Source of the DNA: a virus
Virus record (IMG/VR): IMGVR_UViG_3300033388_004609
Span: 22,349 to 86,348 of that record
Strand: one strand, 5' to 3'
Length of the DNA stretch: 64,000 bases
Part shown: positions 1 through 64,000 of the stretch, piece by piece
How positions within the stretch are numbered: the first letter of the stretch is position 1
Layout of the letters: each line of letters starts with the position of its first letter
Made by a program: the position numbers and the translations under genes
The notes under the pieces: model-generated
Databases searched by the model: none
What the model saw: only the letters and a program-made list of their open reading frames with translations
Told to the model about the DNA's origin: nothing

Positions 1-1327
1 GCGCAGACGCAAGCTCTGTACGCCTCATATAAACATTATATAGATACTTGTAAGGTTTTACCCTATCCATAAGAGATATTCCCTCACTGGTATTTATACT
101 ATATATTGTACCTACATATGGTGGTAAGCACTTAGAAGGATTACTCATTGACGATCCTATCCTTGGTAGAGGCTCCATTCTAACATATATATCCGGGCCT
201 ATCTTATACCCTTGCCACCATTCATTAATCCAGAACCATTTAACTTTCCAACCAAGATCATCTCTTATAGGAAAATTCTCATCAACAAACGTTTCTCTTT
301 CATCTCCATTCTTATCTATATAAGCAAGTTTACCAACCTTCTTACGTGATTTCCATACTACACGGGAAACTCTTATATCCCCATCAGCATTATAATGACT
401 ACCGTAGCCATGAGTTGTCTTACCATCAACGGTTATGAGTTGGGAGTTTGAGTGATATGTACTATCCTGGGCACTATCAATAGGACCAACAAGTACAATA
501 TCTGCCGGATGTTTTCCAAACCGGCTTTTTTCTTCAAGTTGCGAAACCTGATCACTGCTCAAAACATCCCAAAACTCATCGATCACACTACCCACGGATC
601 GAAAACCGTCCTCCACTATTAGATCTGCGTCTTCTATCTTATGACTTTCCCCCATTCCCATCGTATAAATGTTTAGAGGGTTTTTTCTTGTTGTTATCGG
701 TTCACCATGTATTGCATCTACAGCAAATATTTCTTCTGCAGCTACAAGCACATCAAAGAATGATGAACTGAAAATATGTTTTAATTGTTGTGTATGCCAA
801 AAATATGAAAGGATCCTACTACCCATCTTCTCAGAAGCATCTTGGTATTCATATTCCTGGTAATGTTTTAATTGTTCCATTCTTCTTCCTGCTTGCTCTT
901 CCGAATAATCTGAATTACTTATTTCAGAAAACATAAGATCCCTTAATTGCATACCCATCGCATACTCTTTTGCACTTATGGCATCTTCATTAACTGTTCT
1001 TAACCGAAAATCAAATCTACGTTTCGCTTCTTCTCCTTTTAAAACATTAAACTTTGATAACTCGATAGGATAATTCTGAATCTTCGCGGGAAAATGAACA
1101 CCTTTAATATTCATAGGATTAAAAACCTTCTCGATCTCCGCTTCGTCAATTATTCCAGCTATCAAATTATAATTCACCACAAGGTCCGCTTTACGTTTTC
1201 TAATTATTCCAGTTTCGGAAGTAGTAATCGTTAATCCTGCTTCGATATTTTCTTTTCCCCATGTCTTGTTTTTCTCTGTCATGGTTTTCTTCTGAGCAGG
1301 TAAATGATAAAGTTTTGTTTGTAACAT
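1..1327 (-). CDS. Portal protein, C-terminus cut by window edge
   Basis: The open frame runs without a stop from an ATG at 1327 to the left edge (442 codons seen), directly after the terminase stop. The product would form the dodecameric portal ring through which DNA is packaged. The call rests on its place immediately downstream of TerL, its size, and the internal segment around residues 400-435 (VKPYKYLYN), which resembles portal proteins of crAss-like phages. It has an acidic, charged composition and no signal peptide. Only four bases separate its start from the terminase stop, so the two are probably translated from one late message. Family assignment is from context plus recall, not from an alignment. 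Confidence 0.72.
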   Translation of the reverse strand, partial: MLQTKLYHLPAQKKTMTEKNKTWGKENIEAGLTITTSETGIIRKRKADLVVNYNLIAGIIDEAEIEKVFNPMNIKGVHFPAKIQNYPIELSKFNVLKGEEAKRRFDFRLRTVNEDAISAKEYAMGMQLRDLMFSEISNSDYSEEQAGRRMEQLKHYQEYEYQDASEKMGSRILSYFWHTQQLKHIFSSSFFDVLVAAEEIFAVDAIHGEPITTRKNPLNIYTMGMGESHKIEDADLIVEDGFRSVGSVIDEFWDVLSSDQVSQLEEKSRFGKHPADIVLVGPIDSAQDSTYHSNSQLITVDGKTTHGYGSHYNADGDIRVSRVVWKSRKKVGKLAYIDKNGDERETFVDENFPIRDDLGWKVKWFWINEWWQGYKIGPDIYVRMEPLPRIGSSMSNPSKCLPPYVGTIYSINTSEGISLMDRVKPYKYLYNVYMRRTELASA

Positions 1328-1331
1328 AATT

Positions 1332-4300
1332 TTAAATTTTTAGTTGTTTTTTTAATTCTCTCATTTTTAACATTTTTGCAAATGGATCTGCTTTCTCCAT
1401 GGCTTTATATTTAAACATATCCATTCTTGCAAAAAAACCTGGTACCTCCAATGCTTTATGTGATTCCTCCGGATCGAAATGCATCATGTCTTCTTTAAGA
1501 AGCATCAACATTCCAAATGCGCTTACTCTGTCAAAATTACCGTCTTTATGCCAATATATAAATTCCTGTAATAATGGAATAGATCGTATTGTATGTAAAT
1601 TCATTAACTCACTACTACTGCTAACTTTAGTCACCAAATGTATTAATGATAATTCTCTCGCCCATTTATTTATTCCCTGTGTACCAGGAGATCCTTTTCC
1701 ACGATTAAGTACTACTTTATCAACTACCTTATCAGCTACTACCTTTGGAGTATCACAAAGCAAGTATGAAGAGAATGTATTATTCATATAAGTCCCCATA
1801 CCCTTGCAATCATTCTCGTAATTACACTTAGCATTATAATATATTAGTAACCTGCGAACATTTTCATAATACATATTCGCTGTCAGTGGCCGACCAGTAT
1901 ATTCTGCAACAATTCTACCTGTCACTTTATTCATGACAAATGTTGAACCAAGTGAATCTGTTGTTGAGTCATCATGGTCATATGTATCGTTACCAGCTAT
2001 ATAAAGTCCATACGGCACTTCTCCATCCTCTCCTGTTACTGGATGCTCATAGATCACTATACACCCTTCTATAAGCTTCTTATCGTTTAAAGGGAATGTT
2101 CTAATCGGTCTTGCCTCAGGATCTAGTTTCCATTCAATCTTTTCAGTCTCCGGGTTAATTACAAGTTTACCAACATACTCTGTGTCTTCGAATTTTTCAG
2201 GGTGAGTTCTTACATACGCAAGATGTTCTTTAAGATCATTAATAGGAAAGATAGTACCACCAATACGCATACATGCTTCCTGTGGTGTCTTGGGTTCTTC
2301 TGCAATGTGTCTTATTATTGCTTCGGGATTCTTTGTTTCATTTCTTACTTTATCCCTATCAGCCTCTATTAGTTTATCTGCAAGTTCTGTATCTGAATTA
2401 CCATCCTTATCCATGGTCCCTTCAAGATTCTTTAATACAGAAGAAAAGAAACCAGACTTCGATCCAGCAGTTGTAGTATCCCATATATTAGGAACCATAT
2501 GAACATTATATCCACCACCTTCATAATAAAGTTGCTCTAACCCCATAAAGTCTTGATTTTCAGTTCCTCCAGTTTGTTTGGTTATAAAATTGTTTGAGAT
2601 ATATGTATTTGTGTAAGCTGTATGAAGATTATAAATATTCTGCATCCCTATATATTCAACCTTTGTAACAGATTCGGTTCTAAAATTAGTCATTCCTTTT
2701 TTGCCAATAAAAAAATGACCTTTATCATTATCAGGATTCAATTCGAAAACACCTTTATTAATTCTGCTTCTATCTATAGAATTAGATTCATGTATCCGTC
2801 TCAAGACTTCCACTTTTTTCTTAGACAAAAGTTTAATATTCTTTTCGAAATTCTTTACATCATTTATATTTGTAATATACAATCTATAAACATATTCTTT
2901 ACCACCACTATATCCGCTAGTTCTCTTCTCTTTGATTATATTACCATGAATGCCAAACTTCGTCAACTGATAATAAACCTCCTTAAGTAAAGGTTTAATA
3001 TTACTCGTCAATACTACTCGAACTGTTTTCTTTTGCTTAGTCCATGTCACATGACCATCTGCATCAAAATAGCCTGCAAGTAAATCAGAAAGTGATTTTT
3101 TATTATATTCGTGAATATTCTTAGGGAGCCTTTTATCATCTTTTACTTGTCCGTATATACCAATATCTTTTAATACATGTGAAAAGTTCTTTATTCCTAC
3201 CGAATCATGCACTCCTCCATTACTCATAAATTTTGATTTGTATATAGAGGTATCATAATTTTTCTTAACATATTTTAATATTGAATCGTCTGCACATGAC
3301 AATTGAGGAGTTGCTCCTTTTGTATAATTTCCATCACCAATTAATAATCCTATTAATCGAGCATCTTTTATATTCTTTTTCCCAAATACAGGAACTTCAT
3401 CAATCTTTAATAATTGATCTCCTGGTTTTATATTTTTTGTTAATGTAAACGAAACTCTTCTTCCTGCCTGAAATTTTCCATCCATATATTTATACCATTG
3501 AGGTCTTGTCCACATTAATGGATGATCTCCTGAACATTCTATATAATTTTCTCCTGAAGTTGTTATTCTATAACATGGCTTTTTTTCAGGAGGTTTAAAC
3601 CATTTTATTTTTTCTTTATAGGACTTATAACCATCGTAACCTATAATTCCATCCTCTTGTTGTAAATCTTCAATATTTATTAGTTTTCCATCTTTCGTCC
3701 ATACTTTAGTTCCTGCACAAACACAGCCGAAGGATGCTTGCAAACCAAAAGTAAGTCTTCCTTGTTGCATACTTTTTAAGGAGATGTTCCATGCTTTTAA
3801 TAAGTTAGGATTTTTTCCGCTCTCTTCATACAGTATTAATTTTCCACGCTTGCCACGTGCTTTGTTCCAATTGTTTTTTAGACTTACTCCTATTATCTCT
3901 GACTTAAATCCTTTCTCTATTTTTAATCCATTCCTCTGAATATAGTAAGAAGCTCTTCTATGCATTACACTATTATGGACCTGTCGTCTTTTTCCCCATG
4001 GAGTATGATTTTCTATATGAGTCATCATATCCCATGCCTTGGTTATTATACCATCTTCAATAAGATAATCTTTATCATCCGCAAAACAATAACTTTTACT
4101 TCCTGGAATAAGATAATAATTACGATTACACATACCGCCACCTTTAAGACTAAATCCTCTCCCCCTGGTTTTGATTACCACTGCATGTTCACCACTCTCT
4201 TCTGCATCATTCAGATAATGAAAATATGTATAATCATTATCCCAAAAATGAGGAAATTGATCCTCCCTATCAGCTTGTGTCTGTTTGGTTAATTCATCAA

Positions 4301-4625
4301 ATCCCCTTTTGTTATCATCTATTTTTTCTCTCTCTACAGCAATAGGTATTGGACAATAATTTAGATAGAAATAAAAATAACCAGGAATCCAATCTCTTCC
4401 AATATCATATCCAAAGACTGATCTCCTGGCTTCTTCTTCCCAGAATTTATAGTACATACTATTGGGGTGAGAATTTACAGGGTAATTAGTGTATCTTCCA
4501 AACTCTTCAAAATGCAGAGCAGAAGCACGCCATTCATCGGTATTATAATGTTTAGTATTCTTATAATAACCTGATGTGATTATATCGCTTTTAGGTTGCA
4601 CCGGTGATAAAATGTCACTGGTCAT
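1332..4625 (-). CDS. terL: Terminase large subunit (TerL) interrupted by an intein
   Basis: Packaging ATPase/nuclease. The N-terminal extein carries a Walker A-like stretch TRGRGFSLKGG (residues ~153-163) and a Walker B-like LILYEESG (~263-270). The C-terminal part has the acidic AGNDTYDHDD stretch expected of the RNase H-fold nuclease and a later ENDC. At residue 301 the extein is broken by a 384-residue intein (Cys301 to Gln684), and the sequence resumes with Thr685 in a glycine-rich TGGTENQ segment. Without the intein the protein would be about 713 residues, a usual TerL size. It follows a 184-aa gene by 6 bases and precedes the portal, the common packaging order. Splicing must occur for a functional terminase. 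Confidence 0.93.
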   Translation of the reverse strand: MTSDILSPVQPKSDIITSGYYKNTKHYNTDEWRASALHFEEFGRYTNYPVNSHPNSMYYKFWEEEARRSVFGYDIGRDWIPGYFYFYLNYCPIPIAVEREKIDDNKRGFDELTKQTQADREDQFPHFWDNDYTYFHYLNDAEESGEHAVVIKTRGRGFSLKGGGMCNRNYYLIPGSKSYCFADDKDYLIEDGIITKAWDMMTHIENHTPWGKRRQVHNSVMHRRASYYIQRNGLKIEKGFKSEIIGVSLKNNWNKARGKRGKLILYEESGKNPNLLKAWNISLKSMQQGRLTFGLQASFGCVCAGTKVWTKDGKLINIEDLQQEDGIIGYDGYKSYKEKIKWFKPPEKKPCYRITTSGENYIECSGDHPLMWTRPQWYKYMDGKFQAGRRVSFTLTKNIKPGDQLLKIDEVPVFGKKNIKDARLIGLLIGDGNYTKGATPQLSCADDSILKYVKKNYDTSIYKSKFMSNGGVHDSVGIKNFSHVLKDIGIYGQVKDDKRLPKNIHEYNKKSLSDLLAGYFDADGHVTWTKQKKTVRVVLTSNIKPLLKEVYYQLTKFGIHGNIIKEKRTSGYSGGKEYVYRLYITNINDVKNFEKNIKLLSKKKVEVLRRIHESNSIDRSRINKGVFELNPDNDKGHFFIGKKGMTNFRTESVTKVEYIGMQNIYNLHTAYTNTYISNNFITKQTGGTENQDFMGLEQLYYEGGGYNVHMVPNIWDTTTAGSKSGFFSSVLKNLEGTMDKDGNSDTELADKLIEADRDKVRNETKNPEAIIRHIAEEPKTPQEACMRIGGTIFPINDLKEHLAYVRTHPEKFEDTEYVGKLVINPETEKIEWKLDPEARPIRTFPLNDKKLIEGCIVIYEHPVTGEDGEVPYGLYIAGNDTYDHDDSTTDSLGSTFVMNKVTGRIVAEYTGRPLTANMYYENVRRLLIYYNAKCNYENDCKGMGTYMNNTFSSYLLCDTPKVVADKVVDKVVLNRGKGSPGTQGINKWARELSLIHLVTKVSSSSELMNLHTIRSIPLLQEFIYWHKDGNFDRVSAFGMLMLLKEDMMHFDPEESHKALEVPGFFARMDMFKYKAMEKADPFAKMLKMRELKKQLKI
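2574..3725 (-). other. Intein with LAGLIDADG endonuclease inside TerL
   Basis: Block A is CVCAGTKVW, starting with the nucleophile Cys301. Block B is SGDHPL with His368. Two LAGLIDADG motifs of a dodecapeptide endonuclease are visible: LIGLLIGDG (424-432) and LLAGYFDADG (515-524). The C-terminal blocks read NIYNLHTAYTNTYISNNFITKQ in two pieces (NIYNLHTAYTNT, then YISNNFITKQ), with Thr685 as the +1 residue. The usual His-Asn end is Lys-Gln here. Inteins ending in Gln are known to splice, but they are rare. The insertion point is in the ATPase domain after ASFG, a conserved site favourable for homing. Confidence 0.92.
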
Positions 4626-4631
4626 AATATG

Positions 4632-5186
4632 TTATTTTATATCTTTAAGCCAGGTGGCTTTCTCTTTATCTTCAAACATTCCTGCTTTTCCTCCACCCCG
4701 GATTATCATCTCTTCTTCTTCATGAAACACTTTCCTCTCCCATTTCTCCAACTTCTCAAGTATTACTTCTATATCTTTTAAACTCTTCGTGATCTTTGCA
4801 GGTTCATAATCTTTTTTCTTTACTGGGTTATATTTTAAACTTTCAAGATAAGCTATAAGAGAATCTACTGTCATTCTAATAGACTTAAGGTATCTCATAG
4901 AGGAAGTAAGTTGTAATTTTTCATACTTTTCTATTGCTTCTATAACGGTATCATCAGGAATATACTTTTTATCTTTCATGATATCTTTAGCAATATTCTC
5001 CTCTTTCTCTAAGCCAAAGGTATTATATTCTGACTTATAATCAGCAATAAAATATATATATGCAAATTCTTGTTTAGCTTTTTTCTTGGTTTTTGAAGGA
5101 TCACGATCCCATATTTTTTTAAATTCCGGCACCAACATTAACATTGGATCAGGTACCATTTCGTTATTCTCGTTATAATTAAACAT
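4632..5186 (-). CDS. Conserved phage protein next to TerL (possible small terminase)
   Basis: 184 residues, mainly charged helices (many Lys/Glu, e.g. KDIEVILEKLEKWERKVFHEEEE near 130-155, given here in part). It has no catalytic motif. It lies directly upstream of TerL with a 6-base gap and downstream of an 88-aa HTH-like gene. Small-terminase subunits are often helical proteins encoded at this place, so a TerS-like role is possible, but nothing in the sequence proves it. Confidence 0.6.
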   Translation of the reverse strand: MFNYNENNEMVPDPMLMLVPEFKKIWDRDPSKTKKKAKQEFAYIYFIADYKSEYNTFGLEKEENIAKDIMKDKKYIPDDTVIEAIEKYEKLQLTSSMRYLKSIRMTVDSLIAYLESLKYNPVKKKDYEPAKITKSLKDIEVILEKLEKWERKVFHEEEEMIIRGGGKAGMFEDKEKATWLKDIK

Positions 5187-5189
5187 ATC

Positions 5190-5456
5190 TTATCTATTTA
5201 GTGCTATACGTTTCTGTTCTTTCAAATAATATTTGCGACTTATATATTTTAATCGTTTTTTATTGACCTTGAATAATCCAAACAATGGTAATCTGACTGA
5301 TGGCAAAAATCCCTTTTCTTCATCTGCCATATTTATTACTTCCTTCACCCCTTCAAATTGCGACATCACTATCATATATATTGTTGTCTTTCTAAGACCA
5401 TGTTTCTCTGCTAATCTGGATAACTCTTTGTCTGTCCATTTACTCTTCATGACCAT
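5190..5456 (-). CDS. Small basic protein, HTH-like N-terminus
   Basis: 88 residues. The first ~35 (WTDKELSRLAEKHGLRKTTIY) read like a helix-turn-helix of the kind that recognises DNA. The C-terminal 25 are very basic (VNKKRLKYISRKYYLKEQKR). It overlaps the upstream gene by 17 bases and ends 3 bases before the next start, so it is part of the packaging operon. A DNA-binding role is an inference; the exact family is not recognised. Confidence 0.6.
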   Translation of the reverse strand: MVMKSKWTDKELSRLAEKHGLRKTTIYMIVMSQFEGVKEVINMADEEKGFLPSVRLPLFGLFKVNKKRLKYISRKYYLKEQKRIALNR

Positions 5457-5853
5457 TAATCTTAAATTTGAAACTTAATAGTTGAGTTTCGTTACTATAT
5501 ACAATGAATGGTTTATTTATAGTTTTCCCATTAAGAATTCTCATTTTTCTTAACATTGAAAAGTAATTATTTAATTGATGAATTTTTATTCCAAGGTCAA
5601 AACATATATTTTCTTTTATATGTTTTCCGAATACAACATCCCATTTTACATTATCAGGTAAGTCTTTATTAAGATCATTATGATATAGTAATTTGGCATA
5701 TATTTTCAACGGGATATCACTTAATCTGATTTTCTTTTTATTCACCTTAGATAGTATAGCATCTAGTACAGGACGCTTTAACGTGAGGTATTCAAGAAAG
5801 AATTTTTCTTTGGTTGTGGGAATAATAATCTCTTCTACCGATGCTCCTAACAT
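5440..5853 (-). CDS. Hypothetical protein, winged-helix-like
   Basis: 137 residues, Lys/Ile/Leu-rich. It has a run KIHQLNNYFSMLRKMRILNGKTI (given in part) that looks like a recognition helix followed by a wing. It heads the five-gene packaging block; about 220 bases upstream hold no gene. No close family was recognised. Confidence 0.55.
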   Translation of the reverse strand: MLGASVEEIIIPTTKEKFFLEYLTLKRPVLDAILSKVNKKKIRLSDIPLKIYAKLLYHNDLNKDLPDNVKWDVVFGKHIKENICFDLGIKIHQLNNYFSMLRKMRILNGKTINKPFIVYSNETQLLSFKFKINGHEE

Positions 5854-6071
5854 ATCCTAACGAAATTATACATTTAGTACAAATGAAAAAATACTGTTGT
5901 ACAAAATGAAATTATATGTTTCAAAGATATATTATAAAAAAACAACAGCCAAATAAAAATATAATATTCTTATCTGGCTGCTATCCTAAAAGTTCGAAAT
6001 CTCCTTGCTGCGTCTCAAACTTTCCTAGGTACTGCTTTACGTCAAAGATACAATTTAAAAACTATTCGCAA
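5854..6071. other. Intergenic gap with a small hairpin
   Basis: No convincing gene. CAGCCA (5946-5951) and TGGCTG (5975-5980) form a 6-bp stem around an AT-rich loop. It lies between the GroES-like gene and the packaging genes on the minus strand, a reasonable place for a late promoter or processing site, but no TTTG/TAnnTTTG pair is seen. Confidence 0.4.
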
Positions 6072-6482
6072 CTAATAAACAATACCAAAAACTTCATGTG
6101 CTTTAATCATGTAATAAAGTTTCTTATTAACTATTACCGGTTCACCTGTACTACCCCTATAATATATCTTCTGACCTACTTTAACCGGCATAGGCATAAT
6201 TACACCTTCCTCGATAGATCGTCCGGGACCGACAGCCTTAACACTTGCCTGGTTAGGATGTTTATCCCACTTACCAAGGAACTTTGACGAAGCATCTGCA
6301 TAGGTCGTATACTCTTCTCTTCGTTGCTTTTCAATCTCTAATATATTACTTGGTTTTGCTGCATCAACCGACACAAGACCAAGTTTCTGTATCTTGCTTT
6401 CTTCTTTAGACTTAATGTTTATTCTCTCAATCACTATCCAGTCCTCGACCGGGTGTAGTGGAAATTTAATTGGATCTTTCAT
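6072..6482 (-). CDS. GroES-like co-chaperonin
   Basis: Likely caps the host GroEL so that phage proteins, classically the capsid protein, can fold. The N-terminus HPVEDWIVIERI matches the first strand of Cpn10. The second half aligns by eye with GroES: KAVGPGR, then EEGVIMPMPVKVGQKIYY, then VIVNKKLYYMIKAHEVFGIV. At 136 residues it is longer than host GroES (about 95) because of an inserted stretch at ~30-70. The mobile-loop region is therefore unusual, as in T4 gp31 which replaces GroES. No GroEL gene is in the window. It precedes the packaging block and follows the SSB gene. Confidence 0.82.
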   Translation of the reverse strand: MKDPIKFPLHPVEDWIVIERINIKSKEESKIQKLGLVSVDAAKPSNILEIEKQRREEYTTYADASSKFLGKWDKHPNQASVKAVGPGRSIEEGVIMPMPVKVGQKIYYRGSTGEPVIVNKKLYYMIKAHEVFGIVY

Positions 6483-6500
6483 ACTGCGTTTTTATTAATA

Positions 6501-7040
6501 TTAAAATGGTAAATCTGTATTTTCATTATTGCAATCCTCCGGTTCTTCTTTATTTTCTTTTTCTACAATCTTTGCTTCGCTTACTTGTGGTTCTTTCTTA
6601 CCAAACAATTCATCATCTACTGCATCCTCGTTAGCTCCACCACCCAGTATATCATTACTCTCTCCATTCATAGATAATACCTCTCCCGGTCTTATAACAT
6701 CTCCTAACGTGCTATGATTGGTACCATCAAGTAAATCTATCGTTAATACATCAAGGTTGGTAAAGTACATCATTTTCCCATCCTTATTTTCCCACTTCCT
6801 GCCGGTAAGTCTATACTCAATCATCACCTTATCTCCTTCCTTTATTTCAGAAAGCCTTGTAGTCATATTCTGTACACACTGGAACTTCACAAATTCTTCA
6901 TTAGGTTCTCCTTTATAATTAAGATCCTCTATTACTAACAGAAATTCCTGTTTACGAAAAGTAGATGACACCTCTTTTATTGGTAATTTTTTCTCAATTA
7001 CTCCAACTATTCTGAATTTATTTTCTTCCATTGCTATCAA
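6501..7040 (-). CDS. OB-fold single-strand DNA-binding protein (DUF3127-like)
   Basis: Residues ~8-105 match the DUF3127 pattern typical of Bacteroidota and their phages: a strand-rich OB fold with RKQEFLLVIED, EGDKVMIEYRLTGR, and MMYFTNLDVLTID. It is followed by a Glu/Asn-rich linker and a C-terminal DLPF. That end resembles the acidic DIPF tail through which SSB proteins recruit partners. A role as the phage SSB is therefore likely. ATG at 7040 and ATG at 7031 (MEENKF) are both possible starts. It lies 18 bases from the GroES-like gene. Confidence 0.75.
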   Translation of the reverse strand: MIAMEENKFRIVGVIEKKLPIKEVSSTFRKQEFLLVIEDLNYKGEPNEEFVKFQCVQNMTTRLSEIKEGDKVMIEYRLTGRKWENKDGKMMYFTNLDVLTIDLLDGTNHSTLGDVIRPGEVLSMNGESNDILGGGANEDAVDDELFGKKEPQVSEAKIVEKENKEEPEDCNNENTDLPF

Positions 7041-7073
7041 ATTAAATATTTATAAAAGTACAAAAAATATCAA

Positions 7074-8183
7074 TTAAGGGAAAGCTTTACACATAGAATC
7101 ATTGATTATTACTTTCTCAACTATTTCATTATAACTACCGAATGTGCATCTAGGACAATCTTTTACTTTAATATCGCGTATCATTTTTCTATGAAATTCT
7201 GTATTCCATACTTTAAGTATCTCTACTGGATCCGGATCATGCTTGCATAATATTAAATCCTTTCTTCCGCGCATGTCAAAACATGTATGAACATTACCAT
7301 CAGCACCAAATGTAGGTAACAAAGGAATCGCCCAACATCGTGAGAAATTTACTTTACGTGAGAAATCCGGATTGAACTTATGTCTTATTCCATACACTCT
7401 AAAATATTTTGTTTCAAGTTTCATCCCTTCATTTAATTGCTTATTTATCCTATCAATTAAACTTGTATAATCCGGTTTTCTTATTACATGAGGTAGATTA
7501 TCCCATCCTGCCGGTCTTAAATGAAAATCATGTACTCCTATTTCTTTAGCCAATTTTATTGCATCATATATCTCTAATGCATTACCAGGAGTTAAAAGAA
7601 ATTTGAATGCCACATCACATTTCGAATTAGTATCTCTAATCCTTTTTACAACTTTCTTAATATTTTCTATTACTAATTTAAACATTCCACCACCATTAAG
7701 TCCCTTAAGTTTATTATATGTTTCTGTTGTTGCTGCATCTACAGAGAATCCTATCCATCTTGCTGTACGTGCTATTGCTTCTATATGATACTCCTTCATA
7801 ATAGATCCATTAGTAATAATTCCTATCTCCATACCATGATAATACATTCTATTATACAAACTTACCAAATTAGGATTCATAAAACTCTCACCGCCACCAG
7901 CGATGCATGCTGAATTAGGAGTCTTATGTCTTGTTGAATTTCTCCAATCAGCTAAAAAATCCACTAATTTTATCATATGTTTCTCTGACATATCCATCCC
8001 ACTTTCATGTATCATCTTCCAAGCATTACAATGCGGACATTTAAAATTGCATCTATTTGAAGGATCAATATCTACGGTTATCGGTGGTAAGTAATCTTCT
8101 TTAGCACACCCTTCAAGATGTTTTCTCCACAATAACACTTTTGCACTATTAAACGGATTCCAAGGATTAGACCATTCTTTCAT
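7074..8183 (-). CDS. Radical SAM/SPASM enzyme
   Basis: 369 residues. The radical SAM cluster motif CNFKCPHC (residues ~47-54) is intact, followed by a GGGES-like strand (IAGGGESFMNP) expected of the SAM-binding half. The C-terminus has a SPASM-like Cys set (CWAIP, CFDM, CKHD, CPRC) for an auxiliary Fe-S cluster. Such enzymes modify peptides or sugars, or cut C-C/C-H bonds; the substrate cannot be told. It is the last gene of the sugar-modification cassette and sits 6 bases downstream of the epimerase. Confidence 0.88.
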   Translation of the reverse strand: MKEWSNPWNPFNSAKVLLWRKHLEGCAKEDYLPPITVDIDPSNRCNFKCPHCNAWKMIHESGMDMSEKHMIKLVDFLADWRNSTRHKTPNSACIAGGGESFMNPNLVSLYNRMYYHGMEIGIITNGSIMKEYHIEAIARTARWIGFSVDAATTETYNKLKGLNGGGMFKLVIENIKKVVKRIRDTNSKCDVAFKFLLTPGNALEIYDAIKLAKEIGVHDFHLRPAGWDNLPHVIRKPDYTSLIDRINKQLNEGMKLETKYFRVYGIRHKFNPDFSRKVNFSRCWAIPLLPTFGADGNVHTCFDMRGRKDLILCKHDPDPVEILKVWNTEFHRKMIRDIKVKDCPRCTFGSYNEIVEKVIINDSMCKAFP

Positions 8184-8188
8184 AATCT

Positions 8189-8884
8189 TTACTTTAAAAT
8201 ATCATTTAAATAATGTAATGAAGTTTTTAGTTGGCTATCATCAGTATCGTAATCGTAAATAATTTTCTTTGCTTTTTCATTAACATGTAACTTTTTAGAT
8301 AACACATTAGTAATCTCTTGTACTGTTATATTGTCGCTACTATACAACCTTATTATTTCATTCCTTTTAGAATACAAATATTCTTTGATTTTCTTTGCTA
8401 CTTCTGTTACAGCAATTAATTGCAGTTTTGAATCAGGGGTTAAATATACTTCCTGATTTGTCACTATATCGTTAACTACACCTTTTCTTGCATCCTTACC
8501 TATAACAGCACAGCAACGTATCACTAACCAATTATCACAATATCTTTCAACTATTTGTTCTGCCAGATATCTATTAAGCCCATATATATCAATATTCTTT
8601 TCTGCATCAATAGTTGATATGTATATATATTTATCATATTTGAAATGACTAAACGAATCTATCACAGTTGTCACAGATGTCTTAAAATCCCTTTCTGGAT
8701 ATCTGTTTGCCAGGAACTTTGTACTATTACCATTTGCATTAATTAGTATATCAAACTCTTCGCCAACGTGGCTACGATAATTACTTTTCGTAATCTCTAT
8801 TATTTCAAAATCTTTTTTAAGCGATAAAGCAATATTTTTGCCTATAAATCCAAGTGCTCCTATTATTCCTATTTTCATAATCAA
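8189..8884 (-). CDS. NAD-dependent epimerase/dehydratase-like protein
   Basis: 231 residues. The N-terminal GIIGALGFIGKN is the Rossmann dinucleotide site (GxxGFIG). IYISTIDAE and YGLNRYLAE match the Ser/Thr and Tyr-xxx-Lys catalytic pair of the extended SDR family, except that Lys is replaced by Arg (YGLNR). It is shorter than typical sugar epimerases (about 310), so the substrate domain is reduced. Start may be ATG 8884 or 8878 (MKIGIIG). It probably makes or reduces a nucleotide sugar for the neighbouring transferases. Confidence 0.8.
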   Translation of the reverse strand: MIMKIGIIGALGFIGKNIALSLKKDFEIIEITKSNYRSHVGEEFDILINANGNSTKFLANRYPERDFKTSVTTVIDSFSHFKYDKYIYISTIDAEKNIDIYGLNRYLAEQIVERYCDNWLVIRCCAVIGKDARKGVVNDIVTNQEVYLTPDSKLQLIAVTEVAKKIKEYLYSKRNEIIRLYSSDNITVQEITNVLSKKLHVNEKAKKIIYDYDTDDSQLKTSLHYLNDILK

Positions 8885-8908
8885 ATAATTTCATATTTCA
8901 AAAATTCA

Positions 8909-9727
8909 TCATTCATAATTACAATTTAATTTAATCCATTCAAAAGGAATTATATTAATATTTGAATTATTGCGATCTATTGTCCATTGATTCGGTACTA
9001 TAATAATTTTATTCGGATTATTGATTAACCATGAACCCCACCAACTAAATGAACTATTAGCAATTATTGAATGCTTACACTTACTCATAAGATATATGGT
9101 TTCATAATCCGTAAATTTCTCAAGTGTAACATCAATAACTTCTCCGAATTCGTTCTTCATCCATTGATAATCATCACTAACTCCCACAATTAATGAATCA
9201 GGAAACCATTTATTCATCATAGATAGTGCCCTTATATAATAATTTTTTTTTTTTTTTTCATGAGCTTTTCTAGCGGCAACATCCACAACTATCTCATTCC
9301 TGCGTATATGCATAAAAATAGGTTCTTTGTTTCCAGTAATACGTTCCTCCATTGCTAGTAATTGAGTAGTTATGTACTCTTCTTTTAATATAAACTCTTT
9401 TAATATTACATTTCTATATTGTTTAAAGTATTCTTCGGCTTGCCAATAACCATCAAGTATTACATTTTCATTACCGAATTTTTGTATTAGGTCTATATCC
9501 CATGCAAATATTCTCTCTTTTATCAATCTTGCATCCTTTGACTTTCCGCGATTATTAGCAATATTAAATTTATCAAGAACAAATGGATAAGGGTATTTTC
9601 TGCGGGGATTATTATACGATGAAATATCCAATATCATACTTGTATCATTAAATAAAGATAATGCTCTTGCTGTAGCGTATTGAAACATCTGATTTCCTAA
9701 TCCTCCTTTAATTTTTATTGTTATCAT
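8909..9727 (-). CDS. GT11 fucosyltransferase-like glycosyltransferase
   Basis: Likely transfers fucose (alpha-1,2 type) from GDP-fucose. The GT11 N-terminal signature GGLGNQMFQYATARAL is at residues ~8-23, the HIRRNE motif near 140, and the C-terminal ANSSFSWWGSWL near 223-234. The size (272) is usual for the family. A run of 16 A residues on the coding strand (T16 at 9243-9258) encodes Lys-Lys-Lys-Lys in the middle of the gene, and slippage there would switch the gene off. Neighbours are a methyltransferase and an epimerase. Confidence 0.9.
   Translation of the reverse strand: MITIKIKGGLGNQMFQYATARALSLFNDTSMILDISSYNNPRRKYPYPFVLDKFNIANNRGKSKDARLIKERIFAWDIDLIQKFGNENVILDGYWQAEEYFKQYRNVILKEFILKEEYITTQLLAMEERITGNKEPIFMHIRRNEIVVDVAARKAHEKKKKNYYIRALSMMNKWFPDSLIVGVSDDYQWMKNEFGEVIDVTLEKFTDYETIYLMSKCKHSIIANSSFSWWGSWLINNPNKIIIVPNQWTIDRNNSNINIIPFEWIKLNCNYE
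9243..9258 (-). repeat. Homopolymer A16 (coding strand) in the GT11 gene
   Basis: Sixteen identical bases within codons for HEKKKKN. Long homopolymers inside surface-sugar genes are classical phase-variation sites, because gain or loss of one base shifts the frame. The gene is in frame here. Confidence 0.9.
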
Positions 9728-9733
9728 TATTGA

Positions 9734-10300
9734 TTATTTTGATTTTTGAAACACCATTATTGTATTGGCAAACCAGGACAATGTACTATGAGTTCTTAAA
9801 AATAATGTAGTAGTGTTATCGTAGTTGAATTTATTATCGACCATTTTACTTATAATATAATCGTTATTTCTATTATTCACATGACCAAATCCGCCTTGTC
9901 CTTCTTTTGCCCAACTTAAAATAACTCTATCTCTTGCTGAATTAATAATATTTTCTAAAAATACCGATTCATACTCTTCCGGTATATGCTCTCCAACCTC
10001 TAAACATAATACAAGATCATGTTTACCAAGATCAGTTGGAATTGTAAAATCCTGAACAAAACATGTATTACCGGATAATTCTTTCGTATAAGGATTACCA
10101 TCGTAACCATAACAAACAAACCCATTGTTATTGAGATAATTGGTATAATCTCCGTTGCCACAACCAATATCAATGATTGTAAGGGGTTGCCAATTATTTA
10201 ATAGTAGTATAATTGCTTTACATAATATTTCATCAAATGCATGCTCTGAATTATCATTCATAAGCCAATACCCTTTTTTATGTATTTTATTTACTTCCAT
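9734..10300 (-). CDS. SAM-dependent methyltransferase
   Basis: 188 residues, class I Rossmann methyltransferase. Motif I is IIDIGCGNGDYTNYL (~42-56), with an acidic end of strand 2 (CYGYDGN) and motif IV-like DLVLCLEVGEHIPEEY (~95-110). GEHIPEE is typical of small-molecule or sugar methyltransferases with a His after motif IV. It overlaps the end of the upstream radical SAM gene by 10 bases, so the two are translationally coupled. Target is likely a sugar or lipid, not DNA (no N6 or C5 catalytic motif). Confidence 0.85.
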   Translation of the reverse strand: MEVNKIHKKGYWLMNDNSEHAFDEILCKAIILLLNNWQPLTIIDIGCGNGDYTNYLNNNGFVCYGYDGNPYTKELSGNTCFVQDFTIPTDLGKHDLVLCLEVGEHIPEEYESVFLENIINSARDRVILSWAKEGQGGFGHVNNRNNDYIISKMVDNKFNYDNTTTLFLRTHSTLSWFANTIMVFQKSK

Positions 10301-11544
10301 ACTTCCAATGCTTTTTTATTATAATTATCTATATCTTTTGAAACCTCGTTTCTCAGTATATTATAATTATTCTTAGCAATTCGTGGACAAAAATAATTAT
10401 ATGGACTTTGATGTGAGAACATAGCCAACTCATAGGTTTTCCCAATTAATCCATATTCTTGACAAGTATCGTATAGTGCAGTACCTTTATATGGAGTAAA
10501 GAAACTTAACGTAATCCTGAACGGTTCAAGACTCTTAATAAATTTTATAGTGTTTAATATTGTTAATTCCGTGTCATGAGGAAATCCGATAATACAATAT
10601 GCCTTCCATTGAATCTCATGCTTATTAAGTAATTCAGCAGCTATCCGGAATTGCTCAACTGTTTCTCCTTTACTTATTGTTTTTAATATATCACTATTTG
10701 AACTCTCAACACCTATACTCATTTGTCCACAATTAGCATCTTTCATCATTACTATCTTTTCTTCAGTAAGTATATCGGCCCGGGTATCACATCTCCACTT
10801 TACCGGTAAATCATAATTTGCACAAAATTCCTGTAATCTTTTTCCGTTTAGAGTAAATACTTCATCCCAAAAGGTAAAGTAATCTGTTTTGAATCTTTTA
10901 TAAATATAAGTCATTTCCGATAATAACCTAGGAACAGATTTGTATGTTACACGTCTTTTCCACATTACCTTTGATGCACAAAAGGCACAATTGAACGGAC
11001 AACCTCTTGAAGACAATAAATGTCCATAACCATTAGGAGAATATTTATCTAATAATATATCATAATCAGCAAATGGAAGATTATCCAAATGTGATATCCG
11101 CCCTCCATTCGATTCATATTCTCCTTTGAATACTTCTACATCTTTAGGATATGCATCTATCTCTGCCATTGGATGATTACCACCTACAATAACATCTATA
11201 CCATATTGTTTGGCAATTTTAATTATCATCAGTGCAGACCGATACTTAACATTCAAAACGTTAATACCTATCTGATCGGGTTGGATATCTTTTATTAAAG
11301 TATGGAGTTCCTGCCAAATAGGATGTTCTTCGTTATCAACATTGTCAATATACCGATCATAATCATCAGATCTTCCGGCATAACCTTTATAATTTGTACC
11401 AGGACCAATCTCCATATTTTTTAAATAAACTTCCTTGCCTTGCTTCTTCATGAAGGATCCTACAGCAAGTAATGATAATGGTACATAATCTTGTTCAAGA
11501 CCTATAAATCTATAGAATGGAGGATTGATTAATAATACTTTCAA
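10291..11544 (-). CDS. B12-binding-type radical SAM enzyme
   Basis: 417 residues. The N-terminal ~130 residues (MKVLLINPPFYR, then DQIGINVLNVKY, IVGGNHP) fit the Rossmann B12-binding domain. It is followed by the radical SAM domain with CPFNCAFC (~180-187) and later IGVESSNSDILKTISKG, typical of the class-B/BchE-like family. Such enzymes often methylate unactivated carbons. No clear DxHxxG cobalamin motif is visible, so B12 use is uncertain. It overlaps both neighbours by a few bases within the sugar cassette. Confidence 0.85.
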   Translation of the reverse strand: MKVLLINPPFYRFIGLEQDYVPLSLLAVGSFMKKQGKEVYLKNMEIGPGTNYKGYAGRSDDYDRYIDNVDNEEHPIWQELHTLIKDIQPDQIGINVLNVKYRSALMIIKIAKQYGIDVIVGGNHPMAEIDAYPKDVEVFKGEYESNGGRISHLDNLPFADYDILLDKYSPNGYGHLLSSRGCPFNCAFCASKVMWKRRVTYKSVPRLLSEMTYIYKRFKTDYFTFWDEVFTLNGKRLQEFCANYDLPVKWRCDTRADILTEEKIVMMKDANCGQMSIGVESSNSDILKTISKGETVEQFRIAAELLNKHEIQWKAYCIIGFPHDTELTILNTIKFIKSLEPFRITLSFFTPYKGTALYDTCQEYGLIGKTYELAMFSHQSPYNYFCPRIAKNNYNILRNEVSKDIDNYNKKALEVWK

Positions 11545-12212
11545 ATTATCTTTTGTTTGAATTGTTTAACATAATCCCTGTGTCCGTGTTGTATATCACT
11601 ATAATCTGCTTTTTGCCATACTAGCGGTGGATTAAATGCAAATGCCTGGCATTCTTTCTGCATTGTACATAAAAATCCATCTGCCGAATTTGTTAAGTAT
11701 GGCCTATCGCTTGTCATTCTCTTTAGTACTCTCGAAAAGATTCTGTTATGCAAAGCATATGCATGCGTTGACATCATATCAAAAACTTTTATAATATGAT
11801 CATTGTTGTCATTTATACTTACTGGCCTTATGCCATTCATGTTATACAATCCTCCAAGATAAAGCATGTCCCAATAATAAGGAACTTCTTTTATTCTATC
11901 TTCAAATACCATATTAAAAAAATCAATGAATTCACAATCATCCTCAAGTATTAATATAGATTCATATTTTTTATGTATTGCTTCCTTAATGATTGTTATT
12001 TGTGTTGATGTACCCCCAGCCACTCCATCAAACCCTCTCATTGGATGAGGGTATTTGTCTCTCATCCAGCCCCACTCATTACCTTCTATACCTCTGAATA
12101 CCTTTGCTTTTATACCAAGATTCCTGAATGTCTTTTTCATAGCAAGAAATCTATCCCTTCTTCTTTTAAGGTTTATACAATATATCTTATCAAAGTACCT
12201 GTTCAGTGTCAT
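11541..12212 (-). CDS. GT25-like glycosyltransferase
   Basis: 223 residues. The N-terminal CINLKRRRDRFLAMKKTF matches the LPS-type GT25 signature (INLxxRxDR). SILILEDDCEF (~95-105) is the LEDD metal/nucleotide-sugar motif, and STHAYALHNR fits the later AYxxs segment. In bacteria GT25 enzymes add hexoses to surface glycans, and relatives in phages and giant viruses glycosylate proteins. It overlaps the next gene by 4 bases and the preceding one by 23. Confidence 0.88.
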   Translation of the reverse strand: MTLNRYFDKIYCINLKRRRDRFLAMKKTFRNLGIKAKVFRGIEGNEWGWMRDKYPHPMRGFDGVAGGTSTQITIIKEAIHKKYESILILEDDCEFIDFFNMVFEDRIKEVPYYWDMLYLGGLYNMNGIRPVSINDNNDHIIKVFDMMSTHAYALHNRIFSRVLKRMTSDRPYLTNSADGFLCTMQKECQAFAFNPPLVWQKADYSDIQHGHRDYVKQFKQKII

Positions 12213-12660
12213 TTTGTAATCCTATTTGTTTTAAGATTATTTTCAACTCAGAAAGGTTTTTAATTGTTCCAGAAAATTGAATATAGTTAACATAGTCATC
12301 TTTTATTTCAACAAATATATTATCTCCATTTCTGACATAACGCAATCTATAATTCCCTTTTTTAAAAACCAAGTCAGGCTTACCTGAGCCTTTACCAGTT
12401 ATAGCTTCGGCATAAAAGCCCCATCCCAAACTTTCAATATCTTTTTTATCCAGATATTTAACACGAATCATTCCGAGATTATTATCGAGATTATATTTAA
12501 TGAAATCAAGAGTATAAGGTTCTGACTTACCATATACTTGTTTAAACCATTCTTTAGGAGGACGTATTGCTAATGTTCCTGCAACAATATCGTTGTTTAC
12601 TTCAAATTCAAATCCTGCATAGAATTCTGAAATTATTGGTGTATAGTATTTGTTTTTCAT
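12190..12660 (-). CDS. Conserved phage/Bacteroidota hypothetical protein
   Basis: 156 residues starting MKNKYYTPIISEFYAGFEFEV. This opening (YTP.I.EF..GFE.E) is common in proteins of phages and prophages of Bacteroidota and is of unknown function. It contains several short strands and no catalytic motif. It lies at the head of the sugar cassette, preceded by about 120 bases without a gene. Confidence 0.7.
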   Translation of the reverse strand: MKNKYYTPIISEFYAGFEFEVNNDIVAGTLAIRPPKEWFKQVYGKSEPYTLDFIKYNLDNNLGMIRVKYLDKKDIESLGWGFYAEAITGKGSGKPDLVFKKGNYRLRYVRNGDNIFVEIKDDYVNYIQFSGTIKNLSELKIILKQIGLQNDTEQVL

Positions 12661-12778
12661 AATAATTAATTATTTGAGAATTTTAATTTACAAATAAATT
12701 TTTTCCCTTTAGCCACAGCATTCGATATCAATTTCAATCTAAATGCTTTTAGCATTTTTCTTAATGACAACTCTATCT

Positions 12779-13000
12779 TCATTTCAACTTTGTTATATCA
12801 ATATTATTATCTGCCAACTTTTTGAACAGTCTAGCATTTTCAAGTATATTAAAAAACAATTCAATTATAGCCAGAACAAGAATCATACTGAGGTTTCTTC
12901 CGGTATCCAGATATACTATAAATGCTGATATAAACGTTACTAACATCATTAAACTCACTGATTGAGATAGTATGTAGCGATACAATTTATATTTTTTCAT
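12779..13000 (-). CDS. Small membrane protein, two TM helices
   Basis: 73 residues with hydrophobic segments at about 12-30 and 35-52 (MILVLAIIELFFNIL), basic N-terminus and no signal cleavage site. It ends in DNNIDITKLK. Function unknown. Confidence 0.6.
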   Translation of the reverse strand: MKKYKLYRYILSQSVSLMMLVTFISAFIVYLDTGRNLSMILVLAIIELFFNILENARLFKKLADNNIDITKLK

Positions 13001-13002
13001 TA

Positions 13003-13344
13003 TTAGTTTTTTATTATTGAGTAAATTTTATCAACAAGCCATTCAAGTAAATAACATTCAGTTTCATCATTTTCTATATCAAGTTCAACCCCTCTTTCTC
13101 TAAAAATAATATTTACCATATGTTTGCATTCATGTGCAATACATCCTATTTTGATTTTCATATCATTCCTAAAGAATAATGTGAATTTATTTGCTTCACT
13201 ATTCCATAGAGCTCTTCCAGATGTCATTTCGTAAAGTTTACCAAACCCATACTGAATATTTATTTCATTTAATTCATCATAATTACCGTAATAAACTATT
13301 ATCTGTACACAATATAAAGGTACTTTTACTACTCTCTTCTTCAT
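13003..13344 (-). CDS. Small metalloprotease-like protein (HExxH)
   Basis: 113 residues from the ATG at 13344 (MKKRVVKV), chosen because the upstream small gene stops at 13346. It contains IGCIAHECKHMVNII, an HExxH zinc motif, and a later acidic ENDETECYLLEW that could give the third ligand. The layout resembles ImmA-like or Wss-like minimal peptidases. The ends of genes here touch almost directly. Substrate unknown. Confidence 0.6.
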   Translation of the reverse strand: MKKRVVKVPLYCVQIIVYYGNYDELNEINIQYGFGKLYEMTSGRALWNSEANKFTLFFRNDMKIKIGCIAHECKHMVNIIFRERGVELDIENDETECYLLEWLVDKIYSIIKN

Positions 13345-13345
13345 A

Positions 13346-13489
13346 CTACTTAGTTCTAATTGATTCATCAGGTGAAGTTGCAAAGTCCGGACGGTCAGTA
13401 TTATTCATACTGAATATCATTACTAACCATATCAAAGCAATTATTATTGCTATTATAAAACATCCTATATTCTTTGTTTTTTCTTTCAT
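13346..13489 (-). CDS. Small single-pass membrane protein
   Basis: 47 residues. KNIGCFIIAIIIALIWLV forms one membrane helix after a Lys-rich start, followed by a polar tail. It ends one base before the next gene's start, supporting translation. Too short for family recognition. Confidence 0.5.
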   Translation of the reverse strand: MKEKTKNIGCFIIAIIIALIWLVMIFSMNNTDRPDFATSPDESIRTK

Positions 13490-13496
13490 TATACTA

Positions 13497-13817
13497 TTAG
13501 TGATAACCATGTTTTAAAAAATAGTTACGACAAAGTTCTATTGTTATATTCTTTCTATCGATTTTTATAAAATCATTATTTATCATGTAACTCAAATTAT
13601 GTTCTATGTTAAGTCTGCTTAATATTCTATCAAGTAAACACATATTCGCTTCACGTGATTCCGGATGAGAATGATTGCTATGATCTCTTACTTTAACAAT
13701 ATATCCTGAAAACAACCAATCTATTGCAGCATTTATTTGTCTTGTCGAGTTTCCATGACTTCTTCCTGTTATTTCTAAAACTCCAATTCTTGTATCTTTC
13801 GTTATTTTTTGTTTCAT
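13497..13817 (-). CDS. Hypothetical protein, possible winged helix
   Basis: 106 residues with three predicted helices (IGVLEITGRSHGNSTRQINAA, shown in part here, DRILSRLNIEHNLSYM) arranged as in a small winged-helix protein. Its start coincides with the stop of the zinc-ribbon gene. No family recognised. Confidence 0.55.
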   Translation of the reverse strand: MKQKITKDTRIGVLEITGRSHGNSTRQINAAIDWLFSGYIVKVRDHSNHSHPESREANMCLLDRILSRLNIEHNLSYMINNDFIKIDRKNITIELCRNYFLKHGYH

Positions 13818-14026
13818 TAATTATTTGTCTTTTTTTCTAAACTAGTATAACTCATACAATTATTACACCATATATCTTGATGTGTTTCTCCGTCTGGATA
13901 ACCATCGCAATTAGAAGAAGTTATTTCACCTGTTTTGAGATTTTTCCAAACTAATATTCTAACATCATCACTATTGCATTTAACACATCTCCAACTAATA
14001 TTCTTAATCATTATTTTTTCTTTCAC
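13817..14026 (-). CDS. Small zinc-ribbon protein
   Basis: 69 residues with two Cys pairs (CVKC at ~14 and CNNC at ~56) as in a zinc ribbon. It overlaps the upstream gene by 4 bases. Could bind nucleic acid or act as a small regulator. Confidence 0.55.
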   Translation of the reverse strand: MKEKIMIKNISWRCVKCNSDDVRILVWKNLKTGEITSSNCDGYPDGETHQDIWCNNCMSYTSLEKKTNN

Positions 14027-14211
14027 AATTGTTTCATTTTTATATGATTTAGTAATTTAAATTTGAATCCAAAAAATTGTAATATTTTTCTCCACAAATT
14101 AAACTTATACACTTTAATTACTTTATACTTTATATAATCTGCATTAGTTATTACATCTCCCTTTTTAGTCCAATTTGGTGTTATGCGTATTTTTACAATA
14201 TTTCTTCTCAT
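14023..14211 (-). CDS. Small basic hypothetical protein
   Basis: 62 residues, Lys-rich, with one weakly hydrophobic stretch (LWRKILQFFGFKF). Overlap of 4 bases with the next gene supports it as a real operon member. Confidence 0.45.
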   Translation of the reverse strand: MRRNIVKIRITPNWTKKGDVITNADYIKYKVIKVYKFNLWRKILQFFGFKFKLLNHIKMKQL

Positions 14212-14214
14212 TAT

Positions 14215-14367
14215 TTAATTCATTATTATATTAAATACTAAAGGTTTCTCATTCACCTTTTGTATACGAAGCAGGTATACTACTCCCTGGTCCCAGGTAT
14301 ACAGTCTACCTCGGATATGCTCTTGTATAAGAGTTCTCGGTTTTGTATGTAGTTTAAATTTCTGCAT
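14215..14367 (-). CDS. Small protein, paralogue of the next gene upstream
   Basis: 50 residues. The middle RGRLYTWDQGVVYLL and the end KPLVFNIIMN match, by eye, KLYSTWQAGIICY and LRVLTFSVN of the 62-aa protein encoded at 14401-14589. Both have a strand, Trp, Gly, strand pattern. The pair probably arose by duplication. Function unknown. Confidence 0.5.
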   Translation of the reverse strand: MQKFKLHTKPRTLIQEHIRGRLYTWDQGVVYLLRIQKVNEKPLVFNIIMN

Positions 14368-14400
14368 ACAGTCATCACTTTTATTGATTCGGACATATAT

Positions 14401-14589
14401 TTAATTTACACTAAATGTTAAAACTCTCAGTTTCTTTTTTGTTTCCAAAGGATATCCACTATAACATATTATTCCGGCTTGCCATGTTGAATATAATTTC
14501 ATATTCTTAAATCCTTTTACCTCAATCCTTCCATCTTCAATAGTAAATGGTTCATCTCTACCCGGCATCTGGTATTTCTTTCTTTTCAT
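14401..14589 (-). CDS. Small hypothetical protein of the same family
   Basis: 62 residues, beta-rich (TIEDGRIEVKGF, LYSTWQAGIICY). It overlaps the HTH gene by 32 bases from ATG 14589; a start at 14568 (Met8) would reduce this. Confidence 0.5.
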   Translation of the reverse strand: MKRKKYQMPGRDEPFTIEDGRIEVKGFKNMKLYSTWQAGIICYSGYPLETKKKLRVLTFSVN

Positions 14590-14785
14590 TTCTAAATCCC
14601 TGTTTTCCTTTTATTATTGTTTTTGTTTTGAATAATAAATGTTTTGAATTATTATAAAATGTTTTTTTGTTACGCAACCAATTAGATAACGTGTGATAAC
14701 TAATTCCACTAAAATCTGCAACACTTTTCAAATTTGTTGCCACAATTCCCTTCTTCTTTATTTTATCAAAATATCCAAATGCCAT
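14558..14785 (-). CDS. HTH DNA-binding protein, probable regulator
   Basis: 75 residues. NLKSVADFSGISYHTLSNWLRNK (given in part: VADFSGISYHTLSNWLR) is a clear helix-turn-helix of the Cro/MerR-like size. It has its own host-type promoter (14812-14842), whose -33 box sits inside a perfect 9-bp inverted repeat. It may bind that operator, i.e. autoregulate; this is inference from position. Confidence 0.7.
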   Translation of the reverse strand: MAFGYFDKIKKKGIVATNLKSVADFSGISYHTLSNWLRNKKTFYNNSKHLLFKTKTIIKGKQGFRNEKKEIPDAG

Positions 14786-14811
14786 GTTGCTTTTTCTTTA
14801 ATCTGTCGGTA

Positions 14812-14842
14812 CAAATATAAACTAATAATTTAAAATAACAAA
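14812..14842 (-). promoter_or_regulatory. Host-type promoter for the HTH gene
   Basis: On the minus strand TTTG, exactly 19 bases, TATATTTG: the Bacteroidota vegetative consensus (TTTG-N19-TAnnTTTG) without mismatch. Expected start of transcription lies about 20 bases before the ATG at 14785. Confidence 0.85.
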
Positions 14843-14864
14843 CTAGCACTCTAAGAGTTTGTTA
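14836..14864. promoter_or_regulatory. Operator-like palindrome, perfect copy
   Basis: Arms TAACAAACT and AGTTTGTTA are perfect 9-bp inverted repeats with an 11-base spacer. The left arm contains the -33 box of the HTH promoter and the right part overlaps the stop of the Rha gene. Related copies with the same spacing are at 19021, 19734, 20454, 21379 and, weakly, 16384. Confidence 0.75.
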
Positions 14865-15645
14865 ATTTCCTTAATTCCTTGTCGATTATCATATGAATAA
14901 ATCGCCTTCCTTTTTCTGTCCATCGTGAATCAATAGAGGTATATATTACATTATCTTTCTCGAATGTTGTTGTCCTAGTTAATGTGTAATCTCTATTTTG
15001 GTAAAGTGCAAATAACACCCAATGTTTATCTCTTTTATAGATTATTCTCTTTTCATTAAGAATTCTATTCAACTTTATTGCACTCATCCCAAGTTCTTTA
15101 GCTATCGTAGTAGCAGTATAACCTGTCTTGCTTTGTAGTACCTTATCATGGTATACAACCTTTGGGTGGTATTCATAGATAGCATACTTTTGTTTGGCTA
15201 TAATGGACTTACTTTTATCTACAGTGCTCTCTAATGCTCTTATACGGTCTGAGAGGATACTCATGGCCCGGTTCAGTATATAGTCATCATTCTTTAGTAA
15301 TGCTTCACGCTTATTGAATTCTTTAATAAACATCTCTTTAAAACCACTTGCTTTCTTGCCGGTAAAACCCATTCCTAAAAAACTAAACCCGTCTCTAGTT
15401 ATTTCATATGCTGGCATCTTTTTATTTTGAGAACTAGTATAAGAGGATAAGCCAAAATTGCGTTCTCTAAATTCCTTACTACAAGTTAGTCCACCAATAT
15501 CTCGTAACACATCTCTATGGTTTTTTCCAAAGATTTTTGCAATAATAAGAGAAGTAGTAACATCTTTTCCTTTATCATTCCTAGATACTAATTGAATTAC
15601 ATTTTTCTGAATTACTTCTTTACTAAATAAGTCTGGTTCACTCAT
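14851..15645 (-). CDS. Rha-family antirepressor with KilA-C domain
   Basis: 264 residues. Residues ~20-105 match Rha (DVTTSLIIAKIFGKNHRDVLRDI, in part here; NFGLSSYTSSQNKKMPAYEITRDG; FLGMGFTGKKA). The middle is a coiled coil (AMSILSDRIRALESTV), and residues ~165-260 match the KilA-C/ANT DNA-binding domain (SKTGYTATTIAKELGMS, then WTEKGRRFIH). Such proteins relieve repression in temperate and lytic phages. It ends with TAG inside the 29-base operator. Its ATGA overlap with the upstream gene couples the two. Confidence 0.9.
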   Translation of the reverse strand: MSEPDLFSKEVIQKNVIQLVSRNDKGKDVTTSLIIAKIFGKNHRDVLRDIGGLTCSKEFRERNFGLSSYTSSQNKKMPAYEITRDGFSFLGMGFTGKKASGFKEMFIKEFNKREALLKNDDYILNRAMSILSDRIRALESTVDKSKSIIAKQKYAIYEYHPKVVYHDKVLQSKTGYTATTIAKELGMSAIKLNRILNEKRIIYKRDKHWVLFALYQNRDYTLTRTTTFEKDNVIYTSIDSRWTEKGRRFIHMIIDKELRKLTNS

Positions 15646-16100
15646 TTTGTTTTCTCCTTTATAATTTCCAATGGTGTTCTTTTATCATTTATTCCTAATT
15701 CTGCAGTCCCATCCAGTATTCCTTGTAAATCCAAATATCCTCTACCCAATGCTAAGACAGCTAATAATTGCCGGATAATAAAATCAATAAACTGGTCTTC
15801 TTCAATTTTGAGTTTTCTTTTTTCTTTTTTTTCATTTACAAAAGTACTTTCATTTGTCAAACGAAGATATAGTTTCTGAATTGTTGGGAAAGTACCATTC
15901 TCTGATTTGTAAAAAAAATGAGATATATATTCTAAATATATCGTTTTGTGATTCTCGTATTTTATCTTACGTTTAAAATACAATCCTTCGTATTTAAGAA
16001 TAAATAGTTTCTTCGTTTTATTGGACATCTCGGAACGAAAGATCAATCCATCAATCAAACTATTAATATAATTAATTGTTTTTACGTTATCAAATTTCAT
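15642..16100 (-). CDS. Hypothetical protein
   Basis: 152 residues, rich in Lys/Ile/Tyr, helical C-terminus (FIDFIIRQLLAVLALGRG). It is coupled to Rha by a 4-base overlap. No family recognised. Confidence 0.55.
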   Translation of the reverse strand: MKFDNVKTINYINSLIDGLIFRSEMSNKTKKLFILKYEGLYFKRKIKYENHKTIYLEYISHFFYKSENGTFPTIQKLYLRLTNESTFVNEKKEKRKLKIEEDQFIDFIIRQLLAVLALGRGYLDLQGILDGTAELGINDKRTPLEIIKEKTK

Positions 16101-16102
16101 AA

Positions 16103-16369
16103 TTAATCCTCCTGTTTATTAAATAATTTCTCCATGTATTCTTTTGTGCCAACAGAGATACCTCTTACTAATTCCTTGTCTTTCTCAATAGCTATCCCCC
16201 ATCCCATCTCTAATGAAGCCAAGCTGATTAATATTAGAGGGTGTATTTCTTTGCCTTTTTTAAATTTCAATTCTTTGTAATTAATTAAAGAACTCTCAAG
16301 CATTTTCTTTAATGTTTCTTCTGGTGTTAATTGTGATGTGATATAATCATATAATTCATCAAGTGTCAT
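16103..16369 (-). CDS. Hypothetical helical protein
   Basis: 88 residues. It opens with an acidic helix (MTLDELYDYITSQLTPEETL) and a hydrophobic patch (LILISLASLEMGWGIAI). It is 2 bases from the next gene. No family recognised. Confidence 0.55.
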   Translation of the reverse strand: MTLDELYDYITSQLTPEETLKKMLESSLINYKELKFKKGKEIHPLILISLASLEMGWGIAIEKDKELVRGISVGTKEYMEKLFNKQED

Positions 16370-16383
16370 GTTTCTTTATTAAA

Positions 16384-16412
16384 TAACAAAATTACATTCG
16401 ATATGTTTATTA
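16384..16412. promoter_or_regulatory. Weak copy of the 29-base operator motif
   Basis: TAACAAAAT, 11 bases, TGTTTATTA: same spacing as the other copies but with imperfect arms. It lies in the 46-base gap between two minus-strand genes. No consensus promoter overlaps it, so it may be chance. Confidence 0.35.
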
Positions 16413-16415
16413 ATT

Positions 16416-16730
16416 TTATTTACATCTCCCATACAACTCAATACCTTTAAAAGCATCGTTACCTGTATCCTCTTTAGTTAATACTTCCACTCTATAGCCA
16501 TTAACCATAACAACTGTAAAAAGAGCAGATACATTTATGATTTTATCCGGAACAGAGAAGTACTTTATTTCTGCTTTAAACATCATTTTATGAATTGGAT
16601 CACAAATAATAAATTCCGGAACAAGGCCCGAATCTATAATTTTATAAAACGATTCTTCAATACTATTACATATGATTGTTCTCCCACTATTAACTTGTTT
16701 ATCGTATTTTTTTATATCTGTGATTATCAT
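16416..16730 (-). CDS. Hypothetical protein
   Basis: 104 residues, mixed alpha/beta with SVPDKIINVSALFTVVMVNGYRV in its middle (given in part). No recognised motif. The gene is followed by the 16.4 kb gap. Confidence 0.55.
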   Translation of the reverse strand: MIITDIKKYDKQVNSGRTIICNSIEESFYKIIDSGLVPEFIICDPIHKMMFKAEIKYFSVPDKIINVSALFTVVMVNGYRVEVLTKEDTGNDAFKGIELYGRCK

Positions 16731-16741
16731 AATATTAATTA

Positions 16742-17080
16742 TTAAATATATTCAAACTCAATTCTATTCACCAATGTATTAAACGCGCACTTCATATTCT
16801 TCATAAACATTTCAATAAAGTCCTGTCTGCTATAATCCGAGAATCCTTCTTTGACAACATCCTCTTGTGTAATCTTGTATAACCTTTCTTGTCGCACATC
16901 AATAATTCTTATCTGGCAAATCTTCTCAATTTTACCTCCTTTCCCTAATCCCTGGCATTTTACACAGGCATTAAGAACGTCACCCACTTTAAGAAATCTC
17001 CATCCTAATCTGCGGGTAACAGTCTTTGTACTATCTCTAACCTGTTGTGTAGTCAGAAAGAAACTTATATTGCGTGGCAT
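16742..17080 (-). CDS. ASCH/PUA-like phage protein
   Basis: 112 residues. ISFFLTTQQVRDSTKTVTRR (N-terminus) and the following LKVGDVLNAC fit the small ASCH-type domain common in phages, where the TKTVTRR stretch binds RNA or modified nucleotides. CVKCQG adds a Cys pair. ASCH domains are thought to bind RNA or to act on N4-acetylcytidine, so the exact role here is open. Confidence 0.65.
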   Translation of the reverse strand: MPRNISFFLTTQQVRDSTKTVTRRLGWRFLKVGDVLNACVKCQGLGKGGKIEKICQIRIIDVRQERLYKITQEDVVKEGFSDYSRQDFIEMFMKNMKCAFNTLVNRIEFEYI

Positions 17081-17084
17081 AATT

Positions 17085-17495
17085 TTACTCTTTTGTCATT
17101 ATTGCTCTTAATTGCAAGATCTTCTCATATTCTTTTGGAAAAGTCTTTTGTCGCCACTTTTCTCTTTTAGCTTCATATTCAGAATATCCATCCAGATCAA
17201 ATTCCGCATATTTTAATTGTGGGTTTGTACTGAATATCCCATCTAATGAGAAGTGTGTATAATTAGGCCAACCACCATTGATTAATTTATGTACACCTAT
17301 CCCAAAATGATTAGCAATCATAAATACTCGTTCTTTCTTATATGTAATCTGAATTGCCGGAATACAAGCTTTGTCACCATATTGCAAAAAGCATTCGTAA
17401 TTGTACCAATAAATAGGTTTTTCTTTATTTCTTTTTACAATACAATTTCCAAATTTGACCTTTATATTCTCTCCTTGCCATTGATACTTTCCCAT
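17085..17495 (-). CDS. Hypothetical protein, aromatic-rich
   Basis: 136 residues with many Tyr/Trp (IYWYNYECFLQYGDKACIPA) and a GIGVHKLINGGWPNYTHFSL-like segment. The C-terminus is a charged helix. No family recognised. It is 4 bases from the ASCH-like gene. Confidence 0.55.
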   Translation of the reverse strand: MGKYQWQGENIKVKFGNCIVKRNKEKPIYWYNYECFLQYGDKACIPAIQITYKKERVFMIANHFGIGVHKLINGGWPNYTHFSLDGIFSTNPQLKYAEFDLDGYSEYEAKREKWRQKTFPKEYEKILQLRAIMTKE

Positions 17496-17500
17496 ATCAC

Positions 17501-18118
17501 TTACACAATTGGTTGATTGCTTTCCTCTCCTTCATTACCATCTGGTTCTTTATCAGCATACTGCCTTTCATTTGTATTAGCATCATCGAGATCACTGTCT
17601 TTTACATCATCCGGAATATCAACTTTTTCAAGATCAGGTTTTTCTTCTTGTTTGATTACTTGTTCATCAATCTCATCAGGATCTTCAAAGTCAAGTGTAG
17701 CTTGCTTAATCATTTTCCCTTCGAAGAGATACTTGCCAGCTTCGTTTACAACGATATCTACAACAGTCTGCAGATCACTCTCGAATCCATAAGCATCCTT
17801 AGACAAGTCGATAGCATCTGAATTAATTGCCAGTTTCTTCTCTGATGGTGCAGTTAGTATACCTTTTAATACTACAATAGTATCTGACTTGATCGCGAAC
17901 CCTGTTGAGATTACATTAGAGGCTTTCTCTTGTGGTACCAGGTGTACCTTTGCAAGATACTCATTAAAGCTCTGTATAGCGTTAATAAGGTCCGGGTGGG
18001 GTGAATTTTTCTTATCCTCGATGTTAACATTACGATCTGTTTTCATATCGTAATAACTAATCTCGATACCTGCTTTGAGGATCTTTACTGATAAAATACT
18101 GTAATTTTTCTTGTTCAT
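17501..18118 (-). CDS. Hypothetical protein with acidic tail
   Basis: 205 residues. The first ~140 form a compact domain (SILSVKILKAGIEISYYD, VISTGFAIKSDTIVVLKG). The last ~60 are strongly acidic and disordered (DDVKDSDLDDANTNE, EGEESNQPIV). Acidic tails mimic DNA or recruit partners. Family unknown. Confidence 0.6.
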   Translation of the reverse strand: MNKKNYSILSVKILKAGIEISYYDMKTDRNVNIEDKKNSPHPDLINAIQSFNEYLAKVHLVPQEKASNVISTGFAIKSDTIVVLKGILTAPSEKKLAINSDAIDLSKDAYGFESDLQTVVDIVVNEAGKYLFEGKMIKQATLDFEDPDEIDEQVIKQEEKPDLEKVDIPDDVKDSDLDDANTNERQYADKEPDGNEGEESNQPIV

Positions 18119-18140
18119 AATAAATTGTTTTAAATTATAA

Positions 18141-18734
18141 TTAGTACCATTTTTCTTTAAACTCTTTTCTTATTTGCTCCATTACATTACCACCGGCATA
18201 CTTAGCAGTTTTTTCATTATGAATGACATAAGCACTACAACCAAGTGTCGGGGACATCATCTTAAAACTACAACAGGCTATAACATTTGTTTCTTTAATT
18301 ATGAATTCTTCTTTGTTTAACATAAAATGTTTTTCTTGTAGCTTATCACACATCTTAAGATAATGACTATATTTAATTGCAATCTTCTCTAGATCTTCTT
18401 TAGTTATATGTTTGTTAATACTAGACCAATCCGGATGCTTATCAATAAATTGGGTTGTTCTCCTCCATTCTTCATATATTTTCTCTCTATCATATGCTAA
18501 TCTTACACGCTCATATTCCCGGTAATGTTTTTTATCTTCCACTTCCTGCTGGTGTCTTAATAGTGGGGTATCTTCTTCAAACGAAACGCGTTCTCCATTA
18601 ACAATATAATTTTCGTCATCAATCTTTATGAGATCGTTTTTACTTTTCCAGGGGTTTCCCTTTTGGGTTCCTTTCTTATTGTATAAAAACCATACAAATA
18701 AGAATGTAAAAATTATTACTATTCCATATTCCAT
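18141..18734 (-). CDS. Membrane-anchored protein, N-terminal TM
   Basis: 197 residues. YGIVIIFTFLFVWFLY at residues 3-18 is a membrane anchor, followed by a long charged, helical cytoplasmic part (REYERVRLAYDREKIYEEW). CCSFKMMSPTLGCSAYV adds three Cys. Function unknown. Confidence 0.6.
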   Translation of the reverse strand: MEYGIVIIFTFLFVWFLYNKKGTQKGNPWKSKNDLIKIDDENYIVNGERVSFEEDTPLLRHQQEVEDKKHYREYERVRLAYDREKIYEEWRRTTQFIDKHPDWSSINKHITKEDLEKIAIKYSHYLKMCDKLQEKHFMLNKEEFIIKETNVIACCSFKMMSPTLGCSAYVIHNEKTAKYAGGNVMEQIRKEFKEKWY

Positions 18735-18735
18735 A

Positions 18736-18963
18736 TTATTTTCCTTTCATAATATCCCATTGATATAATTCATTTATCTCATTCTCTTCTGAAGGAGTAA
18801 GTAGTTTTGAAATTTCGCTGATAAATTCCTTATCTAATTCTTGTTGCTTGAAATACATATAGGCTGCACTTGCAATATCTATCCCATAATCAGGGATTAA
18901 TTCAAGGAATTCTTTTACTTCTTTTTCTGCTTTATTCATTACATAGTTTGTTAAATAAGACAT
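18736..18963 (-). CDS. Small helical protein (start moved to 18963)
   Basis: 75 residues. The open frame reaches an ATG at 18996, but the -7 promoter box lies at 18985-18992, so that ATG would be upstream of the RNA start. The ATG at 18963 (MSYLTNYV) is the first one inside the transcript. The protein is helical (ELIPDYGIDIASAAYMYF, then KLLTPSEENEINEL). No family recognised. Confidence 0.6.
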   Translation of the reverse strand: MSYLTNYVMNKAEKEVKEFLELIPDYGIDIASAAYMYFKQQELDKEFISEISKLLTPSEENEINELYQWDIMKGK

Positions 18964-18984
18964 ACTAGCATTCGATAACTTTGT

Positions 18985-19015
18985 CAAAGATAACAAACTT
19001 TAATTAGAAACCAAA
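18985..19015 (-). promoter_or_regulatory. Host-type promoter for the 18.9 kb gene block
   Basis: Minus strand TTTG, 19 bases, TATCTTTG, a full match to the Bacteroidota consensus. The 29-base operator motif at 19021-19049 ends just upstream of the -33 box. Confidence 0.82.
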
Positions 19016-19020
19016 TAAAA

Positions 19021-19049
19021 AGACAAACATACCGAGCGGCAGTTTGTTA
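19021..19049. promoter_or_regulatory. Operator-like motif upstream of a promoter
   Basis: On the minus strand TAACAAACT, 11 bases (with CCG-CT-CGG inside), TGTTTGTCT. It overlaps the stop of the Tat-signal gene. Its spacing equals that of the other copies, and it adjoins the -33 box at 19012-19015. Confidence 0.65.
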
Positions 19050-19481
19050 TTCGTACATGAATCGTACTTCATATCCGTCCACAAAACCAATATTTCTTGG
19101 CTTAAGATCATACGGACTATCTAATCCATATTGGCAATGAAACCCAATTACCTTTTTACCTTTCATCTTCATCATAATATTATAATCCGCAGGTTTACAC
19201 CAGATCAATTGATTATCATCATCTATATATTCATATACCTTACGGAATTCTAACTCCTTACCGCCAACAGTAAACGTAGTAGTTTTACATGATCCGAGAT
19301 TCCCTATCTCTAAAAAATCTAACATAGAATATAAATGATTCGATACATGATGCTTTAAAGAATCTGCATCGACAAGGAACCATCTTATCCTCCCTTTTGT
19401 ATCTGCCGGGAATAATACCGGTACGGTCATTGCTATCGCTACAGTAGTTATACCGGCCTTAATAAATTTTCTTCTGTCCAT
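19047..19481 (-). CDS. Protein with twin-arginine-type signal peptide
   Basis: 144 residues. The N-terminus MDRRKFIKAGITTVAIAMTV has the RRxFIK twin-arginine motif and a mild hydrophobic core, so export in folded form by the host Tat system is likely. The mature part (KGRIRWFLVDADSLKHHVSN) has three Cys and no recognised enzyme motif. Tat signals are rare in phage genes. It may act in the periplasm or at the inner membrane. Confidence 0.68.
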   Translation of the reverse strand: MDRRKFIKAGITTVAIAMTVPVLFPADTKGRIRWFLVDADSLKHHVSNHLYSMLDFLEIGNLGSCKTTTFTVGGKELEFRKVYEYIDDDNQLIWCKPADYNIMMKMKGKKVIGFHCQYGLDSPYDLKPRNIGFVDGYEVRFMYE

Positions 19482-19489
19482 AACAATCT

Positions 19490-19705
19490 TTATTTTAAAT
19501 TAATAATAGTATATCCATCCCGCATACTTTTATATAATCCAAAAAACATCCAGAAGCGATGCCACCTGGTTATTTTCCTATACGGATCAGAACCAATACT
19601 ATACCGACCTGGTTTAGGTGCAACAAAATTAAATCTCCTGCGATTATTCTCACCACGCAACAAATCCTCTTTGTAATTCTTCGGTGTCTCTAGTTTTTTA
19701 TTCAT
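19490..19705 (-). CDS. Small basic protein from a leaderless-type start
   Basis: 71 residues from ATG 19705 (MNKKLETPKNYK). The frame extends to an ATG at 19723, but the -7 box ends at 19710, so only 19705 can be on the transcript, and it lies within a few bases of the RNA 5' end. The C-terminal half is basic and aromatic (ITRWHRFWMFFGLYKSM), perhaps membrane-binding. Function unknown. Confidence 0.6.
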   Translation of the reverse strand: MNKKLETPKNYKEDLLRGENNRRRFNFVAPKPGRYSIGSDPYRKITRWHRFWMFFGLYKSMRDGYTIINLK

Positions 19706-19709
19706 ACCA

Positions 19710-19740
19710 CAAATATATAACAATATTCCAAATTAACAAA
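19710..19740 (-). promoter_or_regulatory. Leftward host-type promoter
   Basis: Minus strand TTTG, 19 bases, TATATTTG, no mismatch. The -33 box lies in the left arm of the operator at 19734-19762, exactly as at 14836. The first ATG is 5 bases after the -7 box. Confidence 0.85.
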
Positions 19741-19762
19741 TTTACAAGGTGCTAGTTTGTCT
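19734..19762. promoter_or_regulatory. Operator-like motif between divergent promoters
   Basis: TAACAAATT, 11 bases, AGTTTGTCT. It covers the -33 box of the leftward promoter and ends 11 bases before the -33 box of the rightward tRNA-leader promoter, so one bound protein could control both. Confidence 0.7.
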
Positions 19763-19773
19763 TTTATAAAATA

Positions 19774-19804
19774 ATTGCTTGTATCAAATATTTTATTATA
19801 TTTG
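19774..19804 (+). promoter_or_regulatory. Rightward promoter of the leader-tRNA operon
   Basis: ATTG, 19 bases, TATATTTG: only the first base of the -33 box departs from consensus. The leader ATG follows 7 bases after the -7 box, so the RNA is nearly or fully leaderless. Confidence 0.8.
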
Positions 19805-19811
19805 TACCGAT

Positions 19812-19892
19812 ATGAAAAAGAAACTACATACTCTCGTTTTATTACAGCCCCATTTGCCACGTGGCCATAATAAGGAGAGGTATATGTTTTAA
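19812..19892 (+). CDS. Leader peptide of the tRNA operon (attenuator)
   Basis: 26 codons, ATG to TAA. Codons 10-17 are TTA TTA CAG CCC CAT TTG CCA CGT, encoding LLQPHLPR. All five amino acids served by the six downstream tRNAs are there, and none other. In total 12 of 26 codons are Leu, Gln, Pro, His or Arg. The stop lies 28 bases before an intrinsic terminator. AGAGGTATAT (19876-19885) in the last codons can pair with ATGTGCCTCT (19917-19926), which includes the 5' arm of the terminator. A ribosome stalled on codons 10-17 leaves this strand free (readthrough); one that reaches the stop covers it (termination). CTCTC (19831-19835) could sequester GAGAG (19875-19879) as the third element. The peptide itself is probably not functional. 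The model is inference from sequence. Confidence 0.8.
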   Translation: MKKKLHTLVLLQPHLPRGHNKERYMF

Positions 19893-19926
19893 ACAATATA
19901 AGATATTAATCAATTAATGTGCCTCT
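19876..19926 (+). promoter_or_regulatory. Predicted antiterminator stem
   Basis: Ten base pairs between 19876-19885 and 19917-19926, two of them G-U, mutually exclusive with the terminator hairpin at 19920-19941. Confidence 0.65.
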
Positions 19927-19951
19927 GAATATTCAGGGGCATTTTTATTTT
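19920..19951 (+). terminator. Intrinsic terminator in front of tRNA-Pro
   Basis: TGCCTCTGAA pairs with TTCAGGGGCA (one G-U pair), followed by TTTTTATTTT. The T-run ends one base before the first base of tRNA-Pro, so termination here would silence all six tRNAs. Confidence 0.88.
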
Positions 19952-19952
19952 A

Positions 19953-20025
19953 CGGGAGTCTGGTGTAATCAGGTAGCATACCTGCCTTGGAAGCAGGAGG
20001 CGCAGTTCAAATCTGAGGTTCCCGA
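19953..20025 (+). tRNA. tRNA-Pro(UGG)
   Basis: Acceptor CGGGAGT/GTTCCCG (two wobble pairs), anticodon stem CCTGC/GCAGG with loop CTTGGAA, T-loop TTCAAAT. Base 37 is A, where bacterial tRNA-Pro normally has G. The variable loop is short. The 3' CCA is not encoded. Confidence 0.85.
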
Positions 20026-20027
20026 CT

Positions 20028-20101
20028 GTGACTGATCCCGAAGTGGTCGAGGGGCCGGATTGTGATTCCGGTATCAGTGGGTTCGAGTCCCACCAGTCAC
20101 C
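20028..20101 (+). tRNA. tRNA-His(GUG)
   Basis: Acceptor GTGACTG/CAGTCAC, anticodon stem CCGGA/TCCGG with loop TTGTGAT, T-arm GTGGG/CCCAC. C73 as expected for His, but the -1 base is T, so the extra G-1 is not encoded. It starts 2 bases after tRNA-Pro. Confidence 0.92.
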
Positions 20102-20105
20102 CATT

Positions 20106-20177
20106 GGCCTTGTGGTGTAATGAATAGCATGTAACGCTTCGAATGTTATGGTTCTGGTTTGAATCCCGCCAAGGCCT
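20106..20177 (+). tRNA. tRNA-Arg(UCG)
   Basis: Acceptor GGCCTTG/CAAGGCC, anticodon loop CTTCGAA on stem TAACG/TGTTA. Reads CGN codons. Confidence 0.9.
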
Positions 20178-20183
20178 CTCTAT

Positions 20184-20259
20184 TGTCCCTTTAGCCCAAT
20201 TGGTAGAGGCATCAGGTTTAAGCCCTGTGTAGTCTGGGTTCGAATCCCAGAAGGGACAC
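20184..20259 (+). tRNA. tRNA-Leu(UAA), class I shape
   Basis: Acceptor TGTCCCT/AGGGACA, anticodon loop TTTAAGC on stem CAGG/CCTG, T-arm CTGGG/CCCAG. It is only 76 bases long, with a 5-base variable loop and C73. Bacterial tRNA-Leu normally has a long variable arm and A73. Confidence 0.88.
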
Positions 20260-20263
20260 ACAA

Positions 20264-20339
20264 TGCTAAAGTGTGCTAACTGGCAAAGCAGCGATACTTA
20301 GAATATCGTGGATGTGAGTTCGAATCTCACCTTTAGCAC
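20264..20339 (+). tRNA. tRNA-Leu(UAG), class I shape
   Basis: Acceptor TGCTAAA/TTTAGCA, anticodon stem CGATA/TATCG with loop CTTAGAA, T-arm GTGAG/CTCAC. 76 bases, short variable loop, C73, A37. Reads CUN codons. It is not a stop suppressor, as the anticodon (not the codon) is UAG. Confidence 0.9.
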
Positions 20340-20344
20340 AAAAT

Positions 20345-20416
20345 TGTCCTTTAGTATAATGGTCAGTACACAAGGCTTTGATCCTTGAAATCCCGGTTCG
20401 AGTCCGGGAAGGACAT
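20345..20416 (+). tRNA. tRNA-Gln(UUG)
   Basis: Acceptor TGTCCTT/AAGGACA, anticodon stem CAAGG/CCTTG with loop CTTTGAT, T-arm CCCGG/CCGGG. Last member of the operon. No terminator of usual form follows directly. Confidence 0.93.
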
Positions 20417-20453
20417 CTATACCTATCTTAAATATAATATATAAACACTATTT

Positions 20454-20482
20454 TAACAAACTCTCCGAGTGTAAAGTTGTTA
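20454..20482. promoter_or_regulatory. Operator-like motif after the tRNA operon
   Basis: TAACAAACT, 11 bases, AAGTTGTTA (7 of 9 arm positions pair). No consensus promoter at the expected distance. It may be a regulator site or a hairpin ending the tRNA transcript, though no T-run follows. Confidence 0.5.
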
Positions 20483-20486
20483 ATCA

Positions 20487-20640
20487 CCCACTATAAAAAC
20501 ACTCCCCACCCATAAAATTACATTAACGTCTCGGCCAAACAAACACCCACCCACACAAATACCCCCACCCTTTACTGTAACCCCCGTAAACACCCCCACC
20601 CCCTTTACATTATACCCCCCAATACCCCCATACCTCATCC
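20487..20640. other. C-rich tract with G-quadruplex potential on the minus strand
   Basis: In an AT-rich genome these ~150 bases carry many runs of 4-6 C on the plus strand (for example 20562-20566, 20581-20585, 20593-20597, 20615-20620, 20625-20629) and very few G. The minus strand could fold into G-quadruplexes. An open frame crosses it on the minus strand but looks like compositional chance. The position, between leftward and rightward gene blocks, suits an origin or a transcription boundary. Confidence 0.6.
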
Positions 20641-20654
20641 AACTAAAAATTCTG

Positions 20655-20684
20655 TGAGGGTACAGGATGTCGGGTACCACCTCA
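20655..20684. repeat. Interrupted hairpin in a GC-rich stretch
   Basis: TGAGG-GTAC pairs with GTAC-(CA)-CCTCA. It is followed by another GC-rich segment (CGGTTCGGCTCCGCCGG). Together with the C-rich tract it makes the 20417-20855 gap the most structured non-coding part of the window. Confidence 0.5.
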
Positions 20685-20855
20685 TATGAACCCCTACACG
20701 GTTCGGCTCCGCCGGGATGGGCGGGTGGCAAATCGTTTTGGCTTGCAATTATATACTCATATTTAGAAAAAACTTTTATTGTGTACACTATATAATATAT
20801 GGTGTGCAATTTTTATAATTACTTACTATTATTTATTAATTAAATTTAATTTGTT

Positions 20856-21260
20856 ATGACAGATCAAGAAATTAAAACAGCTATCAAAGAAATGAAAGCT
20901 AAAATTAAACACGCGGAAGACAATCCAAATGTATTGACAGGTGCGCCAACTATTCCGGACGGTTCATATGTAGCAACCTTTGTATTGAATAAAGATGTGC
21001 CAACCTTTGAAGTAACACCATTACCAGGTACGAAATTTTCTAAATCATCTGTTGCAATGGACTTAACAGCGGTTGAGAGTGGAGATAAGTTACCCAAACA
21101 GGACGTTTCCTACAATACTACATTGAAAGAAATACTCTTAAATGCAAAGTATTGGAACCAGAAATTCATGGTACATACTGAAGGGCGTATATCCTCAAAG
21201 AATAATCCTTATCAGGTTATTATCTTTGATGGTGTGCTAGAAACTGCCGGAGTTGAATAG
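20856..21260 (+). CDS. Hypothetical protein, first gene of rightward block
   Basis: 134 residues. A short helical start (KTAIKEMKAKIKHAEDN) is followed by a beta-rich domain (YVATFVLNKDVPTFEVTPLPG). It stands alone, with a strong terminator 20 bases after its stop, so it is an own transcription unit and probably abundantly expressed. Family unknown. Confidence 0.65.
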   Translation: MTDQEIKTAIKEMKAKIKHAEDNPNVLTGAPTIPDGSYVATFVLNKDVPTFEVTPLPGTKFSKSSVAMDLTAVESGDKLPKQDVSYNTTLKEILLNAKYWNQKFMVHTEGRISSKNNPYQVIIFDGVLETAGVE

Positions 21261-21279
21261 TAATCACAAATGACAAAAT

Positions 21280-21312
21280 AGGTAGGTGGTAAAACATCTA
21301 CCTGTTTTTTTT
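21280..21312 (+). terminator. Intrinsic terminator
   Basis: AGGTAGGTG pairs with CATCTACCT (one G-U), loop GTAAAA, followed by GTTTTTTTTT. Ends the 20.9 kb gene. Confidence 0.88.
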
Positions 21313-21882
21313 AAAAAAATAAGTTAATCTTTGACTAAAGCACAAGCTAAAATATGTTTGTCTCCACGTACTGTAGACTAACAAATTTACACGGCGCTAG
21401 TATGTCTTTTTTATTTTTCAATTTTTCATTAAAAAGGACTAAAGGAAAATAAGACAATTTTATTAAGTAATTAATAATCAACAATAAAACAAAATAAGCT
21501 ACAAAATAACTACTTTACACCTATATATATAAGGCATAATTAAGGACAATTTATCGTAGATAATCAACTATTTTTATTAGCTGATACCACTAAAAAGACT
21601 AATGGCAAAAGCTCGCAAACCCCTATGTTCACTGGTCTTTGCGCTAACTAATATATTGACTGCTGGCTTTTATTTTCTTATAGTATATATATTAGTATAA
21701 GTAGTAGTAGATAAGATTGATAACAATAATAATAGTGATTTTTCTATATTTTTATTGTTTGGTAAAGTAGAACATTTTATATTTTTTTACGAATATTTAA
21801 GAAAAAGTATAACTAATTCCGTTATTTGAGGGAGCAAAGATTTTAAGTCTATCTTATAGTTATCAAACTAAATTATACAATT
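21313..21882. other. 570-base AT-rich gap, structured
   Basis: No gene found. It holds an operator-like motif (21379-21407), a half-site (TGTTTGTC near 21355), a TTATC-GTA-GATAA palindrome near 21550, and a nested inverted repeat near 21605-21670 (AAAAGC..GCAAA / TTTGC..GCTTTT). A loose promoter (TTTG, 18 bases, TATTTTTT) lies near 21760-21790. Could be an origin or an untranslated RNA. Confidence 0.45.
21379..21407. promoter_or_regulatory. Operator-like motif
   Basis: TAACAAATT, 11 bases, AGTATGTCT. The spacer TACACGGCGCT is nearly the same as that of the 19734 copy (TACAAGGTGCT), so the two copies are related by descent, not just by the arms. Confidence 0.65.
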
Positions 21883-22023
21883 ATGAAAACATTAATAATG
21901 ATTACAAGGTACATTAACCGTCTTATAGACGATAATTGGAATACTGAACGTAAAAGAATATTAATTGAAAAACTATTAAAAAAACATCTGAACTCTTCCG
22001 AGAGTAGAACTTTTTATTATTAA
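21883..22023 (+). CDS. Small basic protein
   Basis: 46 residues, helical and basic (TERKRILIEKLLKKHL). It is 19 bases from the next gene. Plausible because of spacing; no family. Confidence 0.45.
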   Translation: MKTLIMITRYINRLIDDNWNTERKRILIEKLLKKHLNSSESRTFYY

Positions 22024-22042
22024 TCACTTAAACTAATCAATC

Positions 22043-22288
22043 ATGGAAACTTTATTATTAACTTTTGTATTAAGTAACACTTCACTCATCATCCTTGTAA
22101 GCATATTATGGTACGTTTTAGGACTACTTTATGTTTTCTTGGTAAAATACCATAGCGATGGTATAATAAGCCTGTGTGATCTTGTATTAAGCCTATTAAC
22201 AGCTTTTCTTGGTCCTCTTATCATTTTTATTTATTTAATGATTAAATACGAATGGTTTGATAACATTATAATTTATAGAAAGAAATGA
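22043..22288 (+). CDS. Small membrane protein, two TM helices
   Basis: 81 residues; hydrophobic spans at ~4-33 (SLIILVSILWYVLGLLYVFL) and ~45-68. It overlaps the next start by 4 bases. Function unknown. Confidence 0.6.
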   Translation: METLLLTFVLSNTSLIILVSILWYVLGLLYVFLVKYHSDGIISLCDLVLSLLTAFLGPLIIFIYLMIKYEWFDNIIIYRKK

Positions 22289-22560
22289 AACACACTAAAG
22301 GAGAATGGAAAATTGATAAAGGCATAAGTTATTATTTTGTGAAATCCGGAGAAAACCGTATTGCAATGATTGATAGTTTAGAAGGTTCTGCACTAATAGA
22401 ATATAAAGCAAATGCAAAACTTATTGCTGCTGCTCCTGAATTATTAGAAGCTCTTAAAACAATTAAAGGAGCTTTTTATAGTGATGGGGAATCTTATAAA
22501 GAACAAGTAGATGACTTAAAAGCAATAGCAAATGAAGCAATCAAAAAAGCTACACAATGA
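22285..22560 (+). CDS. Conserved phage protein (HTKGEW / AAAPELLEAL family)
   Basis: 91 residues. The start KHTKGEWKID and the middle ANAKLIAAAPELLEALK are hallmarks of a very common small phage/prophage protein of unknown function. Coupled by overlaps on both sides. Confidence 0.8.
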   Translation: MKHTKGEWKIDKGISYYFVKSGENRIAMIDSLEGSALIEYKANAKLIAAAPELLEALKTIKGAFYSDGESYKEQVDDLKAIANEAIKKATQ

Positions 22561-22772
22561 AAATAACAACTAAAAATGAAATAAGGAAGTTTGCTACTAA
22601 ACGTGGTGAAACATCACATTATAGCGGTAAGCTAAGAAAGTTTTTCTTCCGTAAATTCAGTAATCCATCAATGATTAATATTCCATTTAATCAAGTTCGC
22701 CACAAATCACATCTAAGTAAACAACAGCTCACACCAAGACAAGAGCTGGTTCGTAAAAGGAAAGGAAAATGA
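22557..22772 (+). CDS. Small very basic protein
   Basis: 71 residues with Lys/Arg throughout (KLRKFFFRKFSN, RQELVRKRKGK). Could bind nucleic acid. The 4-base overlap supports it. Confidence 0.5.
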   Translation: MKITTKNEIRKFATKRGETSHYSGKLRKFFFRKFSNPSMINIPFNQVRHKSHLSKQQLTPRQELVRKRKGK

Positions 22773-22773
22773 A

Positions 22774-22995
22774 ATGTATCTTAAATTTATTAAATTTTTA
22801 AAAAGGCATGAAGCTTTTACGGAATTTAAAAAAAGTTGTAAAAAATATCATGGTCCTAGTAAAAAAACCGTGAAAGATATTTGTGATGAACGGTGGCCAA
22901 AATATTACCTTTTCCTTGCTTTCCCTTGGGCCAAGTCTAATAAAGGTTATAGTTTTTGGAGTAATTTAAATGAAAAATGGAAGAAATTATTATGA
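22774..22995 (+). CDS. Small basic aromatic protein
   Basis: 73 residues, rich in Lys, Phe and Trp (ERWPKYYLFLAFPWAKSN). No family recognised. It ends in an ATGA overlap with the next gene. Confidence 0.5.
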   Translation: MYLKFIKFLKRHEAFTEFKKSCKKYHGPSKKTVKDICDERWPKYYLFLAFPWAKSNKGYSFWSNLNEKWKKLL

Positions 22996-23165
22996 GAAAA
23001 GCAATGGAATCTTGCGTATTAGCAGTTAATAAGTACCTAGAAGATAAAGTAGTGAAAATGACTGAGAGTGAACTCCTATCTAATATGCATCCCGAAGAAA
23101 GAGAATCATTTAATAATAGAATATATATTAATTCATTCAAAAAAACAGAAAGGATAAACCAATGA
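22992..23165 (+). CDS. Small hypothetical protein
   Basis: 57 residues from ATG 22992 (MRKAMESCVLA), chosen for the ATGA overlap; an ATG at 22977 lies inside the preceding gene. Helical, charged. Confidence 0.5.
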   Translation: MRKAMESCVLAVNKYLEDKVVKMTESELLSNMHPEERESFNNRIYINSFKKTERINQ

Positions 23166-23260
23166 AAACAAAAAGCATTTACAAATGGATCTTTTTATTA
23201 TATACAACATTTTTCTTAATAGCAACAGCTATAAGTATAGTTTTGCAAATAATAAAATAA
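23162..23260 (+). CDS. Very small membrane protein
   Basis: 32 residues with one membrane helix (IFLLYTTFFLIATAISIVL). Start overlaps the previous stop by 4 bases. The tmRNA promoter overlaps its last codons. Confidence 0.5.
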   Translation: MKTKSIYKWIFLLYTTFFLIATAISIVLQIIK

Positions 23261-23273
23261 TACTTTATCTTTA
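23242..23273 (+). promoter_or_regulatory. Promoter of the tmRNA gene
   Basis: TTTG, 20 bases, TATCTTTA: one base off in spacing and one in the -7 box. Its expected start lies 5-8 bases before the tmRNA 5' end at 23285. Confidence 0.65.
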
Positions 23274-23284
23274 GCAAGGTAAAT

Positions 23285-23589
23285 GGGGCTGACAGGTTTT
23301 GATTTATTGTAGTAAGTAATTAATGCAAGCAGTGGTAAAACCCGGGAATCACTTTAAACAACTCGGGGAATAAACAAAAGGCAATACCATAAGTACGCCT
23401 GTTGCAAATGAGCTTAAGTTAGCTGCATAGCAACCGGGAATGTTAAGATGCCTGGGAACAAAAAGAATTAACAGCTTTTTTGTTTTATTTTTTTCATAAT
23501 TTTAGTTTAGGTGAATACTCATAAAGCTTGTAAACATTAGTTAAATACACAATGAAAACAAAAGGGTTCGATTCCCTTCGGCTCCACTA
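23285..23589 (+). ncRNA. ssrA: tmRNA (transfer-messenger RNA)
   Basis: One-piece tmRNA. The 5' end GGGGCTGACAGGTTTTGA and the 3' end GGTTCGATTCCC then GGCTCCACTA form the tRNA-like acceptor (GGGGCT/GGCTCC) and T-arm. After an H-type pseudoknot (AGTG/CACT interlaced with CCCG/CGGG) the reading frame starts at GGC 23380 and stops at TAG 23428, giving the tag GNTISTPVANELKLAA. The end LAA is the usual degradation signal. The tag is longer than, and unlike, host tags of Bacteroidota, which mostly end in NYALAA. CCA is not encoded. It would free stalled ribosomes and mark their products for proteolysis. Confidence 0.94.
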
Positions 23590-23629
23590 CATAAATTACC
23601 ATTTAAATAATCACTTTATTAATTTTATA

Positions 23630-23660
23630 AGAGAGTAGCAGTTCTGTTACTCTCTTTTTT
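23630..23660 (+). terminator. Intrinsic terminator of the tmRNA
   Basis: AGAGAGTA pairs with TACTCTCT around CAG/CTG, followed by six T. Confidence 0.9.
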
Positions 23661-23681
23661 ATCCACTAAACTATAAGTATT

Positions 23682-23945
23682 ATGAAAAAAACAATTAGAT
23701 TATTTTGCTCGACCAAAGAGAAAGCAGAACAGAATTTGAAAAAACTCTCTCTTGGTCAACTACAAGCTATGATCGAGGATCAGAGTTTTGTAGATGTAAT
23801 TACTTTTAATAGCGAAAAAGAATATCAAAATGCTAAATCTTCTTTAACTAAAAGGTATAATCTCACAAATGCTAAACAAGTCCTATTAGTTATAAACCAT
23901 GCTCAGAGGACATTTAAGAAAGAACTGGAGGTATGTGATGTTTAA
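23682..23945 (+). CDS. Hypothetical protein
   Basis: 87 residues, alpha/beta, with RLFCSTKEKAEQNLKKLSLG at the N-terminus and VLLVINHAQRTFKKE near the C-terminus. First gene after the tmRNA terminator. Confidence 0.6.
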   Translation: MKKTIRLFCSTKEKAEQNLKKLSLGQLQAMIEDQSFVDVITFNSEKEYQNAKSSLTKRYNLTNAKQVLLVINHAQRTFKKELEVCDV

Positions 23946-24159
23946 GGCAGGATCAAAGACATTAACTGGATTTGAGGTCTTAGGACCTATCTATGGCTTT
24001 CAAGTAGTTAATGATGTAGACTATGAAGAATTCGTTAAAAAACCTTGGGAAAAGAACAAATTAAAGATTCTTAAGAACCGATACCAGAAACAATGTCGTG
24101 AAGAAGGTAAACAATACAAAGGGTTGTCAAATAAACACTTAGTAGCTAAAATTAACTAA
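23938..24159 (+). CDS. Small basic protein
   Basis: 73 residues from ATG 23938 (MFKAGSKTLTGF), preferred to 23899, which lies deep in the preceding gene. The centre is basic (ILKNRYQKQCREEGK). No family. Confidence 0.55.
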   Translation: MFKAGSKTLTGFEVLGPIYGFQVVNDVDYEEFVKKPWEKNKLKILKNRYQKQCREEGKQYKGLSNKHLVAKIN

Positions 24160-24162
24160 ATT

Positions 24163-24579
24163 ATGAATAATAAAGAAAGAAGTATAGTTGCTTGCAAAAA
24201 ACAAGCTAATAAATATCGCAATCCTAAAGTAGGTGATGAATTTTTCAACTGTGAAACTTGCTATATGTGTTTTGTACATCATTCTAAAAATAGACGTAGT
24301 TGTGCAGGTTGTCCTTTAGCCACCATAAATTATGGTAGTTTTGAATGTAAGAAATTTGCTACTTATGAAAAAGCATCAACAGCTCTTTTTAGAGCCAATG
24401 GCTTTTACATGGAACATGAACAAAAAATCACACACGAAACACCTATCAGTGAATTATCCGAAGCTTTTGAGAAAAGAGCAAAATTTTATGATTGGCTTGG
24501 TATAGAACTTAAAAAATATCCATCTAAACAATTTACTAAAAAAGGATGGAAAGACTTTAATCTTGATATTAATTTGTAA
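24163..24579 (+). CDS. Cys-rich protein, probable zinc binder
   Basis: 138 residues. CETCYMCF, CAGCPL and a further Cys (FECKKF) look like a treble-clef or four-Cys zinc site, as in small phage proteins of unknown role. A terminator follows 20 bases after the stop. Confidence 0.6.
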   Translation: MNNKERSIVACKKQANKYRNPKVGDEFFNCETCYMCFVHHSKNRRSCAGCPLATINYGSFECKKFATYEKASTALFRANGFYMEHEQKITHETPISELSEAFEKRAKFYDWLGIELKKYPSKQFTKKGWKDFNLDINL

Positions 24580-24598
24580 AAGAAAAATTTAATTTATA

Positions 24599-24628
24599 CC
24601 CTTGGGAGATAATCCCAAGGGTTTTTTT
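24599..24628 (+). terminator. Intrinsic terminator
   Basis: CCCTTGGGA, loop GATAA, TCCCAAGGG, then seven T. A perfect 9-bp stem. An ATG at 24602 in its arm is therefore not a gene start. Confidence 0.93.
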
Positions 24629-24649
24629 AACTTTATATTATCGAAAAAA

Positions 24650-24910
24650 ATGAAAATAAATTATCAAACAATAATAGATTTAGGTTTTGAAAGAGAAGAT
24701 ATTAACGATTCTAATTTTTATGATCAATATGGATTTCAATACTTTGTTGTAACTAAAAAACTAGACAAAAGACTTCATCTCGATTGGGATTGTAATACCG
24801 GAACTGTTACTATGATAAGATTGAATAAGGAACATTTTATAATAGGTAAAATGCAAATGGAAACATTAGAGGATGTAAAACATATTATTGAATTTTTTAA
24901 AAATAATTAA
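24650..24910 (+). CDS. Hypothetical protein (start after terminator)
   Basis: 86 residues from ATG 24650 (MKINYQTI); the frame opens further upstream inside the terminator hairpin. Acidic and aromatic (DFGFEREDIND-like start; YQTIIDLGFEREDIND), common in phages of Bacteroidota. Function unknown. Confidence 0.6.
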   Translation: MKINYQTIIDLGFEREDINDSNFYDQYGFQYFVVTKKLDKRLHLDWDCNTGTVTMIRLNKEHFIIGKMQMETLEDVKHIIEFFKNN

Positions 24911-24912
24911 TT

Positions 24913-25185
24913 ATGAACAATAAAAAGAAAATACGAATTATTAAGCACGAATTAATGGAACCTTACTTTATACAAGTAACTGAAAATTCCTACGATACAT
25001 GTAAATTGGTTAATAGTAAAGAAGGCAAGGTATCTAAAGCATTATCTTTTCATTCAAGCGTTACAACAGCTCTTAAAGACATAATAGACCGCAAAAGCAA
25101 AGAATTTGAAGGAGAAATTTACTTATCAGAGTATGTTAAGAAACTTGAGAAATTAAATAATCAAATTTTAAATATTAATAACTAA
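24913..25185 (+). CDS. Hypothetical protein
   Basis: 90 residues with a beta N-terminus and helical C-terminus (YVKKLEKLNNQILNI). No family recognised. Confidence 0.5.
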   Translation: MNNKKKIRIIKHELMEPYFIQVTENSYDTCKLVNSKEGKVSKALSFHSSVTTALKDIIDRKSKEFEGEIYLSEYVKKLEKLNNQILNINN

Positions 25186-25191
25186 AAAATC

Positions 25192-25578
25192 ATGAAAATA
25201 TATTATGCAAAATCGAAACAAGTATCAAAACAACAAGCAGAAAAAGAACTTGAGTTTTTAACAAACACATTTAAAGAATCAACCATCTCTTATTATAAAG
25301 ATGGACCTTATGATCCTAAAGTATTAGATAGCTCAGATATGCTTATAGTCACTTCTACCGACTACAAATTTTTAGTGGGTAGAGGTATAGCAAATCAGGT
25401 AATAAGTGCTGAAAACGCCGGAAAACCTATTTATATACTCGATAAAGATAATGAAGAAGGATTTTGTTTCAGACTTTATGATGGATATGATATTGTAGAC
25501 CATAAAATATGGACAGATGGATACGTAAAAATTCATCCTGGAGAAATAATTAACATCCATAAATTATCAGTAAAATGA
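25192..25578 (+). CDS. Rossmann-like protein, deoxyribosyltransferase-like
   Basis: 128 residues. DMLIVTSTDYKFLVGRGIANQ and then AENAGKPIYILDKD (given in parts) recall the nucleoside 2-deoxyribosyltransferase/DUF4406 fold, in which a G-x-G region and a strand ending KPIYIL shape the nucleotide pocket. The catalytic Glu is not certain. A nucleotide-related role is a guess. Confidence 0.5.
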   Translation: MKIYYAKSKQVSKQQAEKELEFLTNTFKESTISYYKDGPYDPKVLDSSDMLIVTSTDYKFLVGRGIANQVISAENAGKPIYILDKDNEEGFCFRLYDGYDIVDHKIWTDGYVKIHPGEIINIHKLSVK

Positions 25579-26027
25579 CAATAGAAAAAGATAAGTTAAA
25601 AGCATTTATTCATAACCTATGGATAAAGAGTCGATACTCATTTAATGAACAAACTGCACAAAAAGAATTGGATACTTTAATTGAAGAATTACCTGTTATT
25701 CACAAAATAACTACTCTAGAAGATTTATTAAATTATATAACAAATTACTTCCAACAAGATATATCTAATATATGCTCTTATTCAATGAAAGGAGAATATG
25801 TTAGAGTAAAACAAATTTATTGTTATATGGCAAGGCAACTATTTACAAGGACTTCTTTAGGTACAATAGGTAAAACAATACGTATTGACTATGACCATTC
25901 AACAGTATTACATGGTATAAGAACTATAGAAAATGAACTGAATAATGATAAATTTTTACGAAAAGATATAAAATTATTATTTAATGGACTTAAAATAGTG
26001 AGAAATACCGAAAGTGAAAAAAAATAA
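25575..26027 (+). CDS. DnaA domain IV-like DNA-binding protein
   Basis: 150 residues. The C-terminal half matches DnaA domain IV: VKQIYCYMARQLF, then LGTIGKTIRIDYDHSTVLHGI with the DHSTVLH signature that reads the DnaA box. There is no ATPase domain. It directly precedes the HNH gene and the DnaB helicase, so it may mark an origin or load the helicase. Overlaps the upstream gene by 4 and the downstream one by 14 bases. Confidence 0.85.
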   Translation: MTIEKDKLKAFIHNLWIKSRYSFNEQTAQKELDTLIEELPVIHKITTLEDLLNYITNYFQQDISNICSYSMKGEYVRVKQIYCYMARQLFTRTSLGTIGKTIRIDYDHSTVLHGIRTIENELNNDKFLRKDIKLLFNGLKIVRNTESEKK

Positions 26028-26493
26028 ACAATGCTCTATTAAAGGTTGTACTAATATCACATTTTCGAAAGATAAATGTTTATATCATTATAGAATGGGT
26101 TTAAAGCCTCTTAGACGAACTCCATTAAAGCATGGAGATACTCGTATTGCTAAACGATCGAAGAAACGTCAATATGAAGAAGATATACTTTACAAGGAAG
26201 CCAAGAGAATACGCAAGAGAGAGCTTATCTTACTAAACAGATGGTTTTGCTTGTTTTGTGGTAAAAAGCTCCCTCAGTGTCCTACTTGGCACCATACCAG
26301 AGGTCGGGATGGAGAACTTTTAATTAAAAAAGAATTTCTTTATCCTGCTCATTTTAAATGTCATGTTACTCAATACCATCAATTGCCAATTAGTAAAATA
26401 CCATGGTGGAATAATTACGTTAAACGTATAAAAGTATGGGATCCGGAATTGTATAAAAAGGAACTAATTAAAATAGACAAAGCAAATGACTAA
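26014..26493 (+). CDS. HNH-type nuclease, NinG-like
   Basis: 159 residues with a GTG start at 26014. An N-terminal Cys/His pair (CSIKGC, CLYHY) is followed by a basic linker. WFCLFCGKKL, then TWHHTRGRD and HFKCHVTQYHQ, form an HNH/treble-clef nuclease core. Similar proteins lie next to replication genes in many phages (recombination endonuclease NinG type). Confidence 0.7.
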   Translation: MKKNKQCSIKGCTNITFSKDKCLYHYRMGLKPLRRTPLKHGDTRIAKRSKKRQYEEDILYKEAKRIRKRELILLNRWFCLFCGKKLPQCPTWHHTRGRDGELLIKKEFLYPAHFKCHVTQYHQLPISKIPWWNNYVKRIKVWDPELYKKELIKIDKAND

Positions 26494-28258
26494 AAAACAA
26501 AATATAACATCTGACTTCGATATTGATAAAGTACCACCTCAAAATATAGAAATGGAAATGAACGTTCTTGGATTAATGATAATGTATAAAGATGTAGCAC
26601 TAAAATTATGTATGAGAATGAAGCCAGTATATTTCTACATAGATACACATCAGAAAATATTCCAAGCAATATTGGATCTCATTAATAAAGGTAGAGGAGG
26701 AGTTGATCTCTTAACAGTACAAGAACAACTTAAAAAAAATAATAATCTTGATATAATAGGTGGCCCGCATTATTTAACAAGTTTAACCAGCAATGTTACA
26801 GGATCAGGAAATGCAGATATTTATTCGATGGTTGTAACAGAAGAATATTGGAAAAGAGAATTAATAAGAATAGGGAGTGAAATGAATAATAAAGGATTTA
26901 ATAATTCTTTAGATCCTCTCGATATTGCTGAAGATGCAGAAAAAGAATTGAGGGAAATATTTAATGTTACCGATACTCACAAAAATTCATTTCACGAAGC
27001 TCTCGAATCAACAATTACTGATATTCGAAGAAAAGCACAAGGAGAAACATCAGCATATCTTAAAACCGGTGATAAAGCTCTTGATAAAGAAGTATCGTTA
27101 AGAAGAGGTTTTGTAGTTGTTTTAGCTGGCGCAGAAGGCTCGGGGAAAACAAAATATGTTATCCATCTTACAAGGGGAATGTTAGATATTAAAGAAAATA
27201 ATTTGTGCGTGTTATGGTTTACTATGGAAGATGACAGAAAACAAATAATAAGAAGTTTTATTTCAATGGATACTAAACTAACCACTAAAGAACTACAAAG
27301 CATCAATTATACACTTACACAAGGTGACATAACAAAAATAGATGATGTCAGTCATGGCTTTTTTGAATATGATATAGAATTCATTGATCGGCAAACAAAT
27401 ATTCATCAAATAATATCACAATCAAAAAGATTTGTTGATGAGCGAATAAACAAAGCACCATTAATCATAATAGACAATTTGGGATTAATAGAGGTTGAAT
27501 CAGGTTTTACACCTGTCGAAAGAGATGATTATCTTACCGGTAAAATAAAGGACTTATCAGCCGAGTTAGATGCTTGTATTATACTTGTACATCATTTTAA
27601 TAAAGAAGCTTCAAAAAAAGCTAACATACGTGAAGGATATCGACCAAGAAAAGATCATATAAAAGGATCAACAAGAATACTCGATTATGTTCAACAAGCA
27701 TTACTTGTAAATTTACCAAGAAAATATAAAGATCTTGTTTACGAAGAGAAAGACAAACAAATAATAATGCCTGTACTTACTAAAATGGATGAAGAAGCAT
27801 TTTTCGAGCATTTCTGGCCACTTAATCCTAAAGGTGATAGCTTTACTAAATCATTAGCTGATGTACCTAAAGCTACTTGGAATGAACTTTTAACAACAGT
27901 CAGACATAAGAAAACAATTAAAGGAAAGCCTATCACTGCAGGATTTATACTTAAAAAATATATTGAATATATAAATTTTATTAATGATACAAATGCTGAT
28001 CGGGAAAAGAAATTCCACAGTCAAAAGATAAGTATTTATCAATTTCTAAAGAAAGGTAAATACAATGAAAGTTTCGCACCCGAAAAATCATCTAAAAGCT
28101 TTTATTTATATGGTGGTAACCCAAAGTTAAAAGATAAAATAGAAGAATTATTTATTGTTGAAGCTGTTAAAAATAGAGATGGTGGTACTACTGATGACCA
28201 AGTGATATTTAGATATTTTGGAGATCTTAATTATAACATATTCACAGAGATCCCATGA
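26486..28258 (+). CDS. dnaB: Replicative DNA helicase, DnaB-like
   Basis: 590 residues, longer than bacterial DnaB (about 470). The N-terminal DnaB domain (PPQNIEMEMNVLGLMIMYKD) is at ~18-120. The RecA-like motor has Walker A GAEGSGKTK (~213-221), Walker B LIIIDNLGLIE (~330) and the sensor-like LVHHFNKEASKK. KGSTRILDYVQQALLV fits the arginine-finger region. The extra C-terminal ~120 residues are not recognised. No primase domain is fused. Confidence 0.93.
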   Translation: MTKKQNITSDFDIDKVPPQNIEMEMNVLGLMIMYKDVALKLCMRMKPVYFYIDTHQKIFQAILDLINKGRGGVDLLTVQEQLKKNNNLDIIGGPHYLTSLTSNVTGSGNADIYSMVVTEEYWKRELIRIGSEMNNKGFNNSLDPLDIAEDAEKELREIFNVTDTHKNSFHEALESTITDIRRKAQGETSAYLKTGDKALDKEVSLRRGFVVVLAGAEGSGKTKYVIHLTRGMLDIKENNLCVLWFTMEDDRKQIIRSFISMDTKLTTKELQSINYTLTQGDITKIDDVSHGFFEYDIEFIDRQTNIHQIISQSKRFVDERINKAPLIIIDNLGLIEVESGFTPVERDDYLTGKIKDLSAELDACIILVHHFNKEASKKANIREGYRPRKDHIKGSTRILDYVQQALLVNLPRKYKDLVYEEKDKQIIMPVLTKMDEEAFFEHFWPLNPKGDSFTKSLADVPKATWNELLTTVRHKKTIKGKPITAGFILKKYIEYINFINDTNADREKKFHSQKISIYQFLKKGKYNESFAPEKSSKSFYLYGGNPKLKDKIEELFIVEAVKNRDGGTTDDQVIFRYFGDLNYNIFTEIP

Positions 28259-28455
28259 AAAAACAAACATTTACCAAACATCATTACGGAAATCAGCAAA
28301 ATTTATCCGATGATGAATATTACTACCAAAAATGGATAGCAGAAAATGACATTACTGATAGTGATTATAAAAAAACCACAAATTTTGGATGTGGTAATAT
28401 ATTCTTGCTTGTATTTATTTTAGTAGTTTTGGCTATAATTTCACATTATTGTTAA
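28255..28455 (+). CDS. Small membrane protein, C-terminal TM
   Basis: 66 residues. A polar N-terminus is followed by a tail anchor (IFLLVFILVVLAIISHYC). Coupled to DnaB by ATGA. Confidence 0.55.
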   Translation: MKKQTFTKHHYGNQQNLSDDEYYYQKWIAENDITDSDYKKTTNFGCGNIFLLVFILVVLAIISHYC

Positions 28456-28469
28456 CTAAAATCAATGTT

Positions 28470-28655
28470 ATGGATTATAATAAACTTGATGAACTATATA
28501 AAAAGACAGAAGTACTTCTTAGTGATTGTACAAACTATCTTAATAATGAATCTGACCACTATAAATCAATTTCTAATCATTTAAAAAACATAATGAAAGA
28601 AATTAATATTGCAAGAATAAAATCAATAACTAATAAAATTAATAATGATGATTGA
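28470..28655 (+). CDS. Small helical protein
   Basis: 61 residues from ATG 28470 (MDYNKLDELYK); a TTG at 28449 would lie in the preceding gene. Two helices rich in Asn, Lys and Ile. No family. Confidence 0.5.
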   Translation: MDYNKLDELYKKTEVLLSDCTNYLNNESDHYKSISNHLKNIMKEINIARIKSITNKINNDD

Positions 28656-28670
28656 TAATAAATTAAAACA

Positions 28671-28782
28671 ATGAAAAAATTAGATCGTTTTGCTATCTAC
28701 GTGATAGCTTGTTTTTTGGGTAGGAATTGCTGGTATATCTTTAGGTATTGGGATTAGTTATGTGCTTCTTGTAAAAGACTAA
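28671..28782 (+). pseudogene. Small membrane protein gene broken (or shifted) at a T6 run
   Basis: From ATG 28671 the frame gives MKKLDRFAIYVIACFLG and stops at 28757. In the +1 frame, starting at the T6-G3 run near 28711, it continues as VGIAGISLGIGISYVLLVKD to the TAA at 28780. Together they make a normal membrane protein. Either one T is extra (mutation or read error) or ribosomes slip here. Confidence 0.5.
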
Positions 28783-28784
28783 TC

Positions 28785-28988
28785 ATGAAAAATTTAATTA
28801 AAATTATTATTCTCTTATTTTTTGTTTCGTTAGCTTTTCTATTTCTGATTATCCCTATAATAGGATATGGAGATTGGGTTATTACTTGGTTTTGGACAGA
28901 ACACATAATAATAACTGCTATTTTATTTGGACTTCCATTAGGTTTTATAATTAATTGGATTGATAAAAAACTTAAAAAACAAATCTAA
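28785..28988 (+). CDS. Small membrane protein, two TM helices
   Basis: 67 residues; spans at ~4-25 (IIILLFFVSLAFLFLIIPII) and ~38-58 (IIITAILFGLPLGFIINW). Ends in a basic tail. Function unknown. Confidence 0.6.
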   Translation: MKNLIKIIILLFFVSLAFLFLIIPIIGYGDWVITWFWTEHIIITAILFGLPLGFIINWIDKKLKKQI

Positions 28989-29006
28989 AACAACGGGAGG
29001 ATTAAT

Positions 29007-29360
29007 ATGGCACTATCAGCAACAGAATTAAGAATCGGAAATTATCTGGAATATAAGAAACGAATTATACAGTTTGAAATTCAAGATTTTAGGGAAGCTT
29101 CAAATAATAGCCAATTTTTAGATTTATTTATAACTCCTATTTTAATAACTAAGCAGTGGTTAAAAGATTTTGGATTTATAACAGAAAATGGTCAAGATTG
29201 GTTTATCCCTGGAAATGCAGTCTACAAATTTTTATTAGAAGGCGCATATATTTATTATTCAACAAATACGCCCGGCATTAATATAAAAATCAAATATATC
29301 CACCGATTACAGAACTTATATTTTACATTAACAGGGAAAGAATTAAAACTAAAACAATGA
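29007..29360 (+). CDS. Conserved phage protein (LRIGNYL family)
   Basis: 117 residues. The opening ELRIGNYLEY and the later LITKQWLKDFGF are typical of a family frequent in phages and prophages of Bacteroidota. Function unknown. Overlaps the lipoprotein gene by 4 bases. Confidence 0.7.
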   Translation: MALSATELRIGNYLEYKKRIIQFEIQDFREASNNSQFLDLFITPILITKQWLKDFGFITENGQDWFIPGNAVYKFLLEGAYIYYSTNTPGINIKIKYIHRLQNLYFTLTGKELKLKQ

Positions 29361-29917
29361 AAAAACTATTATTTCTAACAACAGCATTAATCTTATTCTC
29401 ATGTGAGAAAATGGATTGGGATCATGGAACTAAATACGTTATTAAAAAAGGGCAACATAAGTCCATTGTAAATATAGTTCCATTGTATGGTGGCGGGATA
29501 AAGTCATCTTGTAGATTTGATTCATCTGCGATTTATGATCTCGGCAATGAAAACCAGGGTGATTGGAATAAATTAATTGGATTTTCAGAAGATATTAGAA
29601 TACATGATAATTCAGCACGAATATCTTGGCGTTGGAATATTGAACGAGAACAAATAGATTTAGGATACTACTGTTATGTGAACAGCGAAGTGATAAAAGG
29701 TCATTTATACTGGTTGGATATTAATGAGCCGATTCAGTTTATGATTCGGGATGACCAGGAAAAGCAGAACTATGTAATTGATATTTTCGGAAATTATAAA
29801 ACCGTACATCATGGACAAAAATTTGACGATAAGAAGTTTTGGAGTTATCCCTGGTTTGGTGGGGATGAGGTTGCTCCACATGACATAACGGTTACTTTTG
29901 GCAGATATGAACTTTAG
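29357..29917 (+). CDS. Lipoprotein
   Basis: 186 residues. MKKLLFLTTALILFSCEK is a signal peptide with lipobox LFSC, so the product would be lipid-anchored at Cys16. The mature domain is beta-rich (YVIKKGQHKSIVNIVPLYGG). A surface lipoprotein from a phage may exclude superinfecting phages, as T5 llp does; this is inference. Confidence 0.7.
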   Translation: MKKLLFLTTALILFSCEKMDWDHGTKYVIKKGQHKSIVNIVPLYGGGIKSSCRFDSSAIYDLGNENQGDWNKLIGFSEDIRIHDNSARISWRWNIEREQIDLGYYCYVNSEVIKGHLYWLDINEPIQFMIRDDQEKQNYVIDIFGNYKTVHHGQKFDDKKFWSYPWFGGDEVAPHDITVTFGRYEL

Positions 29918-29931
29918 ATAAATTTTAAACT

Positions 29932-30303
29932 ATGAAAACGATAAAATTTAGAGGCAAAAGAAATGATAATAGGGAATGGGTTTATGGATTATTAACTTTT
30001 ATTGGAGAGGGATATTCTAAAATATGTGTAATTCTCTCTAATAAATTTGAAGCAGATTATCGGGTTATACCAAAAACAGTTGGACAACTTATCGGGCCTA
30101 AGGATAAGCAAGGCAAAGATATTTATGAAGGAGATATCTATATATGGTATCAGCCATTAGTAAAAAACGGGAAGCAAATATTCAAAAAACATACTGGTAT
30201 TGTAGGATACACAATCCCTGAATTACATAAAGTATTATGTATCTCTGAATCCATGAGAGGTATTGAAGTAATCGGGAATATTCATGAAAACTCTAAGCCA
30301 TGA
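29932..30303 (+). CDS. YopX-family protein
   Basis: 123 residues. IKFRGKRNDNREWVYGLL at the start, TVGQLIGPKDKQGKDIYEGDI in the centre (in part) and IEVIGNIHEN at the end match the YopX family of phage proteins of unknown role. Starts are well spaced. Confidence 0.85.
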   Translation: MKTIKFRGKRNDNREWVYGLLTFIGEGYSKICVILSNKFEADYRVIPKTVGQLIGPKDKQGKDIYEGDIYIWYQPLVKNGKQIFKKHTGIVGYTIPELHKVLCISESMRGIEVIGNIHENSKP

Positions 30304-30455
30304 TGAAACATAAAGATAAACTATTGTTTATTGATTGGTTAAATAAATATTTCACATTTGCTGGTAATGATGATTTATACAAACGAAAGGATAATGGGAA
30401 AGTAGAGCCGCAGCGGAAATTATACAAGGATTATTTAAGAGCCTATAAATTATGA
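30303..30455 (+). CDS. Small charged protein
   Basis: 50 residues (KLLFIDWLNKYFTF, KLYKDYLRAYKL). ATG pairs at 30300 and 30303 overlap the YopX stop. No family. The ~150 bases after it contain no clear gene. Confidence 0.45.
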   Translation: MKHKDKLLFIDWLNKYFTFAGNDDLYKRKDNGKVEPQRKLYKDYLRAYKL

Positions 30456-30611
30456 TGGGGCATAAAGAAAAATTAAAGGGAGGTATGTAATACGATGTAA
30501 TATTTGCACGTAAAATTTACTGTTATTTGTTTAATAATAGCAAATTGAAAAGATTTGCGAAAAATGCAATTAATCGGCGAAATAGGAAGAAATCAAAATT
30601 AAAATTAAATC

Positions 30612-30797
30612 ATGAAAAAGAAAATGATTACAGGGTATAGTTTTTATCAAGAACCCGATGAGTACGTAATAAAGATTTTTGAATCAGCATCCATAGGTTA
30701 TTATCATGTAATTATAGATTCCGCATTTCAGAATAATGAGTATTTTCACTTAACTAAAGAGGAAATAGAAAACAGATTCGGAGGGATTAAATTATGA
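30612..30797 (+). CDS. Small hypothetical protein
   Basis: 61 residues, beta then acidic helix (HLTKEEIENRFGG). Overlaps the next gene by 4 bases. Confidence 0.5.
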   Translation: MKKKMITGYSFYQEPDEYVIKIFESASIGYYHVIIDSAFQNNEYFHLTKEEIENRFGGIKL

Positions 30798-30955
30798 AAA
30801 ATGTAATTAAAAAGTGGGAACTCATTTTAGATAAGGATAAAGGGAAAGATATAACTTATGGAAGGAAAGTACTAAAAGAAATACTTAATGACTTCAAAAA
30901 TGAAAACAGAACTAGGGAAAATAGTAATCGGAATCGATCAAAAGATTTACTTTGA
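30794..30955 (+). CDS. Small charged protein
   Basis: 53 residues, Lys/Asn-rich. Coupled by ATGA at its start; its end overlaps the next gene by about 55 bases, which is unusual. Confidence 0.4.
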   Translation: MKNVIKKWELILDKDKGKDITYGRKVLKEILNDFKNENRTRENSNRNRSKDLL

Positions 30956-31229
30956 GTATTATAAATTGAAAAAACCAATCTTTGAAGCTCATCAAAAAGA
31001 TGTTGCTTATTTTCAAAAAAATGTAGAAAGATATAAAGCTCCAAATATGATGCTTGAAATGGATAGATACAAAGCCTCAAAACAACAAATTGAGGTTAGT
31101 AATTTCTGGCGGGAATTTCCAAGTGGTATTCGTATGATAATCAAAAAAGGGATGGTTCATATTAAAGATAATCAGAGATGCAAAGCAGAAGTAAACGGAA
31201 CAGCAAAAATTATTGAATTAATAAAGTAA
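30900..31229 (+). CDS. Hypothetical helical protein
   Basis: 109 residues from ATG 30900 (MKTELGKIVIG). Coiled helix (VAYFQKNVERYKAPNMMLEM) then strand-rich end. No family. Confidence 0.55.
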   Translation: MKTELGKIVIGIDQKIYFEYYKLKKPIFEAHQKDVAYFQKNVERYKAPNMMLEMDRYKASKQQIEVSNFWREFPSGIRMIIKKGMVHIKDNQRCKAEVNGTAKIIELIK

Positions 31230-31233
31230 AGCT

Positions 31234-31383
31234 ATGAAAGAATGGATTATGGATAGTCAGCAAGAAGAGGAGATAAGGGAGGAAATAGAGTATTTAGAAG
31301 AAAAAAGATATTCTTATGGATGGACGAGGGGAGATGCGGAGCGTTATCATTCTCTAAAAAAGAAATTAGGTGAAGACGAATAA
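31234..31383 (+). CDS. Small acidic protein
   Basis: 49 residues, Glu-rich helix (QQEEEIREEIEYLEEKR) then GWTRGDAERYHSLKKKLG. Four bases from the previous stop. Confidence 0.5.
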   Translation: MKEWIMDSQQEEEIREEIEYLEEKRYSYGWTRGDAERYHSLKKKLGEDE

Positions 31384-31407
31384 TTGAATTAACTAAAGAA
31401 TAAATAT

Positions 31408-31569
31408 ATGAGCAAGAAACGAAAATGGATAGATGTGGCAAAAGAACAACCGCCAAAAGGTGCTGTAATTCTTGGTAAAATATTATCAGGTTCTAAGATA
31501 ATTAAAGTTGAGGTTACAGGTAATATTTGGGATTATGGAATTAGCAAATGGAAATATTTTGATAACTAA
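31408..31569 (+). CDS. Small beta-rich protein
   Basis: 53 residues (WIDVAKEQPPKGAVILGKI then VTGNIWDYGISKWKYF); resembles small DUF551-like phage proteins. Spacing of 7 bases to the next gene. Confidence 0.5.
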   Translation: MSKKRKWIDVAKEQPPKGAVILGKILSGSKIIKVEVTGNIWDYGISKWKYFDN

Positions 31570-31576
31570 CTAAACA

Positions 31577-31966
31577 ATGAAAGTAGAAGATAGAGAAATT
31601 ATAAGAATGAAGTTTAATAATAAATGTGCTTATTGTGGATGTGAGCTTCAAAAGGGATGGCACGTTGATGAATTATATCCTGTTATAAGAAACTACAAAT
31701 GGAACAAGGATAAAACAAGATACATTCATGATGGAACGTATATGAACCCTAAAAATCTTAATATAGACAATCAAATGCCGTCTTGTCCGAGTTGTAATAT
31801 TAACAAACACTCTATGACATTAGAAGATTTTAGGCATTTAATTGAGAATTTTATTATATCATTAAACAGAGATTCAACACAATATAAAATAGCAAAGAGA
31901 TATGGATTGATAAAAGAAGAAATTAAACCAGTTGTATTTTATTTTGAAAAATTAACTAAAGAATAA
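31577..31966 (+). CDS. HNH endonuclease
   Basis: 129 residues. CAYCGCEL (first zinc pair), WHVDELYPVIRN (catalytic His region), NLNIDNQMPSCPSCNINKHSM (in part: CPSCNINKH) complete an HNH fold. A free-standing HNH enzyme like this can be a homing nuclease or take part in DNA processing. Confidence 0.88.
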   Translation: MKVEDREIIRMKFNNKCAYCGCELQKGWHVDELYPVIRNYKWNKDKTRYIHDGTYMNPKNLNIDNQMPSCPSCNINKHSMTLEDFRHLIENFIISLNRDSTQYKIAKRYGLIKEEIKPVVFYFEKLTKE

Positions 31967-31970
31967 AATC

Positions 31971-32255
31971 ATGAAAGCAACAGATTTGCTCGAAAAGCTA
32001 AACAAACTTAATCGTATATACGGTACAATGAATGCTGAAATTGAGGCATATGATGTAGAAATTCGTGTGTCGATTTGGGAAAATTGGCAAAAAAAGAAAG
32101 TAAAAATACAACTCAATTTAATTAACCAATTCAAAACAGATGCTTGTTTAGATATTGCTTCAAAAGCATGGTTACAGGCATTATCGAAGATGAATGACCC
32201 ATTAAAGAAACCAGGATTTAAAAAATGGTATGAAAAATACATAAAAAATAATTGA
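31971..32255 (+). CDS. Hypothetical protein
   Basis: 94 residues, helical, basic (VSIWENWQKKKVKIQLNLI). No family. Confidence 0.5.
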   Translation: MKATDLLEKLNKLNRIYGTMNAEIEAYDVEIRVSIWENWQKKKVKIQLNLINQFKTDACLDIASKAWLQALSKMNDPLKKPGFKKWYEKYIKNN

Positions 32256-32261
32256 ATTGTT

Positions 32262-32378
32262 ATGAAAATAAAATTATCTAAAAGGAAAATGATGAGAGTA
32301 TTTAGAAAAGGATTGCTAAGAAGTGCTGTTCGGAAAGGGAAAATATTTATTTGTAAATTACAATTTTCTAATAATTAA
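32262..32378 (+). CDS. Very small basic protein
   Basis: 38 residues, about a third Lys/Arg (RKMMRVFRKGLLRSAVRKGK). Spacing of 6 bases from the previous stop is its main support. Confidence 0.4.
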   Translation: MKIKLSKRKMMRVFRKGLLRSAVRKGKIFICKLQFSNN

Positions 32379-32389
32379 AAAAACAAAAA

Positions 32390-32578
32390 ATGGAACCAGA
32401 AGAATTATTATTTGAAATTGACCAGCTACGGATAAAGTATAAAGGTCAAAAGTTTGATATTGAAAAAGGTAGTCCGTATATTGAAGAGTCTTGTGAATTA
32501 ATTGACCAATTCAAAAAAGAAATAGAAAAAATAAATGTGAAAAATGCAGATATAATTTCGAAGACAAAGACAAACTAA
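32390..32578 (+). CDS. Small acidic protein, end possibly shifted
   Basis: 62 residues. In another frame the end would read KDKLSPYHDVEKYYSTE before a stop at about 32620, which looks more protein-like than KTKTN, so a one-base difference near 32560 may have shortened it. Confidence 0.45.
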   Translation: MEPEELLFEIDQLRIKYKGQKFDIEKGSPYIEESCELIDQFKKEIEKINVKNADIISKTKTN

Positions 32579-32643
32579 GTCCTTATCATGATGTTGAAAA
32601 ATACTATTCTACTGAATAAAACAACTAACTAAACAATAAAGCT

Positions 32644-32868
32644 ATGGAACAAATTAAGGAAATAAATGAATGGTATAATTTGGTACATGTCAAATGGAAT
32701 AATAAAATTCAACCAGGAACATATTGCCATACAATTCAAGAGGCATTAGAATTTATTAAAATATTATCTGAATACAATAGTACTGGCACGTATCACATTA
32801 TTACTCCGTATTACAAATACAGAGTAGTGAATTTATCCACTATGGAAATTAAATTAACTAAACAATGA
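32644..32868 (+). CDS. Hypothetical protein
   Basis: 74 residues, alpha/beta, aromatic (EWYNLVHVKWNNKIQPGTYC). No family. Confidence 0.5.
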   Translation: MEQIKEINEWYNLVHVKWNNKIQPGTYCHTIQEALEFIKILSEYNSTGTYHIITPYYKYRVVNLSTMEIKLTKQ

Positions 32869-32872
32869 AAAT

Positions 32873-33184
32873 ATGATAAAAATATTCGAAAAAGAAACTC
32901 AAAAGTATTTAAAAACTTGCGGTGTTTCACAAAAAGAAATTGACAAAATTAAATTCACAGAATTAAAGAAAGCTGTATTAGCTAAAATTGATACAGTAAG
33001 ATCATTAATTACTGAAAATGAATTTGGTAAAATCAGCAAATATACTGGTCATTCACCTGCAGGTGATGATATGGGTTGTGACAATGATTATATATCTTTT
33101 GACGAATTTTTACCAGAAGACAATTACGGAACAGATATTTCCAACGTGTGTTGCTTATTAGCTGATCTTATAAAACTTAAATAA
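32873..33184 (+). CDS. Hypothetical protein
   Basis: 103 residues with a Lys-rich helical first half and an acidic second half (YISFDEFLPEDNYGTDISN). Next gene is the SMC-like ATPase. No family. Confidence 0.5.
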   Translation: MIKIFEKETQKYLKTCGVSQKEIDKIKFTELKKAVLAKIDTVRSLITENEFGKISKYTGHSPAGDDMGCDNDYISFDEFLPEDNYGTDISNVCCLLADLIKLK

Positions 33185-33206
33185 TAACCAAAAATCATTA
33201 AATATT

Positions 33207-34856
33207 ATGAAAAAAACAGATCCAAAAACAATTGAAATTCCTCTCTATTTTCACAATTACAAGCTCTTAGAAGATAAAAGATTCTTACTTAAAGGTTCAG
33301 CTATCTATTTTGTACAAGGACCTAATAGAGTAGGCAAAACAAGCTTTCTTAAAGCATTAGCAGCTATACAGGGAGCAAAAGAAACAACTAAAGAACCGGT
33401 AACACGTGGTAAAGAAGATGGTTATAATGAATTCGTAATACCAGGAGCAGATGGTAAAATGTACGTTATTAAACACTCGTTTGACAATAAGAAAAATAAA
33501 TTCATTGCTATAGATGAAGAAGGAAACAAAATAAGTAGTGTTACTGATATCAGAAAGATATTTAATTATACTCACTTTACTGTTGATGATTTTTTTAAGT
33601 TATCTACTACTGCAGAAGGACGTAGAAAACAAAAAGAAATTATATTACAACTTTTGACTGATAAGGAAAAAACAGAATATAGCGAACTTGACGATTTAGA
33701 AACTGTAAAATACAATGAAAGAACATCTATTAATAGAGATAAAGAAGTACAAGAAGCTACATTAAAAAACTCTTTAGTAACAGATGATGAATCAAAATCA
33801 CTTGAAAAACTTGAAGTAACAGAAAAAGAAATTGCCAAATGTGGATTATACAAAGCAAAACTTCATGAACTGGATAAAGATATATCTTCCTCTGATGCAA
33901 GAATTAATAAATTACATGATATCATTCTTCAAATTAAGGAAAATCTAAAACAACACGAGGATGAACTTGCTAACGAAGAAAAAACTTTATCTTATAATAT
34001 GGCTTCTTTAAAAGAAATAGAATCCAAACTTAATATACAACTTATAATTGATAATAAGGTTCAGGTTTTTGAGTTCGATGAAATGTATGATCAATTAAAT
34101 AGTAGTAAAACTTCATTGCAAAATATCGCATATAAAAAAGAAAATTATGATAAAACTACTGAAAAACTAAAAGAGATTAATTCTAATTGGAGTGAACTCA
34201 ATGAAAAAATTGACAGGATAAGAAACAGGAAATCTGAAATAATATCTAAATCTAACCTACCATTAGATAATATATCGTTTGAAGAAGGTTACCTCACAGT
34301 AGATGGATTCACGTTTACCGAAGACCAGGTATGTGAAAGTGATGGGATAATACTCATAGCTAAAATAATGTCAGAAATTAACCCAGGTCCTATACAACTA
34401 ATAGGAGATGCTTCAGTACTTGATTTTAACCGCTTAGAAGAACTTAATAAGATAGCAGAAGATAAAGGGAAGGTCTTATTTGTTGATGAAGTTGTACGCG
34501 ATCTTAAAGACATTAGAGTAGTTGGTTATGAAGATATTAAAAACGGGGTAAAACAACTAAATACACACGTGGTACCACCAACTACCGAAAAGAAAGAAAA
34601 TTCTGTTCCTAATAAGCAATCGAAACCAATAGAACCAACCCCTGCCCCTAAACCAGAAAAAAACATTTCTGAAGAAAAGTCTGGGAATAGAAATTCTAGT
34701 GAAATATTCGAAAAAGCTAAAGAAAAGCACAGACAATCGTTAGGCGAAACTATTAAAGAAACTACCGAATATATTAATGATAAAGAAGAAGAACGAAGTA
34801 AAGAAAAATCAGAAGAACAATCGGAAGAACAATCAGAGGAAACAGATTTATTTTAA
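33207..34856 (+). CDS. SMC/SbcC-like coiled-coil ATPase
   Basis: 549 residues. Walker A QGPNRVGKTSFLKAL at ~35-48, a long coiled coil at ~170-350, then SDGIILIAKIMSEINPG and IQLIGDASVLDFNRLEELNK as the C-terminal half of the ATPase head. The last ~90 residues are a disordered Pro/Glu/Lys tail ending in repeated SEEQ. Proteins of this type pair with nucleases in DNA end processing. Here an OB-fold protein and a RecB-like nuclease follow at once. Confidence 0.78.
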   Translation: MKKTDPKTIEIPLYFHNYKLLEDKRFLLKGSAIYFVQGPNRVGKTSFLKALAAIQGAKETTKEPVTRGKEDGYNEFVIPGADGKMYVIKHSFDNKKNKFIAIDEEGNKISSVTDIRKIFNYTHFTVDDFFKLSTTAEGRRKQKEIILQLLTDKEKTEYSELDDLETVKYNERTSINRDKEVQEATLKNSLVTDDESKSLEKLEVTEKEIAKCGLYKAKLHELDKDISSSDARINKLHDIILQIKENLKQHEDELANEEKTLSYNMASLKEIESKLNIQLIIDNKVQVFEFDEMYDQLNSSKTSLQNIAYKKENYDKTTEKLKEINSNWSELNEKIDRIRNRKSEIISKSNLPLDNISFEEGYLTVDGFTFTEDQVCESDGIILIAKIMSEINPGPIQLIGDASVLDFNRLEELNKIAEDKGKVLFVDEVVRDLKDIRVVGYEDIKNGVKQLNTHVVPPTTEKKENSVPNKQSKPIEPTPAPKPEKNISEEKSGNRNSSEIFEKAKEKHRQSLGETIKETTEYINDKEEERSKEKSEEQSEEQSEETDLF

Positions 34857-34877
34857 TAATTTAATAAACATACAATT

Positions 34878-35510
34878 ATGAAAGGAACAATTGATAAAAT
34901 TGAATTTAATAGAAAATTTGAAACAAACACCGGTAGAATAATCTTCTATTTTAATATTTGGATTACTGATGAAACAGGAAAAGAATTAAACGGACAATTC
35001 TCAACAGTTAAAGAGGATCAGGATAAGTTTATTATCGGCAAAGAATATGAACTCACAATAGAAGTTAAATCTACTAAAAACGGAGAATATAATTTCTTTA
35101 ATAAAGCAAAAACGGACAAGAATCCTAAGTCTCCGGTAAAAGGTAAAGCATGGAAAAGAGATGTGTCAGTAAGAAGGTCAATCATTGCTCAATCATCACT
35201 TGATTATGCCGTAGCTGCTCTTAATGCTATCGTTAATACTTGGCCAGAACTTGGAATACAAGATAAAATAACCAGCTTATCTCAAATTACTGGTATAGCT
35301 AATAATATGATGAAATGGGTAGCTATTAATTCAGGAGCCAATGAACAAATGGAAATTATTTGTCAATCATCATTAAAGAAAGCTGTTGCTGTTATTCCCA
35401 TCAAAAGCTTAAATATTAAATCTACCGATGATATCCTTAAAGCAGCTGGAGAATTTAAGAAAATTGCACTAGCTGGTGTTGAAAAATTAACTCCACTAAT
35501 TCCGGAATAA
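34878..35510 (+). CDS. OB-fold DNA-binding protein of recombination module
   Basis: 210 residues. Residues 1-75 form an OB-like barrel (GTIDKIEFNRKFETNTGRIIF in part, then KEYELTIEVKSTKNGEYNFF). The C-terminal domain is helical (SSLDYAVAALNAIVNTWPEL). The stop overlaps the nuclease start by one base. Likely a single-strand binding partner of that nuclease; inference from fold and place. Confidence 0.6.
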   Translation: MKGTIDKIEFNRKFETNTGRIIFYFNIWITDETGKELNGQFSTVKEDQDKFIIGKEYELTIEVKSTKNGEYNFFNKAKTDKNPKSPVKGKAWKRDVSVRRSIIAQSSLDYAVAALNAIVNTWPELGIQDKITSLSQITGIANNMMKWVAINSGANEQMEIICQSSLKKAVAVIPIKSLNIKSTDDILKAAGEFKKIALAGVEKLTPLIPE

Positions 35511-36424
35511 TGGATTTTATAAAACATCCAATCAGTCAATCATTAATAAAGAAAGTACTTTATAATGGTGAAGAAAGAGAGGTTTGTCCTTATCAATTAT
35601 ATAATGTTGACATTCTTCATAAATTTAAAAGAGAAACTTCATTACCTATGCATTGTGGCAATTACTTTGAAACACAATGCATAGGTTCCAGTGCTGGTGG
35701 TAAAGCAACAAATGATTTACCTAGAAAACTTCTTAATAAAAATCAACAAACAGAAAATAGAGTACGCGAAAGAGAAGGGAAACCCTTACTTAAAGGGGAG
35801 AAAAGAAGTGATCAATTACGTATTGACGAACAAATATTAAGATTTAAGTCGTTATGTACAAAATATCAAATAATAGTAGCTAATAATAATGTTCAAATTC
35901 CTATTATTATACCATGGGAAAAAGATAAAAATATACTTCTTACCATGCAACTTGATATATTTCCTACTCCAATATTCTATAAAAAAGAATTACATATTGC
36001 AGTAATAGATCTTAAGCTTACTGGTGATCTTAATTCGTCCTATGGAGAATACTGTTACGCTACTCCTGAACACTTAGACCTTATACAAGGGAAAATGTAT
36101 CATTATGGAGTAAGACATATAGATCATGCTCTAAATCCCCATTTAAACAATGTACTATCTCCTGATGTTGAAGAAGTGATTAAACAAAGCTGTTTATTCT
36201 TTTTATGGATATTCAATTATAAGAAACCAACATTAGAAGATAAATTTATTGAAGTTGTTTGGGATAAAACAAAAGAAGCAGAACTACACGAGAGTATCCG
36301 AAAAACAATATCTATGCTTGAAATGTTTGAAGCACAAGCATGGCCATTAGTACCATCATATAACCGATGTAAAAAATGTCCTATAAAAGAATGTGAAGGT
36401 AGAGAATATTATGAGGCAATATAA
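35510..36424 (+). CDS. Cas4/RecB-like PD-(D/E)XK nuclease
   Basis: 304 residues. HCGNYFETQCIG (conserved early Glu), QLDIFP (Asp), and VIDLKLTGDL (the DxK strand, K replaced in D-L-K-L-T) make a PD-(D/E)XK site. The C-terminal CKKCPIKEC with an earlier Cys recalls the Fe-S cluster of Cas4/AddB-type enzymes. Probable 5'-3' exonuclease producing single strands for annealing. Confidence 0.78.
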   Translation: MDFIKHPISQSLIKKVLYNGEEREVCPYQLYNVDILHKFKRETSLPMHCGNYFETQCIGSSAGGKATNDLPRKLLNKNQQTENRVREREGKPLLKGEKRSDQLRIDEQILRFKSLCTKYQIIVANNNVQIPIIIPWEKDKNILLTMQLDIFPTPIFYKKELHIAVIDLKLTGDLNSSYGEYCYATPEHLDLIQGKMYHYGVRHIDHALNPHLNNVLSPDVEEVIKQSCLFFLWIFNYKKPTLEDKFIEVVWDKTKEAELHESIRKTISMLEMFEAQAWPLVPSYNRCKKCPIKECEGREYYEAI

Positions 36425-36443
36425 TCAATAATAACAAAATATT

Positions 36444-36659
36444 ATGAAAAAAACGATTGTAAATTATGACAAAGAAGAAAGTATAATCATAGATTGTACA
36501 ATGATTAATGAAAAAGAACATAAGCAAGCAAGAGAAGAAATTGAAAAACTTGGTTTTTCTTTTGAAACTATTGATTCAGATTCTTTCCGTGCTATTTATA
36601 CAGGTAACGGATTACCAATGATATTAAAAAGATTAGAGAATATTGGATACACTTTTTAA
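36444..36659 (+). CDS. Small hypothetical protein
   Basis: 71 residues, ferredoxin-like alpha/beta pattern (IIDCTMINEKEHKQAREEIE, then MILKRLENIGY). No family. Confidence 0.5.
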   Translation: MKKTIVNYDKEESIIIDCTMINEKEHKQAREEIEKLGFSFETIDSDSFRAIYTGNGLPMILKRLENIGYTF

Positions 36660-36698
36660 ATAATCATTTTTTGTAGCTAGAAATCTAAAAATATTTTT

Positions 36699-36917
36699 AT
36701 GATAAAAGATGTAGTTTATACAGAAGAAACAACTTATACCGGTCGTAATGGACAGGGTAAACAAATAGGATTAGCATTTACTCATAATGGTAGTTGCTTA
36801 TTATTAGAACCTATTAACTCAAAAAATAAGATTGCTAAATGTCAAATGAATATTCCTTATGAGGATATGACTGAAGTAATTGAAATGTTACAAGAAGCTT
36901 ATTTAATTCAAAAATAA
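36699..36917 (+). CDS. Small beta-rich protein
   Basis: 72 residues (DVVYTEETTYTGRNGQGKQI, CLLLEPINSKNKIAKCQM). 39 bases of spacer precede it; eleven bases separate it from the next start. Confidence 0.5.
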   Translation: MIKDVVYTEETTYTGRNGQGKQIGLAFTHNGSCLLLEPINSKNKIAKCQMNIPYEDMTEVIEMLQEAYLIQK

Positions 36918-36927
36918 ATAAATTATT

Positions 36928-37830
36928 ATGGAAAACAGAAAATTAAATTTCAAAGACAACAAAGTAGAACATCTAACACTTGAAGAACTAAAAAGTACAG
37001 TAAGCGAAAAGAGAACAACTGGTTATCCTATACATGGAATACAACATTATGAACTCCTTGATGCAATACAGAACAGATTGGATGTATCAGGACTTGAGTA
37101 TAACCTAGCACCAATATCTGTAGTTAGTGGTGGAGAAAGAAAAAGTCCCGGTGTAACAGTGTTTGATGAACTGGTAGAGAAACATGGAGAAGGATCATTA
37201 CAATCTCACTTACTCCGAAGGCTCATAACAATGTTTTTAATCACTTCTAACAACACGGAAGAGTATAACTATGGATTAGCTGTAGCTTTCCATCAAAGTG
37301 GCATACAGGTCGCCTATGGACCTAATATACGTACTTGTGATAACATGTGTATCCTTAATGCAGAATCAATGATGGCTACATATGGCCCAGGTAAAATGAA
37401 ACATGAAAAAATGCTTGAAGTAGTTGGTGAATGGTTAACAAATTTTGAAATACATAGAGAAAGGGATATTAAAATTCTTGAGAGAATGAAAGAAATCCAA
37501 TGTACATATCGCGATGTTGCAGAATTAACTGGTCATTTAATGTTCATGAGAGTAGGATCAGCATCAAAAGAAATTGAATCAACAATCCATCAACCTCTTA
37601 ACCAAGGTCAAATAACAGTATTCACAGAGAAATATTTGAAATATTATCAAGAAAAGAAAGCAATTTCCGATGAAGAAACAGAAATTACTTTATATGAATT
37701 GTTCAATCTTGCAACAGAAATGCACAAAGCCGGTAGAACAGATTTACCTTTAATTATACAATCTAATTATGCTCTCGGTAAGTTTCTTATTGAAAAATAC
37801 AGACTTGCCGAAAAACAAGTTACTGATTAG
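36928..37830 (+). CDS. DUF932-like phage protein
   Basis: 300 residues. YGLAVAFHQSGIQVAYGPN then RTCDNMCILNAE resembles the DUF932 pattern of a hydrophobic strand, Gly and a Cys-Asp-Asn-Met. Families of this type are common in phages and plasmids, function unknown. Followed by a terminator. Confidence 0.5.
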   Translation: MENRKLNFKDNKVEHLTLEELKSTVSEKRTTGYPIHGIQHYELLDAIQNRLDVSGLEYNLAPISVVSGGERKSPGVTVFDELVEKHGEGSLQSHLLRRLITMFLITSNNTEEYNYGLAVAFHQSGIQVAYGPNIRTCDNMCILNAESMMATYGPGKMKHEKMLEVVGEWLTNFEIHRERDIKILERMKEIQCTYRDVAELTGHLMFMRVGSASKEIESTIHQPLNQGQITVFTEKYLKYYQEKKAISDEETEITLYELFNLATEMHKAGRTDLPLIIQSNYALGKFLIEKYRLAEKQVTD

Positions 37831-37852
37831 TTAGTTGTTTTTTTCAGTTTAT

Positions 37853-37887
37853 GAGGGGTTTCTTGAAAAGGAAACTCCTCTTTTTTT
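37853..37887 (+). terminator. Intrinsic terminator
   Basis: GAGGGGTTTC pairs with GAAACTCCTC (one G-U), loop TTGAAAAG, then seven T. Confidence 0.9.
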
Positions 37888-37906
37888 AACTAATAAACAA
37901 AATAAA

Positions 37907-38182
37907 ATGAATATATATAGAACATTAGACAAGAAAGAAACGAAAGAGTTTCAACAGTGGGCTAAGGAAAATTATGTACCAGGCACAACAATAAGTCCTG
38001 TATGGCACCCTGTTATTAAAGAAGAATGTAAAAAAATGAACACTAAAGAATATCTTATAGATAAATATAAAGGAGAATTTGATGTAGAAATAATATTAGA
38101 TTCAAATCCTGCATCACGTAACCAAGTAGAAAGCTTTGCTCAACAAGAAGTAGAGGAACAACCCGAAAAACAATTATTTTAA
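37907..38182 (+). CDS. Hypothetical protein (start after terminator)
   Basis: 91 residues from ATG 37907 (MNIYRTLDKKE); the frame opens at 37835 but that would span the terminator. Ends in an acidic tail (QQEVEEQPEKQLF). No family. Confidence 0.55.
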   Translation: MNIYRTLDKKETKEFQQWAKENYVPGTTISPVWHPVIKEECKKMNTKEYLIDKYKGEFDVEIILDSNPASRNQVESFAQQEVEEQPEKQLF

Positions 38183-38184
38183 TT

Positions 38185-39048
38185 ATGGACAAATTTAACA
38201 GAACTTGGATTAAAGAAAATGCCTTAGAAGAAATACAACACTATGAAGCAGGTGTATTGACTTTAAGAGGACTGCATTACCGTCTTGTTGCCCGGGGAAT
38301 GACTAATACATTACTTCATTACAAAAGGGTTGTTGCTGCTTTAATTGAAGCAAGGTGGGACAGAGAAGTATCGTTTGATACATTTTCGGATCACGATAGA
38401 CAGATGTTGGGGGAAACAAGGCATGAAGAAGTTTTTTTAACTGCCGAGATCAGAAAAGCAAAAAGAGAAATAAAACTTTGGATGAATGTGTATAATAGAA
38501 ATAGATGGGAACACCAAGAATATTATCCAGAAGTATTTATTGAGAAAAAAGCATTGCAGGGAGTGTTTCAACCTATCTGTAGAAGGTATGGAGTATCACT
38601 TGGAGCATGCAAGGGATATCCTTCATTAACTTTTATTTATGATGCTTACATAAGGTTTCAAGAAGCTGAAAATACTCACAAACCACTAATCTTATATTTC
38701 GGTGATTATGATCCGTCCGGAGAAGATATTCCACGAAGTATTGAAGAAAACCTCTCAAGGATGGGAGTCGCTGTTGAAGTAAGAAGAATTGCACTGATGA
38801 AAAATCAAGTAGTTGAAATGAATTTACCTCCGGCACCTGTTAAAAGGGGAGACTCACGTTCTGCAAAATGGAATGGATTAGGGCAGGTTGAGTTAGATGC
38901 AATAGAACCGAATACTTTACAAACCATGTGTAAAAATGCTATTGAATCTGTATTTGATTATAATGTTTATAATAAATTGATTAAAAAACAAGAAGAAGAA
39001 ACAGAAGTTTACAAATATGAATTAAAAGAATATATAAAGAGCTTGTAA
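38185..39048 (+). CDS. TOPRIM-domain protein, Topo VI-A/Spo11-like
   Basis: 287 residues. N-terminal helical domain with LTLRGLHYRLVARG. Then VFIEKKALQGVF supplies the TOPRIM Glu and LILYFGDYDPSGEDIPRSI the DxD pair; GYPSLTF between them fits the Spo11/Topo VI-A arrangement. No catalytic Tyr domain is obvious. Related to stand-alone TOPRIM proteins of phages. A nuclease or strand-passage role in replication is possible. Confidence 0.7.
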   Translation: MDKFNRTWIKENALEEIQHYEAGVLTLRGLHYRLVARGMTNTLLHYKRVVAALIEARWDREVSFDTFSDHDRQMLGETRHEEVFLTAEIRKAKREIKLWMNVYNRNRWEHQEYYPEVFIEKKALQGVFQPICRRYGVSLGACKGYPSLTFIYDAYIRFQEAENTHKPLILYFGDYDPSGEDIPRSIEENLSRMGVAVEVRRIALMKNQVVEMNLPPAPVKRGDSRSAKWNGLGQVELDAIEPNTLQTMCKNAIESVFDYNVYNKLIKKQEEETEVYKYELKEYIKSL

Positions 39049-39068
39049 TCATATAAATAACAACTAAA

Positions 39069-39278
39069 ATGAAACTAAATTTTAATGAATGTAAAACAAT
39101 GATGACTTTACATAACTTCGAAGGAAACATTGCTATGTGTGGTGGTAAGGTGATTACTAAGGAACTTAACACTATTGAGAACACAGGATCTGTTACATTT
39201 GAAGTAGACAATGTAAAAGAATTCAAAGAAAAATTCAAATTAACAAATGCTTATAAATTTTTAAGCCAAGAATTATGA
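39069..39278 (+). CDS. Small hypothetical protein
   Basis: 69 residues, beta-rich (GSVTFEVDNVKEFKEKFKLT). No family. Confidence 0.5.
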   Translation: MKLNFNECKTMMTLHNFEGNIAMCGGKVITKELNTIENTGSVTFEVDNVKEFKEKFKLTNAYKFLSQEL

Positions 39279-39300
39279 AAATCTATAAGTTTTAAATGAT

Positions 39301-39597
39301 ATGGATATAGAAGAAAAAGCACTTGAATGTATTGCGGCAAAAATGTCAGCCGATCATATACTATCACTTGATGGGGTCTATGATATTATAGAAATGTCAT
39401 TGCATAATGAAATAATGGAATTACTAGAAGAATACAAAAATGCTCCAGATAAAGTAGACTATACTAAAGAAGTAAAGCACTCATTAGTACCCACTAAAAT
39501 AAATAATGCAAAAATCGGAAATATAAAATATTCATGGAAATCCCCAACAAAAAAAGACAAATGGTGTGGATGGATTAAAACTGGATTCATAACATGA
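39301..39597 (+). CDS. Hypothetical protein
   Basis: 98 residues. An acidic helical N-terminus (MDIEEKALECIAAKMSADH) is followed by a basic, Trp-containing tail (KKDKWCGWIKTGF). Four-base overlap with the next gene. Confidence 0.5.
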   Translation: MDIEEKALECIAAKMSADHILSLDGVYDIIEMSLHNEIMELLEEYKNAPDKVDYTKEVKHSLVPTKINNAKIGNIKYSWKSPTKKDKWCGWIKTGFIT

Positions 39598-39860
39598 AAT
39601 GTTTAAGTTTGTTCCCTTTCAGTAATATAATTATTGCTGAAAACATGGATGTATATGAAGTATATGTAGAAAACAATCAAGTGTTTTTGCACTTTCCAGA
39701 TGTTAATGAATCTTATGAAGAATATCTTGTAAGAAAATTACCGATGAAAGCAAATATTAATTGGGATAAAACCTATGGTGACGATGGAAATAATAATTGG
39801 TTTTGTGACTATTTACCATGGATTGATGGAGAGAATGGAAAATTAATTTGGAATTATTAA
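39594..39860 (+). CDS. Hypothetical acidic protein
   Basis: 88 residues, rich in Asn, Tyr, Glu (YEVYVENNQVFLHFPDVNES). No family. Confidence 0.5.
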   Translation: MKCLSLFPFSNIIIAENMDVYEVYVENNQVFLHFPDVNESYEEYLVRKLPMKANINWDKTYGDDGNNNWFCDYLPWIDGENGKLIWNY

Positions 39861-39876
39861 TTAATCTATATATATC

Positions 39877-40065
39877 ATGAAAACATTTACAGTTTATGCA
39901 AACATTAAGATTAAACTAAAAGCCGAACACAGAAGCGAGGTTAGTAATATTCTTGAAAACATGGATTATTCATTTACAGACCCACGAATAGATATACCCA
40001 CAGATGAAATAGAAATGGATACTGAAATTTGGTTATGGATTGATGAAAACGGAGAACCTTATTAA
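39877..40065 (+). CDS. Small acidic protein
   Basis: 62 residues (FTVYANIKIKLKAEHRSEVS then EIEMDTEIWLWIDENGEP). Beta-alpha-beta layout. No family. Confidence 0.5.
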   Translation: MKTFTVYANIKIKLKAEHRSEVSNILENMDYSFTDPRIDIPTDEIEMDTEIWLWIDENGEPY

Positions 40066-40096
40066 AAGTATTTAAACCACTTAATACTTACATATT

Positions 40097-40285
40097 ATGG
40101 AACATCTTTGTATTTGTAATAATTGCGGAAACATACTGTTTGATGAAAACCCACAAGTAGGTGCAAAATTACACCCAATAAAAGGAAACGAACTTCATAT
40201 GAAGCAAATAAAGGACGAAGTGACTGGAGAATATTTCTGGGCTTGTCCTATATGTGAAACAGATAATTTTTTAATGGATATTTAA
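40097..40285 (+). CDS. Small zinc-ribbon protein
   Basis: 62 residues with CICNNCG at the start and CPICET at ~54, a four-Cys zinc ribbon. Possibly a small regulator. Confidence 0.6.
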   Translation: MEHLCICNNCGNILFDENPQVGAKLHPIKGNELHMKQIKDEVTGEYFWACPICETDNFLMDI

Positions 40286-40351
40286 TAAAAAAATGCAAAT
40301 AAAATATATGAAAAAGTAATTTTATTTATAAACTTTAATATTTAATATATT

Positions 40352-40627
40352 ATGAAAGAAAAAATATTTAAACAATTAGATGAAATAGATCAAACTATTT
40401 CTGAATTAAAACATTTAATAAATCAATCAAATTTTCGTATTCCAACAATTTATTTAACAATTTATAAAGGAGTTATTGTCGAAGTACATGCAACCGAAAA
40501 AATTCTATTATCTATCCAGAATAGAGACAACTTGGAAAAAGTTGATAAAGATGATGTTACTGTTTGGGAACATATGATTGAGCAAGGTCTTAATTCAGGT
40601 GAACTTGTAAAAATTGATACACCATGA
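40352..40627 (+). CDS. Hypothetical protein
   Basis: 91 residues, helical first third (LDEIDQTISELKHLINQS). ATGA overlap with RadC gene. Confidence 0.5.
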   Translation: MKEKIFKQLDEIDQTISELKHLINQSNFRIPTIYLTIYKGVIVEVHATEKILLSIQNRDNLEKVDKDDVTVWEHMIEQGLNSGELVKIDTP

Positions 40628-41112
40628 ATAAAAAGGAAATGCTTAAACAAGCTAGAGATTGTTCCGTCATGTCTGTAGCTGATGTAGAATTACAGTATAC
40701 GAAACGAGAAGTTACAACGAAGTTGTTAAAAATTAGCAATTCACAAAACGTTCATAAATTCTTTATGGATAATTATTATAATTCATCTTCTATGTTAGTA
40801 AAAGAGTTCTTTTTTATAATACTTTTGAATAGAAGTAATAAAGTAGTTTCGGTGAATAAAATATCAGAAGGTGGTATCAATGGTACCGTAGTGGATATAA
40901 GACTTATTGTTTCAGCAGCGTTAATAAATTTATCTTCCAGTGTGATTGCAGTACATAACCATCCGTCAGGTAATAAGCATCCAAGTAAAAGTGACAAAGT
41001 AATAACGGATAAAATAAATAAAGCTCTTACATTAATAGATGTTAAATTATTAGATCATTTAATTGTAACAGAAGATTCTTACTATTCTATGGCAGACGAA
41101 GGAGACATTTAA
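40624..41112 (+). CDS. radC: RadC-like JAB1/MPN protein
   Basis: 162 residues. AVHNHPSGNKHPSKSDKVIT is the JAMM metalloprotease/hydrolase signature (HxH-PSG...SxxD), at ~117-136, on the normal RadC fold (LVKEFFFIILLNRSNKVV upstream). The N-terminal HhH part of bacterial RadC is missing, as in phage and plasmid forms. Metal-dependent, exact reaction unknown. Confidence 0.88.
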   Translation: MNKKEMLKQARDCSVMSVADVELQYTKREVTTKLLKISNSQNVHKFFMDNYYNSSSMLVKEFFFIILLNRSNKVVSVNKISEGGINGTVVDIRLIVSAALINLSSSVIAVHNHPSGNKHPSKSDKVITDKINKALTLIDVKLLDHLIVTEDSYYSMADEGDI

Positions 41113-41123
41113 AATAAATTATT

Positions 41124-41306
41124 ATGATAAACAATTATATACCAGAAGATCTTCTATGTGTAAAATGTAATGAACAACTAGAAGAAACAGATGAAGGAGA
41201 ATTTCACAATATGACATGGAGTACATATGTATGCCCAAAATGCGGAGAAATATATTCTGATGAACCAGATTATGATGTAATAACAGGTGGAATAGATGAT
41301 TATTAA
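41124..41306 (+). CDS. Small zinc-ribbon protein
   Basis: 60 residues with CVKCNE and CPKCGE pairs about 26 residues apart: a zinc ribbon in a very acidic protein. Confidence 0.6.
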   Translation: MINNYIPEDLLCVKCNEQLEETDEGEFHNMTWSTYVCPKCGEIYSDEPDYDVITGGIDDY

Positions 41307-41323
41307 TTAAAAACTTAAATAAA

Positions 41324-41641
41324 ATGAAAATCAAGTTTAAACAGTGGGAATGTAATGTATTTCCTACTTATTATAGTACTGGTTCTAAAATAAAAAGAAA
41401 AGCAATCGTATTAAAAGACGACGAAGGTGTTGTAACTACTGCAACAGTTAATATGCCTGGATATCCATGTGATGATGATCAAATATATGTAAAAAACTAT
41501 TCAGAAAATGAAGGTATGTTGCAAGCTCTTATTGATCATGAGTTAGTATTAGTAGAACCGGTTAATGAATTAAAAGCTGGTTTTGTAACAATACCATTGA
41601 TGACACTTACAACTAAAGCAATGAAATTATGGCAAGATTAA
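41324..41641 (+). CDS. Hypothetical protein
   Basis: 105 residues, beta-rich (KFKQWECNVFPTYYSTGSKI). Overlaps the next gene by 13 bases. Confidence 0.55.
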   Translation: MKIKFKQWECNVFPTYYSTGSKIKRKAIVLKDDEGVVTTATVNMPGYPCDDDQIYVKNYSENEGMLQALIDHELVLVEPVNELKAGFVTIPLMTLTTKAMKLWQD

Positions 41642-41859
41642 CTAAATTTGAAAAGAAATTATTTGCTAAAATACGTAAGTTTGCACAGTATCCTGATATG
41701 AACAGCCAAGGAGATAATATGTATGGATTTACTCCTTATGATAATGATCCCAATCATTGGGATGGCATGTGGAGATATAATGCTCAATCATACTTAGAAG
41801 AAAATTATCAATATATATTTTTTCTTGATACACAAAAAATTATTAATGCAACTATTTAA
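41629..41859 (+). CDS. Hypothetical protein
   Basis: 76 residues, basic start then aromatic, acidic (DPNHWDGMWRYNAQSYLEEN). No family. Confidence 0.5.
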   Translation: MARLTKFEKKLFAKIRKFAQYPDMNSQGDNMYGFTPYDNDPNHWDGMWRYNAQSYLEENYQYIFFLDTQKIINATI

Positions 41860-41861
41860 TT

Positions 41862-42107
41862 ATGGAATCTAAAAAAGCAGGAAAATTAAAAAGAAACCTT
41901 AACCTTAATTACCATTTTAATGCCCGTAAAGTACATGGAATATTAAAATTAAAAGATTGGAATTTGGTAGTTTTCGAACTTAATAACAAAACAGAAAAAA
42001 GAAGTCCGCTTATGAAATATAACTTCATGATCATGTTTGCAAAGAAAAACGAATGTGGACTGTTAATCGAAGCAACCGGAAGTATTCCTTATTATTTATT
42101 ATATTAA
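41862..42107 (+). CDS. Hypothetical protein
   Basis: 81 residues, basic (AGKLKRNLNLNYHFNARKVH), 2 bases from the previous stop. No family. Confidence 0.5.
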   Translation: MESKKAGKLKRNLNLNYHFNARKVHGILKLKDWNLVVFELNNKTEKRSPLMKYNFMIMFAKKNECGLLIEATGSIPYYLLY

Positions 42108-42121
42108 TCAAAAAAACTATT

Positions 42122-42427
42122 ATGAAAAAAGAAGATTTAGAAACAGGAAAAAAACTTCAATCAAGAATTGAGGAAATTAAAGCTAACATCAGTATAATTA
42201 GAGGAAATTATTACGATGAAATGGACGAAAAAATAAAAGAGAAAGTTAAGTACATTGACATTCTCGTTAACGGAAGCACCAATGAATTAAGAATTAGAAA
42301 AAGCGATTCATATTCTGAAAAAGCAAATACAAACATTGAATACCTTAACCAGTTGTACAGAGACAATGTATTAAGAACTCTCGAAGATTGTAAAGCAGAA
42401 TTGGAAAAAGAATTTGAATTATTATGA
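42122..42427 (+). CDS. Hypothetical coiled protein
   Basis: 101 residues from ATG 42122 (MKKEDLETGKKL); the frame opens earlier inside the preceding gene. Largely helical with coiled-coil character. No family. Confidence 0.5.
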   Translation: MKKEDLETGKKLQSRIEEIKANISIIRGNYYDEMDEKIKEKVKYIDILVNGSTNELRIRKSDSYSEKANTNIEYLNQLYRDNVLRTLEDCKAELEKEFELL

Positions 42428-42434
42428 AAATAAA

Positions 42435-43097
42435 ATGAAATTAATTAACCCTTATTTCGAAATTGAAGATTTTTGCGGGAAAAGAATAGTCCAGAGAATT
42501 GAAAAAGCAGGTAGGACTTGTTATAAATCCGAAAATAAAATAACAAATGATTCAGCAGAAAAATTTGCAGAGATGCTTATCGAGCGAAAACATGAATCCG
42601 TTCTTGAACATGAGAAAATTACGGTAAAAATAATTTGTGACAGAGGAGTTAGTCATGAATTAGTTAGACATCGAATTGCAAGCTTTTCTCAAGAAAGTAC
42701 GAGATATTGTAATTATTCTAAAGATAAGTTTGATAATCAATTAACTTTTATTATTCCATGTTGGTTTAACGATATTGAAGAAGGAGAGTTTACCAGTGTA
42801 ATAACAGCTCCTTCTATAGATCCTGAAATAATTTGGTTAAGAGCTATGTCATGGGCTGAAATAAGTTATAATAAACTTATTGGTAGAGGATGGGTTCCTC
42901 AACAAGCCCGTTCTGTACTCCCTAACTCTCTCAAAACAGAAATAGTTATAACAGCTAATCTTAGAGAATGGAGATTAATATTTAAACAAAGGACCGCAAA
43001 AGCAGCACATCCACAAATGAGAGAAATAATGCAACCTTTATTAAATAAATTTAAAATAAAGATTCCAGTAATATTTAATGACATAAATTATGACTAA
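42435..43097 (+). CDS. thyX: Flavin-dependent thymidylate synthase ThyX
   Basis: 220 residues from ATG 42435 (a TTG at 42414 also in frame). Makes dTMP from dUMP with FAD, NADPH and methylene-folate. The ThyX motif RHRIASFSQESTRY (RHRxxSxxxxSxR) is intact near residue 78. EHEKITVKIICDRGVSHELVRH and AAHPQMREIMQPLL also fit. It helps supply dTTP for an AT-rich genome. Confidence 0.95.
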   Translation: MKLINPYFEIEDFCGKRIVQRIEKAGRTCYKSENKITNDSAEKFAEMLIERKHESVLEHEKITVKIICDRGVSHELVRHRIASFSQESTRYCNYSKDKFDNQLTFIIPCWFNDIEEGEFTSVITAPSIDPEIIWLRAMSWAEISYNKLIGRGWVPQQARSVLPNSLKTEIVITANLREWRLIFKQRTAKAAHPQMREIMQPLLNKFKIKIPVIFNDINYD

Positions 43098-43335
43098 AGA
43101 ACAAGTAAATCATCCAGATCATTACAATCAATATCCCGTTGAAGTTATTGACATGATGTTAAAAATATTCGGTAGAGAAGCAGTATATCACTTTTCTCTA
43201 CTCTCAGCCTTCAAATACCGCATGAGAATGGGATTAAAGGATAATGTAGACTTACAAACAGATATTTCTAAAGAAGCCTGGTATCTTAAAATGGCTAAAG
43301 TTTATGAACAACCGGAACTTATAATTGAAGTTTAA
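43090..43335 (+). CDS. DUF3310 protein
   Basis: 81 residues. VNHPDHYNQYPVEVIDMM then AFKYRMRMGLKDN and the end KEAWYLKMA match DUF3310 (phage nucleotide-related, SaV-like). Overlaps ThyX by 8 bases, consistent with a nucleotide role. Confidence 0.88.
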   Translation: MTKEQVNHPDHYNQYPVEVIDMMLKIFGREAVYHFSLLSAFKYRMRMGLKDNVDLQTDISKEAWYLKMAKVYEQPELIIEV

Positions 43336-43345
43336 ATACAAAAAA

Positions 43346-43714
43346 ATGAAAAATAAAATATTATTAGAAGGATATATACATCTTCGATCAAATGAAGGAA
43401 AGTTCCCTTTCCCAACAATTACACAAGATATGACTATTGCATATATGCTAAAAGAAAGGAACAGCGTATCGAAATTATTTATCGGTATATCAGTATGTAG
43501 TAAAAAAGATCAATTCTGTAAAAAAATTGGAAGAGATATTGCACATGGAAGAATGCTAAAAAATCCCTATGGGACCGAAGAATTCAGTACAATAGATACA
43601 AATATTTTTAAGTCAGAAAAAGGAAGACAAAAACTTCATAAATTTATCTTCAATATGTATACGCCAGATACATCTGTGAATAAAATTAAAAAGTATATTT
43701 TTACGATAAGTTGA
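43346..43714 (+). CDS. Hypothetical protein
   Basis: 122 residues from ATG 43346 (MKNKILLEGYIH). Beta-rich with a Cys pair (SVCSKKDQFCKK). Followed by a long hairpin. No family. Confidence 0.5.
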   Translation: MKNKILLEGYIHLRSNEGKFPFPTITQDMTIAYMLKERNSVSKLFIGISVCSKKDQFCKKIGRDIAHGRMLKNPYGTEEFSTIDTNIFKSEKGRQKLHKFIFNMYTPDTSVNKIKKYIFTIS

Positions 43715-43731
43715 TAATTTTATAACATACT

Positions 43732-43812
43732 AAAGAAAAGGGGGAAGTATCATAATAATTTTCATAATTAATTGATAAGTAGTAAGTAACTTTATCCCTC
43801 TTTTCTTTTTTA
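43732..43812 (+). terminator. Terminator-like long hairpin
   Basis: AAAGAAAAGGGGGA pairs with TCCCTCTTTTCTTT (one G-U) around a ~48-base AT-rich loop, followed by T residues. The wide loop makes it less certain as an intrinsic terminator. Confidence 0.55.
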
Positions 43813-43826
43813 AAAAACGAAATATT

Positions 43827-44072
43827 ATGAACAAAAAATCAAAAGAATACACAACCCCTTACAAATATAAATATACACTAGATCCAAAGTTAGCAAAAGG
43901 GAAAAATCGAGCCTATATAATATATCACCGGGGATTTATAAAATTAGCACCTAATAATAAAATAACATGGTCAGAAGAAACACGTATAACTAGAAAACAA
44001 TTTAATGAGATAACTAAAGGTACTAAAGGGATTATTGAAGATAGTATTAAAGGTAATTTTTTAATGAAATAA
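43827..44072 (+). CDS. Small basic protein
   Basis: 81 residues, Lys/Thr/Tyr-rich (YTTPYKYKYTLDPKLAKGKN). One base before the next start. Confidence 0.5.
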   Translation: MNKKSKEYTTPYKYKYTLDPKLAKGKNRAYIIYHRGFIKLAPNNKITWSEETRITRKQFNEITKGTKGIIEDSIKGNFLMK

Positions 44073-44073
44073 T

Positions 44074-44319
44074 ATGGAAATAGCTTTAAATGTACATCCA
44101 GATAAATTTTTAGAAGATTATAAAATTGAAGTATATGATTCACTTGAAGAAGTATACTTTATTTGGTATTTAGAAGAGCTGTACTACAATCAATTTATTG
44201 ATAAGGTAACATACCATAACAATGATTTTAATCTATTTAACGGCCTGTGGGTACACACTAACGAGTTATTAAAAACGAAGATAAAGAAAAGAGAAAGACA
44301 AATACTGAAACCTATTTAA
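44074..44319 (+). CDS. Hypothetical protein
   Basis: 81 residues, acidic and aromatic then a basic end (LLKTKIKKRERQILK). No family. Confidence 0.5.
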   Translation: MEIALNVHPDKFLEDYKIEVYDSLEEVYFIWYLEELYYNQFIDKVTYHNNDFNLFNGLWVHTNELLKTKIKKRERQILKPI

Positions 44320-44401
44320 CACAGCTCTACATGCCCCACTAATCCCTTTCTGGAATAAAATCTCTTATATAGAGGTTAAAGCAGATTACGACAGAGATAA
44401 T

Positions 44402-44608
44402 ATGACAAGACTATTTAGAATTAATCAGAAGTGGGTATGGAAAGAATATAATATATTTGTACAACTCATTAAAATACCTTTATTCTTTAAAAATACTTTT
44501 ACTCCTAAGCGATACTTAAAACAAAACTACAGAAATGGTCAACGGAAAATTCATTACGAACCAGAAACCGCAAATAACTTTCTTAAGAGATTGCCTTACG
44601 GTAAATAA
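44402..44608 (+). CDS. Small basic protein
   Basis: 68 residues (VWKEYNIFVQLIKIPLFFKN). It overlaps the next gene by 74 bases in another frame, so its reality or end is less certain. Confidence 0.35.
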   Translation: MTRLFRINQKWVWKEYNIFVQLIKIPLFFKNTFTPKRYLKQNYRNGQRKIHYEPETANNFLKRLPYGK

Positions 44609-44921
44609 TGAAACAATAAAAACCGAAAACAAAAAACAGGATGAGATCCCGTTACTAACAGATGAAAACGGTTTTCAATATTATGAATCTTTACCTTATA
44701 ATTGGTACAAGTGTGAAGATTTTAAGAAATTCTATAATCAAAAGGATATAAATAAGCCATGGGGAAAAGGTAACGTAATACCCAAAATGGAAAAACCATA
44801 TCTTGTTTATAGTCCTTCCTCTGATGTATATTGGTACAGGGAAACGCATTCCAATACCAATTATTTAAAATTGTTGAAATATAAAAAGGATAAAAATGTT
44901 TTTACTAAGAAAGGAGAATAA
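44535..44921 (+). CDS. Hypothetical protein
   Basis: 128 residues, aromatic and charged (FQYYESLPYNWYKCEDFKKF). No family. A purine-rich AAGGAG follows before the next gene. Confidence 0.5.
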   Translation: MVNGKFITNQKPQITFLRDCLTVNNETIKTENKKQDEIPLLTDENGFQYYESLPYNWYKCEDFKKFYNQKDINKPWGKGNVIPKMEKPYLVYSPSSDVYWYRETHSNTNYLKLLKYKKDKNVFTKKGE

Positions 44922-44924
44922 AAT

Positions 44925-45131
44925 TTGAATAAAGCATTTATTATTAAATTTAATGATGAGCTGGGTAAGTATCAGATTAAGTCTGTCGATGTTGATACGG
45001 TAGCTAAAAATACTATCTTATTTGAAACCGAAGAAGATGCTGAAGGAGGTTATATAGTACAATTCCTTAAAGCAAAAGGTTCTAACAGAAATAAGTATTT
45101 TAGTAAACCATCTTTAGCTTATCAGGATTGA
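44925..45131 (+). CDS. Small hypothetical protein, TTG start
   Basis: 68 residues, TTG at 44925 preceded by AAGGAG at the right distance. Alpha/beta (AFIIKFNDELGKYQIKSV). Last gene of the rightward block; terminator follows at once. Confidence 0.55.
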   Translation: MNKAFIIKFNDELGKYQIKSVDVDTVAKNTILFETEEDAEGGYIVQFLKAKGSNRNKYFSKPSLAYQD

Positions 45132-45135
45132 TTTT

Positions 45136-45171
45136 AAAGGGTAGGAGCAAATCGCTCTTGCCCTTTTTTTT
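45136..45171 (+). terminator. Intrinsic terminator ending the rightward block
   Basis: AAAGGGTAGGAGC pairs with GCTCTTGCCCTTT (two G-U), then TTTTTTTT. Very stable. Confidence 0.93.
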
Positions 45172-45179
45172 CCACTAAA

Positions 45180-45210
45180 TTTGCAATTAAACTTTTATAA
45201 ATTATCTTTG
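45180..45210 (+). promoter_or_regulatory. Host-type promoter of a small RNA
   Basis: TTTG, 19 bases, TATCTTTG: full consensus. No protein gene follows; a terminator lies about 110 bases downstream. Confidence 0.82.
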
Positions 45211-45214
45211 TACT

Positions 45215-45326
45215 AATATTGTTCTTTCGAATATATGTTTCCGTACAAACATTAAGATACTTTTTTCGAGATGAAAGCTCTAAAGGCCTGACTTATGATG
45301 TACGGATCATTCGTTAGGCCTTTTTA
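45215..45326 (+). ncRNA. Predicted phage small RNA
   Basis: About 110 bases between a perfect promoter and a strong terminator. Stem-loop 1: ATGTTT, CCGTAC, AAACAT (45235-45252). Stem-loop 2 is the terminator AAAGGCCTGAC / GTTAGGCCTTT with an inner ATGAT/ATCAT stem. It contains only 6-codon ORFs. Target unknown. Confidence 0.65.
45282..45326 (+). terminator. Intrinsic terminator of the small RNA
   Basis: Eleven-base-pair outer stem (AAAGGCCTGAC/GTTAGGCCTTT), inner stem ATGAT/ATCAT, then TTTTT. Confidence 0.85.
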
Positions 45327-45613
45327 ATTTTACTACCATGCCATTCTATTAATTCTTCATCTTCTACAATCTATCATAGGCATAGGGATATGAAAAAGCT
45401 ACACTTCTGTTGAGAGAGCCTGGGTGGGTCAGATGTAATATTACTAATTTCTTTTTCTAATAGATCTTTTTCTTTTTTAGTTCTTATGTTTCTTCTGAAG
45501 ACTTGTTTCTTTCTTTCTTTTTTCTTTTAAAATAAATAATTCCAATTAATAAATACGTAAACTACAAAATAGAAAAGATAACAATTAAAATAATCATTTT
45601 TGTTTAATTTTTC
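45327..45613. other. AT-rich gap without recognised gene
   Basis: About 290 bases; one GC-richer patch (GAGAGAGCCTGGGTGGGTCAG near 45410, given as position) and pyrimidine-rich stretches. Nothing else seen. Confidence 0.4.
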
Positions 45614-45621
45614 TATATTTG
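45614..45621 (+). promoter_or_regulatory. Possible -7 box of a small gene
   Basis: TATATTTG, 5 bases before the ATG at 45627, the same layout as in the tRNA leader, but no good TTTG lies 19 bases upstream. Confidence 0.35.
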
Positions 45622-45626
45622 TAATT

Positions 45627-45776
45627 ATGAAATCAATTTATTGTGAAATAACCTGTATAGGAATACCAATTAGAAAATATCCAAGTGGAATTATAAGAAG
45701 TTGTGAATTTATCAAACAAGTTTCCAAAAGGAAAAGAACATGGAAAATTGAATTCGATTTACTATGTGCAAACTAA
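45627..45776 (+). CDS. Small basic protein at the convergence point
   Basis: 49 residues with three Cys and a basic middle (KQVSKRKRTWKIEF). It ends 16 bases before the stop of the leftward giant-gene region. Confidence 0.45.
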   Translation: MKSIYCEITCIGIPIRKYPSGIIRSCEFIKQVSKRKRTWKIEFDLLCAN

Positions 45777-45792
45777 ACTTCTGTAAAGATAC

Positions 45793-46683
45793 TTATCTCC
45801 ACTTATGTTGAAATTCAAGTAACCAATCAGGATTTACACTTTTAGCATTTGTAACTTTATTATGAAAATCATAGTAAGAAGCTAACCCGGGAATACTTTT
45901 CTTAAATTCATTCCATCCTCTTAAATCTCCCTTTTGTGTAAAAGCTCCTTCTTTGTTTCCTACGGCTATATCAGCTAAAGCAATATTTAGTTTAGTAAAT
46001 GCTGTTACCGCCTTATAACCTCTAGCTAATGAGACTGGTCGTGATGCAGATTCCAAAGTACGTAAAAGGTCTACCGGATTATATTGTTGAGTTAAATTAT
46101 CAACAAGGTACATCTTCCACCATTTTTTTAGTGTATCATCATCATCTTCGTCTCCAAACAATTTAAGATATGCTCCATAGAATATTGCTATTTGTCCTAT
46201 AACAATAAAAGCATCTATAATATTTTGTTTTTGTTCAGCATCTAATACACTCCATCGATAATTTCTCTTTGCTTTATTAAACGAAATAATAGTTAAAGCA
46301 GCATTAATAAACGTTTTCCATCTACCTTCATTTAATCTAGCAGTTCTTTCATAAACAGTTTCTCCTTCGTGTTTTTCATCAAGTTCTTTCCAATAACCAA
46401 GATCATATTCTAGTCTTTTCGAATGATAGGTATTTATAAGCAACCTGGGTAAATATTTCTTAAATTGAATAAAAGCTCTACCTATTGCATATATCTCGAT
46501 ATTAGCTGCCTCCTCTTTCCTGTAACCACCTTGCATTCTCTCATGAACTTTCTTCATCTTAGCTATCTCTTCTGATGTAAGTTCATTAATAGGTCTGTAA
46601 ATAGCTGATTTACCGGTACCGATCTTTTTTACCGGTACCGATCTTTTGGTATCCTCTTGGTGGTGCAACCCATTTGAGTTCAT
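45793..46683 (-). CDS. C-terminal segment of the giant protein, shifted frame (2)
   Basis: About 280 meaningful residues, from around 46630 onward (KIGTGKSAIYRPINELTSEE). It repeats the KIGTGK end of the preceding segment: the shift lies exactly at a 19-base tandem duplication. It contains amphipathic and hydrophobic stretches (AFIVIGQIAIFYGAYLKLFG) that suggest membrane contact. Removing one copy of the repeat joins it in frame to the 46610-47296 segment. The listed ATG at 46683 is probably not a real start. Confidence 0.7.
   Translation of the reverse strand: MNSNGLHHQEDTKRSVPVKKIGTGKSAIYRPINELTSEEIAKMKKVHERMQGGYRKEEAANIEIYAIGRAFIQFKKYLPRLLINTYHSKRLEYDLGYWKELDEKHEGETVYERTARLNEGRWKTFINAALTIISFNKAKRNYRWSVLDAEQKQNIIDAFIVIGQIAIFYGAYLKLFGDEDDDDTLKKWWKMYLVDNLTQQYNPVDLLRTLESASRPVSLARGYKAVTAFTKLNIALADIAVGNKEGAFTQKGDLRGWNEFKKSIPGLASYYDFHNKVTNAKSVNPDWLLEFQHKWR
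46610..46647. repeat. Perfect 19-base tandem duplication causing a frameshift
   Basis: Copies 46610-46628 and 46629-46647 are identical (TTACCGGTACCGATCTTTT). As 19 is not a multiple of 3, the second copy shifts the giant gene's frame. Confidence 0.93.
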
Positions 46684-47296
46684 GCACCCCTGTCTCTTTA
46701 TTAAATACTATATCATAACAATCCCATAAACTTTTACCTGTTTTTGGATGCTTTAAATAATGCATCTGAGCTACCATCGTAGTAAGAGACACATACTCTT
46801 CCGGTTTTGCGTGGAAAACATACATTGAAGATTTTGACATAGATTTATTCCTTGTTGAAAGCATGAATTTTCTGTTTGTCCATACATTAGGTAAAAACTC
46901 ACTAAAATATACCTTATCTGCAAACACATTATCAGCTATTTTAAAATCTATTGCATCTCCGTCAATATTAAGAAAGCTCGAAGCTATAGAACCTTTTAGG
47001 GCCTCTCTATAGGTAAGACTCCTAGCATGTAATCCATTACCACCACCTTGCATAGGCCTTAACCACATTATAGTAGAACTTGACCAATCAGTCATAAGGT
47101 CTATCACATTATCTACTTGTACAGCCTTTCCCATTATTCTTATTGGGTTACGAGAAGTTTTCATTCTCATTTTTCTATTAAGAATATCACTTATAAGTTT
47201 TTTCTCAAGAAAGTCTGCGGTATTTTCATACATAGGTTGCCCTTCTCCATCTTTCTGCATTCGCAACCAATGTTCTAAAGCTTTTCCTTGATGCAT
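46610..47296 (-). CDS. Segment of the giant protein, shifted frame (1)
   Basis: 228 codons, of which about 215 (QGKALEHWLRMQKDGEGQ onward) continue the giant protein. Deleting a single G (minus strand; C at 47294 on the plus strand) would let ...YKKYMDSVY run on into HQGKALEHW. Contains PMQGGGNGLHARSL and no catalytic motif. Either the gene is truly broken, or there is an assembly error or frameshifting. Confidence 0.7.
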   Translation of the reverse strand: MHQGKALEHWLRMQKDGEGQPMYENTADFLEKKLISDILNRKMRMKTSRNPIRIMGKAVQVDNVIDLMTDWSSSTIMWLRPMQGGGNGLHARSLTYREALKGSIASSFLNIDGDAIDFKIADNVFADKVYFSEFLPNVWTNRKFMLSTRNKSMSKSSMYVFHAKPEEYVSLTTMVAQMHYLKHPKTGKSLWDCYDIVFNKETGVHELKWVAPPRGYQKIGTGKKDRYR

Positions 47297-50200
47297 ACAC
47301 GGAATCCATGTATTTCTTATAAGTCATTTCTCTGACAAACGAATCATAACTATATTCTAAATTGTCTGTATACTCCTCTGCTGAATCAATTTTCAAGCTA
47401 CCTAAATGATTAACCGGTAATGCTTCTACTTCTTCATTGCTATTTGCAGACCATCCCTGATAAGTATCTTCAATATATCTTGTTAGTTTTCTTTTAGATA
47501 CTTCTTTCATGTATTCAGGAGTTAAAGCACCGACAATATTTGATCCTTTACCTAAATCATAACGAATCTCTTCCATTGTTTTAATAGCCTTTGGAAACCA
47601 TCCTTCATAATATTCGAAAGCTTCATTTTTTGCTCTATTCTGATTAATCAATTCCATAAATGTAACACCTCTTTCTTCTCCGGATATAGGATCCGTTTTA
47701 TATCTGGCAATCTGATTCATAAAAGCATCAGAACCCACAAACCATGACTTAAATTCTGCGTTAATAAAATCAAGGTATTTCTTTTGTGCTTCACTCAACT
47801 GTTTATACTCATCATCAGTAGAGATAACAAGTCTTTTTATATTACGGCCTTCTTGGGTAAAATATGTATAAAAAGGAGCATATAACTCTTTGTAGTTTAT
47901 ATCCGAAACGCCCAATGCTCTTACAGTAAATTTTTTCTTTTTATACTCTTCAACTATTGGTTCAAGCAAAGCCTTCATTTTTAAATCTTTACTTAATGCT
48001 TCATTTCTTACCTGATGTCTTCTCCTATCACGATACTTTTTCCATATTTGCACAAAGGGATTAGGTACATCTGAATAATTGCCAATCCATACCATTACCT
48101 TAGATATATCATAACCTTTCTCCGGAATAAGTTCCATTGAAGGATCAGCACTCATTACTTGTATTTCTTTGGTAAGTTTCATTAAGCGTTTTTTATCAAT
48201 CCTTGAGAGATCCTCAAACCTTTGTTCTTTCCCTTTAATTAATGTCATCTCTGCATACTTACTAGAAAGTAATTGCTCATTGGTAAGTTCACTACTCATA
48301 CATTCTTCTTCTATTGAATCCGTTGTCATATTAGTATATTCAGATACCCAAAAAGCTTTTGGTGATTTTTTAATTATCTGTTCATATATATCTTCAGATA
48401 ATCCTGCTTGCTTTAATGCCTTTTTATCCTTTAAGAACGATTCAACCATTGGGAGATAACTATTAACAGCAACTGCCCTATCCATGTCATTATAATCAAT
48501 CTTATATTTGTTAGGAATCCATGTAAGAGATAATTCTCTAAATTGAATATTTGGATTTTCAATCTTTAGCATAAGAGCATAAAGCATAACCTGTAACTTG
48601 GCTCTGTTTCTTTGATTATCTGTTATTTCTATTTCCTGATTACCATATTTAAGAAGATTAACAAATGGTGTCATATCAAATCTTGAACCGGTTTTAAAGT
48701 CTGTGATAGAAAACTTACCATCTGAATGTTGTGTTAAAAGGTCTATTGAACCACCAAATCCTAATATCTCTGATATTACCTTAACCTCTGATAATAACTT
48801 ATCTTTTAACTCATCAGGTACACCTTCCGAAAAAGTGTTAATTCTTGCTTTCTTCATTATTTTTAAAAAATTCTCATCTACCCAATTCCAATCATTTACA
48901 TTTATCCCTACCCTAGAAGCAATATCACGTATGTCAAGATCTATCTGTTCAATATTCCTACCTGAGTTAAATACCTTATCTATGTAACGCTGTATTTTCT
49001 TATGTATAATTTTTCCTTTGGTCTTACCTATCTCCATATTAAGGTCCATACGATCTCTATATTCATCGTAATTCTCTAAATCTCCTTCGTCTGTTGTTTG
49101 CTTGATATCATGATCTATATTTTCCCATATCATATCCGCTTTTCTCTCACCAAAGGTCTTCTCTGTATCAATCTTTCTCTCCACAAATTGATTAATAAAT
49201 CCTTTTACCCTATCAGTTATCCTCTCAAATTTCTTCCCAAGAAATGTATAAAAATCTACTTCCTCTCCATTTTCATCAACCTCCAAAATAATCTCATTAG
49301 ATTTATTTTTTATATCATCAAATAACTTATCTCTTTTTTCTTCGTCTGTCAGTTCTTTCTCCTCTACCTCTGTCTCAACCTCTGCTTTTAATGTACGGAA
49401 CTCTTCTTTTAGATATGATTCTCTCATTTGTTTAAAGAATGGATTTTCTTTAGCAAGATCCTCTATCTCATTCTCTCCTGCATATATCTTAAGATCATAA
49501 CCGGTAATAAACTTCTCTACCACATCAAGCAATGATTTTTGTTTAACGAATATTGATTTTAGAGCATCCCATATTTTCCTTAAAATATTTTTCTCTTCAT
49601 AAGGTATAGTACTTAAGAATTCTCTAAATTCAGGATGTTTAAGTACATCTGCTAAAAATTCATATTGTGATTTTAGTCCATAAAAATCTTTACCTTCTTT
49701 CTCTGCTCTCTCTTTAGCTATCCTAAACATATCATCAATCTTCTCTTTAAAAGCCGGATTACTCATATATGTTGTCGTTGTTACAGCATGAAACAATTCA
49801 TGAGCAATAGCCATATCAAATCTAAATAGATTGTCTACCTCACTTGCACCATTAACCTTAGTAAGATCAATCCTAACAGTACCGGTCATAGGATCAAATT
49901 CTGCAAATGCTTCCCCTTCTATCTTACTAAACACTACTTCTAATTTACTTTCATATTTTCTTAATACAGGCAATATAGCATCAATAAACTTCCTAATATG
50001 CGGTAAACCTACCCTATCTCTTATCTCAAGTGCTTTATCAACAACAGATGTCGAGGTGGAATAATTCTCTTTTAAATATTCAATTTTACCCTGTTGTTCC
50101 AGTTCATATTCCTTTCTCATCTCATCACTAGAAATATTTTCTATCTTCTCTAAGTGATTGGTAGATGAAAATAAGGTCTGTTGCTTGCCATAGAGCCAAT

Positions 50201-53200
50201 CTAAGAGCACTTCTTTGTTTATGACTACTTCCCATCCATAACTTGTAGTAATCTGTTTAAGGACCTTTAAGTTGCCGAATTCTTTCCTATTAATATTATT
50301 CTTAAATGCCATCCCTTCACCTTCTCTACCATTTATCATTACCACCTTACCCTTTTTAGGTGCATAGAAAGGAGAACCTCTTTTTAATAATCTCGTTTTT
50401 AATGTATTAGTGTATTTCTCAACTGTACTTTCAGCTTTTAATGTACGAGAAATATCCTTTACTGTCATGTAGTTCTTATCTATCTTATCTACAACAACAA
50501 TTCTTTTATCGATTCTTGCAGGATCATGGTAATTAGTTAAGGAAATAACGTTACCCTTACTCACTTTAAACCCACGATAAAATATTCTATTATTTTTATT
50601 GTTTGCTGTTTGAACATTTCTCATACCGGGATCAAAAGCTTCACTTATATCATATCCATTCTCTATAATATCCCTGTTAAGATTATAAAAGGTTACTCTA
50701 TTTTTATTACCGGCTTTTTGATAATATATTATTTCACTATTAGCCGGGGATACTCTCACATATAATTCTTCTTGTCCATAATATCCTCTATTACGAATAA
50801 CCAAAGGATATTCTTTACCTTCTGAATTATCATACTTTCTATCAAACACAATACCATCCTCGGTACCATAATAGATATTTACTTCTACACCATCAATTTT
50901 TGTTTTACCAGTAGGCATAAGATTTTCATCAAAGGAATTTTTAATAGATAACTGATCAGTATAATTGATTGCTGTCTCAATAGTAAAATGATCCAATAAT
51001 CCATCTAATTGTTTTCTATTACCTGGAGCAACAAGCTCTGACAGCTTCTCCGTAAATTGCTTATCAATCTTTTTATAAAGATCAACAGGCAGGACAAGTG
51101 AATAATTAGTTGTTCCAAATTTCAATCCAAACTGTAATATTCCATACGATACGAACTCTCTTTGAAAATCGCTATACTCATTATCAGCTAACTTCTCATC
51201 AATCAGTATACCAATATAACTAGAAGTACTTTTACTCCAAACAAATCTTAATCTATTGAGTTCCATAAAAGATTTTTGAAAGCTCAACAAATCCGTTGCA
51301 TCAAGGTTAGTACCACCAGAAAATCTTAGGAACCAAGTTTTATTTATAGGATCAAATCTTGCTTCAATATTACGTAAGAACAAGTTTTTTGGCAATAACC
51401 TTCTCGCCTTATCAATCTTCTGTATCAGATGTTGACTGAATGCCTTTGGTCCGGTAAGCTGCCTATCCTGCCCCTCGCTATCCTTATACTTCCATGGTGG
51501 TACATCATCAAATGATTCAAATCCACTCATAAGATAACGTACAAACTCTTCTCTTTTTAACTCATTGTTTTTTCCTTCATTTCTATTATCCAGTTTTATA
51601 TTTACACCATTCTTTAACTTCATATTATCTATAAACTCATATAAAGCCGGAGAATGTTTCAAGAGATTATCACGAAGAGTGTTCCTTAAGAATTTTAACG
51701 TCCTGTAAGCTGCAAATATATGCGGATTGGATTTGAAGTAATTACTTATATCATGCGAGAATTTCGTATCCACTTTTGCCTCTTCGGTTGTGGTACCATC
51801 ATCATTTAATTCCTTACCGAATACCCTATCTGCAAACTCCATCTGTTCATCCATTGCAGCTACACCATCTGGCATATTATTTATAAGGTTGGTGAAAAAT
51901 GAAAGTTTTGTCATGTCAGTACTTAATGCCATTGCCTTACTCCATACATTCTCAAGTACTGATAATTGATTAACGAAGAACTCTCTATCTGCCTTGGTAA
52001 TCTTATCCGGATGGTTATTAATTAGATCACGCATATCTTTTCGCCACTTCATCCCCTTCTCTAACATCTCATCATTCACCTCAATTAATTCCAATTGGTT
52101 AACCTCTTCTACACCTAATCCTTTTAATAATAATTTCTTTGTTGCTGAATAACCATTGAATTTTTCTTTACTAAGGAATTTTATTGCAGGTTGTACCATT
52201 ATATTATTTAAGGTTTTTATATTAACCCCATGTCCTTTAAGTACAATAAATTCATTAATAGTATTTTTATTAATATTAAGCCTTGGAAGGATCATCAACT
52301 TAACATTATCCACTGCGGAGTTAAGAAACCCATCAAGGATCTCCCATGTTGTTAATTCCTTATTCTCCTTACCATCCTTATCCAATTCGTAATCCCGTAT
52401 CTGGTCATGCTCCACTCCATTAATTACTATTCTTATTGTCTTATCTTTTTTTGAACTCTCATCATAATCCTTTACAATCTTAGGACTTGTCTGTCCTTCA
52501 CCTGCACGCATCATGTAAGCTAACATCTTTATACCATTAGCAAATATTCCTATTGATTCACTACCTCTAAATACTGCATCATGTGCAGCCATGTTATCTA
52601 AAGGATTAGAAAGGTCAAGATATAATCCCTCTTTCTCAAGTTCTTTTTTAGTTAGTTTTCTAATCTTATTTAGCCTATTAATATCTTCTTCAATAAATTT
52701 TGTATTGATAGAGGTTAACATTCTTTCTCTATTCCTCTCGGCAGAGAATGCTTCAAGAAATGCCTCCACAACAACGTTCTTATGATAACCGATTAAGGTT
52801 TTGTTATCCCAATCCTTTGCTGGCTGATCAGCTAATACTAACTTACCGTCTTTATTCTTTGAATACCCAATAGGATCACCTTTATCATTAAGAACCCGGG
52901 AAATAACAAACAACTCATCTACATCAAAGTCTGAACCATGTAAAGGAACAAGTTCTTTAGGAGCAACAACCACGTTAGTATCTAGTGTATCATAAAACCC
53001 AACTACCCTTAATGGTACTGCACTGTGCATCTCAGAGGAAGGCAAACGAAAGCCGAAAGCATCATTATAAAGAAATATCCCTGTTTCTTCTTTACCTTGT
53101 TTCCATAAACTATCTATTCTATCTTCATAACTTTTAGATAACATTCCCCTGGTGACTAATACTTCTGCATAAAGATTACCATTCTCATCTTCTTTATATT

Positions 53201-56200
53201 GTAATTCTTCTCCATTTGGTTTTTTAATACCCAATGAAGTCTGCAATACATGCACACGACCCGGGAACCTCATACGAACAGTATCCTTTGTTAAGGCAGA
53301 GGATAGGTGTACAGCCACGCTACTGGCAATTGCAGGGAAGTCAACACTTAACCCTTCGGATAACATCTCATGCTTTCTCTCCTGACCAGGAGTATTAAAC
53401 AAGGACATCATCTTACTTTTTAATCCTTTTACAGATAATTCTTTTTCAAATTTATCCAGTCCATCTTCTATAATCCATGTTAATGACTTGTATGCTTTTG
53501 CTGCTGACTCAACATTTGTCCCTAAGATATTAAGGAAATATATCAACTGTGAAGGATTAGCTATCTCATCTGTGATAGAAGATTTAGGGTTCTGGCTTAT
53601 CCGAAAATTCTCATTTGATAATTCCATGACAGAGTTCTCATCATACTTAAACTCCTCACCAGTCTTACTTGTAATATCACCCCACCCAACAGTAACAGAA
53701 GGATTACCAACCTTAACAGCACTATCAAGCACTGCCTCACCAATCCCTTCATCTCTCATGTTCTGTCTTAAATTCCTTAATTCCGGATGATCAGCCACCA
53801 GATCATCACTAAGCACAATAACAGAATACTTCACACCTCTTGTAATCCCTTTACTACAAGTACCAAAATAAACTGGTTTTAAAACATTTATAAGATCATA
53901 AGCATTATCAAACCCTCTATTTATCTCATCAAATCTCTCTGGCGTAATAAACCCCTGTCCATCACCAGGCATATAGTCACCAAATTTTTGTAATACTTTT
54001 GATACATCCTTTCTCTTAAGCAATCTTTGTAAGAATCCCTCAAGATTTTCTTTTTTCTCAACAGGATCTTTTATTACAATTGACTTGTAGGTTTTTCGCA
54101 TCCCGAAATCTTCATTGATAAACCCTTTCATTCCGGGAGCAAATACTAATGCCATCCTCTTAAGTAAATCATTACCATTCTTATACTGTGCAAAATCACC
54201 TGCTACCAGTTGGTTAAGGTTATATGAATTAACATAGTTGTTTGACACGTAGGCATGAATCATCGGTAATAGATCCTCACGAGATAAAACATACTTACCG
54301 TCTTCACGTACCCGTAATCCACCTTCATGCTTCTTGTTCATCTCTTTCATGTCCCAGGTAGAGAAAGTATCGCTATCAATAAATTTATTTAGATTAGTTA
54401 TTTTAAACAGATCTTGATCAAGATTAACACTCTCTGCTATAATAGCATCTGTAACCTCTGTTGAAAGGTTAAGTAATTCAGTATACATTCTCCTCGTTAA
54501 CCCGGAAATTTCTTTCTCTGTCAATGGTTTCTTTCGTAAATCCCTACCATCCAGCACATCTTCTAAAATAGAAAGGTTAATAAGCTTATCAGTTTTAAAA
54601 TTTGCAAGTGTTGTTTCAAAACTTTCATCCCTGTTCATTATCTGTCTTAGCATATCACCAAGTGCAGCTTTCACTTGTTCAGGTTTCAATACCCCTACCT
54701 CTGCACCTATAATATTGGGTCGTTCAGCAATAGTATAGAAGTACTGGGTGTATTTCTCATTACCTTTTCTCGATGTTTTAAGATGTGCTAAGAATCCATA
54801 TACGAAATTCCTTGCAAGGAAATCTTTATTCAATTCTTTTTTATAAGGAGTAATATACTCTACACCTCTCCAGTCTGTATCCCTCATCCCATCGTGATCC
54901 ACTAAACTATAAATATGATTTAATCCACGAACAAATATATTATTCTTAAAGAATTTTGTTTTTAAATGTTCCGGTAAACTAAGAGTAGAAAATTTTCCTA
55001 CACCGCGATAATCACTTGTTGATTTCCTATTAATAAGATTGAAAAGGATATCATGTGCCTGTGATGCCTGGCTCCATACATACTTGTTTTTCCCTTCTGC
55101 ATCTCTTATTGATGTTGCTCTTATAAATTCATTGTTATGATTAATTAACTCTGCGAGATTACGCACAAGCGATACTCCATCATTCTCCAATGCTTTCTCA
55201 AACGAATCTGAATCTGTTACTAACTGTGTATGTGTCTGAACAAATTCAATAATATCATCTCTTACGGTATTAATATTATTCTCCGGTAAATAAACTGCAA
55301 GGTACCCAAGGTCTATTGATGCGAGGAATGCTCTTACAAATTCTACCGGTTCATCTTTATACTTCTCTATAAGTGTCGGTATCTCTACATCACGTACATT
55401 ATTCCATGTATTGAGGTTTTTAAATTTCTCTCTCAGGGCATTCCTTACTGTTGCAGCTATTGATGAGTTGGGCCCAAGTGCTTTCCCTACGATGTATGCT
55501 ATCTTGTATAATCCATTATCCATCTTACTCCTACCTACCTTAACATGCTTCTCTTTTTGTGATGCGAAATTGTTCATCAACCCACGGATAGTATTGCCGG
55601 ACATTTCTTTTTGTAATAATATTCCAAGCACATCATCACTTATATCAACCTTACGGGATATATTACCAATATAATCAACTGTGCTTTGATTAGTTCCTCT
55701 CTTAATAATTGCTATTCCCTTTTGTTTAGCTTCGTTTATTCCTATTACATCCTCTACTCCATCTTCACTATAGATAAATGTATCTTCATTAATAAACTTA
55801 CCGGTAGTTGGTAATAATTGTCCCTTAAGCTTTCCTTCCTTAACTTGTTTTGTTGCAGCAAGTTCCCACTCATCTATAAAGTAATCCAGTACTGCTCTTG
55901 TACGCTCATGACTACCGTTCTTTTTCCATGCCTGTCCTAACTGTTCAAAGAATCTTTCATTACCTGGCTGTAATCCTTCTACAAGTTGAAGCATACGAAT
56001 ATAGCTCTCTCTCCAATTCAGAAACTTCTTACCTAGTTTAATACCCGATAAGAAATCTTTTATGCTCTCGGTAACTTTCGCTTCACGATCAACTTGGTCA
56101 TTTTCTACTGTATGCTTACCAATTACTCCATCTCCAAGCTGTTTCCAGTTTTCAAATATCTCTCCATCAGACAGTTTTTCCGTAGGATTAATTATCCCAC

Positions 56201-59200
56201 GTGTCTTAAAGCTCCTGTTAGGATAAATATCTTTTACAAGTCGATCAAAGTTCACATACTTACCGTCTTTATTTGTTAATAGCATAGTATTAAATAATCC
56301 CTTATACTCAATCCACCTTGCTACATCCTTAAACAACTCATCATCTTCTTCTGATGCTTCTTTATTATCCTGAATACGATTATATAACTCAGTCATATCT
56401 TTATTAAGATCATCAAGCACCATATGATAAAGCTCCTTACGAGTCAAAGGTAAGCCCATATAGCCACTTTTAATACGCTTGTGGTACTTACTCTCGACTA
56501 TTGCTCTTGCGTTGATGTATGACTCTAATGTACCCCATACCTTGACTATATTTTTAAGTGCTCTGGTAATATCCACATAAGGAATTAACAAATCATTATA
56601 AAATCCTCTCTCGATCCTATTAAAATATGTATCAAGTGACGAACTATTATCACTTAAGAAATTAAAGTATCTTAATATCTTATTAAATATTTTTCTTATA
56701 AAAGAAGACTTAACAACTTTCTCATTACTTCTCCACTCCTGAAATTTAAGAGCTATCTCTTCCTCAATCTCCACCTGTGTCATTAATTTTGTCTGCGGAT
56801 ACTCTTTATTGAAACTCTCCATAAACAATCTCTGTTCACCGGTAGTAAGATACTGGTTGAATATCTTATGGAATACTTCGTGGCGTACAATATTTTCATG
56901 TACTGTACCATCTTCATTTTTAAGTATATAAAGCACACCGTTCTTAAATAATCCCCAAACATTATCTCCATGCAAAACATCCAATGTCATCTGATCAACA
57001 AATTGTATCATATCTTTATCCATTCCCGGGACAAGTCTTTTAGCCAATGCCTGTGCCTGTGCAATAGATATCCTCTTTCCTAGTCCTGCCGTTGCATCTT
57101 TCTTTAAGGTCCTTGCATTTATATCATCGTCAAGTTCATCTGATATGTTTTTCTTTTTCTTAGTTATTTTTTCAACTACTTTTTTAGCAGCTTTCTTAAT
57201 CTCGGCAACTTTACCCTCATCAAGCTTTACTTGTATTCTTGTAGGATTAACCTTCTCGAATGATGTAGCAAGTTTACTCTCAAGTTCCGAATTGTCTTTA
57301 GAAAGGTCTATATTTTCTCCAAGCTTATTAATATCTTCATAATCAAGAGGCAACCATAGTTCTTCATGCTCATCTGTTTCTTTATTAAATGTTAATAACT
57401 GATCAAGTGTTTCAGATGTAATAGTAGGGATAGTATATTGTTTTCTCTTCTCATTCAATTCTTCCTGTGTAGCAAATCCCATCTCTATAAGTGCACTCTC
57501 TGCTTCAACAATATTATTAGCATTAACAATGGTAAATTTCGTTCTTATATTCGCTGGTAAGTTGTTGCGTAATATTCTTATAAGCTCTTTATAATACTGT
57601 CCATATGTATCTTCACCAGCAAGTAATGATTTACCATAAGTTATCTTAACACCCTTACTGGAGAATGAAACTCTAAAACGTGTATCTCCTGTCTTTGGAT
57701 TAGCAGTTGCCAATAGATTAATTGTACTCTGAGCCAACCCCTCACCTGCCTTAAGAGCATCTTGGTAAATATATCTTCCTTTATCTTTTAAGTCAGTTGG
57801 ATCTGCCTCTTTCACAAATCCGGTATTCTCATTAGTTTTACTTTGTTCAAAGATGAATTTATTATCACTGGTATCTATATAAGAATTATTTCCTTTCTTA
57901 TCCTTGTACTTACGCATCTCTTCTTCACTTGCAAAAGATACTCTCTCTTTCCCATATCCATAAAACAATCTTATTACAGGATCAATGTTCTTATTCAGTT
58001 GATTAAACTGGTCTTCTGTTATATCGGGTAAGAATTGTTTATTCTTTTCATCTTTTTGGTATGCTTCATAGGTCCATTGTGGAATTTCTTTTGCAACTAT
58101 CTCCTTACCATCCAGCTCATAATTATTACTAAATCTTTTTATAAGAGAATTAAATGATGCTTGTCCAAGTTTCCCTATACCTATCTCTTCAAGTACCTTT
58201 ATAGCATCTCTGAATTGCATCAGCTCCTGTATTCCTCTATCACCTTTCATTAACCTTCTTGGGTTAAGTCTTATATATTGTGTGGCTACAGGTTTCCCTT
58301 CTCCTTGTCTTTTCCATGCAGTAGTTCTTATGATAAGATAAGGTACACCTGCATAGAAATGTGTTTCAGCTATTTTCTCTCCTTCGAATAATTCAGTATT
58401 CTTAAATATCTTAACTGATATCTCTGTAGTTGTTTTGCCTCTGCGATGAAAACCCAGGTTAAATTTATCCATTAACCGGTTTAGGATACCTACTCCTTTA
58501 TCAGTAGTTTTTTCAGAATACTTATATGTTAAAGGATGACTAGCTTGTAAATATCCTTCAAGTAGTATTGATGGATGATTTTCTTTAAAAAGTAATTGTC
58601 CACGCCTGTTAAGCCCATTATATACTGTCTTATCACTCTTGCTTTTACTTATAATTTTATCATGAAGGTCTCTTAGTGTCTTGGATTTTTCAAGGTCTTC
58701 CATCCCAACTACACCTATCAGGTGCCAGTTCTCTCCTGCTACCGGTTGTCCGTTGTTATTTAATTCTTCTGCTACAATATGTATCTCTGGGCGTTTAGCT
58801 TTTTCGTTATAAACCATTATGTATTTTACTATCTGTACTTGTGGTCCACCATGTACTCCTTTTTTATGATAATTTATATTACCGTAAGAAGGAAATTCAA
58901 CTTCATGTACTCCTTTCACATCTACCGAAGGAGCTTCTATAATCTCTCCTGATTCAATTTTAATAGTGGTTGCTGAATGTGCCTCACCCTGTCCTGATTC
59001 ATCTTCTACCTGTGGTGTTTCATTGCCTTCAATATCACTATCGGTTATATCCCTCATCTGGCTTGTAGTAGGCTTAGACTTGTTTATAATTTCTTTGCCT
59101 AATATTTGTGCTTCAAATGCCAATCTTTCTGAATACTCGTTATTAGCCTGTTTAATATCTTCTTTTGCTTTATCCTTATCATATTCCTCACTTTCCAGTA

Positions 59201-62200
59201 TCTCATTTTTAAATGTATTTGTATGATCAAATATAAAAATATATTGTTTTGCTCTCGACAAAGCAGTATACATTGCTGTATTATACTTATAAGCTCCCTC
59301 TCCCCCCTCTCTAATATCCACATACACTTCATCCCACTCAATCCCTACTGCATCAATAACGGTTTCTACATCTGCAAATTCTTGCATATCATCATACTTT
59401 GCTTTACCTTTTTCGTCTGCTACGATAATTACTTTTGTACGATTATTTTTTGAATGTACCTTTACTTGATTCTTTAACTCTTCTGTAGTAGTTCCTACAT
59501 GCACCCCAGTTGCTGATTTACCCAATGGTGCATTTGCCCTGGCAACAATCCCTCTTACGCTACGTGTGTTGTCCTGAAACTTATTCTGCACATCAAGCAC
59601 TGACGATACATTACTACGATACACAATAGTTAATGGTTGAAGTTCATGTATGTTAATCTGTCCCCTCTCGGAAGCATTTATATCTGGTTCTGTAGTAAAA
59701 GATTTATTTATTTGCGTGGGATCACCAAGCACAATTACCTTAACCGGATCTCCTTTACGTAATTTATTTATTTCATTTATTGTTTCTCCAAGAGTATTTA
59801 ATTGTTTTGAATCTAATGCTCCTATCTCATCAATAACAATCACCTTTATCTCATCACCGATCTTCTCTGGACTTAACTCATTTGTAAGTATCCCTTCTTT
59901 CTCCGGATTAAGTGAATCGTGTATTGTTTTTATCTGTTTATTACCGTGCGAAACAACTACAAACTCATTTGCTTTAAGTCCGAAACTATTAATCATCCAC
60001 TTAGCAACAATAGTAGTCTTTCCTGTACCAGCCAGTCCTTTCATGTAAGCCCATTCCTGAAACTTCTTAAGCCCTTTGCCAAGTTTTAGGTTAAACCATT
60101 TTACTCCTTGCCGTATAGCATTTACTTGCTGGTTTGAAGGAGCTTTATCTTCTGACTTTTGTAATTCAATTTCTGTCATTACCTGATCACCTATTCTTGC
60201 ATCTGATTCAAGTGTGGTAACAGCATTTATTAAGTTCTCAATTTTCAATTGCAGGTCCAGAATACTCAAGAGCTCATCTTTTGTAATCCCATTATGTCCT
60301 GTATCGGGTTCGTTCTCAAGACTTGTTTTTAACTGTAATACATCCTTATTGTTTTTATATACATCAAGAGCAACTTTGTTTGTTGCCGTCTTTAATCCCT
60401 TTGCACGATTTACCAATGCTTCAAATTGCTTAACAGGATTCTGACCGTAAAATTCTAATTGATTTTGAATAGTCCCTGTTTTAAGTAACATCTTGAGAGT
60501 AGGAAATCCAAGAAACAATTTCTTAAACTCATCAACCATTCCTGATATTTTATTCTCTATAACATCAATAACCTTATCACTCCTACCGGTATCTTTTACC
60601 TTATCGAGTATCTTATCTGCAAATATCTTATAGAATTTTGCATCTCTCTCACCCATCTTAGCCTTGCTTGCTTCTTCTATAATAGCATCGAACTCTTTAT
60701 GACCAATAGTATTACGTAATTCATTATATAATTCTTCGTCAATGATTTTCCATTTACCTGTTTTCTGATCAACAGACATACCGATAGAGTTGAATGATAC
60801 CTCGTTAAGATTCTTCTGGAAGTTAACATTTGCTGCTACCTTATTATTCAGGTTCTCTACTGCAACCTTAAGCACTTCGTTCATTCTTATTAATTGCTTA
60901 TCAACAGATTCTATGAACCCCTTAAACTCTTTACTTTCAAGTAACTTAGCCCTCTCTTCTCCTTTATAAATTCTTTTTATCTCTTTGAGTTTATTTATTG
61001 TATTCTGGACCTCACTAACATTAGTAAATGTTTCCGGGTTAGCTTTAAAGTTTGAGTCTGTATTCCGAGATGATTGTACGGGCATATCACCGAACATTCT
61101 TTTGAAATGCCGGTCCTCTGCTATTCTACTTCTGAACCTTGCTGGTTTACTCTTATTCTTAGTATCTTCTTTAAATTCTTCAAAGAAAGTTTTTAATTCA
61201 TTTAATGCCTTCTCATTCTCTTCTGCCATCCTCACAATTTCTTGGTCATCTTTAACCTTTTGCTGATCTTCTGCAAGTTTCTGTTCTTTTACCTGCTTTT
61301 GTTTAGTAAGATCATTAATAATCCCCTCGTTCTCTTTTATGCTTTTCTGTGCTTCTAAGGCCCTTTTACTTTTTCCGGCACCTCTGGCCATTAATTTAGT
61401 TAACGTCCCTGAGGCCTTCTCTAAAGCATCTTGTGCTTTCTTTATTTCAATATCCTCATCATATGCTGCTTCGCCACCACTTAATATACTCTCTACCTCT
61501 TGCTCGGTTTTTTTATCAAGGAATTTTTCTATATTATTCTCTGCTACCCTGGCACTCTCTTTCTGTGCTTCAAGTTTATCCTCTTCAATGTTTATTACTC
61601 CTTGTAACTTTTCAACATCTTCTTTAGTAATCTTCTGTTTATTACCTTGCATGTAGCTGATTACTTCTTTTGCCTCAATCTCCCCTTTCTTAACCTGCTC
61701 AATCATATTCTCTATAGTACCGGACACCATAGCATCTGCACCCACCTTATAGAAGTATTCATTCCTTAATCCAAATTCTCCATGTCTGAATGCTTCATCT
61801 TTTGTAAGAGCGAATATAGAATTGGGATCTTCCAATCCACGTATAGCTTGTTGCTCCTTTAGATCATATTCTAATTGACCAATAAGAATCTTATTAGGTT
61901 CTTCTTTCTTTTTCTCTTCTGTAATTTTTGTTTCAAGATCAGTAAAAGCATTTCTCTCCTTGTTGTATTCATTAAATAACTTCTTCTGTTGTTTTTTATC
62001 CAAGAATGCATTAGTAATCTTTTGTGAATCTTCAATTAGTTTATCCAGTTCTATTTTAGCCTGTTCTTTGTTAGTTAATAATTTACTTGCTTCATACGAA
62101 TTTCTTTTAATAGCTTCATAAAACAATGCTTTCTTTATTTTATTTTTAAAATCTACAAACGTTTCATCTCCTGTAAGATCTTCTATACCTATTAATTTAT

Positions 62201-63938
62201 TTTCTATCTCATCATATATGTTTTTGAACTTTTGAATATCAGCTTTTGCCATTCTCTTTTGAATACCGATCAATTCATCTTCTTCCGTAACAGAATCAAT
62301 CTCTCTTTCCTCCAACGCTTCTATTGCTTCATCAACATTCTCGAACAAAGGATTAGATATGTAACCATAAAATCTTCTTGATAATATTTCATCTTTTAGT
62401 GTTTTCTCATATATTGGATCATTTTTAATGGTTGCAACTAATAATTCATCCCAAATCCTTTTATCTCCTATCTGCTGATAAAACATCTTCATTGCTTTCT
62501 CAACATCAATCTCTGTCTTGCCATCTTTATTCAATAATGTCTCTACAGTTTTTTCAATCTGGTTACCATCTTCATCTTTTTCTGTAACAGTTTTAGAAAA
62601 TGTTTTATAAACTGATTTAATATTATCAGGATACTGCACATCAGCTACTTTTAATACAGCATCTAACATCTTTTCTCTATCTTCAATTTCAGCAATAGTT
62701 TTTCTTTCCTGAAATGCTTCTTTTATTCCCGCTCTACCACCATAAAGACCACCAACAATTGCTCCTAGCACCATTGCTTTCTGTCCTTCTGGTATCGAGA
62801 AATTATTTACCCATTCATTCGCATATCCTTCAAGCCAACTCACATCAGTTTCACCAGACATCTTTTTCGTTTCATATCTTTGAAAAGCTGCCTGCGGACC
62901 CTCTTCTAACAATGATTCAGAAGCCATACTCCCACCCACTTTCTTCATAGCATTGAACCAGACATTAACATCTTTTGAAGATAATTTACCAGCTTTTACA
63001 AGCTCTTTCATCTTCTTTGCATTTTTCCCTACACCACCAAAAAACATTCTTGACTGAATTAAATTAGGTACAGCAAGAAGTGCAGCATTAGCAACAAACG
63101 TATTCATTGCAGGAGTGGCAGCTTCATACTTAACATCCAGCATATCTTTCTCGGGTAATTCTTTATAAGACATTCCGTATCTATCCCATGCTATTTGCTC
63201 ACGTAAATTAGTATTTAATTCATCAGCTTCCATCCCAGCCTCTCCAAATGTATTCAGAACTGTTGCTCCTGCAAGTTGAAAAGTTTTTAAGCCTTTCCCT
63301 GCAAGACCAATCCCTTTACCAACTGCTCCTACACCAGCACCGATTCCATATGCCGCAAGTGAAAAAGCCACGGCATCAAAAGCATCATCATACCAAAACT
63401 TGGGTGTACCCATCTGTTGAAGAATATTCCCTTTATAATATTCTTTTTTACCATGAATAGGAAATTGTTCTCTTAATTGTTCATCAGCAACTCTAGCTCC
63501 ATCTGCTAACAAATTATCCCATATTATAGACGGATCTTTTATCATTCCCGGAGTACCTAATTCGTGTGCAAACCATAATGCTCCAGCTGCATGACCAATC
63601 ATTCCAGCCATCTTGGGCACGATAGATGCACCCCTACTAACAAGACCTCGTGAAAATTTACTCCATCCTGATTGGACTTCCCCCTTCATATATTCTTCAC
63701 TCTCATAAGGCATTGCCTGTCCGGTAAGGAATTTTCCTGATTCTTCGGTCGCCATCCTTGTATGTTCTCCAAAAAGGGAAGGATCTGACAAATCAAACAA
63801 AGCATTACCTCTTGCTGATTTAACAAACCCTTGTTCGCTTGGTCTTATAGGAAGATTGTTCTCGTCTAGTTGCTGAACATTAAGGAGACCTGCGTCATAA
63901 AGATGATAACGCGATCCTTTTCTTTTACCATTTGCCAT
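47226..63938 (-). CDS. Giant virion protein with helicase, RNA polymerase, proteases and nuclease
   Basis: 5570 codons, one of the largest phage genes. N-terminus: Gly/Ala-rich membrane-like segments (~190-215 AAYGIGAGVGAVGKGIG; ~390-405). Residues ~420-1150: long charged coiled coil. ~1290-1600: SF1 helicase with GLAGTGKTT (1301-1309), VIVIDEIG (~1366), GDPTQI and YTALSRAKQYIFIF. HEVFH at 2353: zinc protease motif. ~3200-3900: RNA polymerase; FRLPSSEMHSAVPLR then DFDVD (3670-3674), the metal-binding loop of the crAss-like virion polymerase. HELFH at 4713: second protease motif. GSIDLL and ITDFKTG (5078-5084): RecB-like nuclease. Probably packaged, cleaved and injected, then transcribes phage genes. 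Ends at a frameshift (see the 46.6-47.3 kb segments). Confidence 0.88.
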   Translation of the reverse strand: MANGKRKGSRYHLYDAGLLNVQQLDENNLPIRPSEQGFVKSARGNALFDLSDPSLFGEHTRMATEESGKFLTGQAMPYESEEYMKGEVQSGWSKFSRGLVSRGASIVPKMAGMIGHAAGALWFAHELGTPGMIKDPSIIWDNLLADGARVADEQLREQFPIHGKKEYYKGNILQQMGTPKFWYDDAFDAVAFSLAAYGIGAGVGAVGKGIGLAGKGLKTFQLAGATVLNTFGEAGMEADELNTNLREQIAWDRYGMSYKELPEKDMLDVKYEAATPAMNTFVANAALLAVPNLIQSRMFFGGVGKNAKKMKELVKAGKLSSKDVNVWFNAMKKVGGSMASESLLEEGPQAAFQRYETKKMSGETDVSWLEGYANEWVNNFSIPEGQKAMVLGAIVGGLYGGRAGIKEAFQERKTIAEIEDREKMLDAVLKVADVQYPDNIKSVYKTFSKTVTEKDEDGNQIEKTVETLLNKDGKTEIDVEKAMKMFYQQIGDKRIWDELLVATIKNDPIYEKTLKDEILSRRFYGYISNPLFENVDEAIEALEEREIDSVTEEDELIGIQKRMAKADIQKFKNIYDEIENKLIGIEDLTGDETFVDFKNKIKKALFYEAIKRNSYEASKLLTNKEQAKIELDKLIEDSQKITNAFLDKKQQKKLFNEYNKERNAFTDLETKITEEKKKEEPNKILIGQLEYDLKEQQAIRGLEDPNSIFALTKDEAFRHGEFGLRNEYFYKVGADAMVSGTIENMIEQVKKGEIEAKEVISYMQGNKQKITKEDVEKLQGVINIEEDKLEAQKESARVAENNIEKFLDKKTEQEVESILSGGEAAYDEDIEIKKAQDALEKASGTLTKLMARGAGKSKRALEAQKSIKENEGIINDLTKQKQVKEQKLAEDQQKVKDDQEIVRMAEENEKALNELKTFFEEFKEDTKNKSKPARFRSRIAEDRHFKRMFGDMPVQSSRNTDSNFKANPETFTNVSEVQNTINKLKEIKRIYKGEERAKLLESKEFKGFIESVDKQLIRMNEVLKVAVENLNNKVAANVNFQKNLNEVSFNSIGMSVDQKTGKWKIIDEELYNELRNTIGHKEFDAIIEEASKAKMGERDAKFYKIFADKILDKVKDTGRSDKVIDVIENKISGMVDEFKKLFLGFPTLKMLLKTGTIQNQLEFYGQNPVKQFEALVNRAKGLKTATNKVALDVYKNNKDVLQLKTSLENEPDTGHNGITKDELLSILDLQLKIENLINAVTTLESDARIGDQVMTEIELQKSEDKAPSNQQVNAIRQGVKWFNLKLGKGLKKFQEWAYMKGLAGTGKTTIVAKWMINSFGLKANEFVVVSHGNKQIKTIHDSLNPEKEGILTNELSPEKIGDEIKVIVIDEIGALDSKQLNTLGETINEINKLRKGDPVKVIVLGDPTQINKSFTTEPDINASERGQINIHELQPLTIVYRSNVSSVLDVQNKFQDNTRSVRGIVARANAPLGKSATGVHVGTTTEELKNQVKVHSKNNRTKVIIVADEKGKAKYDDMQEFADVETVIDAVGIEWDEVYVDIREGGEGAYKYNTAMYTALSRAKQYIFIFDHTNTFKNEILESEEYDKDKAKEDIKQANNEYSERLAFEAQILGKEIINKSKPTTSQMRDITDSDIEGNETPQVEDESGQGEAHSATTIKIESGEIIEAPSVDVKGVHEVEFPSYGNINYHKKGVHGGPQVQIVKYIMVYNEKAKRPEIHIVAEELNNNGQPVAGENWHLIGVVGMEDLEKSKTLRDLHDKIISKSKSDKTVYNGLNRRGQLLFKENHPSILLEGYLQASHPLTYKYSEKTTDKGVGILNRLMDKFNLGFHRRGKTTTEISVKIFKNTELFEGEKIAETHFYAGVPYLIIRTTAWKRQGEGKPVATQYIRLNPRRLMKGDRGIQELMQFRDAIKVLEEIGIGKLGQASFNSLIKRFSNNYELDGKEIVAKEIPQWTYEAYQKDEKNKQFLPDITEDQFNQLNKNIDPVIRLFYGYGKERVSFASEEEMRKYKDKKGNNSYIDTSDNKFIFEQSKTNENTGFVKEADPTDLKDKGRYIYQDALKAGEGLAQSTINLLATANPKTGDTRFRVSFSSKGVKITYGKSLLAGEDTYGQYYKELIRILRNNLPANIRTKFTIVNANNIVEAESALIEMGFATQEELNEKRKQYTIPTITSETLDQLLTFNKETDEHEELWLPLDYEDINKLGENIDLSKDNSELESKLATSFEKVNPTRIQVKLDEGKVAEIKKAAKKVVEKITKKKKNISDELDDDINARTLKKDATAGLGKRISIAQAQALAKRLVPGMDKDMIQFVDQMTLDVLHGDNVWGLFKNGVLYILKNEDGTVHENIVRHEVFHKIFNQYLTTGEQRLFMESFNKEYPQTKLMTQVEIEEEIALKFQEWRSNEKVVKSSFIRKIFNKILRYFNFLSDNSSSLDTYFNRIERGFYNDLLIPYVDITRALKNIVKVWGTLESYINARAIVESKYHKRIKSGYMGLPLTRKELYHMVLDDLNKDMTELYNRIQDNKEASEEDDELFKDVARWIEYKGLFNTMLLTNKDGKYVNFDRLVKDIYPNRSFKTRGIINPTEKLSDGEIFENWKQLGDGVIGKHTVENDQVDREAKVTESIKDFLSGIKLGKKFLNWRESYIRMLQLVEGLQPGNERFFEQLGQAWKKNGSHERTRAVLDYFIDEWELAATKQVKEGKLKGQLLPTTGKFINEDTFIYSEDGVEDVIGINEAKQKGIAIIKRGTNQSTVDYIGNISRKVDISDDVLGILLQKEMSGNTIRGLMNNFASQKEKHVKVGRSKMDNGLYKIAYIVGKALGPNSSIAATVRNALREKFKNLNTWNNVRDVEIPTLIEKYKDEPVEFVRAFLASIDLGYLAVYLPENNINTVRDDIIEFVQTHTQLVTDSDSFEKALENDGVSLVRNLAELINHNNEFIRATSIRDAEGKNKYVWSQASQAHDILFNLINRKSTSDYRGVGKFSTLSLPEHLKTKFFKNNIFVRGLNHIYSLVDHDGMRDTDWRGVEYITPYKKELNKDFLARNFVYGFLAHLKTSRKGNEKYTQYFYTIAERPNIIGAEVGVLKPEQVKAALGDMLRQIMNRDESFETTLANFKTDKLINLSILEDVLDGRDLRKKPLTEKEISGLTRRMYTELLNLSTEVTDAIIAESVNLDQDLFKITNLNKFIDSDTFSTWDMKEMNKKHEGGLRVREDGKYVLSREDLLPMIHAYVSNNYVNSYNLNQLVAGDFAQYKNGNDLLKRMALVFAPGMKGFINEDFGMRKTYKSIVIKDPVEKKENLEGFLQRLLKRKDVSKVLQKFGDYMPGDGQGFITPERFDEINRGFDNAYDLINVLKPVYFGTCSKGITRGVKYSVIVLSDDLVADHPELRNLRQNMRDEGIGEAVLDSAVKVGNPSVTVGWGDITSKTGEEFKYDENSVMELSNENFRISQNPKSSITDEIANPSQLIYFLNILGTNVESAAKAYKSLTWIIEDGLDKFEKELSVKGLKSKMMSLFNTPGQERKHEMLSEGLSVDFPAIASSVAVHLSSALTKDTVRMRFPGRVHVLQTSLGIKKPNGEELQYKEDENGNLYAEVLVTRGMLSKSYEDRIDSLWKQGKEETGIFLYNDAFGFRLPSSEMHSAVPLRVVGFYDTLDTNVVVAPKELVPLHGSDFDVDELFVISRVLNDKGDPIGYSKNKDGKLVLADQPAKDWDNKTLIGYHKNVVVEAFLEAFSAERNRERMLTSINTKFIEEDINRLNKIRKLTKKELEKEGLYLDLSNPLDNMAAHDAVFRGSESIGIFANGIKMLAYMMRAGEGQTSPKIVKDYDESSKKDKTIRIVINGVEHDQIRDYELDKDGKENKELTTWEILDGFLNSAVDNVKLMILPRLNINKNTINEFIVLKGHGVNIKTLNNIMVQPAIKFLSKEKFNGYSATKKLLLKGLGVEEVNQLELIEVNDEMLEKGMKWRKDMRDLINNHPDKITKADREFFVNQLSVLENVWSKAMALSTDMTKLSFFTNLINNMPDGVAAMDEQMEFADRVFGKELNDDGTTTEEAKVDTKFSHDISNYFKSNPHIFAAYRTLKFLRNTLRDNLLKHSPALYEFIDNMKLKNGVNIKLDNRNEGKNNELKREEFVRYLMSGFESFDDVPPWKYKDSEGQDRQLTGPKAFSQHLIQKIDKARRLLPKNLFLRNIEARFDPINKTWFLRFSGGTNLDATDLLSFQKSFMELNRLRFVWSKSTSSYIGILIDEKLADNEYSDFQREFVSYGILQFGLKFGTTNYSLVLPVDLYKKIDKQFTEKLSELVAPGNRKQLDGLLDHFTIETAINYTDQLSIKNSFDENLMPTGKTKIDGVEVNIYYGTEDGIVFDRKYDNSEGKEYPLVIRNRGYYGQEELYVRVSPANSEIIYYQKAGNKNRVTFYNLNRDIIENGYDISEAFDPGMRNVQTANNKNNRIFYRGFKVSKGNVISLTNYHDPARIDKRIVVVDKIDKNYMTVKDISRTLKAESTVEKYTNTLKTRLLKRGSPFYAPKKGKVVMINGREGEGMAFKNNINRKEFGNLKVLKQITTSYGWEVVINKEVLLDWLYGKQQTLFSSTNHLEKIENISSDEMRKEYELEQQGKIEYLKENYSTSTSVVDKALEIRDRVGLPHIRKFIDAILPVLRKYESKLEVVFSKIEGEAFAEFDPMTGTVRIDLTKVNGASEVDNLFRFDMAIAHELFHAVTTTTYMSNPAFKEKIDDMFRIAKERAEKEGKDFYGLKSQYEFLADVLKHPEFREFLSTIPYEEKNILRKIWDALKSIFVKQKSLLDVVEKFITGYDLKIYAGENEIEDLAKENPFFKQMRESYLKEEFRTLKAEVETEVEEKELTDEEKRDKLFDDIKNKSNEIILEVDENGEEVDFYTFLGKKFERITDRVKGFINQFVERKIDTEKTFGERKADMIWENIDHDIKQTTDEGDLENYDEYRDRMDLNMEIGKTKGKIIHKKIQRYIDKVFNSGRNIEQIDLDIRDIASRVGINVNDWNWVDENFLKIMKKARINTFSEGVPDELKDKLLSEVKVISEILGFGGSIDLLTQHSDGKFSITDFKTGSRFDMTPFVNLLKYGNQEIEITDNQRNRAKLQVMLYALMLKIENPNIQFRELSLTWIPNKYKIDYNDMDRAVAVNSYLPMVESFLKDKKALKQAGLSEDIYEQIIKKSPKAFWVSEYTNMTTDSIEEECMSSELTNEQLLSSKYAEMTLIKGKEQRFEDLSRIDKKRLMKLTKEIQVMSADPSMELIPEKGYDISKVMVWIGNYSDVPNPFVQIWKKYRDRRRHQVRNEALSKDLKMKALLEPIVEEYKKKKFTVRALGVSDINYKELYAPFYTYFTQEGRNIKRLVISTDDEYKQLSEAQKKYLDFINAEFKSWFVGSDAFMNQIARYKTDPISGEERGVTFMELINQNRAKNEAFEYYEGWFPKAIKTMEEIRYDLGKGSNIVGALTPEYMKEVSKRKLTRYIEDTYQGWSANSNEEVEALPVNHLGSLKIDSAEEYTDNLEYSYDSFVREMTYKKYMDSVYASRKSFRTLVANAERWRRATYV
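48650..48780 (-). other. RecB-like nuclease motif region within the giant protein
   Basis: GFGGSIDLLTQHSDGKF followed by SITDFKTGSRFD gives the D...DxK active site of PD-(D/E)XK enzymes; the QVMLYALML helix that follows is the usual QxxxY motif. Confidence 0.8.
49779..49820 (-). other. HELFH zinc protease motif within the giant protein
   Basis: MAIAHELFHAVTTTTYM (residues ~4709-4725): HExxH zinc site after a hydrophobic strand. Confidence 0.75.
52917..52931 (-). other. RNA polymerase catalytic loop DFDVD
   Basis: Three Asp in DxDxD (residues 3670-3674), preceded by HGS and by the RxPSxxMHS-like strand 45 residues earlier, as in double-psi beta-barrel polymerases. Binds the two catalytic Mg ions. 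Confidence 0.85.
56868..56890 (-). other. HEVFH zinc protease motif within the giant protein
   Basis: IVRHEVFHKIFNQYL (residues ~2350-2364). A second HExxH site 2360 residues before HELFH. One or both could mature the polyprotein. Confidence 0.65.
60012..60038 (-). other. Helicase Walker A within the giant protein
   Basis: GLAGTGKTT (1301-1309) of an SF1, RecD/Pif1-like helicase; the rest of the motifs run to about residue 1600. Confidence 0.85.
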
Positions 63939-63946
63939 ATTAGAAA

Positions 63947-64000
63947 TTATTGATTATTACCAAGATATCTTTCTGCTAATTCTTTATAGCGTTTCTCAAA
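63947..64000 (-). CDS. End of an upstream gene, cut by window edge
   Basis: Last 17 codons (EKRYKELAERYLGNNQ then TAA), 8 bases before the giant gene's ATG. Helical; product cannot be named. Confidence 0.55.
   Translation of the reverse strand, partial: FEKRYKELAERYLGNNQ

Follow-up and report, generated by a model that had tools for sequence, protein, structure and literature searches.

Giant RNA polymerases (RNAPs) of up to ~6000 aa are a recognised hallmark of crAss-like phages (reviewed in PMC10136315), and both injected virion RNAPs and zincin-bearing polyvalent proteins are already known (PMC7886860, PMC5512222). In phage phi14:2 the two-barrel polymerase gp66 (PDB 6VR4), which carries a DFDxD loop, is encoded between g067 and g065, and all three proteins have been found in virions by mass spectrometry; as cited in PMC7886860, this polymerase occurs in the virion and carries out the transcription of early genes. 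Likewise, gp47, gp50 and gp49 of crAss001 are virion cargo by mass spectrometry (PMC10172136). How enzyme cargo of multi-megadalton size is driven down a narrow phage tail is a standing question.

Here, we analysed a window comprising the final 64 kb of an 86,348-bp IMG/VR virus record. Judged by its portal, MCP and TerL sequences, the phage belongs to the Crassvirales, as the first-pass annotation of this DNA had proposed: the portal is ~35% identical to those of crAss001 and phi14:2 over 85-90%, and MCP and TerL match phrog_11589 (3e-98) and phrog_6681 (3e-104), respectively. The 5,570-codon frame described in that annotation is present (Table 1), with its start 62 nt away from the end of the contig. 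The size of about 6000 residues given for it does not hold for this frame alone, but is reached with two further frames of 228 and 296 aa, which extend the chain to ~6,094 codons. As both frames match the uninterrupted C-terminus of relatives, the latter frame with similarity to crAss001 gp49 (5e-6) and phi14:2 g065, they look like the result of two frame breaks in one coding sequence rather than separate genes. True gene boundaries at these positions are unlikely, given that the ends lack a cysteine pair and the relatives are continuous.

Table 1. Features of the giant cargo chain (positions refer to the window)
Feature	Residues	Coordinates	Strand	Basis
Giant cargo/RNAP ORF, 5,570 codons		47226..63938	minus	ORF listing
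Conserved N-terminal region, glycine-rich segments	1-560	62259..63938	minus	homologue of phi14:2 g067 N-terminus
SF1 helicase	~1295-1575	59214..60056	minus	GLAGTGKT (Walker A, 1301), DEIG, GDPTQ, YR, SRA
Zincin 1, HEVFH at 2353 and invariant downstream Glu	~2287-2440	56619..57080	minus	alignment
RNA polymerase module	~2500-4500	50439..56441	minus	homologue of phi14:2 gp66
Catalytic DFDVD loop	3670-3674	52917..52931	minus	invariant in 17 sequences
Zincin 2, HELFH at 4713 and invariant Glu	~4645-4800	49539..50006	minus	alignment
RecB-type PD-(D/E)XK nuclease	~4971-5130	48549..49028	minus	motifs, Pfam, model
228-aa frame, C-terminal module continued past frame break		46610..47296	minus	52% identity to same position of L012
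296-aa frame, C-terminal chain end past second frame break		45793..46683	minus	matches relatives

Relatives were retrieved with the conserved stretch around DFDVD, which yielded 36 IMG/VR loci whose adjoining DNA was then fetched; the RNAP region as a single-sequence query gave no PDB match, one weak phage match and no IMG/VR relatives. Residues 294-5555 are 35% identical to the protein of locus L012 across 5,453 columns, well above what chance would give. In a 19-member alignment, Walker A, the first HExxH, DFDxD and the second HExxH occupy identical columns wherever they are present, and other relatives divide the same chain among two to four genes. An assembly artefact fusing separate genes, which the first-pass annotation had named as a possible refutation, could be suspected from a single metagenomic contig with two frame breaks close to the 3′-end of the gene. 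However, the same chain occupies a single ORF of 6,045-6,679 codons in each of nine divergent contigs, which refutes this reading, and we regard its remaining probability as negligible.

The chain runs, as shown by sequence or model, from an N-terminal segment through an SF1 helicase, zincin 1, the two-barrel RNAP, zincin 2 and a RecB-type nuclease to a C-terminal segment. Residues 89-555 match residues 73-531 of phi14:2 g067 (5e-9), and no significant relative of the N-terminal region was found among solved structures. The previously proposed membrane-like N-terminal segments reduce to one glycine-rich stretch at residue ~189, to which hydrophobicity is confined. The helicase assignment, in contrast, was corroborated: Walker A, DE, GDxxQ, YR and SRA are all present, and 17 of the 19 members contain the motifs and match AAA_30/Viral_helicase1 in this region, whereas a motif search of phi14:2 and crAss001 found no SF1 helicase motifs. 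In the giant protein of one relative (L056, G008), an intein with an HNH-type domain lies inside the Walker A loop, and three of the five cysteines of that chain reside within this intein.

The two zinc-protease motifs of the first-pass annotation proved to belong to two conserved HExxH...E zincins that are homologous to each other (probability 95%). H, E, H, E and G are the sole invariant residues of the zincin 1 region in 17 sequences; the zincin regions show 17-19% identity, with HExxH and the downstream Glu being almost the only invariants. The profile of zincin 2 matches phage ejection proteins in the PDB (best E 5e-5) and, weakly, lethal factor. By HExxH and the downstream Glu, both domains are zincin metallopeptidases, with proteolysis as their predicted activity.

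The RNAP profile matches 6VR4 with an E-value of 9e-51. Structure prediction around DFDVD, the check that had been suggested, gave a model of residues 3000-4190 (pLDDT 82) for which Foldseek returned the two-barrel 6VR4 at 6.6e-30 and QDE-1 at 3.6e-5. On the basis of the profile match and the model, the polymerase is of the phi14:2 gp66 type with a two-barrel fold and a DxDxD loop. Of the stretches earlier listed as being without recognised function, 2400-3200 and 3900-4500 turned out to be mostly flanks of this gp66 homologue. The RecB-type nuclease was likewise recovered, with D...DxK and QxxxY motifs, Pfam PDDEXK_1 in 13 of the 19 members (best 3e-10), and a model that resembles Exo5, MGME1 and Cas4 (prob 0.8-0.95), albeit with a weak E-value of only ~0.02.

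The chain is colinear with phi14:2 g067-g066-g065 and with crAss001 gp47/gp50/gp49. The phi14:2 modules are homologous and in the same order, but are encoded by three genes with a Cys at each junction, and zincin 1 and Walker A motifs were not found in them; the phage studied here unites the helicase and both zincins in one ORF. In crAss001, the polymerase and C-terminal modules are homologous and the proteins total ~6100 aa. However, they are likewise the products of three genes with paired terminal cysteines, the helicase-side module A is encoded on the other strand, a Walker A motif was not found and the zincin 2 motif is absent. Partial fusions are represented by cr4_1 gp26 (4491 aa) and cr118_1 gp14 (4946 aa), and the polymerase/nuclease joint, termed B-C, is fused in the present phage too. 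The 3500-aa virion RNAP of phage N4 is similarly a giant ejected polymerase with a zincin-like HExxH domain and not a single Cys, but it is a non-homologous, T7-type single-subunit enzyme. Polyvalent proteins (Iyer et al. 2017, PMC5512222) are injected multi-enzyme proteins with zincin domains. Several unrelated enzyme domains are also present in this one protein, for which injection would have to be assumed, but its zincins barely reach Pfam MPTase-PolyVal, with a marginal match in 1 of 17 members. Hence, while a crAss RNAP of ~6000 aa is already known (PMC10136315), the full helicase-zincin-RNAP-zincin-nuclease map in one ORF is a new, richer variant. In the open-licence literature we found no report of the full domain map or of the cysteine rule described below, nor of Cys-free ejection proteins or disulfide-linked RNAP cargo.

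The 5,570-aa ORF contains two cysteines, compared with 68 expected from the remainder of the genome (1.2%; Poisson P 8e-27). Cysteines are entirely absent from known ejection proteins, namely from N4 gp50, gp51 and gp52, from T7 gp15 and gp16, and from P22 gp7, gp16 and gp20. This depletion supports a role as an ejected protein, and may be a general mark by which such proteins could be recognised in sequence. By analogy with the phi14:2 and crAss001 homologues, with which the depletion is in line, we infer that the chain of this phage is a virion protein. T7 gp14 (L065, 27728-28318) has one Cys, located at residue 2.

Where the chain is divided, cysteines are found at the breaks. We scored Cys in the last ten residues of the upstream protein and the first ten residues of the downstream protein, leaving out L094 and the recoded L036. 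All 14 junctions from nine phages have a Cys on both sides; 28 of the 42 cysteines fall into 0.5% of the residues (P 1.6e-55), and the outer termini have none. When this set was enlarged by further loci retrieved with a crAss001 query, Cys was present in 36/36 RNAP C-termini at junctions and in 34/34 of the N-termini that follow, as opposed to 0/13 and 0/33 outer C-termini. Overall, 70/70 termini at junctions but 0/46 outer termini carry a Cys, a difference that corresponds to P~2e-33, a statistic that ignores the kinship of these sequences; in control genes the baseline for a terminal Cys is 17-19%. The N-terminus of the RNAP carries a Cys where the helicase module is a separate gene and lacks it where this module is fused (L081, L083, L090, L093, L097).

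Junction pairs are found in phi14:2 and crAss001 as well as in DAC15 (gp078, Cys 2220 of 2222; gp076, Cys 5 and 2265 of 2265; gp077, Cys 4), Fpv3 (gp32, sole Cys 4286 of 4287; gp33, Cys 3) and phi17:2 (gp039, Cys 1957 of 1957; gp038, Cys 4 and 516 of 517; gp036, Cys 3). As annotated, cr4_1 and the MAGs cr113_1 and cr118_1 follow the rule, which crAss002 gp33 obeys only with its start re-called at Met33. Four seeming exceptions (L016, L023, L088, L103) conform on inspection; in L023, a lone in-frame stop at ~4766 within the helicase/zincin module lacks a terminal Cys, and the true end of this module, ...KKSCK, pairs with MEC of the polymerase. In L045 (G001) and L051 (G021) in-frame TGA codons interrupt the giant chain, and the resulting ends are mostly without a cysteine pair, which points to recoding of TGA and not to genuine breaks in the gene. 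Fpv3 gp30 (L132, 29912-31708) has a single Cys at residue 5 (MKKKC), for which gp31 offers no evident partner. Moreover, C1-type cargo proteins contain Cys pairs 8-9 residues apart inside otherwise Cys-free sequences (390/398, 369/378, 211/219 and 273/281 in L042 gp45, L041 g069 and L133 gp080).

Since both TGT and TGC serve as junction codons and their positions vary, selection acts on the protein. A cause at the level of RNA or gene overlap was rejected, as both Cys codons are used and the two partner genes need not share a strand: in crAss001 and DAC15 the pair is kept although module A is encoded on the opposite strand and the partners are non-adjacent.

Taken together, these observations make it quite probable that the protein is a virion cargo chain that is packaged and threaded, whose continuity is under selection and which is stapled by cysteines after gene splits. 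The chain would be packaged in the virion, pass through the tail before the DNA does, unfolded and in single file, exit helicase end first, and refold in the cytosol to transcribe early genes there. Selection would protect the continuity of the thread: upon gene fission a Cys would be acquired at the C-terminus of the upstream and at the N-terminus of the downstream protein, a disulfide would re-link the two proteins inside the oxidised virion, and the reducing host cytosol would then free the modules. In fused forms, the zincins at the module joints would perhaps release the modules after entry. Extended to the Crassvirales as a whole, it is fairly likely that the cargo is one continuous thread, with fission mended by a disulfide staple and the enzymes separated by cytosolic reduction or by zincins. 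The cysteine rule, which holds at each break examined, would mean that the subunits are covalently connected in transit, as a single thread of fixed order, and would account for their being encoded by either one gene or several.

Alternatively, the terminal cysteines might serve as a metal site, as a redox sensor or in portal or tail attachment. Disulfides are indeed used by virion proteins of crAss001, where they have been documented in tail proteins but not in the RNAP cargo (PMC10172136). However, the cysteines form matched pairs at internal junctions and never occur at outer ends, and they vanish on gene fusion and move with the break, which renders such a role unlikely. Mapped on an RNAP tree of 57 rows, the state of the polymerase/nuclease joint switched at least seven times, and Cys tracks the split state in 5/5 well-supported independent pairs, a number that cannot reach 0.05 on its own.

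Gene breaks lie mainly immediately before or after a zincin, so that the zincins mark joints. This position, together with active-site residues as the sole invariants, would also suit a classical self-cleaving polyprotein, in which the zincins cut out helicase, polymerase and nuclease before or during packaging. Iyer et al. (2017) proposed that zincins process polyvalent proteins, and P1 DdrB does undergo processing (PMC5512222). In contrast, the N4 virion RNAP is packaged unprocessed despite its HExxH domain (PMC5512222), many split phages keep their zincins, and the Cys pairs at each tested break imply that continuity matters until ejection. We therefore consider self-cleavage prior to packaging improbable, and the sequence evidence disfavours it; as Cys is present at both sides of every tested break, cleavage, if any, would more likely occur after entry.

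The retention of zincins in many split phages further suggests that cleavage at joints is not their only role. They might be effector proteases acting on host targets and unrelated to the joints of the chain itself, in line with the similarity of zincin 2 to ejection proteins and, weakly, to lethal factor. This is a tenable possibility, though we do not favour it, given the placement of the zincins at joints. Moreover, zincin 2 is present in 12 of 13 chains fused at B-C and in a minority of those split there, an association that keeps its direction but is not significant after counting phylogeny.

Two further features of the window concern the genome at large. The gene for the terminase large subunit (1097 aa; 1332-4625, minus strand) contains an intein-like insertion at roughly residues 302-690, and positions 19953-20417 (plus strand) harbour six tRNA genes (Pro, His, Arg, Leu, Leu, Gln), none of them a suppressor.
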